From the IMG/VR virus record IMGVR_UViG_3300030329_003572, positions 1-43,375 of that record: a stretch of DNA of 43,375 nt. One strand, 5' to 3'. The notes under the pieces are model-generated. The model was not told the origin of the DNA and did no database searches. It saw only the letters and a program-made list of their open reading frames with translations. This document shows, one piece after another, positions 1 to 43,375 of the stretch (the stretch's first letter is position 1; each line of letters opens with the position of its first letter). The translations under genes were made by a program, and so were the position numbers. The stretch is from a virus.

Positions 1-115
1 GGCTCCCGCCGCACCGGCTCCCGCTGCACCGGCTCCAGCGGCACCGGCCGCACCGGCCGCACCGGCTCCCGCTGCACCGGCTCCCGCGCCTAGAGCAGCG
101 CCCACAACTGGGGCC
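1..115. repeat. GC-rich Gly/Ala-coding repeat at left contig end
   Basis: Imperfect 6-15 bp units built from GCACCGGC, GGCTCCCGC and GGCTCCAGC are read on the minus strand as Gly-Ala. The same repeat family continues at the right end (about 43140-43375). Copy number across the junction is unreliable because assembly stopped inside it. Confidence 0.9.
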
Positions 116-687
116 GCCATACCAGCAGTAGCGGCAGTCAAGACAGCAGCACCAGCAGCCATCGCAATCTGCTTCTTCTGGGCACTCTTGGCCTCCCTCT
201 TTGCCTCTGCCATGACAGATTCCCGATATCTGCCCAGAAGGTCGGGAGCCTCTTGCCTTCTCTCCAAATGGAGATTCGACATATTGTTGTAGTAACCACT
301 GGTTAGAGCAGAGGCACCGCCGGGTCGGTAAGTTTGGAGGTTCGCAAGACCCTCTCTCTGCACCATACCAGCTTGCCGAGCAAGCATATCATTCCGACGA
401 GCGGCAAGAGCGTCAGCCCGATGCTGGGCTGTCAACCCATAAAATGCGTCAGGAGGCAAACTCGGGTATCCGAACTCGTCCATATCCTGATCGTAAAACT
501 GACCAGCCGCACTCTGGGTCTTCCAATAATCGTAATCTGGAATGAATCCCCGTTCAGCCCAGGAGTCGTATTGATCCCTCCAGGCATTGGTTCCTCGTCG
601 ACGACGACGGGGAGCACCTTCAGGATCCTGCCCCTCACCAATACCAGAGCCAAAGAAACTATAGGCGGGGTTACTACCGTTGGTCAT
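1..687 (-). CDS. Gly/Ala-repeat virion protein, N-terminal part (gene continues across the contig ends)
   Basis: The ATG at 687 opens a frame that runs off position 1 without a stop, giving about 229 residues. It begins MTNGSNPAYSFFGSG and has an Arg-rich stretch near residues 25-29. Residues near 60-165 are charged and helical, with many Arg, Ala and Gln. A hydrophobic Ala-rich segment (IAMAAGAAVLTAATAGMAA) follows, then GAGAAGAGAAGA-type repeats to the edge. The partner piece is at 42667-43375. Joining the ends directly leaves the frame out by one base. Merging the shared 7-bp end GGCTCCC restores it and gives about 462 aa. The position between tail genes and large internal virion genes suggests an internal virion or ejection protein. 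That role is inferred from context only; no family is recognised. Confidence 0.8.
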   Translation of the reverse strand, partial: MTNGSNPAYSFFGSGIGEGQDPEGAPRRRRRGTNAWRDQYDSWAERGFIPDYDYWKTQSAAGQFYDQDMDEFGYPSLPPDAFYGLTAQHRADALAARRNDMLARQAGMVQREGLANLQTYRPGGASALTSGYYNNMSNLHLERRQEAPDLLGRYRESVMAEAKREAKSAQKKQIAMAAGAAVLTAATAGMAAPVVGAALGAGAGAAGAGAAGAAGAAGAGAAGAGAAGA

Positions 688-694
688 AAGATCA

Positions 695-1168
695 TCACCT
701 TTCAAAAAGCTCCCAGTCGGATTCGTATTCGATTGTAATTAGCATCTCCGATATTGATTTAGCATCCGTACTAAACGAATCATCATTCTGCTTGAGGAAT
801 CTCAGAACAAGAGGTTCGTGATAACCAAGAGTCCCAGACGTAACTACATTCTTTAGAGGGTAACCAGATTTCATTGATTCAATTGTCCCATCCAAGAGGA
901 TCCTCTCCTCGACTTCATTCGTCTCAGGATGGATGATCCTCCAATCAAGGTTCAGGGAATCTAGTGTGCTATCAATTGTGAAAATTACGGCCTTGATCTC
1001 TCTCCCAATCGAGGATCCCAACATCCAGTCCACTTTGGGGGTCGAAAGACCCAGATTGGATCCAAGAGAAGACAGATTTCTGCTCAGGGTTGGGGATGTC
1101 CTGGAGAATGGAGACCTCATTTCCGGGAAGTGGCCTCCCCCATAAGTCAGTAGATCGAAACTTGTCAT
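695..1168 (-). CDS. conserved-position virion module protein, unknown function (157 aa)
   Basis: The ATG at 1168 overlaps the stop of the nozzle-like gene by 4 nt (ATGA), implying translational coupling and co-expression with the tail genes. The first 50 residues are Ser/Leu/Gly-rich (SRTSPTLSRNLSSLGSNLGL). The rest alternates beta-type strands (IKAVIFTIDS, LDWRIIHPE, MLITIEYESDWELF). No motif or signal peptide is visible. A small tail or head-tail accessory protein is plausible from position alone. Confidence 0.85.
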   Translation of the reverse strand: MTSFDLLTYGGGHFPEMRSPFSRTSPTLSRNLSSLGSNLGLSTPKVDWMLGSSIGREIKAVIFTIDSTLDSLNLDWRIIHPETNEVEERILLDGTIESMKSGYPLKNVVTSGTLGYHEPLVLRFLKQNDDSFSTDAKSISEMLITIEYESDWELFER

Positions 1169-4100
1169 GCGATCCTCTGGACCTCCACCACTATGTCTTT
1201 CACCTTCACATGGCAGTTACTGATTATCTCGATCTTCAATTGGGAATGCTCATGCTGACCAACTCCTGTATCGAAAACGGTCCGATAATCCGTGAGCCTC
1301 GTCCCCCACTGGTCTTTTGACAGTCTACCTCCACCAACGTAGTAGCTCGACCCATCCTCCTCTATCACCGAGACTCTGGCGTAGGCATAATCACTAGCCC
1401 CGTTCTCAACGTCGTGAATAATCGTGATCTGATTTACCGCGCTCTTGTCCACCCCAAAGGCAGAGAACGGGGTTATCAGAGTCATCAAAGTCGCGTTCGA
1501 TTCCAAGACAGATGTATCTGTCCACGTTGCGGCACTGGACGCCCCTGTAGGATTCAGAGTGACGCTACCGCTTCCTGAGTCCGCCCCAGCCTGACCCCAC
1601 CACTCAAGGTCTCCCGTCGAACTCCTGATGAACATATAGGTGTCCTTGGAGATAAGCGACGAGGTGATAGAGCCTGAACTGAAAGAGGCCGATCCAGTCG
1701 CAGCCGCCGCCGAGGAAGTGTGGGAAGTAGTGTCGGACGCATGATCCACGAATCGTGAATCCATCTGATAGATGTTGTTGTCCTCTTCAAGGGCAAAAAT
1801 CCTCCAATTCCCATCAGCGTCTGGCATCCTTTCCAGATCAACGATGTCGTTCCCAGCGGGCATACGGTGCGTGGAAAACGAACCCGTCTTGTAGTTGAAA
1901 GCAATAATTAGATCATTTGTCTCTGTGCTAAGACGATCATCGACATCGTGCCTAGTCCAATCTGATGTCGGACCCGTCTCGGATGATCCGTCTGCCGTCT
2001 TATCCGAATCGGTTCTGACGGCCCACATCACAAGAGAATTGTCTGGGTCGTGAACACCAACCGCATTCCACATCATGTGACGGCTATCGGAGACCAGTGT
2101 GTCCCAGATACCTTTGATCTTGGATCCAATGAACTCCGGGGCGGATCCGCGTGTCAGGATCACGGGTCCCTCACGGGATAACCATGCAACCCCGTTCGGT
2201 ATCTCAACCATTCCGTTAGGGGTGCATGAACCATGCGAGTCCGACACAACCGATGCCGGTGCTCCAAGAGGGGACCTACCCCAGGAAATCGAATAGGTTT
2301 CGCTCTCCGTGCATAGGATCACAGACTGCGATGACCGGGCCATCCCCCTCACATCGGTCCCACTCACACTATCAAACAACGCCCTGTTTATCGAAGGAGT
2401 GATCCCAGGATGACCAACCTCGGAATGTAGGACTTGCCCCACATTCATCTCCAATTCCATTGGCTCCGCAGACGTTATAGATTTCCGATTCCTATACTTG
2501 CCATCCTCAAATCTCCACCACTGATTTAGAACCTTGTGATGTGACCCTGGGTACGCCTCTACAAACGGGTCCACAATGGATTCAACCAAACGGATCTTGT
2601 TCCCGCTAGAATTCGGATCGGGGTCGGTCCTCAATCGGGCCGTAGATCCTTGATACCCAGACGAAAGTCTAAAACCTCCAGACCACTGACCCCACTGAGG
2701 CGGGATCTGCTTGTTATAGAATCCGGTCTCACTTCTGACCATGACGTATGAATCGTCATCATCTAGGAGAGTGGATTTTCCGTACTGAACAAGGGTTTCT
2801 ATCTTCTCAAAGTTCAGAGGACCATTTGAACTGATATCCCCTCCATACCAAGTGACCCCGCGAACAGTGACCGCGCAGGAAGCGCCAGTCGGCATCTGCT
2901 CGATCACCGGATATCTTGGAAAGGACTTCCATGAGGTATTCTCAGCGATGTCCTTGTCGATCACAACACGGCATAGCGTCCCATTCACACCAGTCGAACC
3001 CGTTGTGAAATCCGTCACCTCTGCAATGGGATAGAACCCGGAGGAAGCACTCCCATCCGTACCCGTTGTGTAGATAATCGCAGACATGCCAAAGCATTCC
3101 GGCATGACATATTTGGGATCTACTACAAAGACAACCAGGACGGAATTACCGCCACCCGAAGGCGTGGTAAAAGTAACCTTGTGCGGTTTACTCGGGAGGC
3201 CGACCTCTCCTGTGAACCTATTCTTGTAGGCAACAGATATATACACATACTTGCCAGCTTCCCACCCCACAAATCCAGGCCCTCGGCCTGCCCCCTCCTG
3301 AGTTATTCGAGACCACTGACCTTTTGGAACACCTAAAGCCCTGGTTGCCTTTGTGATTGGCTCATGGTCTCCCTTTCCCCTGATCGTTGCGGTCAGACAG
3401 TGCCCATGTCCAGGGACGGCAATGATCAAGTCACCATTACAAACATGAGCGTTTACCTTCCTTCTTGGAGGGCAATCAAAGTATTGATTGTATAGGGGCG
3501 GTGCATTAGGGATCCAAGCGGGGACGTAGTTCAAATAATCTAACCCGTCCCCTGAATTGATCGGGTTACCCCAATACTCCCATCGAGTATTAGTCGTGGG
3601 ATAACTGATCGAACCATCGTAGGACACGCCTAAAAACCCACTGTCCTCCCAATCAAGGAGATCCTCCCCGACCCAACACGAAACGGCCCTCTTCTCCACC
3701 ACCGTGTTTAGATGTGACTCTGGCGCGTAGAAGGAGGATTCTCCAATCACTACGGGATACCCGTCCACCCACTTCAGACCGTGAGCACGGTTACACCTCG
3801 GAACGAAGACTTTCGACCCATCTTCAAGATAGGACCAACTGGAAGAGTCCAAACTCTGGACCCGGATAGCCGTAGTGCCAGTGACAATCGCGCTGTATTC
3901 CCCATGCAGAACAGCCCTCGACCCCCCTGTTGTCATCAGGTGTAGGTGCAGATAGACCTTGATCGTGGAGCTTCCGACCTTCAATCCGTGACCAGAATTC
4001 CGCTCTCCGGGGCGTGTCGGATCACCCCTCTCCACATCAATGTATAATGTGGTTTCTGAAGATCCGCGAGAGACGAACTGCGCGTATTTCGTGTTTGATC

Positions 4101-4311
4101 GACTAACGCACGGAGCAGCCTCTGCCAGCCGGGGGGTCCCAGCCTTGGCAAACCCTGGGAACCTTTCGATCTCAGTGCCATCTCTGCCTACGACGGCACC
4201 CTGAAGAGTAGAAAACATCCCGGCCCCAGGAGTCAACTCAGAAGTATCCGATACACCACCCCACACAGGAGACTGACCTTTTAGACTGAATTCGACAGAC
4301 TCGTTAGGCAT
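1165..4311 (-). CDS. tail nozzle / tail tubular protein B-like (1048 aa)
   Basis: A large beta-rich protein that starts with KGQSPVWGGVSDTSELTPGAGMFSTLQGAVVGRDGTEIERFPG split over residues 8-52. This order (bait segment, GGVS, then a 'gave/have rank-and-file residues then RPG/FPG' pattern) resembles the N-terminus of podovirus nozzle proteins such as T7 gp12, which form the distal tail tube. Position directly after the head-tail adaptor gene fits. The middle is full of Gly/Ser/Thr/Trp strands, including ILCTESETYSISWG around a propeller-like section. The C-terminal quarter (after residue 850) has a Ser/Ala/Thr-rich linker and then a jelly-roll-like segment ending in VKVKDIVVEVQRIA. The family call is moderately sure; the extra C-terminal domain could be a receptor-binding or carbohydrate-binding part. 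Confidence 0.7.
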   Translation of the reverse strand: MPNESVEFSLKGQSPVWGGVSDTSELTPGAGMFSTLQGAVVGRDGTEIERFPGFAKAGTPRLAEAAPCVSRSNTKYAQFVSRGSSETTLYIDVERGDPTRPGERNSGHGLKVGSSTIKVYLHLHLMTTGGSRAVLHGEYSAIVTGTTAIRVQSLDSSSWSYLEDGSKVFVPRCNRAHGLKWVDGYPVVIGESSFYAPESHLNTVVEKRAVSCWVGEDLLDWEDSGFLGVSYDGSISYPTTNTRWEYWGNPINSGDGLDYLNYVPAWIPNAPPLYNQYFDCPPRRKVNAHVCNGDLIIAVPGHGHCLTATIRGKGDHEPITKATRALGVPKGQWSRITQEGAGRGPGFVGWEAGKYVYISVAYKNRFTGEVGLPSKPHKVTFTTPSGGGNSVLVVFVVDPKYVMPECFGMSAIIYTTGTDGSASSGFYPIAEVTDFTTGSTGVNGTLCRVVIDKDIAENTSWKSFPRYPVIEQMPTGASCAVTVRGVTWYGGDISSNGPLNFEKIETLVQYGKSTLLDDDDSYVMVRSETGFYNKQIPPQWGQWSGGFRLSSGYQGSTARLRTDPDPNSSGNKIRLVESIVDPFVEAYPGSHHKVLNQWWRFEDGKYRNRKSITSAEPMELEMNVGQVLHSEVGHPGITPSINRALFDSVSGTDVRGMARSSQSVILCTESETYSISWGRSPLGAPASVVSDSHGSCTPNGMVEIPNGVAWLSREGPVILTRGSAPEFIGSKIKGIWDTLVSDSRHMMWNAVGVHDPDNSLVMWAVRTDSDKTADGSSETGPTSDWTRHDVDDRLSTETNDLIIAFNYKTGSFSTHRMPAGNDIVDLERMPDADGNWRIFALEEDNNIYQMDSRFVDHASDTTSHTSSAAAATGSASFSSGSITSSLISKDTYMFIRSSTGDLEWWGQAGADSGSGSVTLNPTGASSAATWTDTSVLESNATLMTLITPFSAFGVDKSAVNQITIIHDVENGASDYAYARVSVIEEDGSSYYVGGGRLSKDQWGTRLTDYRTVFDTGVGQHEHSQLKIEIISNCHVKVKDIVVEVQRIA

Positions 4312-4314
4312 CTT

Positions 4315-5634
4315 TTATCTCAAGTCGTAGGGACTGCTGACATATCTTCCGTTCCTCACTGTCGGATGACGAACTTCCCTAACTTGGATAGCAGTGTGCT
4401 GCATCCTCTTTGTCTTGTTCAGATATGATCGCATTCTCCCATCAGCAGCAGACTTCATCGCTGCGACCGTTTGGAAGTAAGTCATGTCTCCCTGCCTCTC
4501 TGCGATACGCAACACAGCCGACAATATGACCGACTCATCAAATTGCCGGGGGACAGCACACCTGTCCGTATCAGAAAGCATGTCTTGCCATCCAATCTTG
4601 TAGATTACGAATACGGATTCGCCTCCGATGTTCTGAGACATCCTGACACGAATTCCCGTGTTCTCTTGGTTCATGTTCAACAATGACCAATCCACAGGTG
4701 TCCTAGATGGGCTGCGTAGAATGTCGATCAGAGTCTCAACGCGGGTTGGCAACTCAAAGGTTTTCCCGCTGTCCGTGGAGGTCAGGGTCATGGTTTCCTC
4801 GCGCTTAGTGAACAGCGCCAAGTCACCCAAGTCCGTCATCACCTCATTCTGAGCAAGATTCAGTTGAGTATCCAAATAGGCATCCGTCAGGTTCCTATTG
4901 CCACCCCTAGAGATCCTGTCCGACAACAAAGTCCTCAACTGAGCCAGCGTCCTTCCGACGTGCTTTCCTTCTTGGGGGACAACGTATTTATCTTGGGCAT
5001 CCCAACTGTCCACCCCCAAGCCCGCCGCACTGATCATCATGCCCCAATAACCAGCATCCTTGGTCGTAAACGACCTGGATACATTGACACCCCTATCGAG
5101 GTAGGTCAAAGTGGGGTTCTCATCATCGTCGTTGTTGACAAATCCACGGAGTCGGACCCCATTCTCCTCGTTTGTAACCGTGAATCGGATCTCCTGGAGA
5201 ACACCAAGCTCTGTCGAACTCACCTTCAACATGCTCGAAGATACGTCAACATTCGTCAGCGCATCCTCTTGCCCCCCGGTCTGCTTGTTATACCTATAGA
5301 AGAACAAGTCGCAGTTTCCAGTAGCGGTAAAGACCAGACGCATCTGATACCCGTCTTTCGGAGAATAGGACGCCGACGTAACATCCGAATCCAATCTAGC
5401 AAGAAGAGAGATGTATTGACCTGCTCCGAAGCTGGTCACAACAACATTCGCCTGGATGTGTTGCTCAGATGACTGGGGGGGATTCTCCGATTGCCAAGCA
5501 ATGGCCGGGGACCCTGATGATCTCTCCGCTACCCCATTACTGACGGCGATCACCTTGGAGGCAACGCTCGTCCAGTTCGTCATCAAGTCATCTTCAAAGT
5601 CTTCGGAAACTCTAACTTGAGGACTGTGTGCCAT
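4315..5634 (-). CDS. head-tail adaptor with N-terminal lectin-like (LamG/jelly-roll) domain (439 aa)
   Basis: Start chosen at the ATG (MAHSPQVRV) at 5634, preceded by GAAGA and just after the TAG of the zinc-ribbon gene; a TTG four codons upstream is less likely. Residues 1-210 are beta-rich with the order 'FEDDLMTNWTS...YISLLARLDSD...GYQMRLVF...CDLFFYRYN...IRFTV', typical of concanavalin-A/LamG-like sandwich domains. Residues about 220-330 (LAQLRTLLSDRISRGGNRNLTDAYLDTQLNLAQNEVMTDL) are helical and resemble podovirus adaptor/tail tubular A proteins, which sit between portal and nozzle. The C-terminus (MKSAADGRMRSYLNKTKRM) is helical and basic. The adaptor assignment comes from helices plus position between capsid and nozzle genes. 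A lectin-like fusion on an adaptor is unusual. Confidence 0.65.
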   Translation of the reverse strand: MAHSPQVRVSEDFEDDLMTNWTSVASKVIAVSNGVAERSSGSPAIAWQSENPPQSSEQHIQANVVVTSFGAGQYISLLARLDSDVTSASYSPKDGYQMRLVFTATGNCDLFFYRYNKQTGGQEDALTNVDVSSSMLKVSSTELGVLQEIRFTVTNEENGVRLRGFVNNDDDENPTLTYLDRGVNVSRSFTTKDAGYWGMMISAAGLGVDSWDAQDKYVVPQEGKHVGRTLAQLRTLLSDRISRGGNRNLTDAYLDTQLNLAQNEVMTDLGDLALFTKREETMTLTSTDSGKTFELPTRVETLIDILRSPSRTPVDWSLLNMNQENTGIRVRMSQNIGGESVFVIYKIGWQDMLSDTDRCAVPRQFDESVILSAVLRIAERQGDMTYFQTVAAMKSAADGRMRSYLNKTKRMQHTAIQVREVRHPTVRNGRYVSSPYDLR

Positions 5635-5635
5635 T

Positions 5636-6097
5636 CTAATCTTCAAACAACAGGCCGTGACGCTTCAATAGGGGACGGCCTTCGTCTCTCCATACGTGTT
5701 GATTTCCGGTAGTGCGCTGGACACACCTAAATAATTCCGCCGGGATAGACCCGACGTGCCTCATTTCCCCATCTTCACGACGGGAGCCACTTCGCAGCCT
5801 CGCTGTTTCCTTCGCAGCCGCACGATTGCCAGCAACAACTTTCTTCATGTGTTGCTCTTGCTGGGCCGGGGTCCTGTACCCTTGGGCCTGATTGCGCCCC
5901 GGCTTTGAGGGATCATAGAGCGTTTCGCCCTTACGGTTCCCCTTTACGAGACCAAGGGGGGTCTGACCGTGCCAGACCCTGAACGTGTCAACACCCCCAC
6001 AACTGGGGCACTCGGGGCTATCTGGACGCTCATCAGACATCTTTGCCTCAATGAACCATCCAAACCCACAAGATTCACAGTCGTAGGGGTATTTCAT
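5636..6097 (-). CDS. zinc-ribbon protein in the virion operon (153 aa)
   Basis: Begins MKYPYDCESCGFGW, and has two CxxC knuckles at C7/C10 and C30/C33 (ECPSCGG), the layout of small FmdB-type zinc ribbons. The remainder is basic and polar: an Arg/Gln/Ala helical stretch near residues 75-110 and a C-terminal QHVWRDEGRPLLKRHGLLFED. It lies between the major capsid gene and the adaptor gene and its stop nearly touches the next ATG. It may be a head completion or assembly factor. The zinc ribbon is visible; the role is inferred. Confidence 0.8.
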   Translation of the reverse strand: MKYPYDCESCGFGWFIEAKMSDERPDSPECPSCGGVDTFRVWHGQTPLGLVKGNRKGETLYDPSKPGRNQAQGYRTPAQQEQHMKKVVAGNRAAAKETARLRSGSRREDGEMRHVGSIPAELFRCVQRTTGNQHVWRDEGRPLLKRHGLLFED

Positions 6098-6107
6098 CGC
6101 TCAATTC

Positions 6108-7148
6108 CTATACAACGGCTGCGGTTCCGCCAGTCCCTGCACGGATGTTGTCGCACTGCAAGCCCATTTCTGCAACGCAGAAGCCCTCAGTAGCATCGCC
6201 AACCACCGCAAGTGGAACGTGGGACAAACCACGCAGCACCGTCCGGTGATACATATCCGGCTCGATGATGAAGAAACACGAAGACTGCTTATCAGTCGTG
6301 TTCGCAGAGGACGAGATCGGATAGTCAAGCGTCGTTGCAGCAGTCATGTAGCGATCCATGTTGATGTAGATATCACCGTAGTCGCTAGAGAAGACGTCAA
6401 TCGTCTCGTCCATCGTCTTGAAACGCTGCGGACGGGTCGGCGTGAACGTGTTTGCCGATCCGTAAACCAAAGCGAATTCAGAGATAACTCGCTTGAGTTC
6501 ATTCCCACATAGCATCAAAGATCCGTCGATGTTCATGCCATCATTCCAAGCATCGCCCAAAGTGGCATGCAACTGAGCGCGAGTAAGGTCGGCAGGAGTT
6601 GCCTGATAAAACGGATCATTCCTGAAACTGGCAAACGCCTTACCGTTGATGTTGTAATCGGTATTTCCGTCGCCAAGATCCGTTTGGTAGAGAATCCACT
6701 GACCAAGGCCAACGGTGGATCGCGCACTAGAATCTGATGTCACGACAGCAGTCGAAACACCCCAGTGCATGTTGTATTCCATCTGCTTCATTGTAGCGAT
6801 GGATGCCTTCCACACTTGGTAATTGTATGCGTCGGTCATCCCCGCCTCCTTGACGGCGCGGCGGGAGTTTGCAACATGCACTGATTCCATGACGATGGAA
6901 AGTGACCCAACTGCGCGGGTAACTTCCGAGCCAGCGTTGACAGAAGGGGTCACACCTTCGCCTTTGTTTACCACCGCTGTCGGAGTGGACAATTCATCCA
7001 TTGCCCAATCGTAATAGGTGTCGTGAACTTCCCTGGAGTCGAGAAGAGTGTTCAGCGGGGTATCCGCTGGGGTCATAATTGCGATCAGTTCAGAAAGATC
7101 TTCGCGGATCGTTGTGCCACCATAGGTGACATTGCCTGAATAAGCCAT
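6108..7148 (-). CDS. major capsid protein, SU10/DUF5309-like (346 aa)
   Basis: The N-terminus reads TTIREDLSELIAIMTPADTPLNTLL, followed near residues 65-85 by a YYDWAMDELSTPTAVVNKGEGVTP segment. This is the signature start of the DUF5309/SU10 major capsid family (HK97 fold): a helix ending in 'P..TP', then a W-x-x-D strand. Length fits. Later segments (DGSLMLCGNELKRVIS, DIYINMDRYM, FFIIEPDMYHRTVLRGLSHVPLAVVGDATEG) match the repeated 'copy of capsid P-domain' pattern including the 'EpD' strand. GAGG lies 10 nt upstream of the ATG. It follows a scaffold-like gene, as usual in phage head modules. Confidence 0.88.
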   Translation of the reverse strand: MAYSGNVTYGGTTIREDLSELIAIMTPADTPLNTLLDSREVHDTYYDWAMDELSTPTAVVNKGEGVTPSVNAGSEVTRAVGSLSIVMESVHVANSRRAVKEAGMTDAYNYQVWKASIATMKQMEYNMHWGVSTAVVTSDSSARSTVGLGQWILYQTDLGDGNTDYNINGKAFASFRNDPFYQATPADLTRAQLHATLGDAWNDGMNIDGSLMLCGNELKRVISEFALVYGSANTFTPTRPQRFKTMDETIDVFSSDYGDIYINMDRYMTAATTLDYPISSSANTTDKQSSCFFIIEPDMYHRTVLRGLSHVPLAVVGDATEGFCVAEMGLQCDNIRAGTGGTAAVV

Positions 7149-7173
7149 TTAGCTACCGTCCTCTAATAATTCG

Positions 7174-7956
7174 TCATCCTTCGATGCCGAGTTGATGATT
7201 TATGTAGTCCAGTCCAGCCTTGATCTGACCACCACGACTCTTGCCCGACCGGGCATCAGCCATAGCCGACACAACCTTATCCAGACTATCTCCAGACTGT
7301 GGAGCGGCCTGAGATTTGGTTGATCGAGGCTTTGCAACTACATGCGAATCGGGCACCTCTGCACTCTGCTGAGATGCACCCTCAGTAGCGAAGAGTTCTG
7401 GTGAGCGGGAGTGGGCTAGAGTCCTAGCGTCATCTGCGCTCATTCCTGGGAATTCCTTCTGAACGGAATGAAGGGCACCGGCTTGCTGGATACTATAGCC
7501 ACCCTCCTCCATCAACTTCCACTTAGCAGAGACCTCGCTTTCTAGCGGGGGCCGCGTGGAGTCCGCATGGAGTTGAGCGACCTGATCCGCAGTCCAGGCC
7601 ATTCGTTGTTCATCTGAAAAGTCTCCCCATCCATCGGGACGATCTTTACCCTCATAGATGTTAGACAAGGCTTTCTCTCGATTCACCTTCTCCAGTTCAC
7701 TTCGCAATTCTGCCAATTCCTGATCCTTATCGTTCAGCTTGGCCGCAAGCGAATCGAATCGGGACTTCGGAATTCGCGGTTCGCCATCATCCTGGGGAAC
7801 AGGTTCATCAACTTGCCGAGGCTCGTCGATTTGTTCCTGGTCAGAATTACTGGCCGCTGGCGGTGAGGTCGGGGATTCCTCAGTTACACCCTGATCGCCT
7901 GCGGGGATTCCTCGCGCTTTCCTGATTACTTCAAGTTGTTGTTCGGTTCCACTCAT
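7174..7956 (-). CDS. scaffold-like protein (260 aa)
   Basis: Acidic, low-complexity N-terminus (Pro, Glu, Asp, Gln) with a coiled coil at about residues 68-98 (LNDKDQELAELRSELEKVNR), a middle helical part, then a Ser/Gln-rich linker and a C-terminal helix rich in Lys/Arg near KSRGGQIKAGLDYINHQLG. This composition and position, directly upstream of the major capsid gene, is typical of phage scaffolding proteins that organise procapsid assembly. There is no sequence motif that proves it. GGAG sits 8 nt before the ATG. Confidence 0.7.
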   Translation of the reverse strand: MSGTEQQLEVIRKARGIPAGDQGVTEESPTSPPAASNSDQEQIDEPRQVDEPVPQDDGEPRIPKSRFDSLAAKLNDKDQELAELRSELEKVNREKALSNIYEGKDRPDGWGDFSDEQRMAWTADQVAQLHADSTRPPLESEVSAKWKLMEEGGYSIQQAGALHSVQKEFPGMSADDARTLAHSRSPELFATEGASQQSAEVPDSHVVAKPRSTKSQAAPQSGDSLDKVVSAMADARSGKSRGGQIKAGLDYINHQLGIEG

Positions 7957-8035
7957 GGTTCACGACTCCATATACAGTGATTTCATCTGATCGAAAGCCT
8001 GCATGTGCTGATGAGACACATCGGCCTGTTGACAC

Positions 8036-8191
8036 TTACCGTTTTACGCCAGGAGCTTTCGCGGCGGGTGCCGATCCCTTCGCACGGATCTCATCCTTTG
8101 CGAGGTAACTAGCACTTGCTGCCGGAAGCGATCCCGTAGTTTGACGCTTCTTGCTGCCCTTGTTGACAGACAGTTTGCCTTTCTTTGTCAT
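8036..8191 (-). CDS. small basic protein (51 aa)
   Basis: ATG at 8191, TAA at 8036-8038. The product starts MTKKGKLSVNKGSKKRQTTG and ends PAAKAPGVKR; it is rich in Lys, Ala, Ser and Gly, with no acidic patch apart from KDE. It lies 2 nt after the stop of the 114-aa gene and before the scaffold gene, with AGAAGAGAA upstream. It is probably a real, coupled small head-module gene because the frame fills the gap exactly. A DNA- or scaffold-interacting role is only a guess. Confidence 0.65.
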   Translation of the reverse strand: MTKKGKLSVNKGSKKRQTTGSLPAASASYLAKDEIRAKGSAPAAKAPGVKR

Positions 8192-8193
8192 GG

Positions 8194-8538
8194 TTAGGTT
8201 CTCTTCTGGGGTTTGCGACTCTTCCTTAGCGCCTCCAACTCAGAGGTTAGGTCATTGAGTCTGGATAATATTGTTTCCGACGTGCTCCGAAGCTCCATAA
8301 TAACCTCGATGCGGCCAACGCACTTCCCAATGAGAAACTGCGATGGCTCCTTATCATCATCGGATTGAATCAAAATTTGATCACTCGAAAGCCTGTGTTC
8401 CAGGTAAGCCTGAAACTGAGGCAGTTTGATCACCTCTGAGAGAGCCTGCTGTGCGCGGAGCCTCTCCACCAAAGAACGCTCCCTATTCAGGAACCTCTTA
8501 TCATCCAGGTTCTTCGACAGATCTTGGATATACGACAT
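8194..8538 (-). CDS. coiled-coil protein of the head module (114 aa)
   Basis: The ATG shares one base with the portal stop (TAATG), so it is coupled to the portal. It is helical throughout with heptad-like leucines (LSKNLDDKRFLNRERSLVERLRAQQAL and SETILSRLNDLTSELEALRKS) and a basic end (RKSRKPQKRT). Unknown family; a portal- or scaffold-associated assembly protein is possible from position. Confidence 0.8.
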   Translation of the reverse strand: MSYIQDLSKNLDDKRFLNRERSLVERLRAQQALSEVIKLPQFQAYLEHRLSSDQILIQSDDDKEPSQFLIGKCVGRIEVIMELRSTSETILSRLNDLTSELEALRKSRKPQKRT

Positions 8539-10889
8539 TAGAACGAATTTTCAGATTGAAAGAATCCCTGGGTCCGGTCAGCGGCGGGGACTTGCCCCAT
8601 GTTTGGGGACCCATTCGTCTGTCCCGCTTGAGATCCTGGGCCACCAACCTCCGACGCCTGTTTGTTTACAACACCCGGCCCATTGGGCATCTGCTGATTC
8701 CCAGTGGTCCCTCGATTGGACTCTAGTTGCTGCGAAGGAGTAACAAATGGACCGGATTGCCCCTGCATCTGCCTCTTAGCTGCGGCCCTCTTCCTCTCCA
8801 ACTGGTTGTAGTGGGACTGGTAGTGGGACCGAATGTTATCCACCACCGCAGGACTCAGATCCAAGAACTCACCGCCGTCACCGAATAAAACCTCTGGGCC
8901 AAACCATTCGAGGATGGATTCAAGGTGTTCCTCATCATCATCCAACTCGTCAACCTTGACCTTTTGTCCCTGAGAGAGCATCCAGTTCTCCTCATGCTGA
9001 CTACAAAGATCCTTGTCCCGCGTTGGGATGTGAACAAGATCCTCGGAATCCACACCGCCGACGATGTGCTGCGCCAAAAGTTTCAGAAGCAATGGTTCAT
9101 TCACCATGCCTGGATACTTCGCAGCAACTGGAGCCGTCAAGTTCAGGAACTGCATGATTTGCGTAGCAACGAGATCGCCGCTATGTAAAGAGCCGAGGGC
9201 CGTGAAGGTGAAATCCACACGCCCCTGGAGGATCTCAGGGTCCATCGTCTCATACGAATTCAAGCCCTTGGCTTCCTTACCAAGAACTCGGAACTTCATC
9301 GGTCCGGTCACATATTGCTGATTCAACGCATGGAATTGCTCCAGCATGTCATTCAGCATCATGGTGTATGAGTGAACATAAGAACGCAACCGACGACTAG
9401 ACTCAGAAAGCTTCTGCGTTGCCTCGGTTGCGGTGCCGCTGTCTTCCGTCCCTGAAAGCAGCCGCGTTGATCCTGTAATCTCTTCAATGTTGTTCGCTAA
9501 TATCGAATCAGCAAACCTCATCTCACCAAGCGTCGATTTTGCTTGGATCTGTTGCATCCCCTGCAAGGAAGAGGCGTCAACTTGCAAGATAGCACCGGGT
9601 TCTAACTCCCAAAGGTTATCCGGCATGTCCCCCTGGTCGTTCAGAAGGACGACCGGACACATAGATTGCTTGTGACTTCGGAGCCCAAGAGATCGGTGCT
9701 GATTCATCTCCAACTGCGGACGAACAGCGTTATCAAACGGACCAATCGAAAAGAAGGTGAACGCATCGCGGTTCGCCCGACCCACTGCATAAGGTCGATG
9801 CTTATCGTCGAATGGGTTCTCTTGAATGCGGACTGGCACCCTGAAATTCACGACAGTGATCACACACTCTTGTGTCCTACCATTACCTTGAAGGTCAAAT
9901 CGTCCCCATAGCTCGCATACGTAGAACGATTTGGGTCCCCCATCTGCGATCTCATCGTGAGGTCCCCTCTGGATGCCAGTCCTGCGATTATTGTCTCTAT
10001 CCTCTTTATACCAAGCAGAGTAGTCAGTCCTCCCCAAGGGGGACTCATCTTTCAATGCTGCGGTATTACTGAATATGCCACGATCAGCCAGATCGTTGAT
10101 CTCATCCAAGGTCATCTTGGTTATGTCACCGACATAACGAGCATCCTTCACGTCCGTGCAATCCGTGTCGATGAAGAAATCAAACGGATCCACAAGACGC
10201 GCTCGGGGACCGTTGAACACAACCTTGTCTTCCTTTGTGAGCTTACAAGTGAGCCTATCCCTGCCTTCGACACGCTCGTTCTTGTATTTCCTTACTACCC
10301 GTTCCTCCGTTTGGATATCCCAGAACGTCTTCAGACAAGCAAACCCATAGGACAGCATTGTCCTGATCGCGGGCTGCACGTTCATGCGAAAACGATCAAT
10401 CTCTAGTTGGGCATTCAGGAAAGCATCTATCTTCTTGCTTTGCTCCTTATCGCCGCGCTCACGTCCGTGCGAACGAAACCACTCGTCCATTCCCAGGACT
10501 TGCTCCTCAATCCGAGGAACCATCCTTTCCATCGCCATGTAGAGTTCAGCAACCTCGCCCTCGCCCTCCTCCGAACGCATACCATCCATCAAACGACGAA
10601 TTAGCATCCACGTTTCGTGGACATCGCCCTGTTCTTCTTGGAAATGCTGAAGAACCTTGGTGACGTAGTTTGTGGCCCTCCGGTCGCGTTCCTCATCTAA
10701 GCCCGCCAGATTCTCATACGGAATCTGAATCGACTCCCACGCCTTTAGGTCTTCCGGCGTTGGCTCCGCGTTGATATCAACCGAGACCGTCCCCTCTTTC
10801 ACAGTAGACGGAACCGAACCAGAACGACCGGGTTCGACAGATGGCCCAGTCTTCAGCGGCATCTCGCGGTTGCTTGCCTTGACTACCAT
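8538..10889 (-). CDS. portal protein (783 aa)
   Basis: Large helical protein directly downstream of TerL. Residues about 60-140 contain helical segments typical of portal wings (EEQGDVHETWMLIRRLMDGMRSEE), and residues 480-550 the conserved long-helix region (GTATEATQKLSESSRRLRSYVHSYTMMLNDMLEQF) found in podovirus head-tail connectors; length is in the range of P22- and N4-like portals. The C-terminus (from residue 690) is Gln/Gly/Pro-rich and likely disordered or crown/barrel. The ATG is preceded by AGGTGA. Function: dodecameric DNA channel at the capsid vertex that docks TerL during packaging. Confidence 0.85.
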   Translation of the reverse strand: MVVKASNREMPLKTGPSVEPGRSGSVPSTVKEGTVSVDINAEPTPEDLKAWESIQIPYENLAGLDEERDRRATNYVTKVLQHFQEEQGDVHETWMLIRRLMDGMRSEEGEGEVAELYMAMERMVPRIEEQVLGMDEWFRSHGRERGDKEQSKKIDAFLNAQLEIDRFRMNVQPAIRTMLSYGFACLKTFWDIQTEERVVRKYKNERVEGRDRLTCKLTKEDKVVFNGPRARLVDPFDFFIDTDCTDVKDARYVGDITKMTLDEINDLADRGIFSNTAALKDESPLGRTDYSAWYKEDRDNNRRTGIQRGPHDEIADGGPKSFYVCELWGRFDLQGNGRTQECVITVVNFRVPVRIQENPFDDKHRPYAVGRANRDAFTFFSIGPFDNAVRPQLEMNQHRSLGLRSHKQSMCPVVLLNDQGDMPDNLWELEPGAILQVDASSLQGMQQIQAKSTLGEMRFADSILANNIEEITGSTRLLSGTEDSGTATEATQKLSESSRRLRSYVHSYTMMLNDMLEQFHALNQQYVTGPMKFRVLGKEAKGLNSYETMDPEILQGRVDFTFTALGSLHSGDLVATQIMQFLNLTAPVAAKYPGMVNEPLLLKLLAQHIVGGVDSEDLVHIPTRDKDLCSQHEENWMLSQGQKVKVDELDDDEEHLESILEWFGPEVLFGDGGEFLDLSPAVVDNIRSHYQSHYNQLERKRAAAKRQMQGQSGPFVTPSQQLESNRGTTGNQQMPNGPGVVNKQASEVGGPGSQAGQTNGSPNMGQVPAADRTQGFFQSENSF

Positions 10890-10963
10890 AGATCACCTAT
10901 CGAACCCTGATCGGAAGGAACAAACGCTGGGAGGGGGAATTTTCCTTCTTTGTCGAACAACCA

Positions 10964-11197
10964 CTAAGTCTCTCCTCCCGCAGGAGCAGAAGAAGCAACA
11001 TGCTTTGACGCGATCCTCTTCTTCCTTGTCGAAGGTAAGGGACTGCCTTGAGACTCGATAACCTCGCTAACTAGCCCCCTAACAACCGTCGATTGCTCCG
11101 CAAACCATGGCTGGCCCGAAATAACCGCGTTCTGCCGCAGGATCGAGACGTGATCCCTGATCTTCTCCAACTTTCTCAGCAACTCGTCTCTGTTCAT
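10964..11197 (-). CDS. small helical protein between TerL and portal (77 aa)
   Basis: Start chosen at the ATG at 11197 (MNRDELLRKLEKI), which overlaps the TerL stop by 4 nt (ATGA) and has AAGGGAAG upstream; a TTG at 11224 would lengthen it by nine residues. It is helical with a basic C-terminal tail (TRKKRIASKHVASS). No recognised family. It could be a packaging or portal accessory protein; the missing small terminase is another possibility, but no HTH is visible. Confidence 0.75.
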   Translation of the reverse strand: MNRDELLRKLEKIRDHVSILRQNAVISGQPWFAEQSTVVRGLVSEVIESQGSPLPSTRKKRIASKHVASSAPAGGET

Positions 11198-12894
11198 CGT
11201 CTTCCCTTGTATTGAGATATCCAAGACCCGTTAGCAGTATGCTCCCGTGACGGTAAAACGTCAACCAACTGCTTTCGACCGTTTACCAAACGCTCAACCG
11301 GGATAACCGTCCCCCGACGCCTCCGGGAATCCCTACGTCGCCGTTCTCGCTGAACATTGCCGGGAGAACAGATCCTATAGCCCTTGCTGTCCAAGACGTC
11401 TATGTCCGCAATCGCGTCGGCAATGTCGTTCTTCCCATAAGATGGAAACCTTATGAATTCAAGAACCATCTCGCCGTCAGGCAGAACGTCCCCCGACTCA
11501 CCCGTGTAACCCTCCGGGTCGTATAATTTCTTCGTTTCACCAATATCCGTGAAAACCCTCGGAATCGTGTCCACGAACGAAATCGTCCCACGGCTGAAAC
11601 GCTGCTGGAGCTTCGCTATCCGCTGCTTCTTGCTGTCCTGACCGCTGCCCCGAGGAACGTCAACCATGTTCACCCGAGTCTGACGGGCCTTCGATTCCGC
11701 CAAGACCATCGCCTTGAACGTCGCATTCAACCCGATCTTCTCAAACAAGGTCTTACGGATCGGACTCCGGGACTCCCAGCGTTCGTGCATGTCTAAAATG
11801 TTCCCGACCACCTCCATCGGGTTCAAATGACCCACAAAACAGTCCAAAACATAAGCATCGTCCTTCGAGTCCAGACCAATCAATACACCAGCCGAATAAC
11901 AACCCTCGTCCTTCTCCGACGTTGCCGTATCAACAATCAAATACGTCGATAAATCCTTCATCCAATTTTCCCATCGAACAGAAACAAACTGCTCGCGGAA
12001 AAACAACATCTGGTCCGAAGACAAACACTGATTCAGATACTGAGACGAGAAATAGCCAGGGTCCTTCAACTGGTTGAACTGAAAACGCAGAAAATCCTCG
12101 TTCAAATGAGCAAACGTCGGAGGACCGCCAACCAACTCAACCTTGCCGCTCTCACTCCTCTCCAACTGCATCCCGCAATCCAGGATCAAAGTGTCAAACT
12201 CCTCCTGAAGATTGCCCAAAATGTGACCATACAAATCGTCATCGTGATAACGAGTGCCGCACACAATCAAAATCCCACCAGGATCCAATAGGAAAAACAA
12301 ACTCTTGAAGCATTGCAGAACCTTCTCAATGCCCTCCTTGTTCTTCACGTTGTCCTGGTTCACCAAGTCATCAGCAATGATCATGCTGTAGTGACCGCCA
12401 ACTCGCGTCTTGTCCACCCCAAATGTGCATAGACCCGGCTCCTTGTCAGCTTTATCAAGCGATACACCGCTCAACGTCAACGCGCTGTTGTTCCAGACAG
12501 GGCCGCGAACGTCACCCCAAAGATCTTTGATCTTCTCGCTGCCCTCAAAGATCTTCTTGATCCGAGCCAGAGACTGCTTCGCTACCTCGTTCACCTCCAT
12601 CCCATACAAAATACGGGCATTCGGATCACGGAGCATCGTTCGCATCACCAACGCTTCCAGCATCGAAGTCTTCAAAGATCCTCGCGGAGCCTCCATATGC
12701 TTCGTCCGACTCTCTGTGCTGTCCAAAAACGTGGTCATCTGAAGATGTGGACCCTCCGCACGCACACCACCACTACCACGGTTCACTATCTCACCCGTCA
12801 AATGATGCTGGTCGTAGTTGTAACCACAAATGTGACGAGCAAAAAAACCCGTGTCCGTCTCCGCTCGATACTTGAACGCTTCCGGCGTGATCAA
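11194..12894 (-). CDS. terL: terminase large subunit (566 aa)
   Basis: Packaging motor ATPase/nuclease. Walker A variant APRGSLKTS at residues 69-77, Walker B with catalytic acids MIIADD at 171-176, and coupling motif CGTRYH at 212-217. The RNase H-like nuclease domain begins at YLIVDTA (D322) and continues with LDSKDDAYVLDCFVG near 341 and a late acidic motif (DIADAIADIDVLD) near 480. The start is a TTG that overlaps the stop of the upstream lipoprotein gene by 4 nt (TTGA), with GGAG at a suitable distance; no ATG upstream fits. The basic tail (RERRRRDSRRRRG) near residue 520 is odd and could bind DNA or portal. Confidence 0.95.
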   Translation of the reverse strand: MITPEAFKYRAETDTGFFARHICGYNYDQHHLTGEIVNRGSGGVRAEGPHLQMTTFLDSTESRTKHMEAPRGSLKTSMLEALVMRTMLRDPNARILYGMEVNEVAKQSLARIKKIFEGSEKIKDLWGDVRGPVWNNSALTLSGVSLDKADKEPGLCTFGVDKTRVGGHYSMIIADDLVNQDNVKNKEGIEKVLQCFKSLFFLLDPGGILIVCGTRYHDDDLYGHILGNLQEEFDTLILDCGMQLERSESGKVELVGGPPTFAHLNEDFLRFQFNQLKDPGYFSSQYLNQCLSSDQMLFFREQFVSVRWENWMKDLSTYLIVDTATSEKDEGCYSAGVLIGLDSKDDAYVLDCFVGHLNPMEVVGNILDMHERWESRSPIRKTLFEKIGLNATFKAMVLAESKARQTRVNMVDVPRGSGQDSKKQRIAKLQQRFSRGTISFVDTIPRVFTDIGETKKLYDPEGYTGESGDVLPDGEMVLEFIRFPSYGKNDIADAIADIDVLDSKGYRICSPGNVQRERRRRDSRRRRGTVIPVERLVNGRKQLVDVLPSREHTANGSWISQYKGRR

Positions 12895-13184
12895 ACCGAC
12901 TCCGAGGGTTTCAACTTCTTCGACTTCAAAGCCTTCCGGGCCTTACTCGTAGCAACACAACCAACTACACCACCCAACGCCCATAATGCCCCAACAACAT
13001 TACCAGACAAAGCATTCGTCGCCACATCCCTCAAACCACCCTGAACCTCGGGATCCGACAAAACCTCCAAAGCCGAGGGCAAATCTAAAAACGAACAACC
13101 ACCCAAAACAAACAACAACAACACCAAAAATGAATACGAATACACAAAACACTCCAACAAACTCAAATCATCCGATGACCTCAA
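12891..13184 (-). CDS. small predicted lipoprotein with second membrane segment (97 aa)
   Basis: A hydrophobic stretch (FLVLLLFVLGGC) ends in a lipobox with the lipidated Cys at residue 29 from the TTG start at 13184. That TTG overlaps the preceding stop by 4 nt (TTGA) and has GAGGGG about 8 nt upstream. A GTG at 13145 (GGAG 6 nt upstream) would give a more standard 16-residue signal peptide. A second hydrophobic segment (GNVVGALWALGGVVGCVA) lies near residues 63-80, before a basic tail. It heads the packaging operon; a lysis (outer-membrane spanin-like) or superinfection-exclusion role is possible, unproven. Confidence 0.7.
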   Translation of the reverse strand: MRSSDDLSLLECFVYSYSFLVLLLFVLGGCSFLDLPSALEVLSDPEVQGGLRDVATNALSGNVVGALWALGGVVGCVATSKARKALKSKKLKPSESV

Positions 13185-13429
13185 TCTCGTAACCCCTCAA
13201 ATGCTCGCAGAACCAACTCCTCAAGGTCAGAATACAACGGATCCTTGCTCACCGCCTCGGCAATGTCCTGGAGCCATACAACCGCACGGATGTAGCGACC
13301 ACGATACAACGCATACGCAGCCTGATAATCAGCCAAACTTCGCGGGGTCCTAACGTCAACTCCCTCCATCGGAACCTCCCAACAAAAGGTCGCTGGCTCC
13401 TCCGATGTCTCCTCGGATAAATCACTCAT
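13181..13429 (-). CDS. first gene of the leftward block, unknown (82 aa)
   Basis: ATG at 13429, about 57 nt downstream of the predicted start site of the TATAAT promoter at 13493-13498. Acidic protein (MSDLSEETSEEPATF) with a helical middle (ADYQAAYALYRGRYIRAVVWLQDIAEAVS) and an acidic-leucine end (LEELVLRAFEGL). No family recognised. Being first in the packaging/virion operon makes it a candidate small terminase or regulator, but no DNA-binding motif is evident. Confidence 0.75.
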   Translation of the reverse strand: MSDLSEETSEEPATFCWEVPMEGVDVRTPRSLADYQAAYALYRGRYIRAVVWLQDIAEAVSKDPLYSDLEELVLRAFEGLRD

Positions 13430-13446
13430 TCCGGTAGTCTAGTTCT

Positions 13447-13455
13447 ATGGGACCC
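13447..13455. promoter_or_regulatory. operator-like repeat ATGGGACCC, copy 1
   Basis: This 9-bp word lies downstream of the leftward -10 box; the same word recurs at 13507-13517 upstream of it. The two copies are 60 bp apart and bracket the promoter. Confidence 0.4.
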
Positions 13456-13485
13456 TTTCGGATACACACAAGCGCAGGCTCTGCC

Positions 13486-13498
13486 TTGATCAATTATA
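13486..13498 (-). promoter_or_regulatory. leftward promoter -10 (TATAAT)
   Basis: On the minus strand a perfect TATAAT occupies 13498-13493, giving a predicted start near 13486 and a leader of about 57 nt before the 13429 ATG. The -35 region (GCCAAT at 17 nt) is poor, so an activator or phage factor may be needed. It is the only consensus -10 seen in front of the packaging/virion block. Confidence 0.5.
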
Positions 13499-13506
13499 TC
13501 TGGGAC

Positions 13507-13517
13507 ATGGGACCCAT
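13507..13517. promoter_or_regulatory. operator-like palindrome ATGGGACCCAT, copy 2
   Basis: A palindrome with one central base (ATGGG A CCCAT) immediately upstream of the TATAAT box on the minus strand, overlapping the place where a -35 would lie. It repeats the word at 13447-13455. Confidence 0.4.
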
Positions 13518-13532
13518 TGGCGACCCCCCCTT

Positions 13533-13560
13533 CCCCCCCCCCCCTTCGGGGGGAGCTTTT
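13533..13560 (+). terminator. C-tract/UUCG hairpin, weak intrinsic terminator
   Basis: A run of 12 C (13533-13544), a TTCG loop closed by C-G, then GGGGG and a short TTTT. A C(UUCG)G-capped stem followed by U residues can stop rightward transcription. It would insulate the leftward promoter. No upstream rightward gene is evident. Confidence 0.35.
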
Positions 13561-13582
13561 GACGTGTTTCCTCGCGCGCAGG

Positions 13583-13594
13583 CCCGCGCGCGGG
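13583..13594. repeat. 12-bp perfect palindrome CCCGCGCGCGGG
   Basis: Exact self-complementary GC block in the non-coding divergence region; another GCGCGC lies a few bases to its left. It could form a protein site or hairpin; function unknown. Confidence 0.45.
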
Positions 13595-13718
13595 TCTAAT
13601 CGCCTGCCCTGTCACGGTTTCCAGGGATACCCCGCCAACGCGAGGGCGTTACGGTATGCCGAACCTATAGCGCGGGATTCGTACGCGCAACCGCTCCCCA
13701 CGAAATGGGATTGTAGCG

Positions 13719-13732
13719 GTAAATGCATTTAC
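13719..13732. promoter_or_regulatory. 14-bp perfect palindrome GTAAATGCATTTAC
   Basis: Exact palindrome about 20 bp left of the first iteron array. Its AT-rich core and position between divergent blocks suit a repressor or initiator site. No gene overlaps it. Confidence 0.45.
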
Positions 13733-13752
13733 GGTAGATCCTTGCGAAGTAC

Positions 13753-13806
13753 GACACGGGTTTGACACGGCTCCGACACGGCTGTGACACGCCGAGTGAC
13801 ACGCCA
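13753..13806 (+). repeat. iteron-like array, left arm (5 x GACACG)
   Basis: GACACG begins at 13753, 13764, 13775, 13786 and 13798, so spacings are 11, 11, 11 and 12 bp, about one helical turn. Flanking bases are also shared (GGCT after most copies). The array is the imperfect inverted partner of 14048-14100. Confidence 0.8.
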
Positions 13807-13816
13807 CAAAGCCTTA

Positions 13817-13841
13817 CCGGAAAGGGGTTTCCGGCTTTTTT
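13817..13841 (+). terminator. intrinsic terminator right of the left iteron array
   Basis: Perfect 7-bp stem CCGGAAA/TTTCCGG with a GGGG loop (13817-13834) followed by C and six T. It would stop a rightward transcript that has passed through the left repeats. No protein gene lies upstream on this strand, which suggests a short non-coding RNA or insulation. Confidence 0.7.
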
Positions 13842-14009
13842 GGTCGATATGGCACGCGGTCGGGGGGGAGAAAGCCCCCCCTGTGTGTGTGATTTTGTTC
13901 GCTTACTCCCTATCGTAATAGGTCCCCCCATATACGCCGTAAAGTAATTACACGAAATCGTGATTTTCTCGGGCGAGGTAAATCCCCGAAGGCGTGCAGT
14001 ACAGTACAG

Positions 14010-14043
14010 TTTATAACATAACTATATATATATATATACTTTA
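14010..14043. other. AT-rich tract with (TA)n, candidate DNA-unwinding element
   Basis: TTTATAACATAAC is followed by about nine TA steps in an otherwise GC-rich region. It directly abuts the right iteron array (from 14048). AT-rich tracts beside iterons are where origins melt in plasmid- and phage-type replicons; here that role is inferred. Confidence 0.5.
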
Positions 14044-14047
14044 CCCC

Positions 14048-14101
14048 CGTGTCATACCCCGTGCCACAGCCGTGCCACAGCCGTGCCAAACCCGTGCCAT
14101 A
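14048..14101 (-). repeat. iteron-like array, right arm (5 x CGTGNCA)
   Basis: CGTGTCA at 14048 and CGTGCCA at 14060, 14071, 14082 and 14093 give spacings of 12, 11, 11 and 11 bp, the mirror of the left array. Read on the minus strand the units are TGGCACGGNNN and TGACACGG, matching the left units. Confidence 0.8.
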
Positions 14102-14155
14102 GTATGTGTCGATCACGGGTAGAATCTTTTTTCTTTTGTTGTTGTTTCTTTCTGT

Positions 14156-14168
14156 CGATACCGTATCG
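14156..14168. promoter_or_regulatory. 13-bp palindrome CGATAC-C-GTATCG
   Basis: Perfect 6-bp arms around one base, in the leader of the first rightward gene (ATG 14215), just after a pyrimidine tract. It could be an operator or a leader hairpin controlling the rightward block. Confidence 0.4.
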
Positions 14169-14203
14169 TTCTTCAATCGGCACTTCCGCCGCAGTCCAGT
14201 CAA

Positions 14204-14211
14204 GACAGAAC
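14204..14211 (+). promoter_or_regulatory. GACAGAAC start-proximal box 1
   Basis: Box ends 3 nt before the ATG at 14215. It is one of seven copies ahead of rightward genes; see the finding on the shared leader motif. Confidence 0.6.
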
Positions 14212-14214
14212 ATC

Positions 14215-14679
14215 ATGACTAAAAGACAAAACAAGCTCACCCGCAAGCCGAACCAAGGCGAAGAGGTTTTGATCCACTTCAGCCTCCACACCGGCGAATG
14301 GTGCGTAAAGACCCGCAACGCGGGCAAGTGGTCCGTGACGCATTACACGACGTCTTGTAGCGTCACCAACGCAACCCCGGCGCTAGCTTCCGGCGGTAGC
14401 AACCTGACCACAGCCGGAGTTGAGCGAATCCGCAAGAATGGCGCTCGCGAGGTTGTTCTCTCAATTCGCGGGCGATGGAACGGCGACGGTATCCCGTCAA
14501 ACGTCCAACGCCATACCGACCGTCTCCGGTTCAACCCCTTCCATAACGACACGTTCCAATTCCAGGGACGCGATTGGAAAGGCGGCAACGCAGAACTTCT
14601 CATGCTTTTCGAGGTCGCTGTAGACTTCGACAGGCGCTCCAAGTCCGGCGCGATAGCGCGTCCGGCACGTGTTCTCTAA
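14215..14679 (+). CDS. first gene of the rightward block, unknown (154 aa)
   Basis: Start chosen at the ATG at 14215 because it carries the GACAGAAC box; the open frame extends upstream only through non-coding repeats. The N-terminus is basic (MTKRQNKLTRKPNQGEEVLIHF), then a beta-rich middle (LIHFSLHTGEWCVKTRNAGKWSV, REVVLSIRGRW) and a basic end (DRRSKSGAIARPARVL). It has no recognised family. Position next to the presumed origin and first in the early-looking block suits a regulator or host-takeover protein. Confidence 0.75.
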   Translation: MTKRQNKLTRKPNQGEEVLIHFSLHTGEWCVKTRNAGKWSVTHYTTSCSVTNATPALASGGSNLTTAGVERIRKNGAREVVLSIRGRWNGDGIPSNVQRHTDRLRFNPFHNDTFQFQGRDWKGGNAELLMLFEVAVDFDRRSKSGAIARPARVL

Positions 14680-14689
14680 CTCAAACCAA

Positions 14690-14697
14690 GGCAGAAC
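14690..14697 (+). promoter_or_regulatory. GGCAGAAC start-proximal box 2
   Basis: Box ends 2 nt before the ATG at 14700. The first base differs from the common GACAGAAC form. Confidence 0.55.
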
Positions 14698-14699
14698 CT

Positions 14700-15029
14700 A
14701 TGAATTACCCAACGATGATCGAGATCCCCCGCTACGTTGTCGAGGACCTCGACATTCAAACCGAGAACGGCGGCGATGATTGCGAGTACGGGCAAATGCT
14801 TCGCAAGATCCTCGCAACCCAGAACGGGCGAGAATTCACCATCTCAACCCGGGAACAGGCGCAAGCCGTCTTCGATTCGGCAACCCACCTAAACGAGACC
14901 GCCCGGGGCGAGATTAGCGACGGGGATTACACCGAACCGGAGCTAGCCGATTACCGGGAAATGAGGGACGACACCTACACCCTACGCCGCGCCCTCAAGG
15001 CGTTGGGATTCAAACCCGAGGCATACTAG
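14700..15029 (+). CDS. small acidic protein, unknown (109 aa)
   Basis: Starts MNYPTMIEIPRYVVEDLDIQ at the ATG that follows box 2, 20 nt after the previous stop. It is acidic (ENGGDDCEYG, ISDGDYTEPELADYREMRDD) and mainly helical. No motif is recognised. Small acidic early phage proteins often bind and block host enzymes; here that is only a possibility. Confidence 0.75.
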   Translation: MNYPTMIEIPRYVVEDLDIQTENGGDDCEYGQMLRKILATQNGREFTISTREQAQAVFDSATHLNETARGEISDGDYTEPELADYREMRDDTYTLRRALKALGFKPEAY

Positions 15030-15103
15030 GACTGGCGGCCCAGGCGAGCCGCAATCGCCTACAATAGCCTTTTCGAGGGGTCGGCTCTCTCAGTGTTACC
15101 CAA

Positions 15104-15111
15104 GACAGAAC
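15104..15111 (+). promoter_or_regulatory. GACAGAAC start-proximal box 3
   Basis: Box ends 2 nt before the ATG at 15114. Confidence 0.6.
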
Positions 15112-15113
15112 CA

Positions 15114-15440
15114 ATGACAGACTACCTGAAAACCAAGATCGCAGAATCCAAACAAACCGAAACCCCGCGCTATGGTGAGGTCCGAATTGTGGACGGGAAG
15201 GGTAGACTTCGAGTCGGGCGTTTTTCTACGTCCTACCTTATCAGGCTTGAGGGCGAGAAACGCTTTCGGCGTGTTATGTGCTGGCAGTTTTCCAACGTGG
15301 GAACCTTGTTTGTAAGGATCAAGGGCACGCCGTATATCGTGCGGGAATACGATATTCCGACACCGGCCCCCGATACCGTCGCAATTGAATCTGATACCTG
15401 GGCGGGCGTTCTAGCGCAAGCCGACAAACTTCGGACCTAA
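15114..15440 (+). CDS. small basic beta-rich protein, unknown (108 aa)
   Basis: Start chosen at ATG 15114 (MTDYLKTKIAESKQ) because of box 3; a GTG at 15093 would add seven residues. The product is beta-rich (GEVRIVDGKGRLRVGRFSTSYLIRL, GTLFVRIKGTPYIVREYDI) and ends with a helix. The 80-bp gap before it holds an AGGCGA/TCGCCT hairpin and no gene. Function unknown. Confidence 0.75.
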   Translation: MTDYLKTKIAESKQTETPRYGEVRIVDGKGRLRVGRFSTSYLIRLEGEKRFRRVMCWQFSNVGTLFVRIKGTPYIVREYDIPTPAPDTVAIESDTWAGVLAQADKLRT

Positions 15441-15472
15441 TCAAACCGGCGGTTGGACCGCCACACTCCCCG

Positions 15473-15488
15473 CCGGGGGTTTTCCCGG
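15473..15488 (+). promoter_or_regulatory. leader hairpin CCGGG-N6-CCCGG (copy A)
   Basis: Five-base stem 22-26 nt ahead of the 15514 start. It is followed by AACCTAGAAAC and box 4. The same order (hairpin, ACCTAGAAAC, box, ATG) recurs at 16160-16206. Confidence 0.5.
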
Positions 15489-15502
15489 AAACCTAGAAAC
15501 GA

Positions 15503-15510
15503 GACAGAAC
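15503..15510 (+). promoter_or_regulatory. GACAGAAC start-proximal box 4
   Basis: Box ends 3 nt before the ATG at 15514, after ACCTAGAAAC. Confidence 0.6.
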
Positions 15511-15513
15511 ACT

Positions 15514-15699
15514 ATGGAAAACGAAAACTACGAAAAGAATCCAGCGGACTACGCTCTGCAACTGGTGGAGGAAGGCCTAGTGTCGGCTGATACCTTGCTG
15601 CTTTGCGCCATCAAAGCGATGGACGGAGATCAGATCCGATGGATGCTAGACGTGAACGAACTTTCTCCCCGCTTTATGGAGGTTTCCGACGATGAATAA
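15514..15699 (+). CDS. small acidic protein, unknown (61 aa)
   Basis: Begins MENENYEKNPADYALQLVEEG and is acidic and helical to the end (LSPRFMEVSDDE). The stop overlaps the next ATG by 8 nt (ATGAATAA), so the two genes are likely co-translated. The leader and first codons resemble those of the gene at 16204. No family recognised. Confidence 0.75.
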   Translation: MENENYEKNPADYALQLVEEGLVSADTLLLCAIKAMDGDQIRWMLDVNELSPRFMEVSDDE

Positions 15700-16114
15700 G
15701 CAGAGAGAAGAAACTCATTCCCGCGTTACGTTCTTCAGGACGGGAGCCTTTGGCGTGTCGGCAGTTTTTTGCAAGGATCTGGAGATCCTAGAGGAAGAAC
15801 TTCGCGACGGTTCCCGCCGGTTTACCTTGAAATTTCTACAGCCCCGGAAGCGCAAGCGGCGCGGGACTCTAGTAGACGCTAAGGATCTTTGGGTGATATC
15901 TGGAGATATGGGCGGCCTAGTCCCGCCAGTCTTTGAAACGAACCCGCGTGATCCATGTATAGAGGATTCTCGGTACACTTGTTTCTCTCCCGAGTGGCGA
16001 AAGGAATTTGAGGCCAACCTTGAGGCCGCGCTTGCCGGTGGAGCTATCGAGCCCGAATCTGTGATTGTCAACGCTGGCGAGTGGACTACACCCGCCGCTC
16101 AAGAGGTGAAGTAA
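15692..16114 (+). CDS. unknown protein coupled to 15514 gene (140 aa)
   Basis: ATG lies inside the last codons of the previous gene and has no GACAGAAC box, consistent with translational coupling. A basic patch (LKFLQPRKRKRRGTLVDAKDLW) sits at about residues 48-69. The C-terminal part is acidic-helical (SPEWRKEFEANLEAALAGG). No recognised family. Confidence 0.75.
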   Translation: MNKQREETHSRVTFFRTGAFGVSAVFCKDLEILEEELRDGSRRFTLKFLQPRKRKRRGTLVDAKDLWVISGDMGGLVPPVFETNPRDPCIEDSRYTCFSPEWRKEFEANLEAALAGGAIEPESVIVNAGEWTTPAAQEVK

Positions 16115-16159
16115 CCCACGCCCCGGCGGGGGGCTTCACCCCGTCAACCCATTGCCCTA

Positions 16160-16178
16160 CCGGGTGGGCTTTACCCGG
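16160..16178 (+). promoter_or_regulatory. leader hairpin CCGGGT-N7-ACCCGG (copy B)
   Basis: Six-base perfect stem, then CAACCTAGAAAC and box 5 before ATG 16204. It is a duplicated leader of the 15473-15514 type. Confidence 0.5.
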
Positions 16179-16190
16179 CAACCTAGAAAC

Positions 16191-16198
16191 GACAGAAC
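16191..16198 (+). promoter_or_regulatory. GACAGAAC start-proximal box 5
   Basis: Box ends 5 nt before the ATG at 16204. Confidence 0.6.
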
Positions 16199-16203
16199 GA
16201 ACC

Positions 16204-16416
16204 ATGAAAAACGAAACATTCGACGAATTCTCTCTACTTATCAGAGGCGGAAACGCCGCGTTTGAGGAATCTAGCGCGGAGGAAGTGGCGCGAATCCTTG
16301 AGAAGTTGGCAGGATCCATCCGGCAAGGTGAGGACGTTACCGAGTTTGACGGTCGAAAGTTGCTGGACTACAACGGTAACAGCGTCGGTATCGTCAAGGT
16401 CAGGGGGGAGGACTGA
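16204..16416 (+). CDS. small acidic protein, unknown (70 aa)
   Basis: Starts MKNETFDEFSLLIRGG after the duplicated leader and is helical (SSAEEVARILEKLAGSIRQ) with a short beta end (NGNSVGIVKVRGED). It shares an N-terminal style with the 15514 product. Unknown function. The GGGGGGAGGA at its 3' end serves as the ribosome site for the next gene. Confidence 0.7.
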   Translation: MKNETFDEFSLLIRGGNAAFEESSAEEVARILEKLAGSIRQGEDVTEFDGRKLLDYNGNSVGIVKVRGED

Positions 16417-16420
16417 ACCC

Positions 16421-16663
16421 ATGAACCACAACCTACTCACCCGGTGGCCTGACGGCAGGATTCGCGCTCGCGCATCGTGGGAACCCGAACTGCGGGGCAT
16501 CCTAGCGGATGACGTTGCAAGGCGGGGGATCACATGGCAGGCGAAAGTCGAGGAACTGGAAGACTCCCGCCCTGCTGGCTGGGGTACCGATTTCCGCTAC
16601 GTGTTGGAAGTCTGCCGATCCATGGCCCGAGAGGACGAAATCGAAGCAACCGAGTGGAGCTAG
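16421..16663 (+). CDS. small protein, unknown (80 aa)
   Basis: ATG 16421 has GGGGGGAGGA about 8 nt upstream, a normal Shine-Dalgarno and no GACAGAAC box. The sequence MNHNLLTRWPDGRIRARASW is basic, followed by an acidic helix (KVEELEDSR, SMAREDEIEATEW). The start region (CCCATGAACCACAA) is repeated at the next gene (16667). No family recognised. Confidence 0.7.
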   Translation: MNHNLLTRWPDGRIRARASWEPELRGILADDVARRGITWQAKVEELEDSRPAGWGTDFRYVLEVCRSMAREDEIEATEWS

Positions 16664-16669
16664 AATCCC

Positions 16670-16804
16670 ATGAACCACAAACGCAAACCCATGTTCCCTC
16701 CGCCCCCGCGCCAGCGGCCCATCTTCTCCGATTACGAGATGATCGGAGCCTTCCTAGTCGCCCTCGCATTTGTGTGCATATCCGCTATGGCGGAACGCCT
16801 GTGA
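16670..16804 (+). CDS. tiny predicted membrane protein (44 aa)
   Basis: ATG 16670, TGA 16802-16804. N-terminus MNHKRKPMFPPPPRQRP is basic and proline-rich, then a single hydrophobic segment (MIGAFLVALAFVCISAMA) near residues 23-40. The start repeats CCCATGAACCACAA from 16418, suggesting duplication of the start region. It could be a small inner-membrane toxin or regulator, or a holin-like peptide for the nearby endolysin. Confidence 0.5.
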   Translation: MNHKRKPMFPPPPRQRPIFSDYEMIGAFLVALAFVCISAMAERL

Positions 16805-16874
16805 TTTCGAGTCGATCAGGATTTCTAGGATTTCCTTGGCAATCCTGTCGATGACGGCTACAACTTTCAATCGA

Positions 16875-16882
16875 GGCAGAAC
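16875..16882 (+). promoter_or_regulatory. GGCAGAAC start-proximal box 6
   Basis: Box ends 1 nt before the ATG at 16884. Confidence 0.55.
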
Positions 16883-16883
16883 A

Positions 16884-17231
16884 ATGACAGAAACAACGAA
16901 ACGAATTGGATGCCACCACAAGTATGGGTCGGCATCGTCACGCGGGACCGTCACCCGGATGATCCGACACGCCAAGAAACACGGCGCAAAGTATGCGGAG
17001 GTTTGGGGTGGAGGCGACGAGGCCGATTACCTCGGGGAAAAGGAATTCGATATCCTCGACCACTGCTTCGCATGTGATTTCACGGCGCTACTGTTCTTCG
17101 ACAAAGCTGGCAATCGCCTGGGGAAATTCTTGCTAGTGCCAGCCAACGAGCCTCAAGACGGCAACGAAATTGTGGGCGACTGGTCTGTGAATTCCTGGAC
17201 GGACGAATTGATGGAGGCAGTCGAACGATGA
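16884..17231 (+). CDS. unknown protein (115 aa)
   Basis: ATG chosen by box 6 (MTETTKRIGCHHKYGSASSR); an open frame continues upstream only through the previous gene's shadow. A basic helix (VTRMIRHAKKHGAKY) precedes an acidic part (GGGDEADYLGEKEFDILDHCFACDF) with C/H residues that may be structural. The stop overlaps the next ATG by 4 nt. No recognised family. Confidence 0.75.
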   Translation: MTETTKRIGCHHKYGSASSRGTVTRMIRHAKKHGAKYAEVWGGGDEADYLGEKEFDILDHCFACDFTALLFFDKAGNRLGKFLLVPANEPQDGNEIVGDWSVNSWTDELMEAVER

Positions 17232-17428
17232 CGGAAGTTCCGAAAAATACAACCGACGCCCTCGCGTTGGGAATTGTCTTGATCCACAACGCGCCATCGA
17301 AAATGCACGCGGAACTAGCAATGTCTTTGATTCTCGACTTGCTGTCCGTTATGTCGAGGAAGGAAATTGAATCCGCTCGCGTTCTCGCGGCGGCCACCAT
17401 TGCATCACAAGGAGGAAATGATGAGTGA
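17228..17428 (+). CDS. small helical protein, unknown (66 aa)
   Basis: ATGA overlap with the previous gene indicates coupling. The product is nearly all helical and moderately hydrophobic (ALALGIVLIHNAPSKMHAELAMSLILDLLSVMS). Its end contains AAGGAGG, the ribosome site of the next gene. No family recognised. Confidence 0.7.
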   Translation: MTEVPKNTTDALALGIVLIHNAPSKMHAELAMSLILDLLSVMSRKEIESARVLAAATIASQGGNDE

Positions 17429-17639
17429 GATGAGTGAAACATCGGATGATGTATTGCGCGAGCGCGAGCTTGCCGAAAAGGAATTCCAAATCTGGCTGGG
17501 CCAACAGGGCGAACTGGTGAGGGAATTACCTCTGTCAGAACAACGCGAGATGTGGATGGCGCATCGCTACGTCGATCTACAGAGAACGATTTCGCGGATC
17601 GCTGGGAAGATGGGCAAAGCCCTGAAGGGGGAGGACTGA
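17421..17639 (+). CDS. small acidic helical protein, unknown (72 aa)
   Basis: Start chosen at the second of two tandem ATGs because AAGGAGG (17409-17415) is then 5 nt away; the first (17418) would be too close. The helical acidic sequence (DDVLRERELAEKEFQIWLGQQGELVREL) overlaps the previous stop. The 3' end carries GGGGGAGGA for the endolysin start. Unknown function, possibly an endolysin regulator by position. Confidence 0.7.
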   Translation: MSEMSETSDDVLRERELAEKEFQIWLGQQGELVRELPLSEQREMWMAHRYVDLQRTISRIAGKMGKALKGED

Positions 17640-17640
17640 G

Positions 17641-18204
17641 GTGAAGACTTCAATAGCAGCCCTACTCCTCGCGGTAGCCCTTCCAGGCCAGGGTTACACC
17701 TGGGCGGACACCCTGCAAGCCATCCGGTCGGTCGAGACGGGGGGACTCCCTCGTCACGGCCTGGGTGCAAAGGGTGACGGGGGCAATGCCCTCGGCCCAT
17801 TTCAGATATGGCGGATTTACCACACTGATGCCCGTGGCCGCGATAAATCACTGACGCGATACGAGCGTTGCCTGACGTCGCTGGATTACTCGGAGAGGGT
17901 AGTCCGCGCATACATGGCTCGCTACGCCTCCCAGGCTTTGAGGCGCTTAGAGAGCAAACGCGGGACTCTGGAGGATGTCGAGCGGGTGAGCCGCATCCAC
18001 AATGGGGGGCCGCGAGGCTATCGGAAGGCGGCAACTCTCAAATACTGGAAGAAAGTCATCTTGCGTTTGAGGCGAAATCGCCAACAATCAATTTCTCTCT
18101 CTGTCAACTTGTCGTTGACGTTTCCGGGCTGTACCGCATCCCGGAGGAGCGACCCCCACTTTCCGGCTAGTTCTGTCGTCGGGGGGTGGGGGTCATTTTT
18201 TTAG
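17641..18204 (+). CDS. secreted lysozyme/transglycosylase-like endolysin (187 aa)
   Basis: Peptidoglycan-cleaving enzyme of the lysozyme-like fold. GTG start with GGGGGAGGA about 6 nt upstream. Residues 1-17 form a signal-like segment (MKTSIAALLLAVALPGQG), which suggests Sec export rather than holin-only release. Then AIRSVETGG places the likely catalytic Glu at 32; ALGPFQIW near 50-57 and RIHNGGPRGYRKA near 118-130 match the G-P-F-Q-I and H/Y-N-x-G motifs of this superfamily. The last 40 residues are Ser/Pro-rich and unusual: the final codons are encoded by the intrinsic terminator at 18151-18202, so the functional domain probably ends near residue 145. Confidence 0.8.
   Translation: MKTSIAALLLAVALPGQGYTWADTLQAIRSVETGGLPRHGLGAKGDGGNALGPFQIWRIYHTDARGRDKSLTRYERCLTSLDYSERVVRAYMARYASQALRRLESKRGTLEDVERVSRIHNGGPRGYRKAATLKYWKKVILRLRRNRQQSISLSVNLSLTFPGCTASRRSDPHFPASSVVGGWGSFF
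18151..18202 (+). terminator. intrinsic terminator overlapping the endolysin 3' end
   Basis: Perfect 9-bp stem GACCCCCAC (18151-18159) / GTGGGGGTC (18186-18194), loop 26 nt, then A and seven T. It lies inside the endolysin frame, whose stop follows at once. Confidence 0.8.
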
Positions 18205-18214
18205 GAGCCGACTG

Positions 18215-18571
18215 ATGGGATTTTTTTCATTCGAGTGCCGAGGATGTGGCGAATCACTCAAAGCGCCGTACGATATCCCCGAGATAATTGAGTGGCAAAA
18301 CGATGTTGTAGCGATTACAGCGGAAGGCGAGAATCTTGCCGGGACCTATGATGGATATGGGAGAATTGCGAGGGTGACAAACGGCGAAGTGATTTCCACC
18401 AGCATCAGGAAACCAGCCGAGTGCTGGCATAAGTGGTGCTGGGAAGAATCGGGGTCGCCGGATACCTTCACCAAGGCAAGTGGCAACGCAGACGATCAAG
18501 GATTCTTCTACGACAAGACCGAGCCAGTTCGCTCCCATCGCGGCCTGCCGAATATTTCCACCCACCCCTAG
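18215..18571 (+). CDS. cysteine-pair small protein, unknown (118 aa)
   Basis: ATG 18215 with AGGAG about 8 nt upstream, immediately after the endolysin terminator. MGFFSFECRGCGES has a CxxC at C8/C11 and a second Cys pair (ECWHKWCW) near 69-74, suggesting a zinc knuckle. The GTYDGYGRI segment in a beta-rich middle is a motif I have seen in small phage hypothetical proteins. Function unknown. Confidence 0.75.
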   Translation: MGFFSFECRGCGESLKAPYDIPEIIEWQNDVVAITAEGENLAGTYDGYGRIARVTNGEVISTSIRKPAECWHKWCWEESGSPDTFTKASGNADDQGFFYDKTEPVRSHRGLPNISTHP

Positions 18572-18572
18572 C

Positions 18573-18647
18573 TCCCCGACTAACCGAGTGCCAGTCGAGT
18601 CGCCCTAACACTCCTGGCTCCTCCCCTCGGTTGGTCGGGGGCTTTTT
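18573..18647 (+). terminator. intrinsic terminator before the recombinase gene
   Basis: CCCCGACTAACCGAG near 18573 pairs with CTCGGTTGGTCGGGG near 18626-18640 (15 bp with one G-T wobble), followed by GCTTTTT. It ends 5 nt before the recombinase ATG, so that gene must be started by a promoter beyond it, by read-through, or by lacking one. Confidence 0.75.
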
Positions 18648-18651
18648 CACC

Positions 18652-19344
18652 ATGACAATCCTTGCGTACCTCCGGGTTTCGACGGTCCACCAACTCGACG
18701 GGGGGGGGCTGGATCGTCAGCGCGATTGCATTCAGAAGTGGGCAATCGCCAACGAGATGGCGATGCCAATTTTCTACGTTGAGCCGGGGGTCAGCGGCAC
18801 GCTCACGATTGAAGACCGCACGGCGCTCCCGGCCATGATGCAACACCTAGAGGATCATCGCGGAGTCACCCACATTCTTGTTGAGAACATGGACCGGCTT
18901 GCCCGCGATGGTTTGGTTGCAGAATTGATTTTCTCGGAATTTGAGAAGATCCGACCCGGCGTGAAAGTGATCTCCTGCGATACGGGTATCGACCTCGCCG
19001 ATGTCGGTGACCCCTCCCGAAAGATGATCCGGCAAATCCTCGGCGCTGTCGCTGAATTCAACAAGCAGCAGACGGTGATGCGCTTGAGGGCAGGCCGCGA
19101 GAAGCGCCGCCGCGAGACAGGGCGATGCGAAGGGCGTAAGCCGCTCAAGGTTGACAAGACACACCTCTCCGCGATCCTGTCGTTGAAAGCGAAACGTCTT
19201 CCGCTCCGCTCTATCGCCAAGACCCTTGAGATCTATGGGATGTTCAGACCCAACGGAGGCAAATACAGCCACCAAGCGATCAGCGATATCCTAAGACGTC
19301 ATTCGGGTTCCGGTTCCGGTTCCGGTTCGGGTTCCGGGGCCTGA
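18652..19344 (+). CDS. small serine recombinase (resolvase/invertase family, 230 aa)
   Basis: Site-specific recombinase. The ATG at 18652 gives MTILAYLRVSTVHQLDGGGLDRQ with catalytic Ser at about residue 10 in the YLRVST motif. The ENMDRLARDGL segment near 80-90 carries the conserved Arg pair, FSEFEKIRPGVKVIS follows, and a long E helix (RKMIRQILGAVAEFNKQQTVMRLRAGREKRRRETG) precedes a C-terminal HTH (LSLKAKRLPLRSIAKTLEIYGMFRPNGGKYSHQAISDIL). It ends in a (SG)n tail encoded by GGTTCC repeats. Size excludes a large serine integrase with long zinc domain. It could resolve genome multimers or invert or integrate DNA; no crossover site was recognised. Confidence 0.9.
   Translation: MTILAYLRVSTVHQLDGGGLDRQRDCIQKWAIANEMAMPIFYVEPGVSGTLTIEDRTALPAMMQHLEDHRGVTHILVENMDRLARDGLVAELIFSEFEKIRPGVKVISCDTGIDLADVGDPSRKMIRQILGAVAEFNKQQTVMRLRAGREKRRRETGRCEGRKPLKVDKTHLSAILSLKAKRLPLRSIAKTLEIYGMFRPNGGKYSHQAISDILRRHSGSGSGSGSGSGA
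19303..19340 (+). repeat. GGTTCC tandem repeat coding the SG tail of the recombinase
   Basis: Short tandem hexamers at the gene's 3' end are read as Ser-Gly. They are followed, after the stop, by a different tandem repeat (GGGGCT). Such simple repeats may vary in length. Confidence 0.7.
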
Positions 19345-19346
19345 GC

Positions 19347-19381
19347 GGGGGCTGGGGCTGGGGCTGGGGCTGGGGCTGGGG
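19347..19381 (+). repeat. (GGGGCT)n tandem repeat, G-quadruplex candidate
   Basis: Six G-runs of 4-5 bases separated by CT (runs at 19347-51, 54-57, 60-63, 66-69, 72-75, 78-81). Two-base loops favour a parallel-type G-quadruplex in the plus strand or its RNA. Confidence 0.8.
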
Positions 19382-19450
19382 CATCCTCGACTGGCGTGGT
19401 GCTACCTGCGAATGGCCGACGATCTCTTGCGTATGTTCTGGACATATCGC

Positions 19451-19470
19451 CATCCTAACGTGCTAGGATG
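19451..19470 (+). promoter_or_regulatory. hairpin over the ribosome site of the PP-loop gene
   Basis: CATCCTA (19451-19457) pairs with TAGGATG (19464-19470), loop ACGTGC. TAGGATG is also the ribosome-binding region of the GTG start at 19476, so the stem could mask it. Confidence 0.4.
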
Positions 19471-19475
19471 ACCGA

Positions 19476-20318
19476 GTGAACCCCTACCTTCTCGATCTTC
19501 CCGCCGTCATCTCGTTCTCGGGGGGTCGCACCAGCGGCTACATGCTCCGCAGGATACTGGACGCTCATGGCGGACAGCCTGAAGACCTGAAGATCTGCTT
19601 TCAGAACACGGGCCTGGAACACGCAGCGACTTACGAATTCGTGAAGGACTGCGCTCATCGCTGGGATTGCGACATCACTTGGCTGGAATACTGCGTCAAA
19701 GACGGTGACCACGATTTCCGGGTGGTTGACTACGACTCTGCGAGCCGCAACGGGGAACCGTTCTCGCAACTCATCGAGAAGCGTGGCTATTTGCCGTCAG
19801 TGGTAGCACGCATCTGCACCACCATGTTGAAGATGCGTACGATGGATAAACACATCCGTACATTACCGGGATTTGAAGACGGATACACCAACGCGGTTGG
19901 ATTGCGAGCGGACGAGCCGCACCGAGCGCAACGGATCAAATCTGACAACTCCCGAGAAGAAATAATCTGTCCTATCTACGAGAACGGAGAGACTGAGGTT
20001 CAGGTTCTGGAGTTCTGGAAAGAGCAACCATTCGATCTGAATCTACCCTTGCGGGGGAATATGGCGGGTAACTGCGTCGGATGCTTTCTGAAGAAACGGA
20101 GCAAAATAGAACTTCTTGCTAAGGAGATGCCGGAGTATTTCAACTGGTGGATTGACGCAGAGAAATGGGCTTCCCAGCGTTCCGACGTTCGGGTGAAGAA
20201 ATTCCGGGAAGACCGCCCAAGCTACGCAAAGATCATAGAAATGACGGAGAGGCAAGGTTGGCTCCAATTTGAGGGTGACGCTGACGAAGTTCCCATCCCC
20301 TGCATGTGTCATGACTGA
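19476..20318 (+). CDS. PP-loop / PAPS-reductase-like protein (280 aa)
   Basis: PP-loop ATPase family (phosphoadenosine phosphosulfate reductase-like). The nucleotide-binding P-loop variant SFSGGRTSG is at residues 13-21. ICTTMLKMRTMDKHI near 112-126 matches the family's C-T-x-x-L-K segment, and NAVGLRADEPHRAQRI near 138-153 the G-x-R-x-x-E motif. NCVGCFLKKRSK near 195 and the end PIPCMCHD give extra cysteines that could bind a metal or iron-sulfur centre. GTG start at 19476 behind a TAGGATG site. Such phage proteins are common but their substrate is not known; sulfur or nucleotide modification is possible. It overlaps the next ATG by 8 nt. Confidence 0.85.
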   Translation: MNPYLLDLPAVISFSGGRTSGYMLRRILDAHGGQPEDLKICFQNTGLEHAATYEFVKDCAHRWDCDITWLEYCVKDGDHDFRVVDYDSASRNGEPFSQLIEKRGYLPSVVARICTTMLKMRTMDKHIRTLPGFEDGYTNAVGLRADEPHRAQRIKSDNSREEIICPIYENGETEVQVLEFWKEQPFDLNLPLRGNMAGNCVGCFLKKRSKIELLAKEMPEYFNWWIDAEKWASQRSDVRVKKFREDRPSYAKIIEMTERQGWLQFEGDADEVPIPCMCHD

Positions 20319-20697
20319 GGACTTGGAGGAATGCGCGGACTGCCCAGTCCAAGGCGCTTGCTGCCGGATCACGGTTGCCGTCGAGGATTGCGTGAGAGTC
20401 TACTCCTCCTATTCCTGTCCTCACCTCTTGGAGAGCGGACTGTGCGGCAACTACGAGGATCGCGCCAGCGTTCCCTGGTGCGTGTCAAAGGATGATCTCG
20501 ATATCTCTTGGCCTTCGCTCTGCGCCCATCGAAAAACTGGGCAGGACCATATCCTCACCGTTGCCGAGTACATCATGCTGAAGGGCGGCACGCCCAAGAA
20601 TTACGAGGATCTCCGCAGGGTGATTGACGCATCGGCTCGCAAGGACATGGCCGACAATTTTGGGTGGGATCTCGACCAGGAAAAATCCGGCGAATGA
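20311..20697 (+). CDS. YkgJ-like cysteine-cluster protein (128 aa)
   Basis: ATG 20311 lies inside the end of the PP-loop gene, so the pair is coupled. The first 65 residues carry C9, C12, C18, C19, C28 and further Cys in CPHLLESGLCGNYEDRASVPWC, the pattern (CxxC..CC..., CpxL..gxC..Y..RP..C) of YkgJ/CxxCxxCC zinc/iron-chelating proteins. The C-terminal half is charged and helical. Its partner supplies a PP-loop, so the two may share a metal or sulfur function. The family call is moderately sure. Confidence 0.7.
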   Translation: MTEDLEECADCPVQGACCRITVAVEDCVRVYSSYSCPHLLESGLCGNYEDRASVPWCVSKDDLDISWPSLCAHRKTGQDHILTVAEYIMLKGGTPKNYEDLRRVIDASARKDMADNFGWDLDQEKSGE

Positions 20698-20708
20698 TTT
20701 TTCTCTAG

Positions 20709-20776
20709 CCCTCTCGGAGGGCGCTCTCCCGCCAAATTGGAAATGGAGTGACCCTCGGAGTTGAGGCTCTCCCGCC
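20709..20776. repeat. direct repeats with CTCTCCCGCC core
   Basis: Two imperfect units of about 25 bp (20709-20733 and 20752-20776) with CCCTCNCGGAG and CTCTCCCGCC; a third partial core (GTCCTCCCGCC) is at 20828-20838. The first unit also contains the small hairpin CCCTC-TCG-GAGGG. Confidence 0.55.
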
Positions 20777-20886
20777 TCCTCCGTTGCCGCCAACAATTTT
20801 GAATCTTTTTTAGGATCCAACTCCAACGTCCTCCCGCCTTCTCCTCGTTCTGACCAACCCCTGATCTGAGGGTGCCCGAAAATCGT

Positions 20887-20896
20887 GTGATACAAT
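20887..20896 (+). promoter_or_regulatory. extended -10 promoter (TGTGATACAAT)
   Basis: TACAAT at 20891-20896 with TG two to four bases upstream. A start near 20903 would place the palindrome in the first transcribed bases. No TTGACA-like -35 at 17 bp. Confidence 0.35.
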
Positions 20897-20907
20897 GGTA
20901 CTCACGC

Positions 20908-20930
20908 GGCGGGCGAACAGTTCGCTCGCC
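20908..20930. promoter_or_regulatory. 23-bp palindrome (operator-like)
   Basis: GGCGGGCGAAC - A - GTTCGCTCGCC: 11-bp arms with one mismatch around a central base, just downstream of the extended -10. It suits a repressor operator or an RNA hairpin. Confidence 0.5.
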
Positions 20931-20954
20931 AATTTCGCTGTTTGACAATTTGGA

Positions 20955-20962
20955 GACAGAAC
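20955..20962 (+). promoter_or_regulatory. GACAGAAC start-proximal box 7
   Basis: Box ends 1 nt before the ATG at 20964. Here it lies in front of a gene that has its own promoter. Confidence 0.6.
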
Positions 20963-20963
20963 A

Positions 20964-22445
20964 ATGAGTAAAACACTCAAGACCGCAGCTACGTCCTGGT
21001 TCGATGTGAACAAGAAGGGGTTGGCCGATTTGCTTCGTGACAAGTGCAAGTCGTTCATCTTCTTTGAACTCATTCAGAACGCTTGGGATGAAGAGGTGAC
21101 CAAGGTGACAGTTTCACTGAGGCCCATCACTGGCAAGTCGCTCATCGAGGTTGTTGTCGAGGATGACAGCCCTGATGGATTTGCTGACCTTCGGGATTCC
21201 TTCACTCTCTTCGCACCATCGAAGAAGAAGGGCGACCCGGAGCTGCGAGGACGCTTCAACCTGGGAGAGAAGTTGGTACTGTCGCTATGCGACGAGGCCA
21301 AAATCATCTCGACCAGGGGAACGGTGTTCTTCGGAAGTGATGGTAGTCGCACCAGGAGTAAGTCCTGCCGTGAGGCAGGTAGCGAGTTCCAGGCCGCGAT
21401 CAGGATGACCAGGAATGAGTACATCAAGGCTCTCGCCAAATTGAAGACGGTCATCCCTCCTGCTGGCGTTCAAACGATCCTTGACTGGAATCAGTGCAGC
21501 ATGGAGTTGACTCGGCCCACGCCAATCTGCACCTTCACGGCATCCTTGCCGACAGAGGTGGCAGATGACGAGGGAGTGATGAGGCGCACGGTTCGCAAGA
21601 CCGTGGTCGAAGTCTTTGAGCCGGTGGGTGACAGTGTTGCTGGTATCTACGAAATGGGCATTCCCGTCGTAGATACCGGGGACAAGTACACCGTCAACAT
21701 CGGCCAGAAGGTGCCACTCTCGATGAGCCGCGACAATGTGACCCCGGCATTCCTTCAGGATGTCAGGGCGCTCGTTCTCAACGAGACATCGAAACTCCTC
21801 ACTGAGGAGGAGGCTCAGGAAACTTGGGTTACCCAGGCATCTAGTGATGAGAAGTGTAGCGATGAGGCAATTGATGATGTGCTGACGAAACGATACGGAG
21901 AGAAGCGGGTTATGTATGACCCCTCCGATCCTGAGTCGAGTCAGTTGGCAGCGTCGAAAGGCTACGCGGTGATCTACGGTGGATCCCTGAACAAGGGGCA
22001 ACACGCTAACGTGAGATCGAGCGGAGCGGCAGTGTCATCCGGGTCGTTGTTCCCCACAACTGGGGTGGAGTTCTCGCCTGATGGAGAGCCGCCCATTCCA
22101 GAGGAGGACTGGACCGATGGCATGAAGCGGGTCGCCGGATACGCCAAGAAGTTGGCTGAACTGCTGATGGACACGACCATCCAGGTCCGCATCCATCCGA
22201 AGTTGGCGGGGTTCGCTGCCTGCTACGGAGATCGAACGCTGTGCTTCAGCAAGAGATCGCTGGGCAACAAGTTCTTCGACAACTTCCCGTCGAACCGGGA
22301 GCGGGTGAACGACCTACTCCTGCATGAGTTCGGTCATCACTACGAGTCGAGTCATCTTGATTCGCGATTCCATGAGGCACTCACCCGGTTGGGTGCCAAG
22401 GCCATCGAAGTGGCGTTGGAAGATCCAAGCCAATTCAACGGCTAG
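20964..22445 (+). CDS. GHKL ATPase fused to HExxH metallopeptidase motif (493 aa)
   Basis: Two-domain protein. The N-terminal Bergerat/GHKL ATPase has N-box FELIQNAWDEE (E35, N39, D42), G1-like VVEDDSPDGF (66-73), and G2-like GRFNLGEKLVLS (96-107). A beta-rich segment with GQKVPLSMSRDNVTP near 247-261 resembles the transducer part of HSP90/MORC-like proteins. A low-complexity linker (320-385) leads to a C-terminal alpha/beta region with LLLHEFGHHYESSHLD: H454, E455, H458 and H464 have the HExxHxxxxxH spacing of metzincins, although their usual Gly is Glu461. It has its own promoter region, operator-like palindrome and box 7. GHKL phage proteins such as T4 rIIA affect exclusion; this fusion is not one I can name. 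Confidence 0.85.
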   Translation: MSKTLKTAATSWFDVNKKGLADLLRDKCKSFIFFELIQNAWDEEVTKVTVSLRPITGKSLIEVVVEDDSPDGFADLRDSFTLFAPSKKKGDPELRGRFNLGEKLVLSLCDEAKIISTRGTVFFGSDGSRTRSKSCREAGSEFQAAIRMTRNEYIKALAKLKTVIPPAGVQTILDWNQCSMELTRPTPICTFTASLPTEVADDEGVMRRTVRKTVVEVFEPVGDSVAGIYEMGIPVVDTGDKYTVNIGQKVPLSMSRDNVTPAFLQDVRALVLNETSKLLTEEEAQETWVTQASSDEKCSDEAIDDVLTKRYGEKRVMYDPSDPESSQLAASKGYAVIYGGSLNKGQHANVRSSGAAVSSGSLFPTTGVEFSPDGEPPIPEEDWTDGMKRVAGYAKKLAELLMDTTIQVRIHPKLAGFAACYGDRTLCFSKRSLGNKFFDNFPSNRERVNDLLLHEFGHHYESSHLDSRFHEALTRLGAKAIEVALEDPSQFNG

Positions 22446-24148
22446 AAAAGAGTCCATTTCAAAGCGGAGGTCCAACCCCCCGAGGGGGGCGGGGCCTCCG
22501 TGGCGAACTGATCCAGAATCCTGCTTACCTTTCTGTTCTCCAACTGAGTCAAATGTGTGCGGCCAAAACGATGCAGCAATTGCACAGCGGGCAGACACCA
22601 AAGCGTTAGTTGCTTCGACGGATCCTTTCCCCACTTCCCGGATGGCTTGATGACGTACGGTATGTAGAGCTTCCCATCGTATTCTTTGAAACTGCCGAGC
22701 ACCCACCGGGCGATGTGAGCGCCAGCCTCTGAGATCTCAGCAGTACGATGTGGGAGTAGAATGGTCGCAGCGTATAATCCCTTGACCCACAGGCCATGTT
22801 CCCACGGGGCGATTCCATCCTTCCGGGAAACCAGGGGGCTTTCATTTGCGGCTAGACATCGACGAAACTCTTGGAGTTGGATATCCAGCAACGCTTCAAC
22901 GCGCTTGATCAATCTCTCCTTGATGTCGCCGTCAAGGACTGCGGCGAGGGCACACCCCGATTCGAGAATTCTCCCCCTAGCTCTAGCCGAACCGGGGACG
23001 TGATGATGGGTTGTTCCCTTGTCAATCACAGGATTTGACCAGAGCCAACCCTCTGCGAGATCTCGAAGGAGGAGATCCAGACCAGGATCTGGAACGCCGT
23101 CAACCTGATACAGGTAGTGAGCCTGAACCAGCGCGTTTACACTCCAGTGCTGCGAATCCCAGAACCTCCACGTCGTTCCGCCTGGGGTCGCCGCACCCTT
23201 ATCTTTCCAGTGCGCCGAGGGGTTGGTGTGCTTGATCCAGTACTTGCCGTCGCTTCGCTCATGAATCCACCCGCTCGATGTCAGGACCGTCAGCGGGTAA
23301 TCGTCTTCAGTTACCCGCGAGCCGTCAGGATGGAGAAAGTGGGCTGGGCGACATCCCTCCTGGTAGAGTTGAGCTTTCCAGGACCCAAGGCGATAGCCAT
23401 CGCTGTGCATTTCGGGAAGACACTGGTAGACACCGAATTGATGCTGTCCTCCAGTCATGGCGGGAAACGCCGGGGTGTATTTAGTCTGCTCAAAGTTCTC
23501 GTACCGTTTTCTCTCGGAGACGGCAACATTGGCACAGGCGATATGGGGATCGGGGATCCACCAAGGGATGGCAGGTAACTCCGACCAGAACGGCGGCAAA
23601 CCCTTCGCTTTGCGGTCACCAATGTCCAAATAGAAGGCCGGGGACTCCTGCCCCCCAGTGGTGCAGTTGAATCGGAAGTGCTTGATCGGAAGACCTTGCC
23701 CATGGGCGATTGGCATCCCCGCCGCTGGCCTATCGAGATGAATCACCCCACCCCCCGTAACGTCGATCCGCAGCGGCTCCCTAACGTACGTCGGGCGGCT
23801 GTCCCCCGAGTGGCCGTAAACAACATGGACCCAGAACTCAGCCGACGAGTTGCCTGAGTAAGCCCTTGCAATTGTGCGAATGCAGATCTCGTCGAGTCTG
23901 TGAAAACTCCGAAACTCGCGCACCTGTGAAGTGCTGAACGTCTCCGTCAGGCCCTCCAACAAGTTCACACTTCGGACGAATAGTCCGAACGAATGTGATC
24001 GACGTTCCACATCCGAGTGCCAATGGAATTCGCTATCTGAGATTTTGACCCTCTTGATGCAAACCTTCCCGGATCTGATATCAACATGAACGGGCTTATT
24101 CCAACACCCCGCCAACAGGGCAACAACAGGCAGGGCGAGGCGTATCAC
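22442..24148 (-). CDS. large predicted lipoprotein, alpha/alpha-barrel-like (568 aa)
   Basis: GTG start overlapping the holin-like stop (GTGA). MIRLALPVVALLAGCWN is a textbook lipobox with lipidated C15. Residues 30-330 are beta-rich with many Trp/Gly (HFRFNCTTGGQE, FWSELPAIPWWIPD). Residues 330-530 have helical hairpins with Trp/His (QHWSVNALVQAHYLYQVDG, APWEHGLWVKGLYAATIL) resembling (alpha/alpha) toroid carbohydrate enzymes such as lyases/GH families; no catalytic residues can be assigned. Unusual as a phage gene; exported sugar-active enzyme, lysis aid or surface exclusion are possible. Stop overlaps the convergent ATPase gene. Confidence 0.75.
   Translation of the reverse strand: MIRLALPVVALLAGCWNKPVHVDIRSGKVCIKRVKISDSEFHWHSDVERRSHSFGLFVRSVNLLEGLTETFSTSQVREFRSFHRLDEICIRTIARAYSGNSSAEFWVHVVYGHSGDSRPTYVREPLRIDVTGGGVIHLDRPAAGMPIAHGQGLPIKHFRFNCTTGGQESPAFYLDIGDRKAKGLPPFWSELPAIPWWIPDPHIACANVAVSERKRYENFEQTKYTPAFPAMTGGQHQFGVYQCLPEMHSDGYRLGSWKAQLYQEGCRPAHFLHPDGSRVTEDDYPLTVLTSSGWIHERSDGKYWIKHTNPSAHWKDKGAATPGGTTWRFWDSQHWSVNALVQAHYLYQVDGVPDPGLDLLLRDLAEGWLWSNPVIDKGTTHHHVPGSARARGRILESGCALAAVLDGDIKERLIKRVEALLDIQLQEFRRCLAANESPLVSRKDGIAPWEHGLWVKGLYAATILLPHRTAEISEAGAHIARWVLGSFKEYDGKLYIPYVIKPSGKWGKDPSKQLTLWCLPAVQLLHRFGRTHLTQLENRKVSRILDQFATEAPPPSGGWTSALKWTLF
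22465..22500. terminator. strong hairpin near convergent gene ends
   Basis: CGGAGG (22465-22470) / CCTCCG (22495-22500) encloses CCCCCC-GA-GGGGGG. It lies 20 nt after the rightward stop and within the end of the leftward gene. There is no T run, so it may be only a transcription roadblock or RNA end. Confidence 0.35.
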
Positions 24149-24345
24149 TTTTTAGCTTCTTCCCCCCGGTGCTTGCCGTGGTCTGCCACGCCTTGGCCGA
24201 GGATGTAAGTTCCGACCAACGCGATCACTTGGTTGATTGTTTCCGTTGAAACGTCCCAGCCGATCTTGGCCGTGAGGGTTGCAACGACGCCTGTGATCAT
24301 TGCGATGAACTTCTTGCTGCTGAACAGCGACTTGACGATTGCCAT
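24145..24345 (-). CDS. holin-like small membrane protein (66 aa)
   Basis: One or two transmembrane segments: FIAMITGVVATLTAKIGW (residues 13-30) and INQVIALVGTYILGQGVA (37-54), then a charged tail (DHGKHRGEEAKK). Size and topology fit a phage holin that releases or triggers the endolysin. It lies in a run of small membrane genes (24145-25047). No sequence proof of pore formation. Confidence 0.65.
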   Translation of the reverse strand: MAIVKSLFSSKKFIAMITGVVATLTAKIGWDVSTETINQVIALVGTYILGQGVADHGKHRGEEAKK

Positions 24346-24348
24346 AAA

Positions 24349-24801
24349 TTACTCCTTCTTGGGTTTGGGTTTTTTGTCGTGATTGTTCTCATCACCGTTG
24401 CCGTTGGCCTCGCTGATGATGCTTCTGAGGTTGGCGAGGAGGCCAGACGCGAGCATTGTCAGGAGAGCAGCGGCGGTAGCGATTGCGTCCTCTGGAATCG
24501 CACCTGTGGACAGCGCGATGATGAATCCTCCGATGAGCACCATCAGCAGCGCGGGACTCGTCAGCGCAATATTGGTTCGCGCTTTCTCGCTCGCGCTTTG
24601 GCCCGCTCGGATTTTTGCGAGTTCGATCTTCGCGGCGAATCTTTCCGCCGATGCTCTGTCCCGCGCCTCCTGGCGAGACTTCTGAACAGCGGCGCGGACC
24701 TTTTGGGCCTCTGTCTTCGCGGCGATCTTCCTCAGCTTGACTGCGGTGGCCTTATCAACTTCTCTAACCACCTCTCTGACCTCCTGCGATTCGTTTGCCA
24801 T
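24349..24801 (-). CDS. coiled-coil protein with two transmembrane helices (150 aa)
   Basis: The first 75 residues are a charged helix (VREVVREVDKATAVKLRKIAAKTEAQKVRAAVQ...). Then two hydrophobic helices (SPALLMVLIGGFIIALSTG and AIATAAALLTMLASGLLANL) and a polar tail (NGNGDENNHDKKPKPKKE). AAAGGG is upstream. It may be a holin, antiholin or inner-membrane spanin-type subunit of the lysis cassette; the family is not identified. Confidence 0.75.
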   Translation of the reverse strand: MANESQEVREVVREVDKATAVKLRKIAAKTEAQKVRAAVQKSRQEARDRASAERFAAKIELAKIRAGQSASEKARTNIALTSPALLMVLIGGFIIALSTGAIPEDAIATAAALLTMLASGLLANLRSIISEANGNGDENNHDKKPKPKKE

Positions 24802-24813
24802 CTGGGGACCCTT

Positions 24814-25047
24814 TCATCCTTTTAGTGTTTGCACGACAAAGCCGATAATTGATCCGAGGATCATCATCAAGCCAAGGCCAATTCGACCAGCAATCCGAGC
24901 ACCGTGAAGCTCGCGCCTGATTTCCTCCACGCCCGCTGCCACCACTTTCACCTCATCACGTAGGTCAGCGATGGATCTCTGGTTGACCTTTCCGTATGCC
25001 TCCAAGGTTGCGACCCTCGATCCCAAATCATCGCCGGGTTCAACCAC
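24814..25047 (-). CDS. coiled-coil, single C-terminal TM protein (77 aa)
   Basis: GTG start overlapping the previous stop by 8 nt. A helical part (RVATLEAYGKVNQRSIADLRDEVKVV) precedes a C-terminal TM helix (IGLGLMMILGSIIGFVVQTL). This is the topology of XhlA-like haemolysin or spanin/tail-anchored lysis proteins. It is co-transcribed with the holin-like gene. Confidence 0.7.
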   Translation of the reverse strand: MVEPGDDLGSRVATLEAYGKVNQRSIADLRDEVKVVAAGVEEIRRELHGARIAGRIGLGLMMILGSIIGFVVQTLKG

Positions 25048-25510
25048 GTCCTAACTCCCTCATTCCCGCTTGCATCCAATCCTTTGTCGAGCCATTCCCT
25101 GAAACGCCGTTCATGCGTTCCCTGTGCTCAAGGACGCGGGCCTCAACTTCTTGCTTGAACCTCCAGGACTCGATGTCTTGGGCGTAGGCAGTTGATTGGA
25201 GTTTCTGCCAGAGCTTGAAAGCGTTCTCGACAACTTTGTTGTCATCCGATTCCAGCATCCGTTCAAGTGCCAAGATCATCTTGTCGTACAACGCGGTGGC
25301 CTTCGCGTGATTGCTAGACAACTGATCTCGGAAAGCCTTCCATTCCTTGTGGAATGAATGGGATAGCCCTATCACCTCCTCCGTGGACCGAGTGCCATCA
25401 GTATCCTCGTCGCCGCCTTCTTGGTCATTGCGTAGCACAATACTGGGCGACGGATCCTCCTGCTGTCCATCAGTTGGTTGTCCTGGAGGTATTGCTTGTT
25501 CTTCGGCCAT
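25040..25510 (-). CDS. helical protein downstream of primase-helicase (156 aa, start uncertain)
   Basis: From the ATG at 25510 the first 45 residues are acidic and Gln/Pro-rich and overlap the 3' end of the primase-helicase frame by 139 nt. A GTG at 25375 instead gives a 4-nt GTGA overlap with the primase stop, with GGAGGAG directly before it. From residue about 50 the protein is helical (HKEWKAFRDQLSSNHAKATALYDKMILALERMLES). No DNA-binding motif or family is recognised. Confidence 0.65.
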   Translation of the reverse strand: MAEEQAIPPGQPTDGQQEDPSPSIVLRNDQEGGDEDTDGTRSTEEVIGLSHSFHKEWKAFRDQLSSNHAKATALYDKMILALERMLESDDNKVVENAFKLWQKLQSTAYAQDIESWRFKQEVEARVLEHRERMNGVSGNGSTKDWMQAGMRELGRG

Positions 25511-28185
25511 TCGTCTCTGTTCCCACCCCAGATCCTACCGCATCCTTCGTGGAGTGCTAGAACGTAGGTCTTTTGGTCAAAATCGACGATATTGTCCAGC
25601 AATGCTTCAGACCGCTGGGACTCGATTGGTATCAAGACTCCGATTTTCCTGGCGCTCTGATGCCTGTTCAGAGGGTAATCGTAGGTTGGATCATGCCCCG
25701 CAGGCCCCGCCTCCTCCAGGTATGCCTCCCCGGAGAGCAGAGCGCCCTCGATTGCCTGGAGGGCTTGATTCGCAACTCCCCCCTCTCGGAGGGCTGCGGT
25801 CAGATTTCGCCACATGCAACAAAGGGCATCGGACCAATCCTCTCGGATCTCCCCCAGCCTCGGCTCCCTGAGAAATCCCTCGCTCCGACACCACTCAACA
25901 AATATGTGGAAAAATGAGTCAAGGAGCCGCAACCGGCCTCTGATGCGGCTTGCCTGGGGAACATACTTCCAAGACTCGTTGGGGGCCTCCTCGTCCAGGA
26001 TCTCCTGGATGTTATCAAGAGATGAATCCCAGCAATCATCAAAGCGTTGCTGGCTCATTTCGAGATTCGAGAAGATGTGATTTAGCCACCCAGAAAGGGC
26101 GAACGGCAATAACTCACGATTCCGATAGGTGAGATCGTGGTGCATGTCCATGGATTCATCGACAGACCTCTCCTTGCCGACCTCCAAAATCACAGATCGC
26201 CCAAGAAGGGCTTGATCCTGACGGGGCAAATGCTCGCAAGTAATGATTTTGATTGCATGGGCAACTTGCCCAACCATCAGGCTGCCGTCTCTGCCAGAGC
26301 GATGCCTCCCCCCTCCCTGCGGGGTACCCTGCAACCACGTACGGATCTGCTGGACATCGGCATCTTTCATCTTGGAGTAGTCAAGGTCATCCACAAGGAC
26401 GTAGGAGTCCCCTGATTGCGCCACACGGCGCTCCAAGGCCATCGGGGTATCCTGGAAGGTCGGGAACTTGTGGTGGCTCCAGAGGTCCCCGTAGAGGCAC
26501 TGGGCGACCTTTGCCCTGGTGGTCTTGCCAGCCTCTGAAACGCCCCTAACCAGCACAAAGAAATTATCGTGATTTTCGGCTAAAAGCCTGCGAATAGGTG
26601 CCATCACCGCCATCACGATCATCGGCAACATCACGTCTGAAGTGTGTGATTTGTAAGCGTGATCCCAAATCAGATCGACACCCGCACGAACCTTCTCTGG
26701 TGTAGGGTGAGGCAAGCGCATACTGCGCTGGAATGAGTCCTCGGGGTCCATCCGATACTCGGAATTAGTGACGGCCCCCCCCGGCTGGAAAATTACGTCC
26801 CTGGTCACAAATCGGGTCCTGTCGGATCCAGTGTATCCCCACGCCCACCCATATTTTCGGTGCGGATATGTGAGACCGTTGGATGTCGATTTTCGACAAA
26901 TGTAGTCGAATACCATGCCCCCCTCACTCTTGAGGATCGACCACGCAGCCCCTCCCGCAGCAAGCAACTCATCGCTGAGATCCTCACCTTGCACATGGAC
27001 AACTTCGATTTCGCCGTGACTCACTTCCTTGTGCGTCAATCGCAGGGTGAAGCAGTATCCTTTTTCCTCGTCTCCGACAAACTTGCTACCGCCTTCGATG
27101 ACTAGCCCAGTGAAGGGAGCAAGCGGATAAGGCTCGTCATCTTTCCCGTAACGGCAGATCTCACCTCCGTTCTCGAAGATCCCCCGATGTGCATAGTCCG
27201 ACTTTTGGACCGGAGACTCATCGACAAGAGTATTCCATGCTAGAACTCTCTCCTCGGGGCTGACGGCTGCCAGGAACTCTGAGATATCGTCAACGTGTTG
27301 GGGAAGCCTGATGATCCGAACCGACCCTTTTGGATTGCGCTTCTGCAAGGCTCTCAAGAGCTTTCTTCCGCACCTGTCTCCATGGATATCGTTATCCATA
27401 CAAAGGATGACCTCGCGGCTGCCTTTGCTTGGGAACAATTTAGTAGGCAACTTCCCGAAAGTGAGTGATCCAACCCCTCCCGTGGTGGTGATCACATTGC
27501 ACCCGACACTCATCAGCGCCATCGCATCTGGCTCGCCTTCTGTGATCACAATAGGCTTTTTGGCATCCCACTCATGGATGTGCTGCCAAGGCCAAGGGCC
27601 GTGAGACCGGCCTCTCAATCCGATGTTCTTCTTCTTCTCGTCACCCCCGCCCCTGAATTTGATCGTCTTGATGTTGACGATCTTTGGGAGGTCCACGGTC
27701 GAGTCGCTACCAAAGACTGGGATCTTGATACGGTTGAACTCAACTCCAACCATCATCCGATCCGCAACCTCGGTTGATATGGCGTGTTTATCGAGGTATC
27801 TCTGGACCTCTGAATTACCAGATCTCGATACCACCCATTTACGGATGGTGGTCATATCTGGGATCTGAGCCGCGACCTTGCTCGACTCCACGGAGTCTGG
27901 GTCCAACATTCGTCGCAAACGCGATTCAACGGCGCTAACCGTCTCGCTGCTCTGCCACGCAAGCAACTCCTCTATGAATCCACTTTTTTCCCCGAACCAA
28001 CTACAATCAAGATTGTAGCACTGCCATCCCCCCTTCTCCTCATGGATCCGAAATGGTTCCGGTCCCCGGCACACGGGACAATCCCCCACCAACCAATTTC
28101 CCTCGACGTTTCTTGGTTCCCACGCCAACTCCGTCTGCATCAGTGATCTGATGTCGAGGGCCTGTCTCCATGTCTTGTTTTTCAA
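25372..28185 (-). CDS. primase-helicase fusion (937 aa)
   Basis: DNA replication enzyme. The N-terminal zinc finger has C36/C39 (CPVC) and C56/C61 (CYNLDC). A TOPRIM primase core has ITEGEPDAM (214-222) and ILCMDNDIHGD (260-270) with the metal-binding acids. The C-terminal ATPase has Walker A GVSEAGKTT (548-556) and Walker B YVLVDDLD (595-602). The start is a TTG with GAGG 6 nt upstream; an ATG at 28140 keeps all motifs. It overlaps the ERCC4 nuclease gene by 146 nt. It is the only replication initiator/helicase candidate in the genome, so it probably acts at the 13.75-14.1 kb origin candidate. Confidence 0.9.
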   Translation of the reverse strand: MKNKTWRQALDIRSLMQTELAWEPRNVEGNWLVGDCPVCRGPEPFRIHEEKGGWQCYNLDCSWFGEKSGFIEELLAWQSSETVSAVESRLRRMLDPDSVESSKVAAQIPDMTTIRKWVVSRSGNSEVQRYLDKHAISTEVADRMMVGVEFNRIKIPVFGSDSTVDLPKIVNIKTIKFRGGGDEKKKNIGLRGRSHGPWPWQHIHEWDAKKPIVITEGEPDAMALMSVGCNVITTTGGVGSLTFGKLPTKLFPSKGSREVILCMDNDIHGDRCGRKLLRALQKRNPKGSVRIIRLPQHVDDISEFLAAVSPEERVLAWNTLVDESPVQKSDYAHRGIFENGGEICRYGKDDEPYPLAPFTGLVIEGGSKFVGDEEKGYCFTLRLTHKEVSHGEIEVVHVQGEDLSDELLAAGGAAWSILKSEGGMVFDYICRKSTSNGLTYPHRKYGWAWGYTGSDRTRFVTRDVIFQPGGAVTNSEYRMDPEDSFQRSMRLPHPTPEKVRAGVDLIWDHAYKSHTSDVMLPMIVMAVMAPIRRLLAENHDNFFVLVRGVSEAGKTTRAKVAQCLYGDLWSHHKFPTFQDTPMALERRVAQSGDSYVLVDDLDYSKMKDADVQQIRTWLQGTPQGGGRHRSGRDGSLMVGQVAHAIKIITCEHLPRQDQALLGRSVILEVGKERSVDESMDMHHDLTYRNRELLPFALSGWLNHIFSNLEMSQQRFDDCWDSSLDNIQEILDEEAPNESWKYVPQASRIRGRLRLLDSFFHIFVEWCRSEGFLREPRLGEIREDWSDALCCMWRNLTAALREGGVANQALQAIEGALLSGEAYLEEAGPAGHDPTYDYPLNRHQSARKIGVLIPIESQRSEALLDNIVDFDQKTYVLALHEGCGRIWGGNRDEWPKNKQYLQDNQLMDSRRIRRPVLCYAMTKKAATRILMALGPRRR

Positions 28186-28615
28186 TTTCCGCCTCGATGC
28201 GATGGAACAATCTCATGGCATCCATCGCCGCCAGACGATGATTCCCAGCCAGATGAAATGGAACGCCGAAGCGTATCCAAATCGTTTGCAAAGTTCCAAG
28301 GACCGCATTTGGGTGAACGGCACTCCGATATTTGCGATCATCTATGTCTTGACGGGAAGCCTCGATATAGATAATAGGCCACCTCACCAGATCTCGGAGC
28401 CGCTCGATTTCCCGCATGAATCTGTCCCGGCCCTTCGTGATCGAACCCGCAAGATCTGGTAGGGACTTTCTCTCAATTGATACCAGATGCTCCAGCCCTT
28501 CCAGGCTGTAATCTCCCTGATCTAACTTCGTCCGCAGGATCTCCTGGTCACCGAATTCCCATGGCGTTTGCTCTCGGGTGTCCACGATGACCCTGCGGGC
28601 CAACTTGATCGCCAA
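28040..28615 (-). CDS. ERCC4-type nuclease (191 aa)
   Basis: Structure-specific nuclease fold (XPF/ERCC4). VDTREQTPWEF near residues 11-21, GDYSLEG near 33-39 and IERKSLPDLAGSI near 47-59 give the D..E..ERK active-site pattern. A helix (RFMREIERLRDL) follows. The start is a TTG (first possible codon after a TAG). The last 48 residues are basic/Gly-rich and overlap the primase-helicase start out of frame. It may trim branched DNA during replication or recombination with RecT. Confidence 0.85.
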   Translation of the reverse strand: MAIKLARRVIVDTREQTPWEFGDQEILRTKLDQGDYSLEGLEHLVSIERKSLPDLAGSITKGRDRFMREIERLRDLVRWPIIYIEASRQDIDDRKYRSAVHPNAVLGTLQTIWIRFGVPFHLAGNHRLAAMDAMRLFHRIEAEIEKQDMETGPRHQITDADGVGVGTKKRRGKLVGGGLSRVPGTGTISDP

Positions 28616-28632
28616 CTATTTTTTATTTTCCA

Positions 28633-29109
28633 TCAGGAGATGTTCAGAGTCATCGTCGGCAACTCGTAAGCCAAGGGAAAGCTGGCAGCAGCAACCGGAG
28701 ATTTCCCAGTGGAGTCGCCCCCAATTGAGATATTCGTAACCTTGCTGGGGCGCTGCTTGATCGTCATCACCCCCGTTGCACACACATCCCTCTTGGATGA
28801 GACCTCCACCTCAACCGATTGAGTGTAAGTCAGATCGGCCCCACTAAACTCGAAGTCGGCAGTGTCCGCAGCAGAGATAGTCACATCTGCCTTACCGTTG
28901 GCGGCATCACTCAGGGTGATCCCTGAGCCAATCTCCTTGTGTATCTGGTTCGTCGTATCGTAGGCCGACGCCTGGAGGGTGTAGGTAATCTTATCGCCAG
29001 TGAACCCAGTCAAGTTGATGGCTGATCCTGACTGATCCTGGATTGTCAATTTGTGGACGAAATCGGTCCCCCGATACATTTGGCTAGTCAAGGTTGTTGG
29101 TGCGCTCAT
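28633..29109 (-). CDS. Ig-like beta-sandwich virion surface protein (158 aa)
   Basis: The sequence MSAPTTLTSQMYRGTDFVHKLTIQDQSGSAINLTGFTGDKITYTLQA continues with ISAADTADFEF and LTYTQSVEVEVSSKRDVCATGVMTIKQ. This is the strand-turn pattern of phage BppU/Ig-like baseplate or head-fibre domains (DxTGxxI/ADTxxF). ATGA overlap with the previous gene. It is probably a fibre or decoration protein. Part of the surface gene cluster 28633-31573. Confidence 0.7.
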   Translation of the reverse strand: MSAPTTLTSQMYRGTDFVHKLTIQDQSGSAINLTGFTGDKITYTLQASAYDTTNQIHKEIGSGITLSDAANGKADVTISAADTADFEFSGADLTYTQSVEVEVSSKRDVCATGVMTIKQRPSKVTNISIGGDSTGKSPVAAASFPLAYELPTMTLNIS

Positions 29110-29387
29110 TGTGGTTCTACCCCTACAGAGTCCTCCGGGTCGTGCTTGATGCTTGTTGACTGATCAACATCCACGACGATTGTCGTGGCATCTTCGATAT
29201 CGTATGCGATGTTCACAGCGTCTTCCGTATCACAGGTGATCGTCGCAGTGTCCTCAATATCGTAGACTATCGCTGTGGTTGCAGAGATGAAGTGACTGAA
29301 ATATCCGTCGATCTGGTATGCCCCGTTGGACTTCGATGTGCATGACTGATACGCCCCGAAGTCTCTCCCGTTGGGGATAATAGCCAT
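29106..29387 (-). CDS. repeat protein with 10-residue xDxED units (93 aa)
   Basis: Starts MAIIPNGRDFGAYQSCTSKSNGAYQIDGYFSHF, then six decapeptides from residue 38: TAIVYDIED, TATITCDTED, AVNIAYDIED, ATTIVVDVDQ, STSIKHDPED, SVGVEPQ. Hydrophobic and acidic residues alternate with a fixed period, suggesting a beta-solenoid or stacked strands. TAATG overlap with the beta-helix gene. Likely a fibre or spike component; no family recognised. Confidence 0.75.
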   Translation of the reverse strand: MAIIPNGRDFGAYQSCTSKSNGAYQIDGYFSHFISATTAIVYDIEDTATITCDTEDAVNIAYDIEDATTIVVDVDQSTSIKHDPEDSVGVEPQ

Positions 29388-30682
29388 TAGGCCAAGCCCT
29401 CAATGTCCACGGCAGTGTCACGGAGCAAGGCCCCTCCAGTTGCAGCACTGTTCAACTTGTAGTCGTGGGATCCGAGGCTGACGAATGGATCAGAAGCCAC
29501 GTTGATATCACTGGAATGAGCTAGGACGTTTGTTGTCGCCGCTGTCCCATTGTCTCCAAAAGCGTTTGGTCCGATCTGGACCTTGGCAAAATTCGCGTCT
29601 GACGCTTGGATACCGTAGGTCCCACAACTCCAGAATATATTGTTCTTGATCTTGTAGCCTGATCCAGCGAGCAGAGTCCCGTTCTGATAGATGCCCGCCG
29701 ACCCACAGTTGACGAAGGTGTTATTCACAATCGTCACCATCATCCCTGATACATCTGGCTCGAAGAAGACCCCGTGGGTTGCAATACCCCTAATCTCATT
29801 CTCATAGAGGGTCAGAGATGAAGCGTTCCCCGCGTTGAAATTGATCCCTGTATATCCAGACCCACTCCCTACGAATTTACAGTGGGTTGCCGAAATGTGA
29901 ACGTCAGCAGCACCACCCGAAGTGATACAGCGTCGTAAAACACTGGAGAACGTCGAATTGTTCAGGTCAAAACTAGACCCGTTCTTGGTAACGAATATGC
30001 AGTTGCCCTCGGTCTGAAATTCACAGTCAATAATTTGGGCGTGCATGTCGATTGCGTTGAGTTGGATCCCAACATCTCCAGATCCGCCGTTCGTCGCTGT
30101 ATCAAACTTCAAACCCTCGAAGACAAATGAACTCTCGGTGTCATTGAGGACCCACAGATCGTATCCAGAACCCTCGGTTCTGATCGTCGGCCTACCTGTC
30201 GCATCCGATGAAGCTCGGATCACGGTCGGACCAGTCGCTGCCGTCCCACCTAGACAGGCGATCTCGGCCTGGACATCGTAGGTGCCCGTGTCAAACTCAA
30301 TAGTCCAGCCCTCTTTCCAGTCAGCCGGATCTGTCCGAGACGTGTCTGCATCCAGGGTTTTCCTCTTACCACCAATTGCGAAATTGACAGCATCAGGGGC
30401 CGCGATGTTGAATGAGTCCTCGACCGTCACAGTTTTAGCAGTGTTGTCGGCACCCGTGATCTTCGACAGTCTTCGAGACCCAGATTTCGCTAACCAGATG
30501 ACGTGAGATCCATCAGTTGCGACAGCGGAGAGATCGGGGGATCCCGTGAGGGTGATCGTAGTTGTGCTAGATCCGCCAGTATGCGCTGCGGAAGACCCGG
30601 TGATCGCCGTGGCTGGACCGGCACCACTCGCTGCCGTATCACTCCCGCTTGATGCGTTGTAAGTAAGAGTCGGGAGAGCCAT
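29387..30682 (-). CDS. parallel beta-helix tail spike/fibre (431 aa)
   Basis: Central region (residues about 130-400) has the repeating short-strand pattern of right-handed beta-helices (VIRASSDATGRPTIRTEG, FEGLKFDTATNGG, IQLNAIDMHAQIIDCEF, NEIRGIATHGVFFE, VNNTFVNCGSAGIYQNG, KIKNNIFWSCGTYGI). Such proteins bind or cut host polysaccharide. No catalytic residues can be assigned. The N-terminus is Ser/Thr/Ala-rich, likely the attachment part. Confidence 0.8.
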   Translation of the reverse strand: MALPTLTYNASSGSDTAASGAGPATAITGSSAAHTGGSSTTTITLTGSPDLSAVATDGSHVIWLAKSGSRRLSKITGADNTAKTVTVEDSFNIAAPDAVNFAIGGKRKTLDADTSRTDPADWKEGWTIEFDTGTYDVQAEIACLGGTAATGPTVIRASSDATGRPTIRTEGSGYDLWVLNDTESSFVFEGLKFDTATNGGSGDVGIQLNAIDMHAQIIDCEFQTEGNCIFVTKNGSSFDLNNSTFSSVLRRCITSGGAADVHISATHCKFVGSGSGYTGINFNAGNASSLTLYENEIRGIATHGVFFEPDVSGMMVTIVNNTFVNCGSAGIYQNGTLLAGSGYKIKNNIFWSCGTYGIQASDANFAKVQIGPNAFGDNGTAATTNVLAHSSDINVASDPFVSLGSHDYKLNSAATGGALLRDTAVDIEGLA

Positions 30683-30686
30683 TCAC

Positions 30687-31139
30687 CTAGCTGTATCCGT
30701 TGTTGACGCCCAACCTCAACAGGCCATAGGTGGCATCTATGATGTATTTCCAACTCCCAGATACCGGCGACTGAGTGCCATCCAGATCGACATGCAAAAG
30801 CAAACGATCATTCACGTAGTCACGGATGATCATATATCTGGCGGTTGTCCAGGTCAGATCGGTTCCAAAATCAATATCTGGGGCATCCATCGACAGGATC
30901 CGGCTAACGGGATCAACCGACAAGGTAATCCCCTCGGTCGGATCTAAACTCAGATCCACAGGGAGATATTTCGACTCAGAAATCTCGTTCCCCGATACAT
31001 CTGACCATGTGTCGTGTGCTGCGCTGAAACTTCCCGAAGACGTATGCAGAGAACACCGAATTGTTCCCAGGGAAAAATCAGTCCCCCCTGTCAATAAGAA
31101 CCGCTGGGCCGAGTCGTAGATGTTGAGGGCGATAGCCAT
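30687..31139 (-). CDS. virion surface protein, paralog 2 (150 aa)
   Basis: Starts MAIALNIYDSAQRFLLTGGTDF; later SLHTSSGSFSAAHDTWSDVSGNEIS, ARYMIIRDYVNDRLLLHVDLDGTQSPVSGSW. It aligns along its length with the neighbouring 31139 gene (YDSAQ/YNSQL, SLHTSSGSF/TLHDSGGKF, WSDVSGNEIS/WEDVAGSEVS, MIIRDYVND/MIIRDQSND). Such small beta-rich proteins occur beside phage fibres. ATG overlaps the first paralog's stop (TAATG). Confidence 0.75.
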   Translation of the reverse strand: MAIALNIYDSAQRFLLTGGTDFSLGTIRCSLHTSSGSFSAAHDTWSDVSGNEISESKYLPVDLSLDPTEGITLSVDPVSRILSMDAPDIDFGTDLTWTTARYMIIRDYVNDRLLLHVDLDGTQSPVSGSWKYIIDATYGLLRLGVNNGYS

Positions 31140-31573
31140 TAGCTAAAGGTGTTCTTCCCGATTCGGAAGATTCCGTTCGTGTGGATCTGAAGTTGGAAAT
31201 TCCCGCTGGAGCTTGTCTGCGTTCCTCCAAAATCAACGTGGAACAAAAGGACATCATTGCTCTGATCTCGGATAATCATGTAATCAGCGGCGATAGTGAC
31301 GGATGTCCCGAAACTAATCGTCGCTGAATCAAACATGGTTACGTTTGAGGATGTTGTCACGGTCTTGCTCGACAAAGCCGTCTCACCTGGGTAGTCCGCG
31401 TATGTATCGGTTGAGACCTCTGAACCGGCCACGTCCTCCCATCGGCTATGCTCTGGATTGAACTTGCCTCCAGAATCATGGAGCGTGGCGACGATAGTAT
31501 CAGTGAGGTATGCCGTGGTCCCTCGGAAGAGATTACGCAACTGACTGTTATAGACGTTTGTCGTGACTGCCAT
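31139..31573 (-). CDS. virion surface protein, paralog 1 (144 aa)
   Basis: MAVTTNVYNSQLRNLFRGTTAYLTDTIVATLHDSGGKF with the same domain order as the 30687 gene; about a third of residues look identical by eye. It lies directly after SSB. Likely minor fibre, cap or decoration proteins in pair. Family not named. Confidence 0.75.
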   Translation of the reverse strand: MAVTTNVYNSQLRNLFRGTTAYLTDTIVATLHDSGGKFNPEHSRWEDVAGSEVSTDTYADYPGETALSSKTVTTSSNVTMFDSATISFGTSVTIAADYMIIRDQSNDVLLFHVDFGGTQTSSSGNFQLQIHTNGIFRIGKNTFS

Positions 31574-31575
31574 CG

Positions 31576-31962
31576 CTAGAAGGGAATGATCTCCATGTCA
31601 TCGTCGGAAGCCTTTGGCTTATCGCCCTTGTTCCCACTTCCAAGGAAACTGAATTGGTCTAGCACTATACCGTGCTTACTTCGTTTCGCACCAGTCTCCT
31701 TGTCATCCCACTGGTCTAGCTCCAGGACACCCTCCACAAGAATCGGATCTCCCTTCCCTAGATACTGGGAAATTGCCTGACCCTTTGCACCAAAAGCAGT
31801 TACGTCTATGAAGCAGGTTTTTTTCCTGTCTCCCCATCCAGTATTGGTGGCAATTCCGAACTTCGTGATTGCTAGATCTTGTCCGTCCTTCCCGTCCACA
31901 ATTCGGACCTCGGGATCTCTGGTCATGTGACCCGCCATGATCACCTTATTGTAATTAGGCAT
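31576..31962 (-). CDS. ssb: single-strand DNA-binding protein (128 aa)
   Basis: OB-fold SSB: MPNYNKVIMAGHMTRDPEVRIVDGKDG, FGIATNTGWGDRKKTCFIDVTAFGAKGQAISQYLGKGDPILVEGVLELDQW, GIVLDQFSFLG, and the acidic C-terminal tip DDDMEIIPF that recruits partner proteins. Start chosen at ATG 31962 because AGGAGGTG lies 7 nt upstream; the longer reading from 31992 lacks this. It overlaps the RecT gene by 8 nt. It protects unwound DNA and pairs with RecT. Confidence 0.93.
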   Translation of the reverse strand: MPNYNKVIMAGHMTRDPEVRIVDGKDGQDLAITKFGIATNTGWGDRKKTCFIDVTAFGAKGQAISQYLGKGDPILVEGVLELDQWDDKETGAKRSKHGIVLDQFSFLGSGNKGDKPKASDDDMEIIPF

Positions 31963-32791
31963 TTGAAGGCACCTCCTGCTCGGAAGATACATCCTCGACT
32001 TCTACGGTCCAGTATTCCACCTTTTCTGGTAGATCATCCTTGAAGGAGTCTCGGACGTTGCTCACGACCGGAGTCCGGTTTTCAGGCTCAACTGACAATA
32101 TCTCGTTCTGCTTCTCCGCCTCCAACTCCGCGTCAATAGCATCACGCAGTTGGGTGGACATCGGGATTTCCCCACCATTCAGGAGCGCCCTGATGACCGT
32201 TTTACGGGCCATAGCCCCAAAATGCCTTGTCCAGAAGTTGCCACCGGAAGCCTTGCTAAGTTTCCGATATCCGTCGATCTGGCTCCGGTTCAAAACCAAT
32301 GATGTCGGCTCAGGAAACCCTTTCAACCAAATCCGACAGTAAGCCCCAACAATCGCATCGTCCGACCGATCACCCTCCAGGCTCCGACTGTGCTCAATCC
32401 GCATATCCGCGATATCCTCGGAGAAGTGATCTCCCTTATAGATGATATCCGCCTTGATCCGAGTCACATCGGGGTGCCGCATCGCTAACTCAATCAGGCC
32501 CTTGTAACCGACCATGATCGTCACCTGTTTCTTGAAGGGGACGAGGTAGACATGACCAAAGTGACCCGGCTGGAGGTTCAGCAGAGCACACTGGTGTGCA
32601 GCCTTGTAAAACGAGGCGGGTGAACACTCTGACAGCCGTTCGATTTTGTTGATGGAGGACAGGACGTTATCCATGAACCTCTCGATCTCGTTTGGGGGAA
32701 TATGCTTAGACAGCATGTCTTGCCGTTCTCGCACCAACTCGGCCATTGCAACTGAGTTGGGGATCTTTCTCTCTTGCTTCTTTGTAGCCAT
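31955..32791 (-). CDS. recT: RecT-family single-strand annealing protein (278 aa)
   Basis: RecT hallmarks: SFYKAAHQCALLNLQPGHFGHVYLVPFKKQVTIMVGYKGLIELAMRHPDVTRIKADIIYKGDHF (split here from about residue 64 to 127) and the later GAMARKTVIRALL near 190. It anneals ssDNA in phage recombination. TAATG overlap with the exonuclease gene and shared operon with SSB. A paired 5'-3' exonuclease is not seen; the DnaQ-like neighbour may serve a different end-processing role. Confidence 0.92.
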   Translation of the reverse strand: MATKKQERKIPNSVAMAELVRERQDMLSKHIPPNEIERFMDNVLSSINKIERLSECSPASFYKAAHQCALLNLQPGHFGHVYLVPFKKQVTIMVGYKGLIELAMRHPDVTRIKADIIYKGDHFSEDIADMRIEHSRSLEGDRSDDAIVGAYCRIWLKGFPEPTSLVLNRSQIDGYRKLSKASGGNFWTRHFGAMARKTVIRALLNGGEIPMSTQLRDAIDAELEAEKQNEILSVEPENRTPVVSNVRDSFKDDLPEKVEYWTVEVEDVSSEQEVPSNA

Positions 32792-33591
32792 TACAAAAGT
32801 CCTTGGAGCTTACTGTGATTTGGTAGGACAAGGCCGCAGAGTAGACGCTCCAATTCCACGTCATTAGCCACATAATCCCGGCGTTCCTGCGGAGTCATCG
32901 ACTCCACAGCGGCCCCGGATGCACTCTTCAAAGGGAGGCCAGCCGCAGCCAGCCAATGATCACAATTCCCTTCACTAAACACGTCACACAGATCAAAGAG
33001 AGATGTGTGGAATCGGTCCTCGCGGAGAGTCTGAGGAAGCCATCTGGGCCACCTAATTCCCAGCATTGTGCAGCGAGTTCTCAAGACAGGGATATCAAAG
33101 CCCTTGCGCCAACCTCCCTGACCCCGGATGTTGAATCCCATCAGAACAACCTTCTCTCCAAAGGATTCCAAATAGCTTAGAAAGGCAAGGATGACATTCC
33201 TCTCTGTCTGTGGGTCAGTAGCCCAGACCATGCCATCCCAAACAGGCCTTTCCTCTCCATCGAGCAAAGTCCGCACATCCTCGTCAGCACCCTCTACGGG
33301 TCTCGCCGCTATGGCACAGATCTGATTGCCGTAAGGCTTCAATGCCGCCTTATCGCGGGCACTCATCAGAGCATCCTCAACCCGCTTCAAGATCTTCACT
33401 GGGTCCTTGATGTTGCTTGGGACAGAAATGTCCCTCATCTCGGCCCAATCCCTAACCCCGTCAGGAGGAAGGGATCTCACCTCCATCAATTTCGATTCTG
33501 TCCGAAGGCGTAGATCCAGATCGGGGTGACCAATCGTCTCTAAATCCCAGACAATCCCAACACTTCCATCAGGTAAAGATGTCTGGATCAC
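32791..33591 (-). CDS. DnaQ-like 3'-5' exonuclease (266 aa)
   Basis: RNase H-like exonuclease signature: motif I IVWDLETIG (residues 13-21; D16, E18), motif II VVLMGFNIRGQGGWRKGFDIPVL near 148-170 (N, D), and motif III DYVANDVELERLL near 240-252 (Y and D). A family of predicted 3'-5' exonucleases related to PolB proofreading domains. GTG start with GTGA overlap of the preceding stop. Next to RecT/SSB, so end trimming in recombination or replication is likely. Confidence 0.85.
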   Translation of the reverse strand: MIQTSLPDGSVGIVWDLETIGHPDLDLRLRTESKLMEVRSLPPDGVRDWAEMRDISVPSNIKDPVKILKRVEDALMSARDKAALKPYGNQICAIAARPVEGADEDVRTLLDGEERPVWDGMVWATDPQTERNVILAFLSYLESFGEKVVLMGFNIRGQGGWRKGFDIPVLRTRCTMLGIRWPRWLPQTLREDRFHTSLFDLCDVFSEGNCDHWLAAAGLPLKSASGAAVESMTPQERRDYVANDVELERLLCGLVLPNHSKLQGLL

Positions 33592-33986
33592 TTGATCAAC
33601 TCCTGCAACTCACGCGCTAGGCTGCGCCACTCCATCCCACCAACCTGTGATCCAATAAGCCCTTGAATCGACCCTGTAAGCGTCTTGGTCTTTGACCCAT
33701 CCAGACCCATCGTCATCGTCAGGGTGGTCGCCAGATCCCAGCAGATTTGCTCCTGAGCGCCAGATTTGAGATCGTAGATCCTACGTGAAAAAGGCCAGTT
33801 GGTGCGGTTCATAGCACGCATCAGGACCGCCTGGGGCGCTCTCCCATGGATCAGGAGAATCCACGCAATAAAATGCTCTAGTTGACCACGACCCTTGAGT
33901 CGCGGAAACCAGTCTGGAATGTCCATTTTGAGCAAGTTGGCATTCAACTGTAACTCCCTGAACCCAATGTCTTCGTCTTTGGTCAT
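33588..33986 (-). CDS. helical protein upstream of exonuclease (132 aa, start uncertain)
   Basis: ATG 33986 (MTKDEDIGFRELQLNANLLKMDIPDWFPRL) preferred; a TTG at 34013 adds nine residues and has no clear ribosome site. TTGAAA (34015-34020) and TATGCT (33993-33998) with a 16-nt gap lie just upstream and predict a start at the ATG itself. Helical, with basic LMRAMNRTNWPFSRRIYDLK. No family recognised; likely in the DNA-metabolism group. Confidence 0.65.
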   Translation of the reverse strand: MTKDEDIGFRELQLNANLLKMDIPDWFPRLKGRGQLEHFIAWILLIHGRAPQAVLMRAMNRTNWPFSRRIYDLKSGAQEQICWDLATTLTMTMGLDGSKTKTLTGSIQGLIGSQVGGMEWRSLARELQELIK

Positions 33987-33992
33987 AATCGC

Positions 33993-34020
33993 AGCATACG
34001 CTGGATTACCCAACTTTCAA
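33993..34020 (-). promoter_or_regulatory. candidate internal promoter before the DNA-metabolism genes
   Basis: TTGAAA (34020-34015), 16-nt spacer, TATGCT (33998-33993) on the minus strand. The start would fall at 33986, the ATG, predicting a leaderless mRNA. Provides separate control of exonuclease-RecT-SSB. Confidence 0.35.
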
Positions 34021-34034
34021 GTGATTTAGGTCTT

Positions 34035-37000
34035 CTACTTTTTTTCCGGTAACTGTCCGGTGCTCCGCAACCTGAAGTTGTTCGACCACAACTTGATGCG
34101 ATCACTAAACAGATTCAGCGCCTGACCCGACCGATAATTCTCTCGGTGATCCTCTATCTCCTCCTCCGTCATTGTCTCGGCAACCGTGCCAAACGGCCTC
34201 GGACCAAAAGCCTGGACGGTCCATCGCCCAACGTGATCTTCAAACCTGATCTTGTTGGCGGCATTCCAGTCAATTACCCGCTGGCGGTTCTCACTGACGA
34301 CACGTTGGAGCCTGCCCGTCCTCTCCAGTCCAAACCCAAGCCCCCCACCTGAAACCCCAATAGCGTTACGGACATCTTTTGCAGTGGCTCCAAGGCGAAC
34401 GAGTTGCCTCACAGAGTCTTTTGTATCCTCGCCGTCTAGCAACTGATCCATCAAGGTCTCATATAATCCAGATCTGGTACTCGACTTTGCCGCCTGGAAT
34501 TGGGTATGCGAGTTTATGCCATTGCTCTCCGAAAGCATCATCATATTGATGAGTACCTGTGGCTCTAATGCCCCCGTACGAGCGTACTCATACAGCACCG
34601 TCTCAAAATACTCCCTTGTCCAATAAGGACTCATTTCTTTGAGGGGCAAGGTCATTAGCGTATTGGTTGAGCTTTGCCCGAAGATGGGGAGAAAGGTTTC
34701 TGCATAGACCTTCGCCCATGCCGCTGTTTTCTCCCACAGATCCATTTTCTCGGCGTCAGGCACAAGCGGGCGTCCGATCCCATCTCTGCCGGTGTAGGCC
34801 ATCGCAACCCACCTGGGGGATGGCCCAGCCTTTCTCAATACTTGTTCCATCGGGTCAGTCAGTAAGTGCTGAAACTCCGCGAACTGCTTTCCAAAAGACA
34901 GCCATTGCTGTTTCCCCGTCGCTGGATCTCTACCTACGGGCAGATTCGTCATATCCTGCATTCTCTCCGGGTAATTCCAAAAGGCCCAATTACCTGATTC
35001 GATGGCTTCATTCTTCAACTCTTGCCGCGTCGGAACCGACTCCTGTTCATTGTTAGCTAAACTCTTTGCAAATTTCTCGGTAATGAAGGCCAGTTGATCC
35101 GCCCTCATCTCTTTACCCCCTACACCCCACCACTCTTCACTTTCCTCATCATCATCCAAAGCGTATTGAGCAATGATATAGGCCATCGCCATAGCGATGG
35201 GACCTCTCAGCATCCACGACCTCCAGAAATATGCCGTAGCGAAATCACTGGTAGTGACATAGTAAGATTCAGATCCTCCCTCCGAATCAAGACGTCCAGA
35301 CTTCAGGTGCTTATACGGATTCCAATTCCGAGCATCCTTCCAAGCCGCTTTGTCTTTGACCCCCTGCGGAGTCATACTGGATACAGCACTGGTAACGGCT
35401 CCAAACGAACCTTCCATCGCTCCCGCAAGACCTCTAAAACCAACCTTAGCTTGCGTCGTTGTCCAGTCAGCAGCAAGCCATCCCTTTCGAGCTAGATCGA
35501 GAAGAGTGACATTTCCAAGACCTGGGATCTTGGTGTGATACCTTAGAGCATAATTCCAGTTCTGACCTCCAAGCATGGATTGGGCGCTCTCCATGGCTCG
35601 GCGGCTTATCTCATCTCTCCTCATCGGGTATGGAACAAGATTGGGATCTTCCCCCTTTGCTTCAGCTTCATCCCGACGCTTCTTCCATTCCTTATCTACC
35701 TTCGCGGTGATCTCTTGCCTCTGGTAGTGCCAGAAGGCCAAGATCATCCGGTCATGGGTTACATCCCACAAAAGGTGATCCAACCCTGCCTTTGTTATCT
35801 CAAACGGGGCTAGGAGGTTGATCCCTATCTCAGAACCCAGAAGGTATTTATTGAGTTTCTTCGTCGCATGAACAGATCCTTTCCCCATCCAACGTAGAAG
35901 GCGCTGCACCGGATCAGCCTCCCAATCCCTTGACCCTGCTCGGGGTGCCCACCCGGCTGCCATAGCCTCCTCTATAAGGGCCGGATTCATCTGGATCAGC
36001 TTTCCAGGAGCGTTCTTTCCTAGAACCATACGGGTTCCCAGAAGCAGATCAAATCCACTCAGCCCAGCCAACCGGCCAAAAGCCTTGCTTCCGAAGGGGC
36101 GACGGGGTTCCCACTCCATAGTTTTAGGGTTCAAGGATTTCCCACTTGTTCCCATGGCATACCCCGACTCAAACAAGAGGACAGGGAAGTGGAACAGGCC
36201 CATCAGGTTCGATGCCACCGCAAAGCCACGAACTGACCTTACTACATCCAAAATACCCCCGAGAGATTCCGGCTTTTGAAGATGGGCATCCAAGAACTGG
36301 GCGACCTTTGGATGAGCGACGTAAAAATTCCTACCAGCCTTCTTCAAATGCCCCGGCAACTCATACACCCAATGATTGATCTCAACCCATCCCTCGTCGA
36401 TCAACTTCTGACTTGGCGGCATCACAAACTTAGTCGGCTTGGAAGGCTTTGCCTTTCGAGTCCCTTCCTTTGAAGGGGCCAAACCCTCTTCAAATTCAAT
36501 CATCTCCTTATCGCCTTTAGTGATATGAAGACTTTCTTGCGCCTCTTCCGCCGCTTTATCTCCAAACAGAAGCCTAATAGCCTCGATATCTGATGGTATC
36601 TCCTGGGTTGTTAGAGCCTTGAATGTGAGTCCAAATGCTCTCGCTCGATGGTGCCCTTCGGTATAGACCTGAAGGACGTCGGCAATGTTGGCCTGCCTAT
36701 CATGCGCACCAGACAATTTACCTGGGAGGTCTGTGAACGGAGTTTCAGACACAGTGATCGGAGTAAGACCCCTCTGCACTGCTTCCCTAACTGAAGATAG
36801 CGTCCGTCGAAGCTCGGACTTGTGCTTGCCAGCACCTCCAACCATGCTTTCAAACGACTGTCTCAGAGATCTCCTGACACGGCGACCAGTTCTTGGGTCA
36901 ATCTTTACCGCTGGCTTATACATCCTCGGAGCGTAATCCTCGATATAAGCATCCAGCGTGAGTGACCCGTCTTCAATTTTCTTATTGAAGATCCCATCAA

Positions 37001-40000
37001 GGATGGTCCTGATCTCATTGGCGCTGGATTCTAAACGAGAATTTACCTCTAGGTCGTGTTCCTCTGGCTGGACCGACTTGTAGGTTCCTTCCTGGTTCAC
37101 CTGCCAACTAAAGTATGCCCGGAGACGGGACTCAACATCGTCGATAAGATCTTCGCCCCTTGCTAGAGCTTCCTTTCGCTTCGGATCCATGGGAAGAATG
37201 GATGGCAATTCTCTCCCCTTCTTGTGCCTATACTTATCTGCTGAACTGATCAGGCTTTTGTATTCCTTAGAGAATCCAGATTGATCAGCGTCGTATTTCG
37301 GGTTTCCTTCCCCTGCCACGTAGAAGTAGAGATCCTCCAATGCTTCCATGCCCTGAATACCTGGGAACTTTTTGTAGAGCATCAGCTTGGTTGCCTTACC
37401 TCGCTGTTTCCCCAGGTTGATTTCCGATCCAATCCAATGACTGATCATCCTCGCGGCTTGAACCATTGGATCGTGGGTCTTGAGAGCATAGACTCTTTCA
37501 AAGTCTCCCAAGATCTTCGTGAGAAAACCTCCAATCCCCTTATCAGACTTGGGTCTCCTGTCCCAAATGTCTCCCAAGAGATGTCCCGTATCCTTACCTC
37601 TGACCAAAGAAGCAACGGCACTCCTCCAGTTCTTACCGTGTAAACCAGTCTGAGATGTTCCTGGAATGGCACTCATCCACAGACTCAACAGATTCGTTTC
37701 CCCAGGTTCTATGAGGAAAGGGGAACCCTCTGGGGGTTTATCACCTGGAGGAGCCTTTGGGGGTGGTGGTGTTGTTGGTGTTTCAGGCCATGATGATTCG
37801 ATCACATCCTGAAGCTCTTGGAAGAGGTTCGGATCAGGAGGTCCAAACGCCGTTGTTGGAGGCTCTGACGATGATGGTTTCGCAGTTGGCGGCTCCGGCA
37901 GAGCAACCGTTTGCTCTGGGATAAGACCTTCCGGCGCAGCCTCCTTGGGCATCGCTTCCTTGATTGCCTCGACAATACTCTCAGTTGATCCCTTGCGTTT
38001 ACCTCGCGTAGCGTCGTATTCCCGTGCGATAGCCAGTATGCGAGTGCGGTAGTCACGTTTTGACTCGCCCTCTTCTCGCTCAAGATTCTTTGGAGGTTCA
38101 GCAGGAGGTTCCCCCATTCCACCAAAAGGCCCAGCCTCTCTGAACTCACCAGAGATTCGGACACTGGCTAGATGCGCTTGTTCGGTTTGGGCTTCTTCCG
38201 CCCATCCCTTCATTACCTCGGGAGTAACCTGCGACTCTTTGGGCATCGCCTCGTTCCAGGTCTGAACTGCCTCCTCCTGGATCGCAGCCTCCTTCTGAAG
38301 ATCAGGGTAGTCGGCTAGGACTTCGGGGGGGACTGGCTTGCCTTCGGAGATGGCTTGCGCGACAAGGACTTCATGCCCTCCCTTAGCTAAAGGCATCCGG
38401 GCGGAAGCAGGGGCATAGAAATACTCATCTGCGGACGTACCTGCCCAAGCGATATCCTTAGCCTTGACCTTTATAGATAGGATCTTGGACCCAACATCCC
38501 CGTAACCGGAAGAACCATGAAGTTCGGCATACGCTCGTTCTAGGGCGACCCAATCACCGGAGCTTATTGGAGTAGGATCATCTGCGCTAACAGCGCGATA
38601 TACAGTGACCTCATCCTCGGGACCGATGTCCTTGAATTTCTCTACCAGTTCAGGATTGGTGTATTTGAAATCCTCTGCATAGGCCCGAATAGCTTCAGGT
38701 AATGTGTTCGGTCCTTCGATATCTGAAACTATCGCCCCCCGATAAGCCCGTTCCGAAAGTCGCGAAAGTCCATAGTCTTGGTCCTTCGCAACCTGAAACT
38801 CCTCCTTAGTCATCTCCCAAGGCTCTTTCGCCTCGGCGGGAGCGGCCCCGGCGGGAGGTTTGGAGATCTCAATGTCCGCGTGGACGAAAGTCTCTTCATT
38901 AGGCTTTAGTTCCCGAATCAAAGCCCCTTCAGGTATTCCAGCCGGATCAACCTCGACAATCTGAATATTTTCCGGCCTAACCTGCGACCACTTTTCTGCT
39001 CCCCCAAAGACAACAGGATCCTCGATGCCGGAATCTGTTGCCCTAGAAACCCTATAGAGGCGTAGAGCTTCCACTATCTCAGTAGGGAATGTCTCTGTTC
39101 TATCCAACGCTTTCTGGACAGGTCTGTCTAATGATTCTCTCGGAACACCATGTCTCTTGGAGTCCTCGTCCGCATACCTGGAAAATAAAGCCTTGATAGA
39201 CTCATCCTTCTTGGCACTTGGGTCGGCTTTGACTGATTTCTCAAGTTGAGCAACCTCCGACTGGCGTAGCAACTCGGACTGGAGTTCCTCGGCTTTTTCC
39301 TTCGACCTAGTAAGGCTCACCCCCTTATGAATCAAAGCACCACCTTTCCCAAGACCCGCTGGATCTTCGCCGGGTTCAATGTGCTTCAAAAGTCCAGATG
39401 ACTCAACATCCTTGATAGCGGTAGTCACATGCCACAAAGGTCCGGTTACCTGTTCCTTTGTGATTGTCTGACCTTTTACTGGACCGACTTTCTCAATGTC
39501 TTCCGTCGAAACATATGTTTTAGGTTTCTCGGCGGGAGGTTCCTTCGGAGCATACTCCTCGACTTCTTCGGTAAGAGCCTTCATCTCCGACTCCAAAGCC
39601 ATCTTCTCTATCTCTGGATCCATCAACTCTTGCACGCCGCGCTGAAGAGATTTGGAACCAGTAACAATATCGGCCAAAGTTGAGATCACTGCTGACCTGA
39701 ATTCGGGACTATCCCGACCAACAAGCATTTGAGCAGTCTCTGGGTTAGCCAGAAATCGAATCAAGTCGATGCCTATAGGATGTTCCGCTGGTTCAACCCT
39801 CGCAAGCGCATCCAAAATCTTCGCAAGTTTGACCTGTTCAAGAGACTCTTTCTCCAGAGCGATGTTTTCAATGCTCCACTTCATCAACACGTCAAGACCA
39901 CCCCCGCCCCCGCTCTCCAATATCTCACCAATAAAGGTAGAACCAGGGATCTTCTCACCACTCACGATAGGTAAGAGATCGGGAGTTTCCTTTGTCACTT

Positions 40001-41789
40001 CCCACTTCTTCGACCCGATTGGCTTGATGAGGTTCTTACCGTTCCGGTGAGTCCAGTAACCCATCTCGCCATGGAACCATGTGCCATCACCAACGTCTTC
40101 CCATCCTCTACCTATATCCATAATGGATCGGTCAAGAGCAGAAATCTGGGTCATGTCGTGGATCTTCTTGAGGATCTTGGGAACCTCATCAAATCGGTAT
40201 GTCTTCTGTTCAACTCCCAGGTCCGATGCCAAAGATCGTCCTAATGTCAAATCGCCATCTGCGGTCAACGTGAACTTGCCGCGACCCTCTGCCGTGAACG
40301 TGACCGATTTTACGAACCCAAGATTGTCTTCAATCGTTTTGGATTTCCATCCAGATTCAGTCAGAGAATCCAACTCTTTGATGCCTGGAGTTCTGTTGTC
40401 AACAACTCCCTCTTCTGAAAACTTGCTCGCGTTATCCCGCCGGTTTGAGGCTGTAGCACTTGGAACAAGGGCCTTCAACCCCCCAAATGCAGTCGCAGTC
40501 ACCGCAGCGTTCCGAACAGCCTTGAAGAAACCATCCCAATCCCCATCAAAAAAAGCCTTAGCTCCGTCAAACCAGTTCTCGTAATCGAGAGCCGAGAACC
40601 CAAGACCCTCAATAAAACCACCGGCAGTTCTAGCCGGAAGGTCTGCCCAGTTTTTGTTTAGAAGGGCCTGTCTACTAATCCCCCCTAATTTGCCCGCCAT
40701 CAACATAAATGGAGTCATTAGCGATGTCATGGTCCCAATGGTCAAAGGATCTCCCATTACAGGATCGCCTTTCTCATCGGAAATGGGATCTCCCTTCTCA
40801 TCGACCTGCGGTAGGTATCCAGCTATGCCCCCCTCAATGCCAAACCCAGACATTGTTTTCAGGACATGCTGACCAACACCTATAGCAGTGTCGGCAAACT
40901 TTGGGTCCTTCTTCGCTAGTAATTCAATTGGCTTCTTCATTGCCGAAGCCCACTTCTTTGACTCAGCCGCACGTTGCAAGATAAGCGTTGATAAATGCCC
41001 CTTCGACGCGGCTTGCTGTATTACCTCTTCAGGTATTTTCAAGGCTCGGGCAAGGTCGTGTGATCGCTTACCAAGGATCTTCGCGCCAGCGAAACCAACA
41101 CCCTCGCCAATCAGATTCGCTGCCTTCAGAGGACCCCCATAGATGAAGCCAACGAGATGCCCACCCTCTCCCATAACATCCCTAGCAAACTCCCACCCGG
41201 ATCCCAAATGTTCACGGAGAAGATCGTCCCTAGCGATCTCCTCGTTTTTTTGTTCACGGATCCTATTCAGGTTCTCCTGTGAGATATCCCCCTCTATGGC
41301 CGCATTACCCCAAGCGTACAGTCGAGAAGCAGCATCCTTCATCTCCGGGCGTCGATACCTCGCGGCATCCTTCAGCCATTGTGGAGACAGACCCCAGTTG
41401 TCGTAATTCTTGACCCCCCAGTCAACAGAGGCCCTAAGCCAGTTCTCAGCGCCAGCAACCAGATTCGCAGTCGGCTTTATTAGTTCATTGAAAAACTCAT
41501 GTGCAAGGCGGTCTCCATCCTTGCCCAAAGCGCCCAACTCTTCCCGCCAAGATGGCTTGTAATCTGGGTCATTAACACCGTAGTGGAGTTTGTTATAGGC
41601 CCTCCTCTTATTGGCCTCCTCCTCCACGATCTCATCACTCGTAAACTTCTCCTCATATCCAGCACCAGGGACAGGGATTGTCTCAGCGGGCGTCTCCCAA
41701 TGCTTTGATAGATCTCCCTTTGGTTTAGTCGGAGGAGTTACCGGAGGGGGAGTCTGACCCGGAGATGAGACTTTTTTTTTAGCTGCCAT
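34035..41789 (-). CDS. giant polyvalent internal virion protein with ART-like domains (2584 aa)
   Basis: The largest gene. N-terminus MAAKKKVSS then helical, membrane-like stretches (residues 200-450). Residues 783-960 (LWHVTT, KGVSLTRS, RPENIQIVEV) and 1059-1128 (VTVYRAVSADDPTPISSGDWVAL, KAKDIAWAGTSADEYFYAP) resemble two ADP-ribosyltransferase-fold domains of phage large polyvalent proteins, followed by a PPEVLADYPDLQKEA motif (1153-1167). Pro-rich linkers occupy 1300-1350. DAYIEDYAPRMYKP (about 1612-1625) recalls other polyvalent-protein domains. A Met/Ala hydrophobic segment (GPIAMAMAYIIAQYAL) is near 2260. Probably injected with DNA. One-base overlap (TAATG) with the 291-aa gene. Enzyme activity is not shown. 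Confidence 0.8.
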   Translation of the reverse strand: MAAKKKVSSPGQTPPPVTPPTKPKGDLSKHWETPAETIPVPGAGYEEKFTSDEIVEEEANKRRAYNKLHYGVNDPDYKPSWREELGALGKDGDRLAHEFFNELIKPTANLVAGAENWLRASVDWGVKNYDNWGLSPQWLKDAARYRRPEMKDAASRLYAWGNAAIEGDISQENLNRIREQKNEEIARDDLLREHLGSGWEFARDVMGEGGHLVGFIYGGPLKAANLIGEGVGFAGAKILGKRSHDLARALKIPEEVIQQAASKGHLSTLILQRAAESKKWASAMKKPIELLAKKDPKFADTAIGVGQHVLKTMSGFGIEGGIAGYLPQVDEKGDPISDEKGDPVMGDPLTIGTMTSLMTPFMLMAGKLGGISRQALLNKNWADLPARTAGGFIEGLGFSALDYENWFDGAKAFFDGDWDGFFKAVRNAAVTATAFGGLKALVPSATASNRRDNASKFSEEGVVDNRTPGIKELDSLTESGWKSKTIEDNLGFVKSVTFTAEGRGKFTLTADGDLTLGRSLASDLGVEQKTYRFDEVPKILKKIHDMTQISALDRSIMDIGRGWEDVGDGTWFHGEMGYWTHRNGKNLIKPIGSKKWEVTKETPDLLPIVSGEKIPGSTFIGEILESGGGGGLDVLMKWSIENIALEKESLEQVKLAKILDALARVEPAEHPIGIDLIRFLANPETAQMLVGRDSPEFRSAVISTLADIVTGSKSLQRGVQELMDPEIEKMALESEMKALTEEVEEYAPKEPPAEKPKTYVSTEDIEKVGPVKGQTITKEQVTGPLWHVTTAIKDVESSGLLKHIEPGEDPAGLGKGGALIHKGVSLTRSKEKAEELQSELLRQSEVAQLEKSVKADPSAKKDESIKALFSRYADEDSKRHGVPRESLDRPVQKALDRTETFPTEIVEALRLYRVSRATDSGIEDPVVFGGAEKWSQVRPENIQIVEVDPAGIPEGALIRELKPNEETFVHADIEISKPPAGAAPAEAKEPWEMTKEEFQVAKDQDYGLSRLSERAYRGAIVSDIEGPNTLPEAIRAYAEDFKYTNPELVEKFKDIGPEDEVTVYRAVSADDPTPISSGDWVALERAYAELHGSSGYGDVGSKILSIKVKAKDIAWAGTSADEYFYAPASARMPLAKGGHEVLVAQAISEGKPVPPEVLADYPDLQKEAAIQEEAVQTWNEAMPKESQVTPEVMKGWAEEAQTEQAHLASVRISGEFREAGPFGGMGEPPAEPPKNLEREEGESKRDYRTRILAIAREYDATRGKRKGSTESIVEAIKEAMPKEAAPEGLIPEQTVALPEPPTAKPSSSEPPTTAFGPPDPNLFQELQDVIESSWPETPTTPPPPKAPPGDKPPEGSPFLIEPGETNLLSLWMSAIPGTSQTGLHGKNWRSAVASLVRGKDTGHLLGDIWDRRPKSDKGIGGFLTKILGDFERVYALKTHDPMVQAARMISHWIGSEINLGKQRGKATKLMLYKKFPGIQGMEALEDLYFYVAGEGNPKYDADQSGFSKEYKSLISSADKYRHKKGRELPSILPMDPKRKEALARGEDLIDDVESRLRAYFSWQVNQEGTYKSVQPEEHDLEVNSRLESSANEIRTILDGIFNKKIEDGSLTLDAYIEDYAPRMYKPAVKIDPRTGRRVRRSLRQSFESMVGGAGKHKSELRRTLSSVREAVQRGLTPITVSETPFTDLPGKLSGAHDRQANIADVLQVYTEGHHRARAFGLTFKALTTQEIPSDIEAIRLLFGDKAAEEAQESLHITKGDKEMIEFEEGLAPSKEGTRKAKPSKPTKFVMPPSQKLIDEGWVEINHWVYELPGHLKKAGRNFYVAHPKVAQFLDAHLQKPESLGGILDVVRSVRGFAVASNLMGLFHFPVLLFESGYAMGTSGKSLNPKTMEWEPRRPFGSKAFGRLAGLSGFDLLLGTRMVLGKNAPGKLIQMNPALIEEAMAAGWAPRAGSRDWEADPVQRLLRWMGKGSVHATKKLNKYLLGSEIGINLLAPFEITKAGLDHLLWDVTHDRMILAFWHYQRQEITAKVDKEWKKRRDEAEAKGEDPNLVPYPMRRDEISRRAMESAQSMLGGQNWNYALRYHTKIPGLGNVTLLDLARKGWLAADWTTTQAKVGFRGLAGAMEGSFGAVTSAVSSMTPQGVKDKAAWKDARNWNPYKHLKSGRLDSEGGSESYYVTTSDFATAYFWRSWMLRGPIAMAMAYIIAQYALDDDEESEEWWGVGGKEMRADQLAFITEKFAKSLANNEQESVPTRQELKNEAIESGNWAFWNYPERMQDMTNLPVGRDPATGKQQWLSFGKQFAEFQHLLTDPMEQVLRKAGPSPRWVAMAYTGRDGIGRPLVPDAEKMDLWEKTAAWAKVYAETFLPIFGQSSTNTLMTLPLKEMSPYWTREYFETVLYEYARTGALEPQVLINMMMLSESNGINSHTQFQAAKSSTRSGLYETLMDQLLDGEDTKDSVRQLVRLGATAKDVRNAIGVSGGGLGFGLERTGRLQRVVSENRQRVIDWNAANKIRFEDHVGRWTVQAFGPRPFGTVAETMTEEEIEDHRENYRSGQALNLFSDRIKLWSNNFRLRSTGQLPEKK
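41772..41780 (-). other. A9 run near the start of the giant gene
   Basis: Read on the minus strand, nine A lie just after ATGGCAGCT (Lys-Lys-Lys). Polymerase slippage or sequencing errors here would shift the whole 2584-aa frame; the assembled version is in frame. Confidence 0.6.
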
Positions 41790-42664
41790 TATCTACCCCG
41801 CTCTGGAAGCTCGTATCGCAAAAGATTTTCGTATCTAAGCTCGTCCTCACTTACCGCCGCTCTCGCTTTTTGGATCTTTTCCCAAAGACGGATCACATGA
41901 TCCCTCAACTTGGGTGTAGTGATATTGAAATTGCTTCCCTCACTGTCGATCCACTCCCCTAGTTCCTCCCTGTTCATATCAAGCGATGGCATCCACTCCC
42001 CAAGGAGGCTCTGGTCTGGAATCAACTTACTGAACTCATCTTTGAGACCTTCAAGTTTCTTCGTCGCCTTAGCGAGCTTATTCTCACTCAGCCTGATCCT
42101 GGACTCCCTTTGGACTTGTTGCTGCCTCGACAAAGATGACTCTCTCATCTCTCGCGTAAGCTGATCCATCTGAGAAGGAGCGGCCTGATAGTAACCTCTG
42201 GCGCGGGCAACCTTTCTTTGCAGATCTGGGTCGTCCTTCTGGAAAGTCTCGTAATCAATAGCATCCCCACCTCCCTCGCTAATACCGCGATGGGCAACCC
42301 GAATGTTGCCATCCTCGTCACGGGAAACAGTCCCCAAGATACTTTGGAATTCCCTTTTTGACTGCGTTTGTTGTTCAAACTGGTGTTTCTGGAATCCCAA
42401 CGCGATCTTCTGCTGCTCCTGCTGAATCTGAAGTTGCTGCAAAGCCATCTTATTCCGTTCAGCCTCTTGGATTTGCAGAGTCCTCTGGTATTGGTCTGCA
42501 AATGCCTGTTTCTTGAGTTGGATCTCAGACATCCGTTGACCCGTTCTCTCAATGGTTGCGGCCATCTCAGAGTGAGATTCCCCTGCCATTGAGATCGCCT
42601 GCATCTCAATCGGATACATCATCTGTTGAGACTGCGCGATCCAGTTTGATTTCGGTGCTGGCAT
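41789..42664 (-). CDS. Gln-rich coiled-coil virion protein (291 aa)
   Basis: GAGGAGATAAAA precedes the ATG. MPAPKSNWIAQSQQMMYPIEMQAISMAGESHSE is followed by a long helix (residues 60-125) very rich in Gln and Lys (MALQQLQIQQEQQKIALGFQKHQFEQQTQ), then further helices. This resembles ejection proteins such as those of P22/T7 in order and composition. No family is sure. It sits between the Gly/Ala protein and the giant protein. Confidence 0.75.
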   Translation of the reverse strand: MPAPKSNWIAQSQQMMYPIEMQAISMAGESHSEMAATIERTGQRMSEIQLKKQAFADQYQRTLQIQEAERNKMALQQLQIQQEQQKIALGFQKHQFEQQTQSKREFQSILGTVSRDEDGNIRVAHRGISEGGGDAIDYETFQKDDPDLQRKVARARGYYQAAPSQMDQLTREMRESSLSRQQQVQRESRIRLSENKLAKATKKLEGLKDEFSKLIPDQSLLGEWMPSLDMNREELGEWIDSEGSNFNITTPKLRDHVIRLWEKIQKARAAVSEDELRYENLLRYELPERGR

Positions 42665-42666
42665 TT

Positions 42667-43375
42667 TTATCTCCTCGGCCTGTGTGGCATCATGGACAGG
42701 GATTCCTCATCCAAATCTTGCCTGTAATCGTTAGGGATCATTGCTGGGTTCCTGATCCTATTCATCGCCTCATGGGTCGAATCCGGGTGCCCAGCGCGAA
42801 GGGCAGACATCTCCCCCCCAAAGTTAGCCCTGTCCATCCTGGACTGGAACTCAAGAGCCTGCCTACTCGGACCCAGTTCATGCATTCCGTCATATCTTCG
42901 GCCACCAGGGACTGGAGCGCGTTGTACGGGAGTTATCAAATCGTACGAAACCCCGACATCATTCCTCCAATCAGCAGCGTGTCGCATCTGGTTGGACATA
43001 CCATCTAAACTTGCATTCTCCCAGGATGTGTGGCCTACCTGCTGACCGCCTCCTGTGTCCCACATTGTCCCCTGGATTGCTTGAGCCATAAGACCCTGGG
43101 CTGCCTGATAGGCTGCCTCTCCTTCAGCGGCTCCTCCAGCCCACCAGGGGGAAGTGCCCGCCGCCGCTTCCGCCGCTGCTCCGGTCCCTGCACCCGCTGC
43201 CCCTCCCCCTGCGCCAGCACCGGCTCCCGCTGCCCCTGCGCCAGCACCGGCTCCCGCTGCTCCAGCGGCTCCTCCAGCAACACCCGCCCCAACGGCACCA
43301 GCACCCGCTCCCGCCGCACCGACTCCAGCGGCTCCCGCCGCACCCGCTCCCGCCGCACCGGCTCCAGCGGCTCCC
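42667..43375 (-). CDS. Gly/Ala-repeat virion protein, C-terminal part
   Basis: Enters from the right contig end in frame with Gly-Ala repeats (GAGAAGAGAAGAAG..., about residues 1-75 of this piece). It continues WWAGGAAEGEAAYQAAQGLMAQ, then a soluble polar part (IQGTMWDTGGGQQVGH, SRQALEFQSRMDRANFGG) to RPRR and stop at 42667. A shorter reading from ATG 43089 exists, but the upstream frame is open to the edge and shares the repeat with the 1-687 piece. Together they encode one gene of about 462 aa. Confidence 0.8.
   Translation of the reverse strand, partial: GAAGAGAAGAGAAGAAGVGAAGAGAGAVGAGVAGGAAGAAGAGAGAGAAGAGAGAGGGAAGAGTGAAAEAAAGTSPWWAGGAAEGEAAYQAAQGLMAQAIQGTMWDTGGGQQVGHTSWENASLDGMSNQMRHAADWRNDVGVSYDLITPVQRAPVPGGRRYDGMHELGPSRQALEFQSRMDRANFGGEMSALRAGHPDSTHEAMNRIRNPAMIPNDYRQDLDEESLSMMPHRPRR
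43130..43375. repeat. GC-rich Gly/Ala-coding repeat at right contig end
   Basis: Imperfect GCTCCAGCGGC, GCTCCCGCCGC and GCACCGGC units, read on the minus strand as Gly-Ala-rich sequence. It matches the left-end repeat family and shares the terminal 7 bp GGCTCCC. Confidence 0.9.

Follow-up and report, generated by a model that had tools for sequence, protein, structure and literature searches.

What is the function of two mirrored arrays of short repeats that lie in the largest gap of a marine phage genome, at the point where its genes diverge? The arrays are found in IMGVR_UViG_3300030329_003572, a 43,375-base virus record of a podovirus-like marine phage, analysed here over its whole length (the window). 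The best-supported answer, with a probability of roughly 70%, is that the region at 13.75-14.10 kb is a two-array iteron replication origin, served most likely by the primase-helicase of the phage itself. The locus consists of the following parts:

13430-14216, no strand: intergenic region with the candidate origin, the largest gap of the genome (787 bp; the next is 304 bp).
13750-13803, plus strand: left iteron array, five YGRCACG units at 13753, 13764, 13775, 13786 and 13798 (spacing 11, 11, 11, 12).
14048-14101, minus strand: right iteron array, an inverted copy of the left, with units at 14048, 14060, 14071, 14082 and 14093 (spacing 12, 11, 11, 11).

The ten positions and spacings given in the original prediction are all exact, and YGRCACG is the reading of all 10 units. 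Because both arrays are spaced 12, 11, 11, 11 from the inside outward, they mirror each other exactly in register. Together they form a 54-nt inverted repeat, 80% complementary, with 244 nt between them, which bears out the earlier description of the right array as an imperfect inverted copy of the left. This arrangement is not a product of chance: the longest chain of a 6-mer at 10-13 bp spacing has five members in the window versus at most three in 100 dinucleotide-preserving shuffles, and a motif-free detector of mirrored array pairs marks exactly one in the window versus none in 60 shuffles. The arrays also lie, as had been proposed, where two gene blocks diverge, with leftward ORFs starting at 13429 and a rightward block (14217-22445) beginning near 14217 with an ATG; a program-called GTG start at 14083 falls inside the right array. 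The two blocks converge near 22.44 kb.

Other elements of the gap were compared with the only relative obtained from the collections, IMGVR_UViG_3300025141_011079, which shares 80% nucleotide identity over 11.9 kb:

14008-14043, no strand: (TA)n tract, candidate DNA-unwinding element, between the arrays and abutting the right one.
13997-14012, no strand: GTACAGTACAG direct repeat, adjoining the TA tract and kept in the relative by alignment.
13812-13844, plus strand: terminator-like hairpin with a T-run (hairpin and run at 13817-13842), 85% identical in the relative.
13438-13530, minus strand: leftward promoter-like block holding a pair of ATGGGACCC boxes at a distance of 60 bp, conserved in the relative and separate from the arrays.

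The TA tract had been predicted to abut the right array, and it lies 5-10 bp from it. By nearest-neighbour energies, 14008-14037 is the least stable 30-bp stretch in the 43.4 kb (z -5.4; next -3.0), and the tract is also the stability minimum at the 50 and 100 bp scale. The corresponding tract is the stability minimum of the relative's 17.8-kb contig as well (z -4.3; next -3.1). The location of the least stable DNA between the arrays in both phages supports the view, already put forward for this locus, that it is a candidate origin. The off-centre position of the AT tract counts against this view; the 244-bp spacer is only 53% AT overall, contains the terminator and carries the AT tract at one side. 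That terminator, anticipated on the left-arm side, is the hairpin that adjoins the left array on the plus strand; it would halt rightward transcription ahead of the AT tract, and one of its stem pairs is broken on the plus strand in the relative. At the far left of the gap, a long G-run on the minus strand lies upstream of the promoter-like block and is kept in the relative; the segment 13438-13549 is possibly a late-promoter operator pair with a G-quadruplex.

Conservation was assessed in this one relative; single-protein queries with the primase or the first rightward gene returned no others, and a query with the portal protein returned only the relative already known. Both arrays are present there, in the same place and the same register. 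In the right array, three of five units are intact (sites 2-4 from the inside), the innermost and outermost are eroded, and there are no insertions inside. The left array keeps two of five units intact, the inner two with their 12-bp step, while the next two sites are reduced to TGAC and retain the 11-bp step. Compared with the relative, the inner left sites are 90% identical, the right array 74%, the spacer 54% and the outer left array 41%. From the state of each site and these identities, it follows that the arrays hold their place and pitch as their outer sites erode. The strict detector reports no mirrored pair in the relative. Conservation in relatives, named beforehand as a check, is thus borne out for the presence and spacing of both arrays and only in part for the sites themselves, whose erosion counts against the origin reading.

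It is possible, though unlikely, that the arrays are instead operators, through which a phage or host regulator, for example of the OmpR/PhoB type with 11-bp direct repeats, controls early and leftward promoters that diverge from here, with the TA tract as the rightward -10 region. Tandem sites one turn apart suit regulators too, and the arrays sit between divergent gene blocks. In addition, a weak sigma-70-like site, ATAACA-16-TATACT, occupies 14013-14040; because the right array lies just downstream of this -10-like site in the TA tract, it may have a regulatory role on the right side. Such a sigma-70 site was not found in the relative, however, and the conserved promoter-like block with its paired boxes belongs to the leftward unit itself, more than 200 bp from the left array. 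Five plus five sites in a perfect mirror around the weakest DNA also exceed the needs of a repressor.

Cumulative GC skew, another check suggested for an origin, does change at this place: it turns near 14.5-15 kb and reverses near 22.5 kb. Both turns coincide with changes of gene direction, divergent and convergent respectively, and third-position skew on the coding strand of rightward genes is about 0. Since the skew tracks gene orientation and its third-position component is near zero in rightward genes, it is not independent evidence; the expected change is present, yet uninformative as a product of transcription, and cumulative GC skew was rejected as origin evidence. As a separate observation, the three leftward genes nearest the gap (11194-13429) have a strong third-position G + T excess, and their G skew, 0.31-0.84, falls with distance from the array gap.

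The gene complement of the phage includes the following:

6108-7148, leftward: major head protein.
8538-10889, leftward: T7-type head-tail adaptor/portal.
11194-12894, leftward: TerL.
18433-19344, in the right block: serine recombinase (resolvase family).
25372-28185, minus strand: 937-aa primase-helicase (zinc region, Toprim, DUF927 AAA+), the candidate initiator.

The matches of this TerL show 23-28% identity, and several are from Zobellviridae. Further products of the window are SSB, RecT and an ERCC4 nuclease; the ORFs searched include none recognisable as a DNA polymerase. Rfam and tRNA scans were both empty. Among the remaining genes, a 2584-aa ORF (34035-41789) has one stretch that matches a ParB C-terminal PHROG (E 8e-14), and its product is possibly a polyvalent protein that enters the cell along with the DNA. 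A 493-aa ORF (20964-22445), weakly similar to HSP90/histidine-kinase-type ATPases (E 7e-4), adjoins a PAPS reductase gene (19476-20318). Both ends of the record (1-120 and 43035-43375) carry an Ala/Gly-rich repeat of one kind on the minus strand, probably from a single repeat gene that is split there; because the ends share this repeat, the record may be a nearly complete circular map.

Within this gene set, the 937-aa primase-helicase, already suggested as a binding partner, is the best candidate for the protein that binds the arrays. It matches PHROG primase families (E 1e-17) and Toprim_2 (1.6e-8), and its DUF927 match (E 2.6e-5, 24.5 bits against a curated cut-off of 22.6) is a modest similarity that counts against the origin reading. 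The protein shows no recognisable winged-helix or Cch HTH domain, with no match to HTH_56. DUF927 was matched in none of 25 other contigs reached by search. An AlphaFold2 model, computed with no relatives in the input, was unusable (mean pLDDT 33). As for other initiator types, no O-like protein or replisome organizer was matched among the window genes searched, and no RepA/Rep_3 initiator among the ORFs searched in Pfam and PHROGs. The arrays and the primase-helicase gene are 11 kb apart; that they are not adjacent, unlike in SaPI and nearly all surveyed phages, also counts against the origin reading.

Comparison phages were picked by protein homology alone, through a DUF927/MCM-like helicase, and their DNA was inspected afterwards. 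The best database match of the window primase, over residues 36-305, is gp47 of phage Krampus, a Toprim and MCM-like protein. The 487-bp gap before gp47 contains mirrored CCACAAT arrays with 32-nt arms (88%), the only mirrored pair marked by the motif-free detector in 36.7 kb, and TinyMiny has the same layout at a 10-11 bp pitch. Six more phages were matched through a DUF927 protein (THSA-485A, FP_Epona, AC844P1, phiRg507T2_3, Jekyll and phiAH14b). In each, a gap of 211-365 bp located at the helicase gene or close to it contains a short word repeated in both orientations. An unspaced 6-mer test gives p <=0.005 for each against shuffles, though THSA-485A and AC844P1 fail when a strict 8-13 bp spacing is imposed. 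No mirrored repeat pair occurs in 21 of the 22 other gaps, which were compared by counts only and are shorter than the helicase gaps. Arrays are absent from Shambre1, matched solely via the primase-polymerase part, and from BSTP12 and A-4L. In Pseudomonas phage phiAH14b (L196, 4830-5138), mirrored GGGAAC repeats lie in the gap right after the DUF927/MCM-like helicase gene, and mirrored CGGTTA repeats have the same position in THSA-485A (L190, 5097-5461); both gaps are likely origins, predicted from this layout.

A family of phage contigs encoding DUF927 with a Cch-HTH (L169-L186) carries mirrored GGTACGCA sites 3' of the gene in 18 of 18 cases. The site occurs three or four times at an 11-bp pitch, about 190-300 bp after the gene and at a nearly fixed distance, and is accompanied by inverted TGCGTACC copies, two of them 8 bp apart in 17 of 18 contigs (L184 is without one site). 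This family forms a very clean set of origin candidates. Counts of the window's motif in IMG/VR prove nothing, since the 11-bp motif is found in 77 stretches versus 76 for a control of the same composition; the control motif is itself another iteron family beside DUF927 genes. The 76 control contigs, picked by this unrelated word and not fully independent, include seven marked by the motif-free detector. In L141 the array pair follows a DUF927 + Cch-HTH gene at a distance of about 140 bp, and in L117 it follows a DUF5906 helicase ORF at about 80 bp; the pair in L118 is not beside its helicase, and those in L102 and L154 show no clear link. The last two, L147 (8167-8400) and L113 (7556-7790), have terminase genes downstream of an AT-rich segment that is flanked by mirrored GGTAC arrays; neither contig yielded a DUF927 or DUF5906 gene. 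Among contigs found by the window's motif, L034 and L057 have, next to DUF5906 helicase genes, mirrored arrays with AT-rich DNA between them. Replication proteins (DnaD-like loaders, replisome organizers, O-like proteins and DnaB) are abundant around the test arrays; this is given little weight because many of these are GTCACGG arrays that apparently lie inside coding frames and the control shows some such neighbours too. The window encodes a DUF927 helicase of the initiator type, and such helicases are generally paired with mirrored arrays in other phages. The presence of these arrays beside the helicase gene in DUF927/MCM-like phages, as in published SaPI/PICI origins, supports the interpretation of the window's locus as a candidate origin.

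The same survey bears on a packaging or genome-end site, to which the terminase, encoded a short way left of the arrays, would bind; such a role is improbable. TerL starts 860 bp from the arrays, and mirrored arrays are likewise upstream of terminase genes in L147 and L113 and in L006. In L006 (10990-11600), mirrored GAGGCACGGGT arrays stand upstream of TerS-like and TerL-like ORFs and form part of a longer inverted repeat close to the end of the contig; the contig was dropped as support, as its arrays belong to that repeat. Against packaging, no small terminase subunit was recognised in the window, the record ends elsewhere, in the Ala/Gly-repeat stretch, and DUF927/MCM-like phages have such arrays by the helicase, not the terminase. 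A recombination or transposition site, in which the inverted repeats round the 244-bp segment would be a substrate of the serine recombinase or the ends of a small mobile element, is very improbable: a resolvase-family gene is present in the right block and arrays of the window's motif adjoin an integrase in L058, but the inner segment has the same orientation and place in the relative, and serine recombinase sites differ from five-fold 11-bp arrays.

The two-array origin reading can be put as a sequence of steps. Initiator molecules would bind ten YGRCACGG sites, five per orientation and about one helical turn apart. The two oppositely oriented assemblies would then melt the TA tract between them, two helicase rings would be loaded, and bidirectional theta replication would start with other host enzymes. 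The most likely initiator would be the 937-aa Toprim-DUF927 protein, acting in trans from 11 kb away.

By analogy, the candidate origin may work like those of SaPI/PICI elements. DUF927 is described as a predicted helicase family of mobile-element primases, and MCM helicases have been noted in phages (PMC5862659). According to PMC7581432, the DUF927 helicases include SaPIbov1 Rep and Cch, and the C-terminal domain of SaPI Rep recognises iterons at an origin directly downstream of the rep gene. That source and PMC6092414 outline SaPI/PICI origins in which an AT-rich melting site separates two oppositely oriented sets of short iterons. A 2018 description calls this layout common to all PICIs studied and to 'no other known bacterial replicon'. 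The window likewise has two iteron sets in opposite orientation, melting-prone DNA (14008-14037) between them, though abutting one, and its own DUF927-type helicase and primase. It differs in being a tailed phage with its own capsid genes, in the fusion of primase and helicase in one chain, in the AT tract to one side of a 244-bp spacer with a terminator, and in an origin candidate 11 kb from the initiator gene. Because this candidate does not lie directly 3' of that gene, the element is not classed with the SaPI/PICI type.

Other systems share fewer of these traits. In SCCmec, Cch2 is a mobile-element helicase that binds short direct repeats as an origin, and Cch is a DUF927 member; Cch2 belongs to another helicase family, its repeats are just downstream of its gene, and the sections on Cch/Cch2 describe no long mirrored array (PMC7581432). 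The Krampusvirus phages of Microbacterium (Krampus and TinyMiny) resemble the window in their mirrored short units at a 9-11 bp pitch and their Toprim-MCM-like primase-helicase, whereas their motif is CCACAAT and their arrays directly precede the gene, with only some 50 bp between the two; their record carries no origin description. Lambda-type origins likewise combine iterons with AT-rich DNA opened by a phage initiator. The lambda iterons lie inside gene O, are longer and have one orientation, whereas the window arrays are non-coding and mirrored, with no O-like protein found.

In SaPI and SCCmec elements, MCM-like DUF927 helicases are known to act as initiators, but the replication start sites of such helicases in ordinary tailed phages are hardly documented in the literature searched. 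The chances are about even that mirrored iteron arrays are the common origin design of tailed phages with a DUF927/MCM-like initiator helicase, and that the origin of this marine podovirus now lies apart from its initiator gene, having moved to the point of transcription divergence. The rule would be mirrored arrays at a pitch of about 10-11 bp, usually beside the helicase gene and around weak DNA. It predicts origins in the cultured phages Krampus, TinyMiny, THSA-485A, FP_Epona, Jekyll and phiAH14b, and makes the relationship between satellite and phage origins of this kind directly testable.
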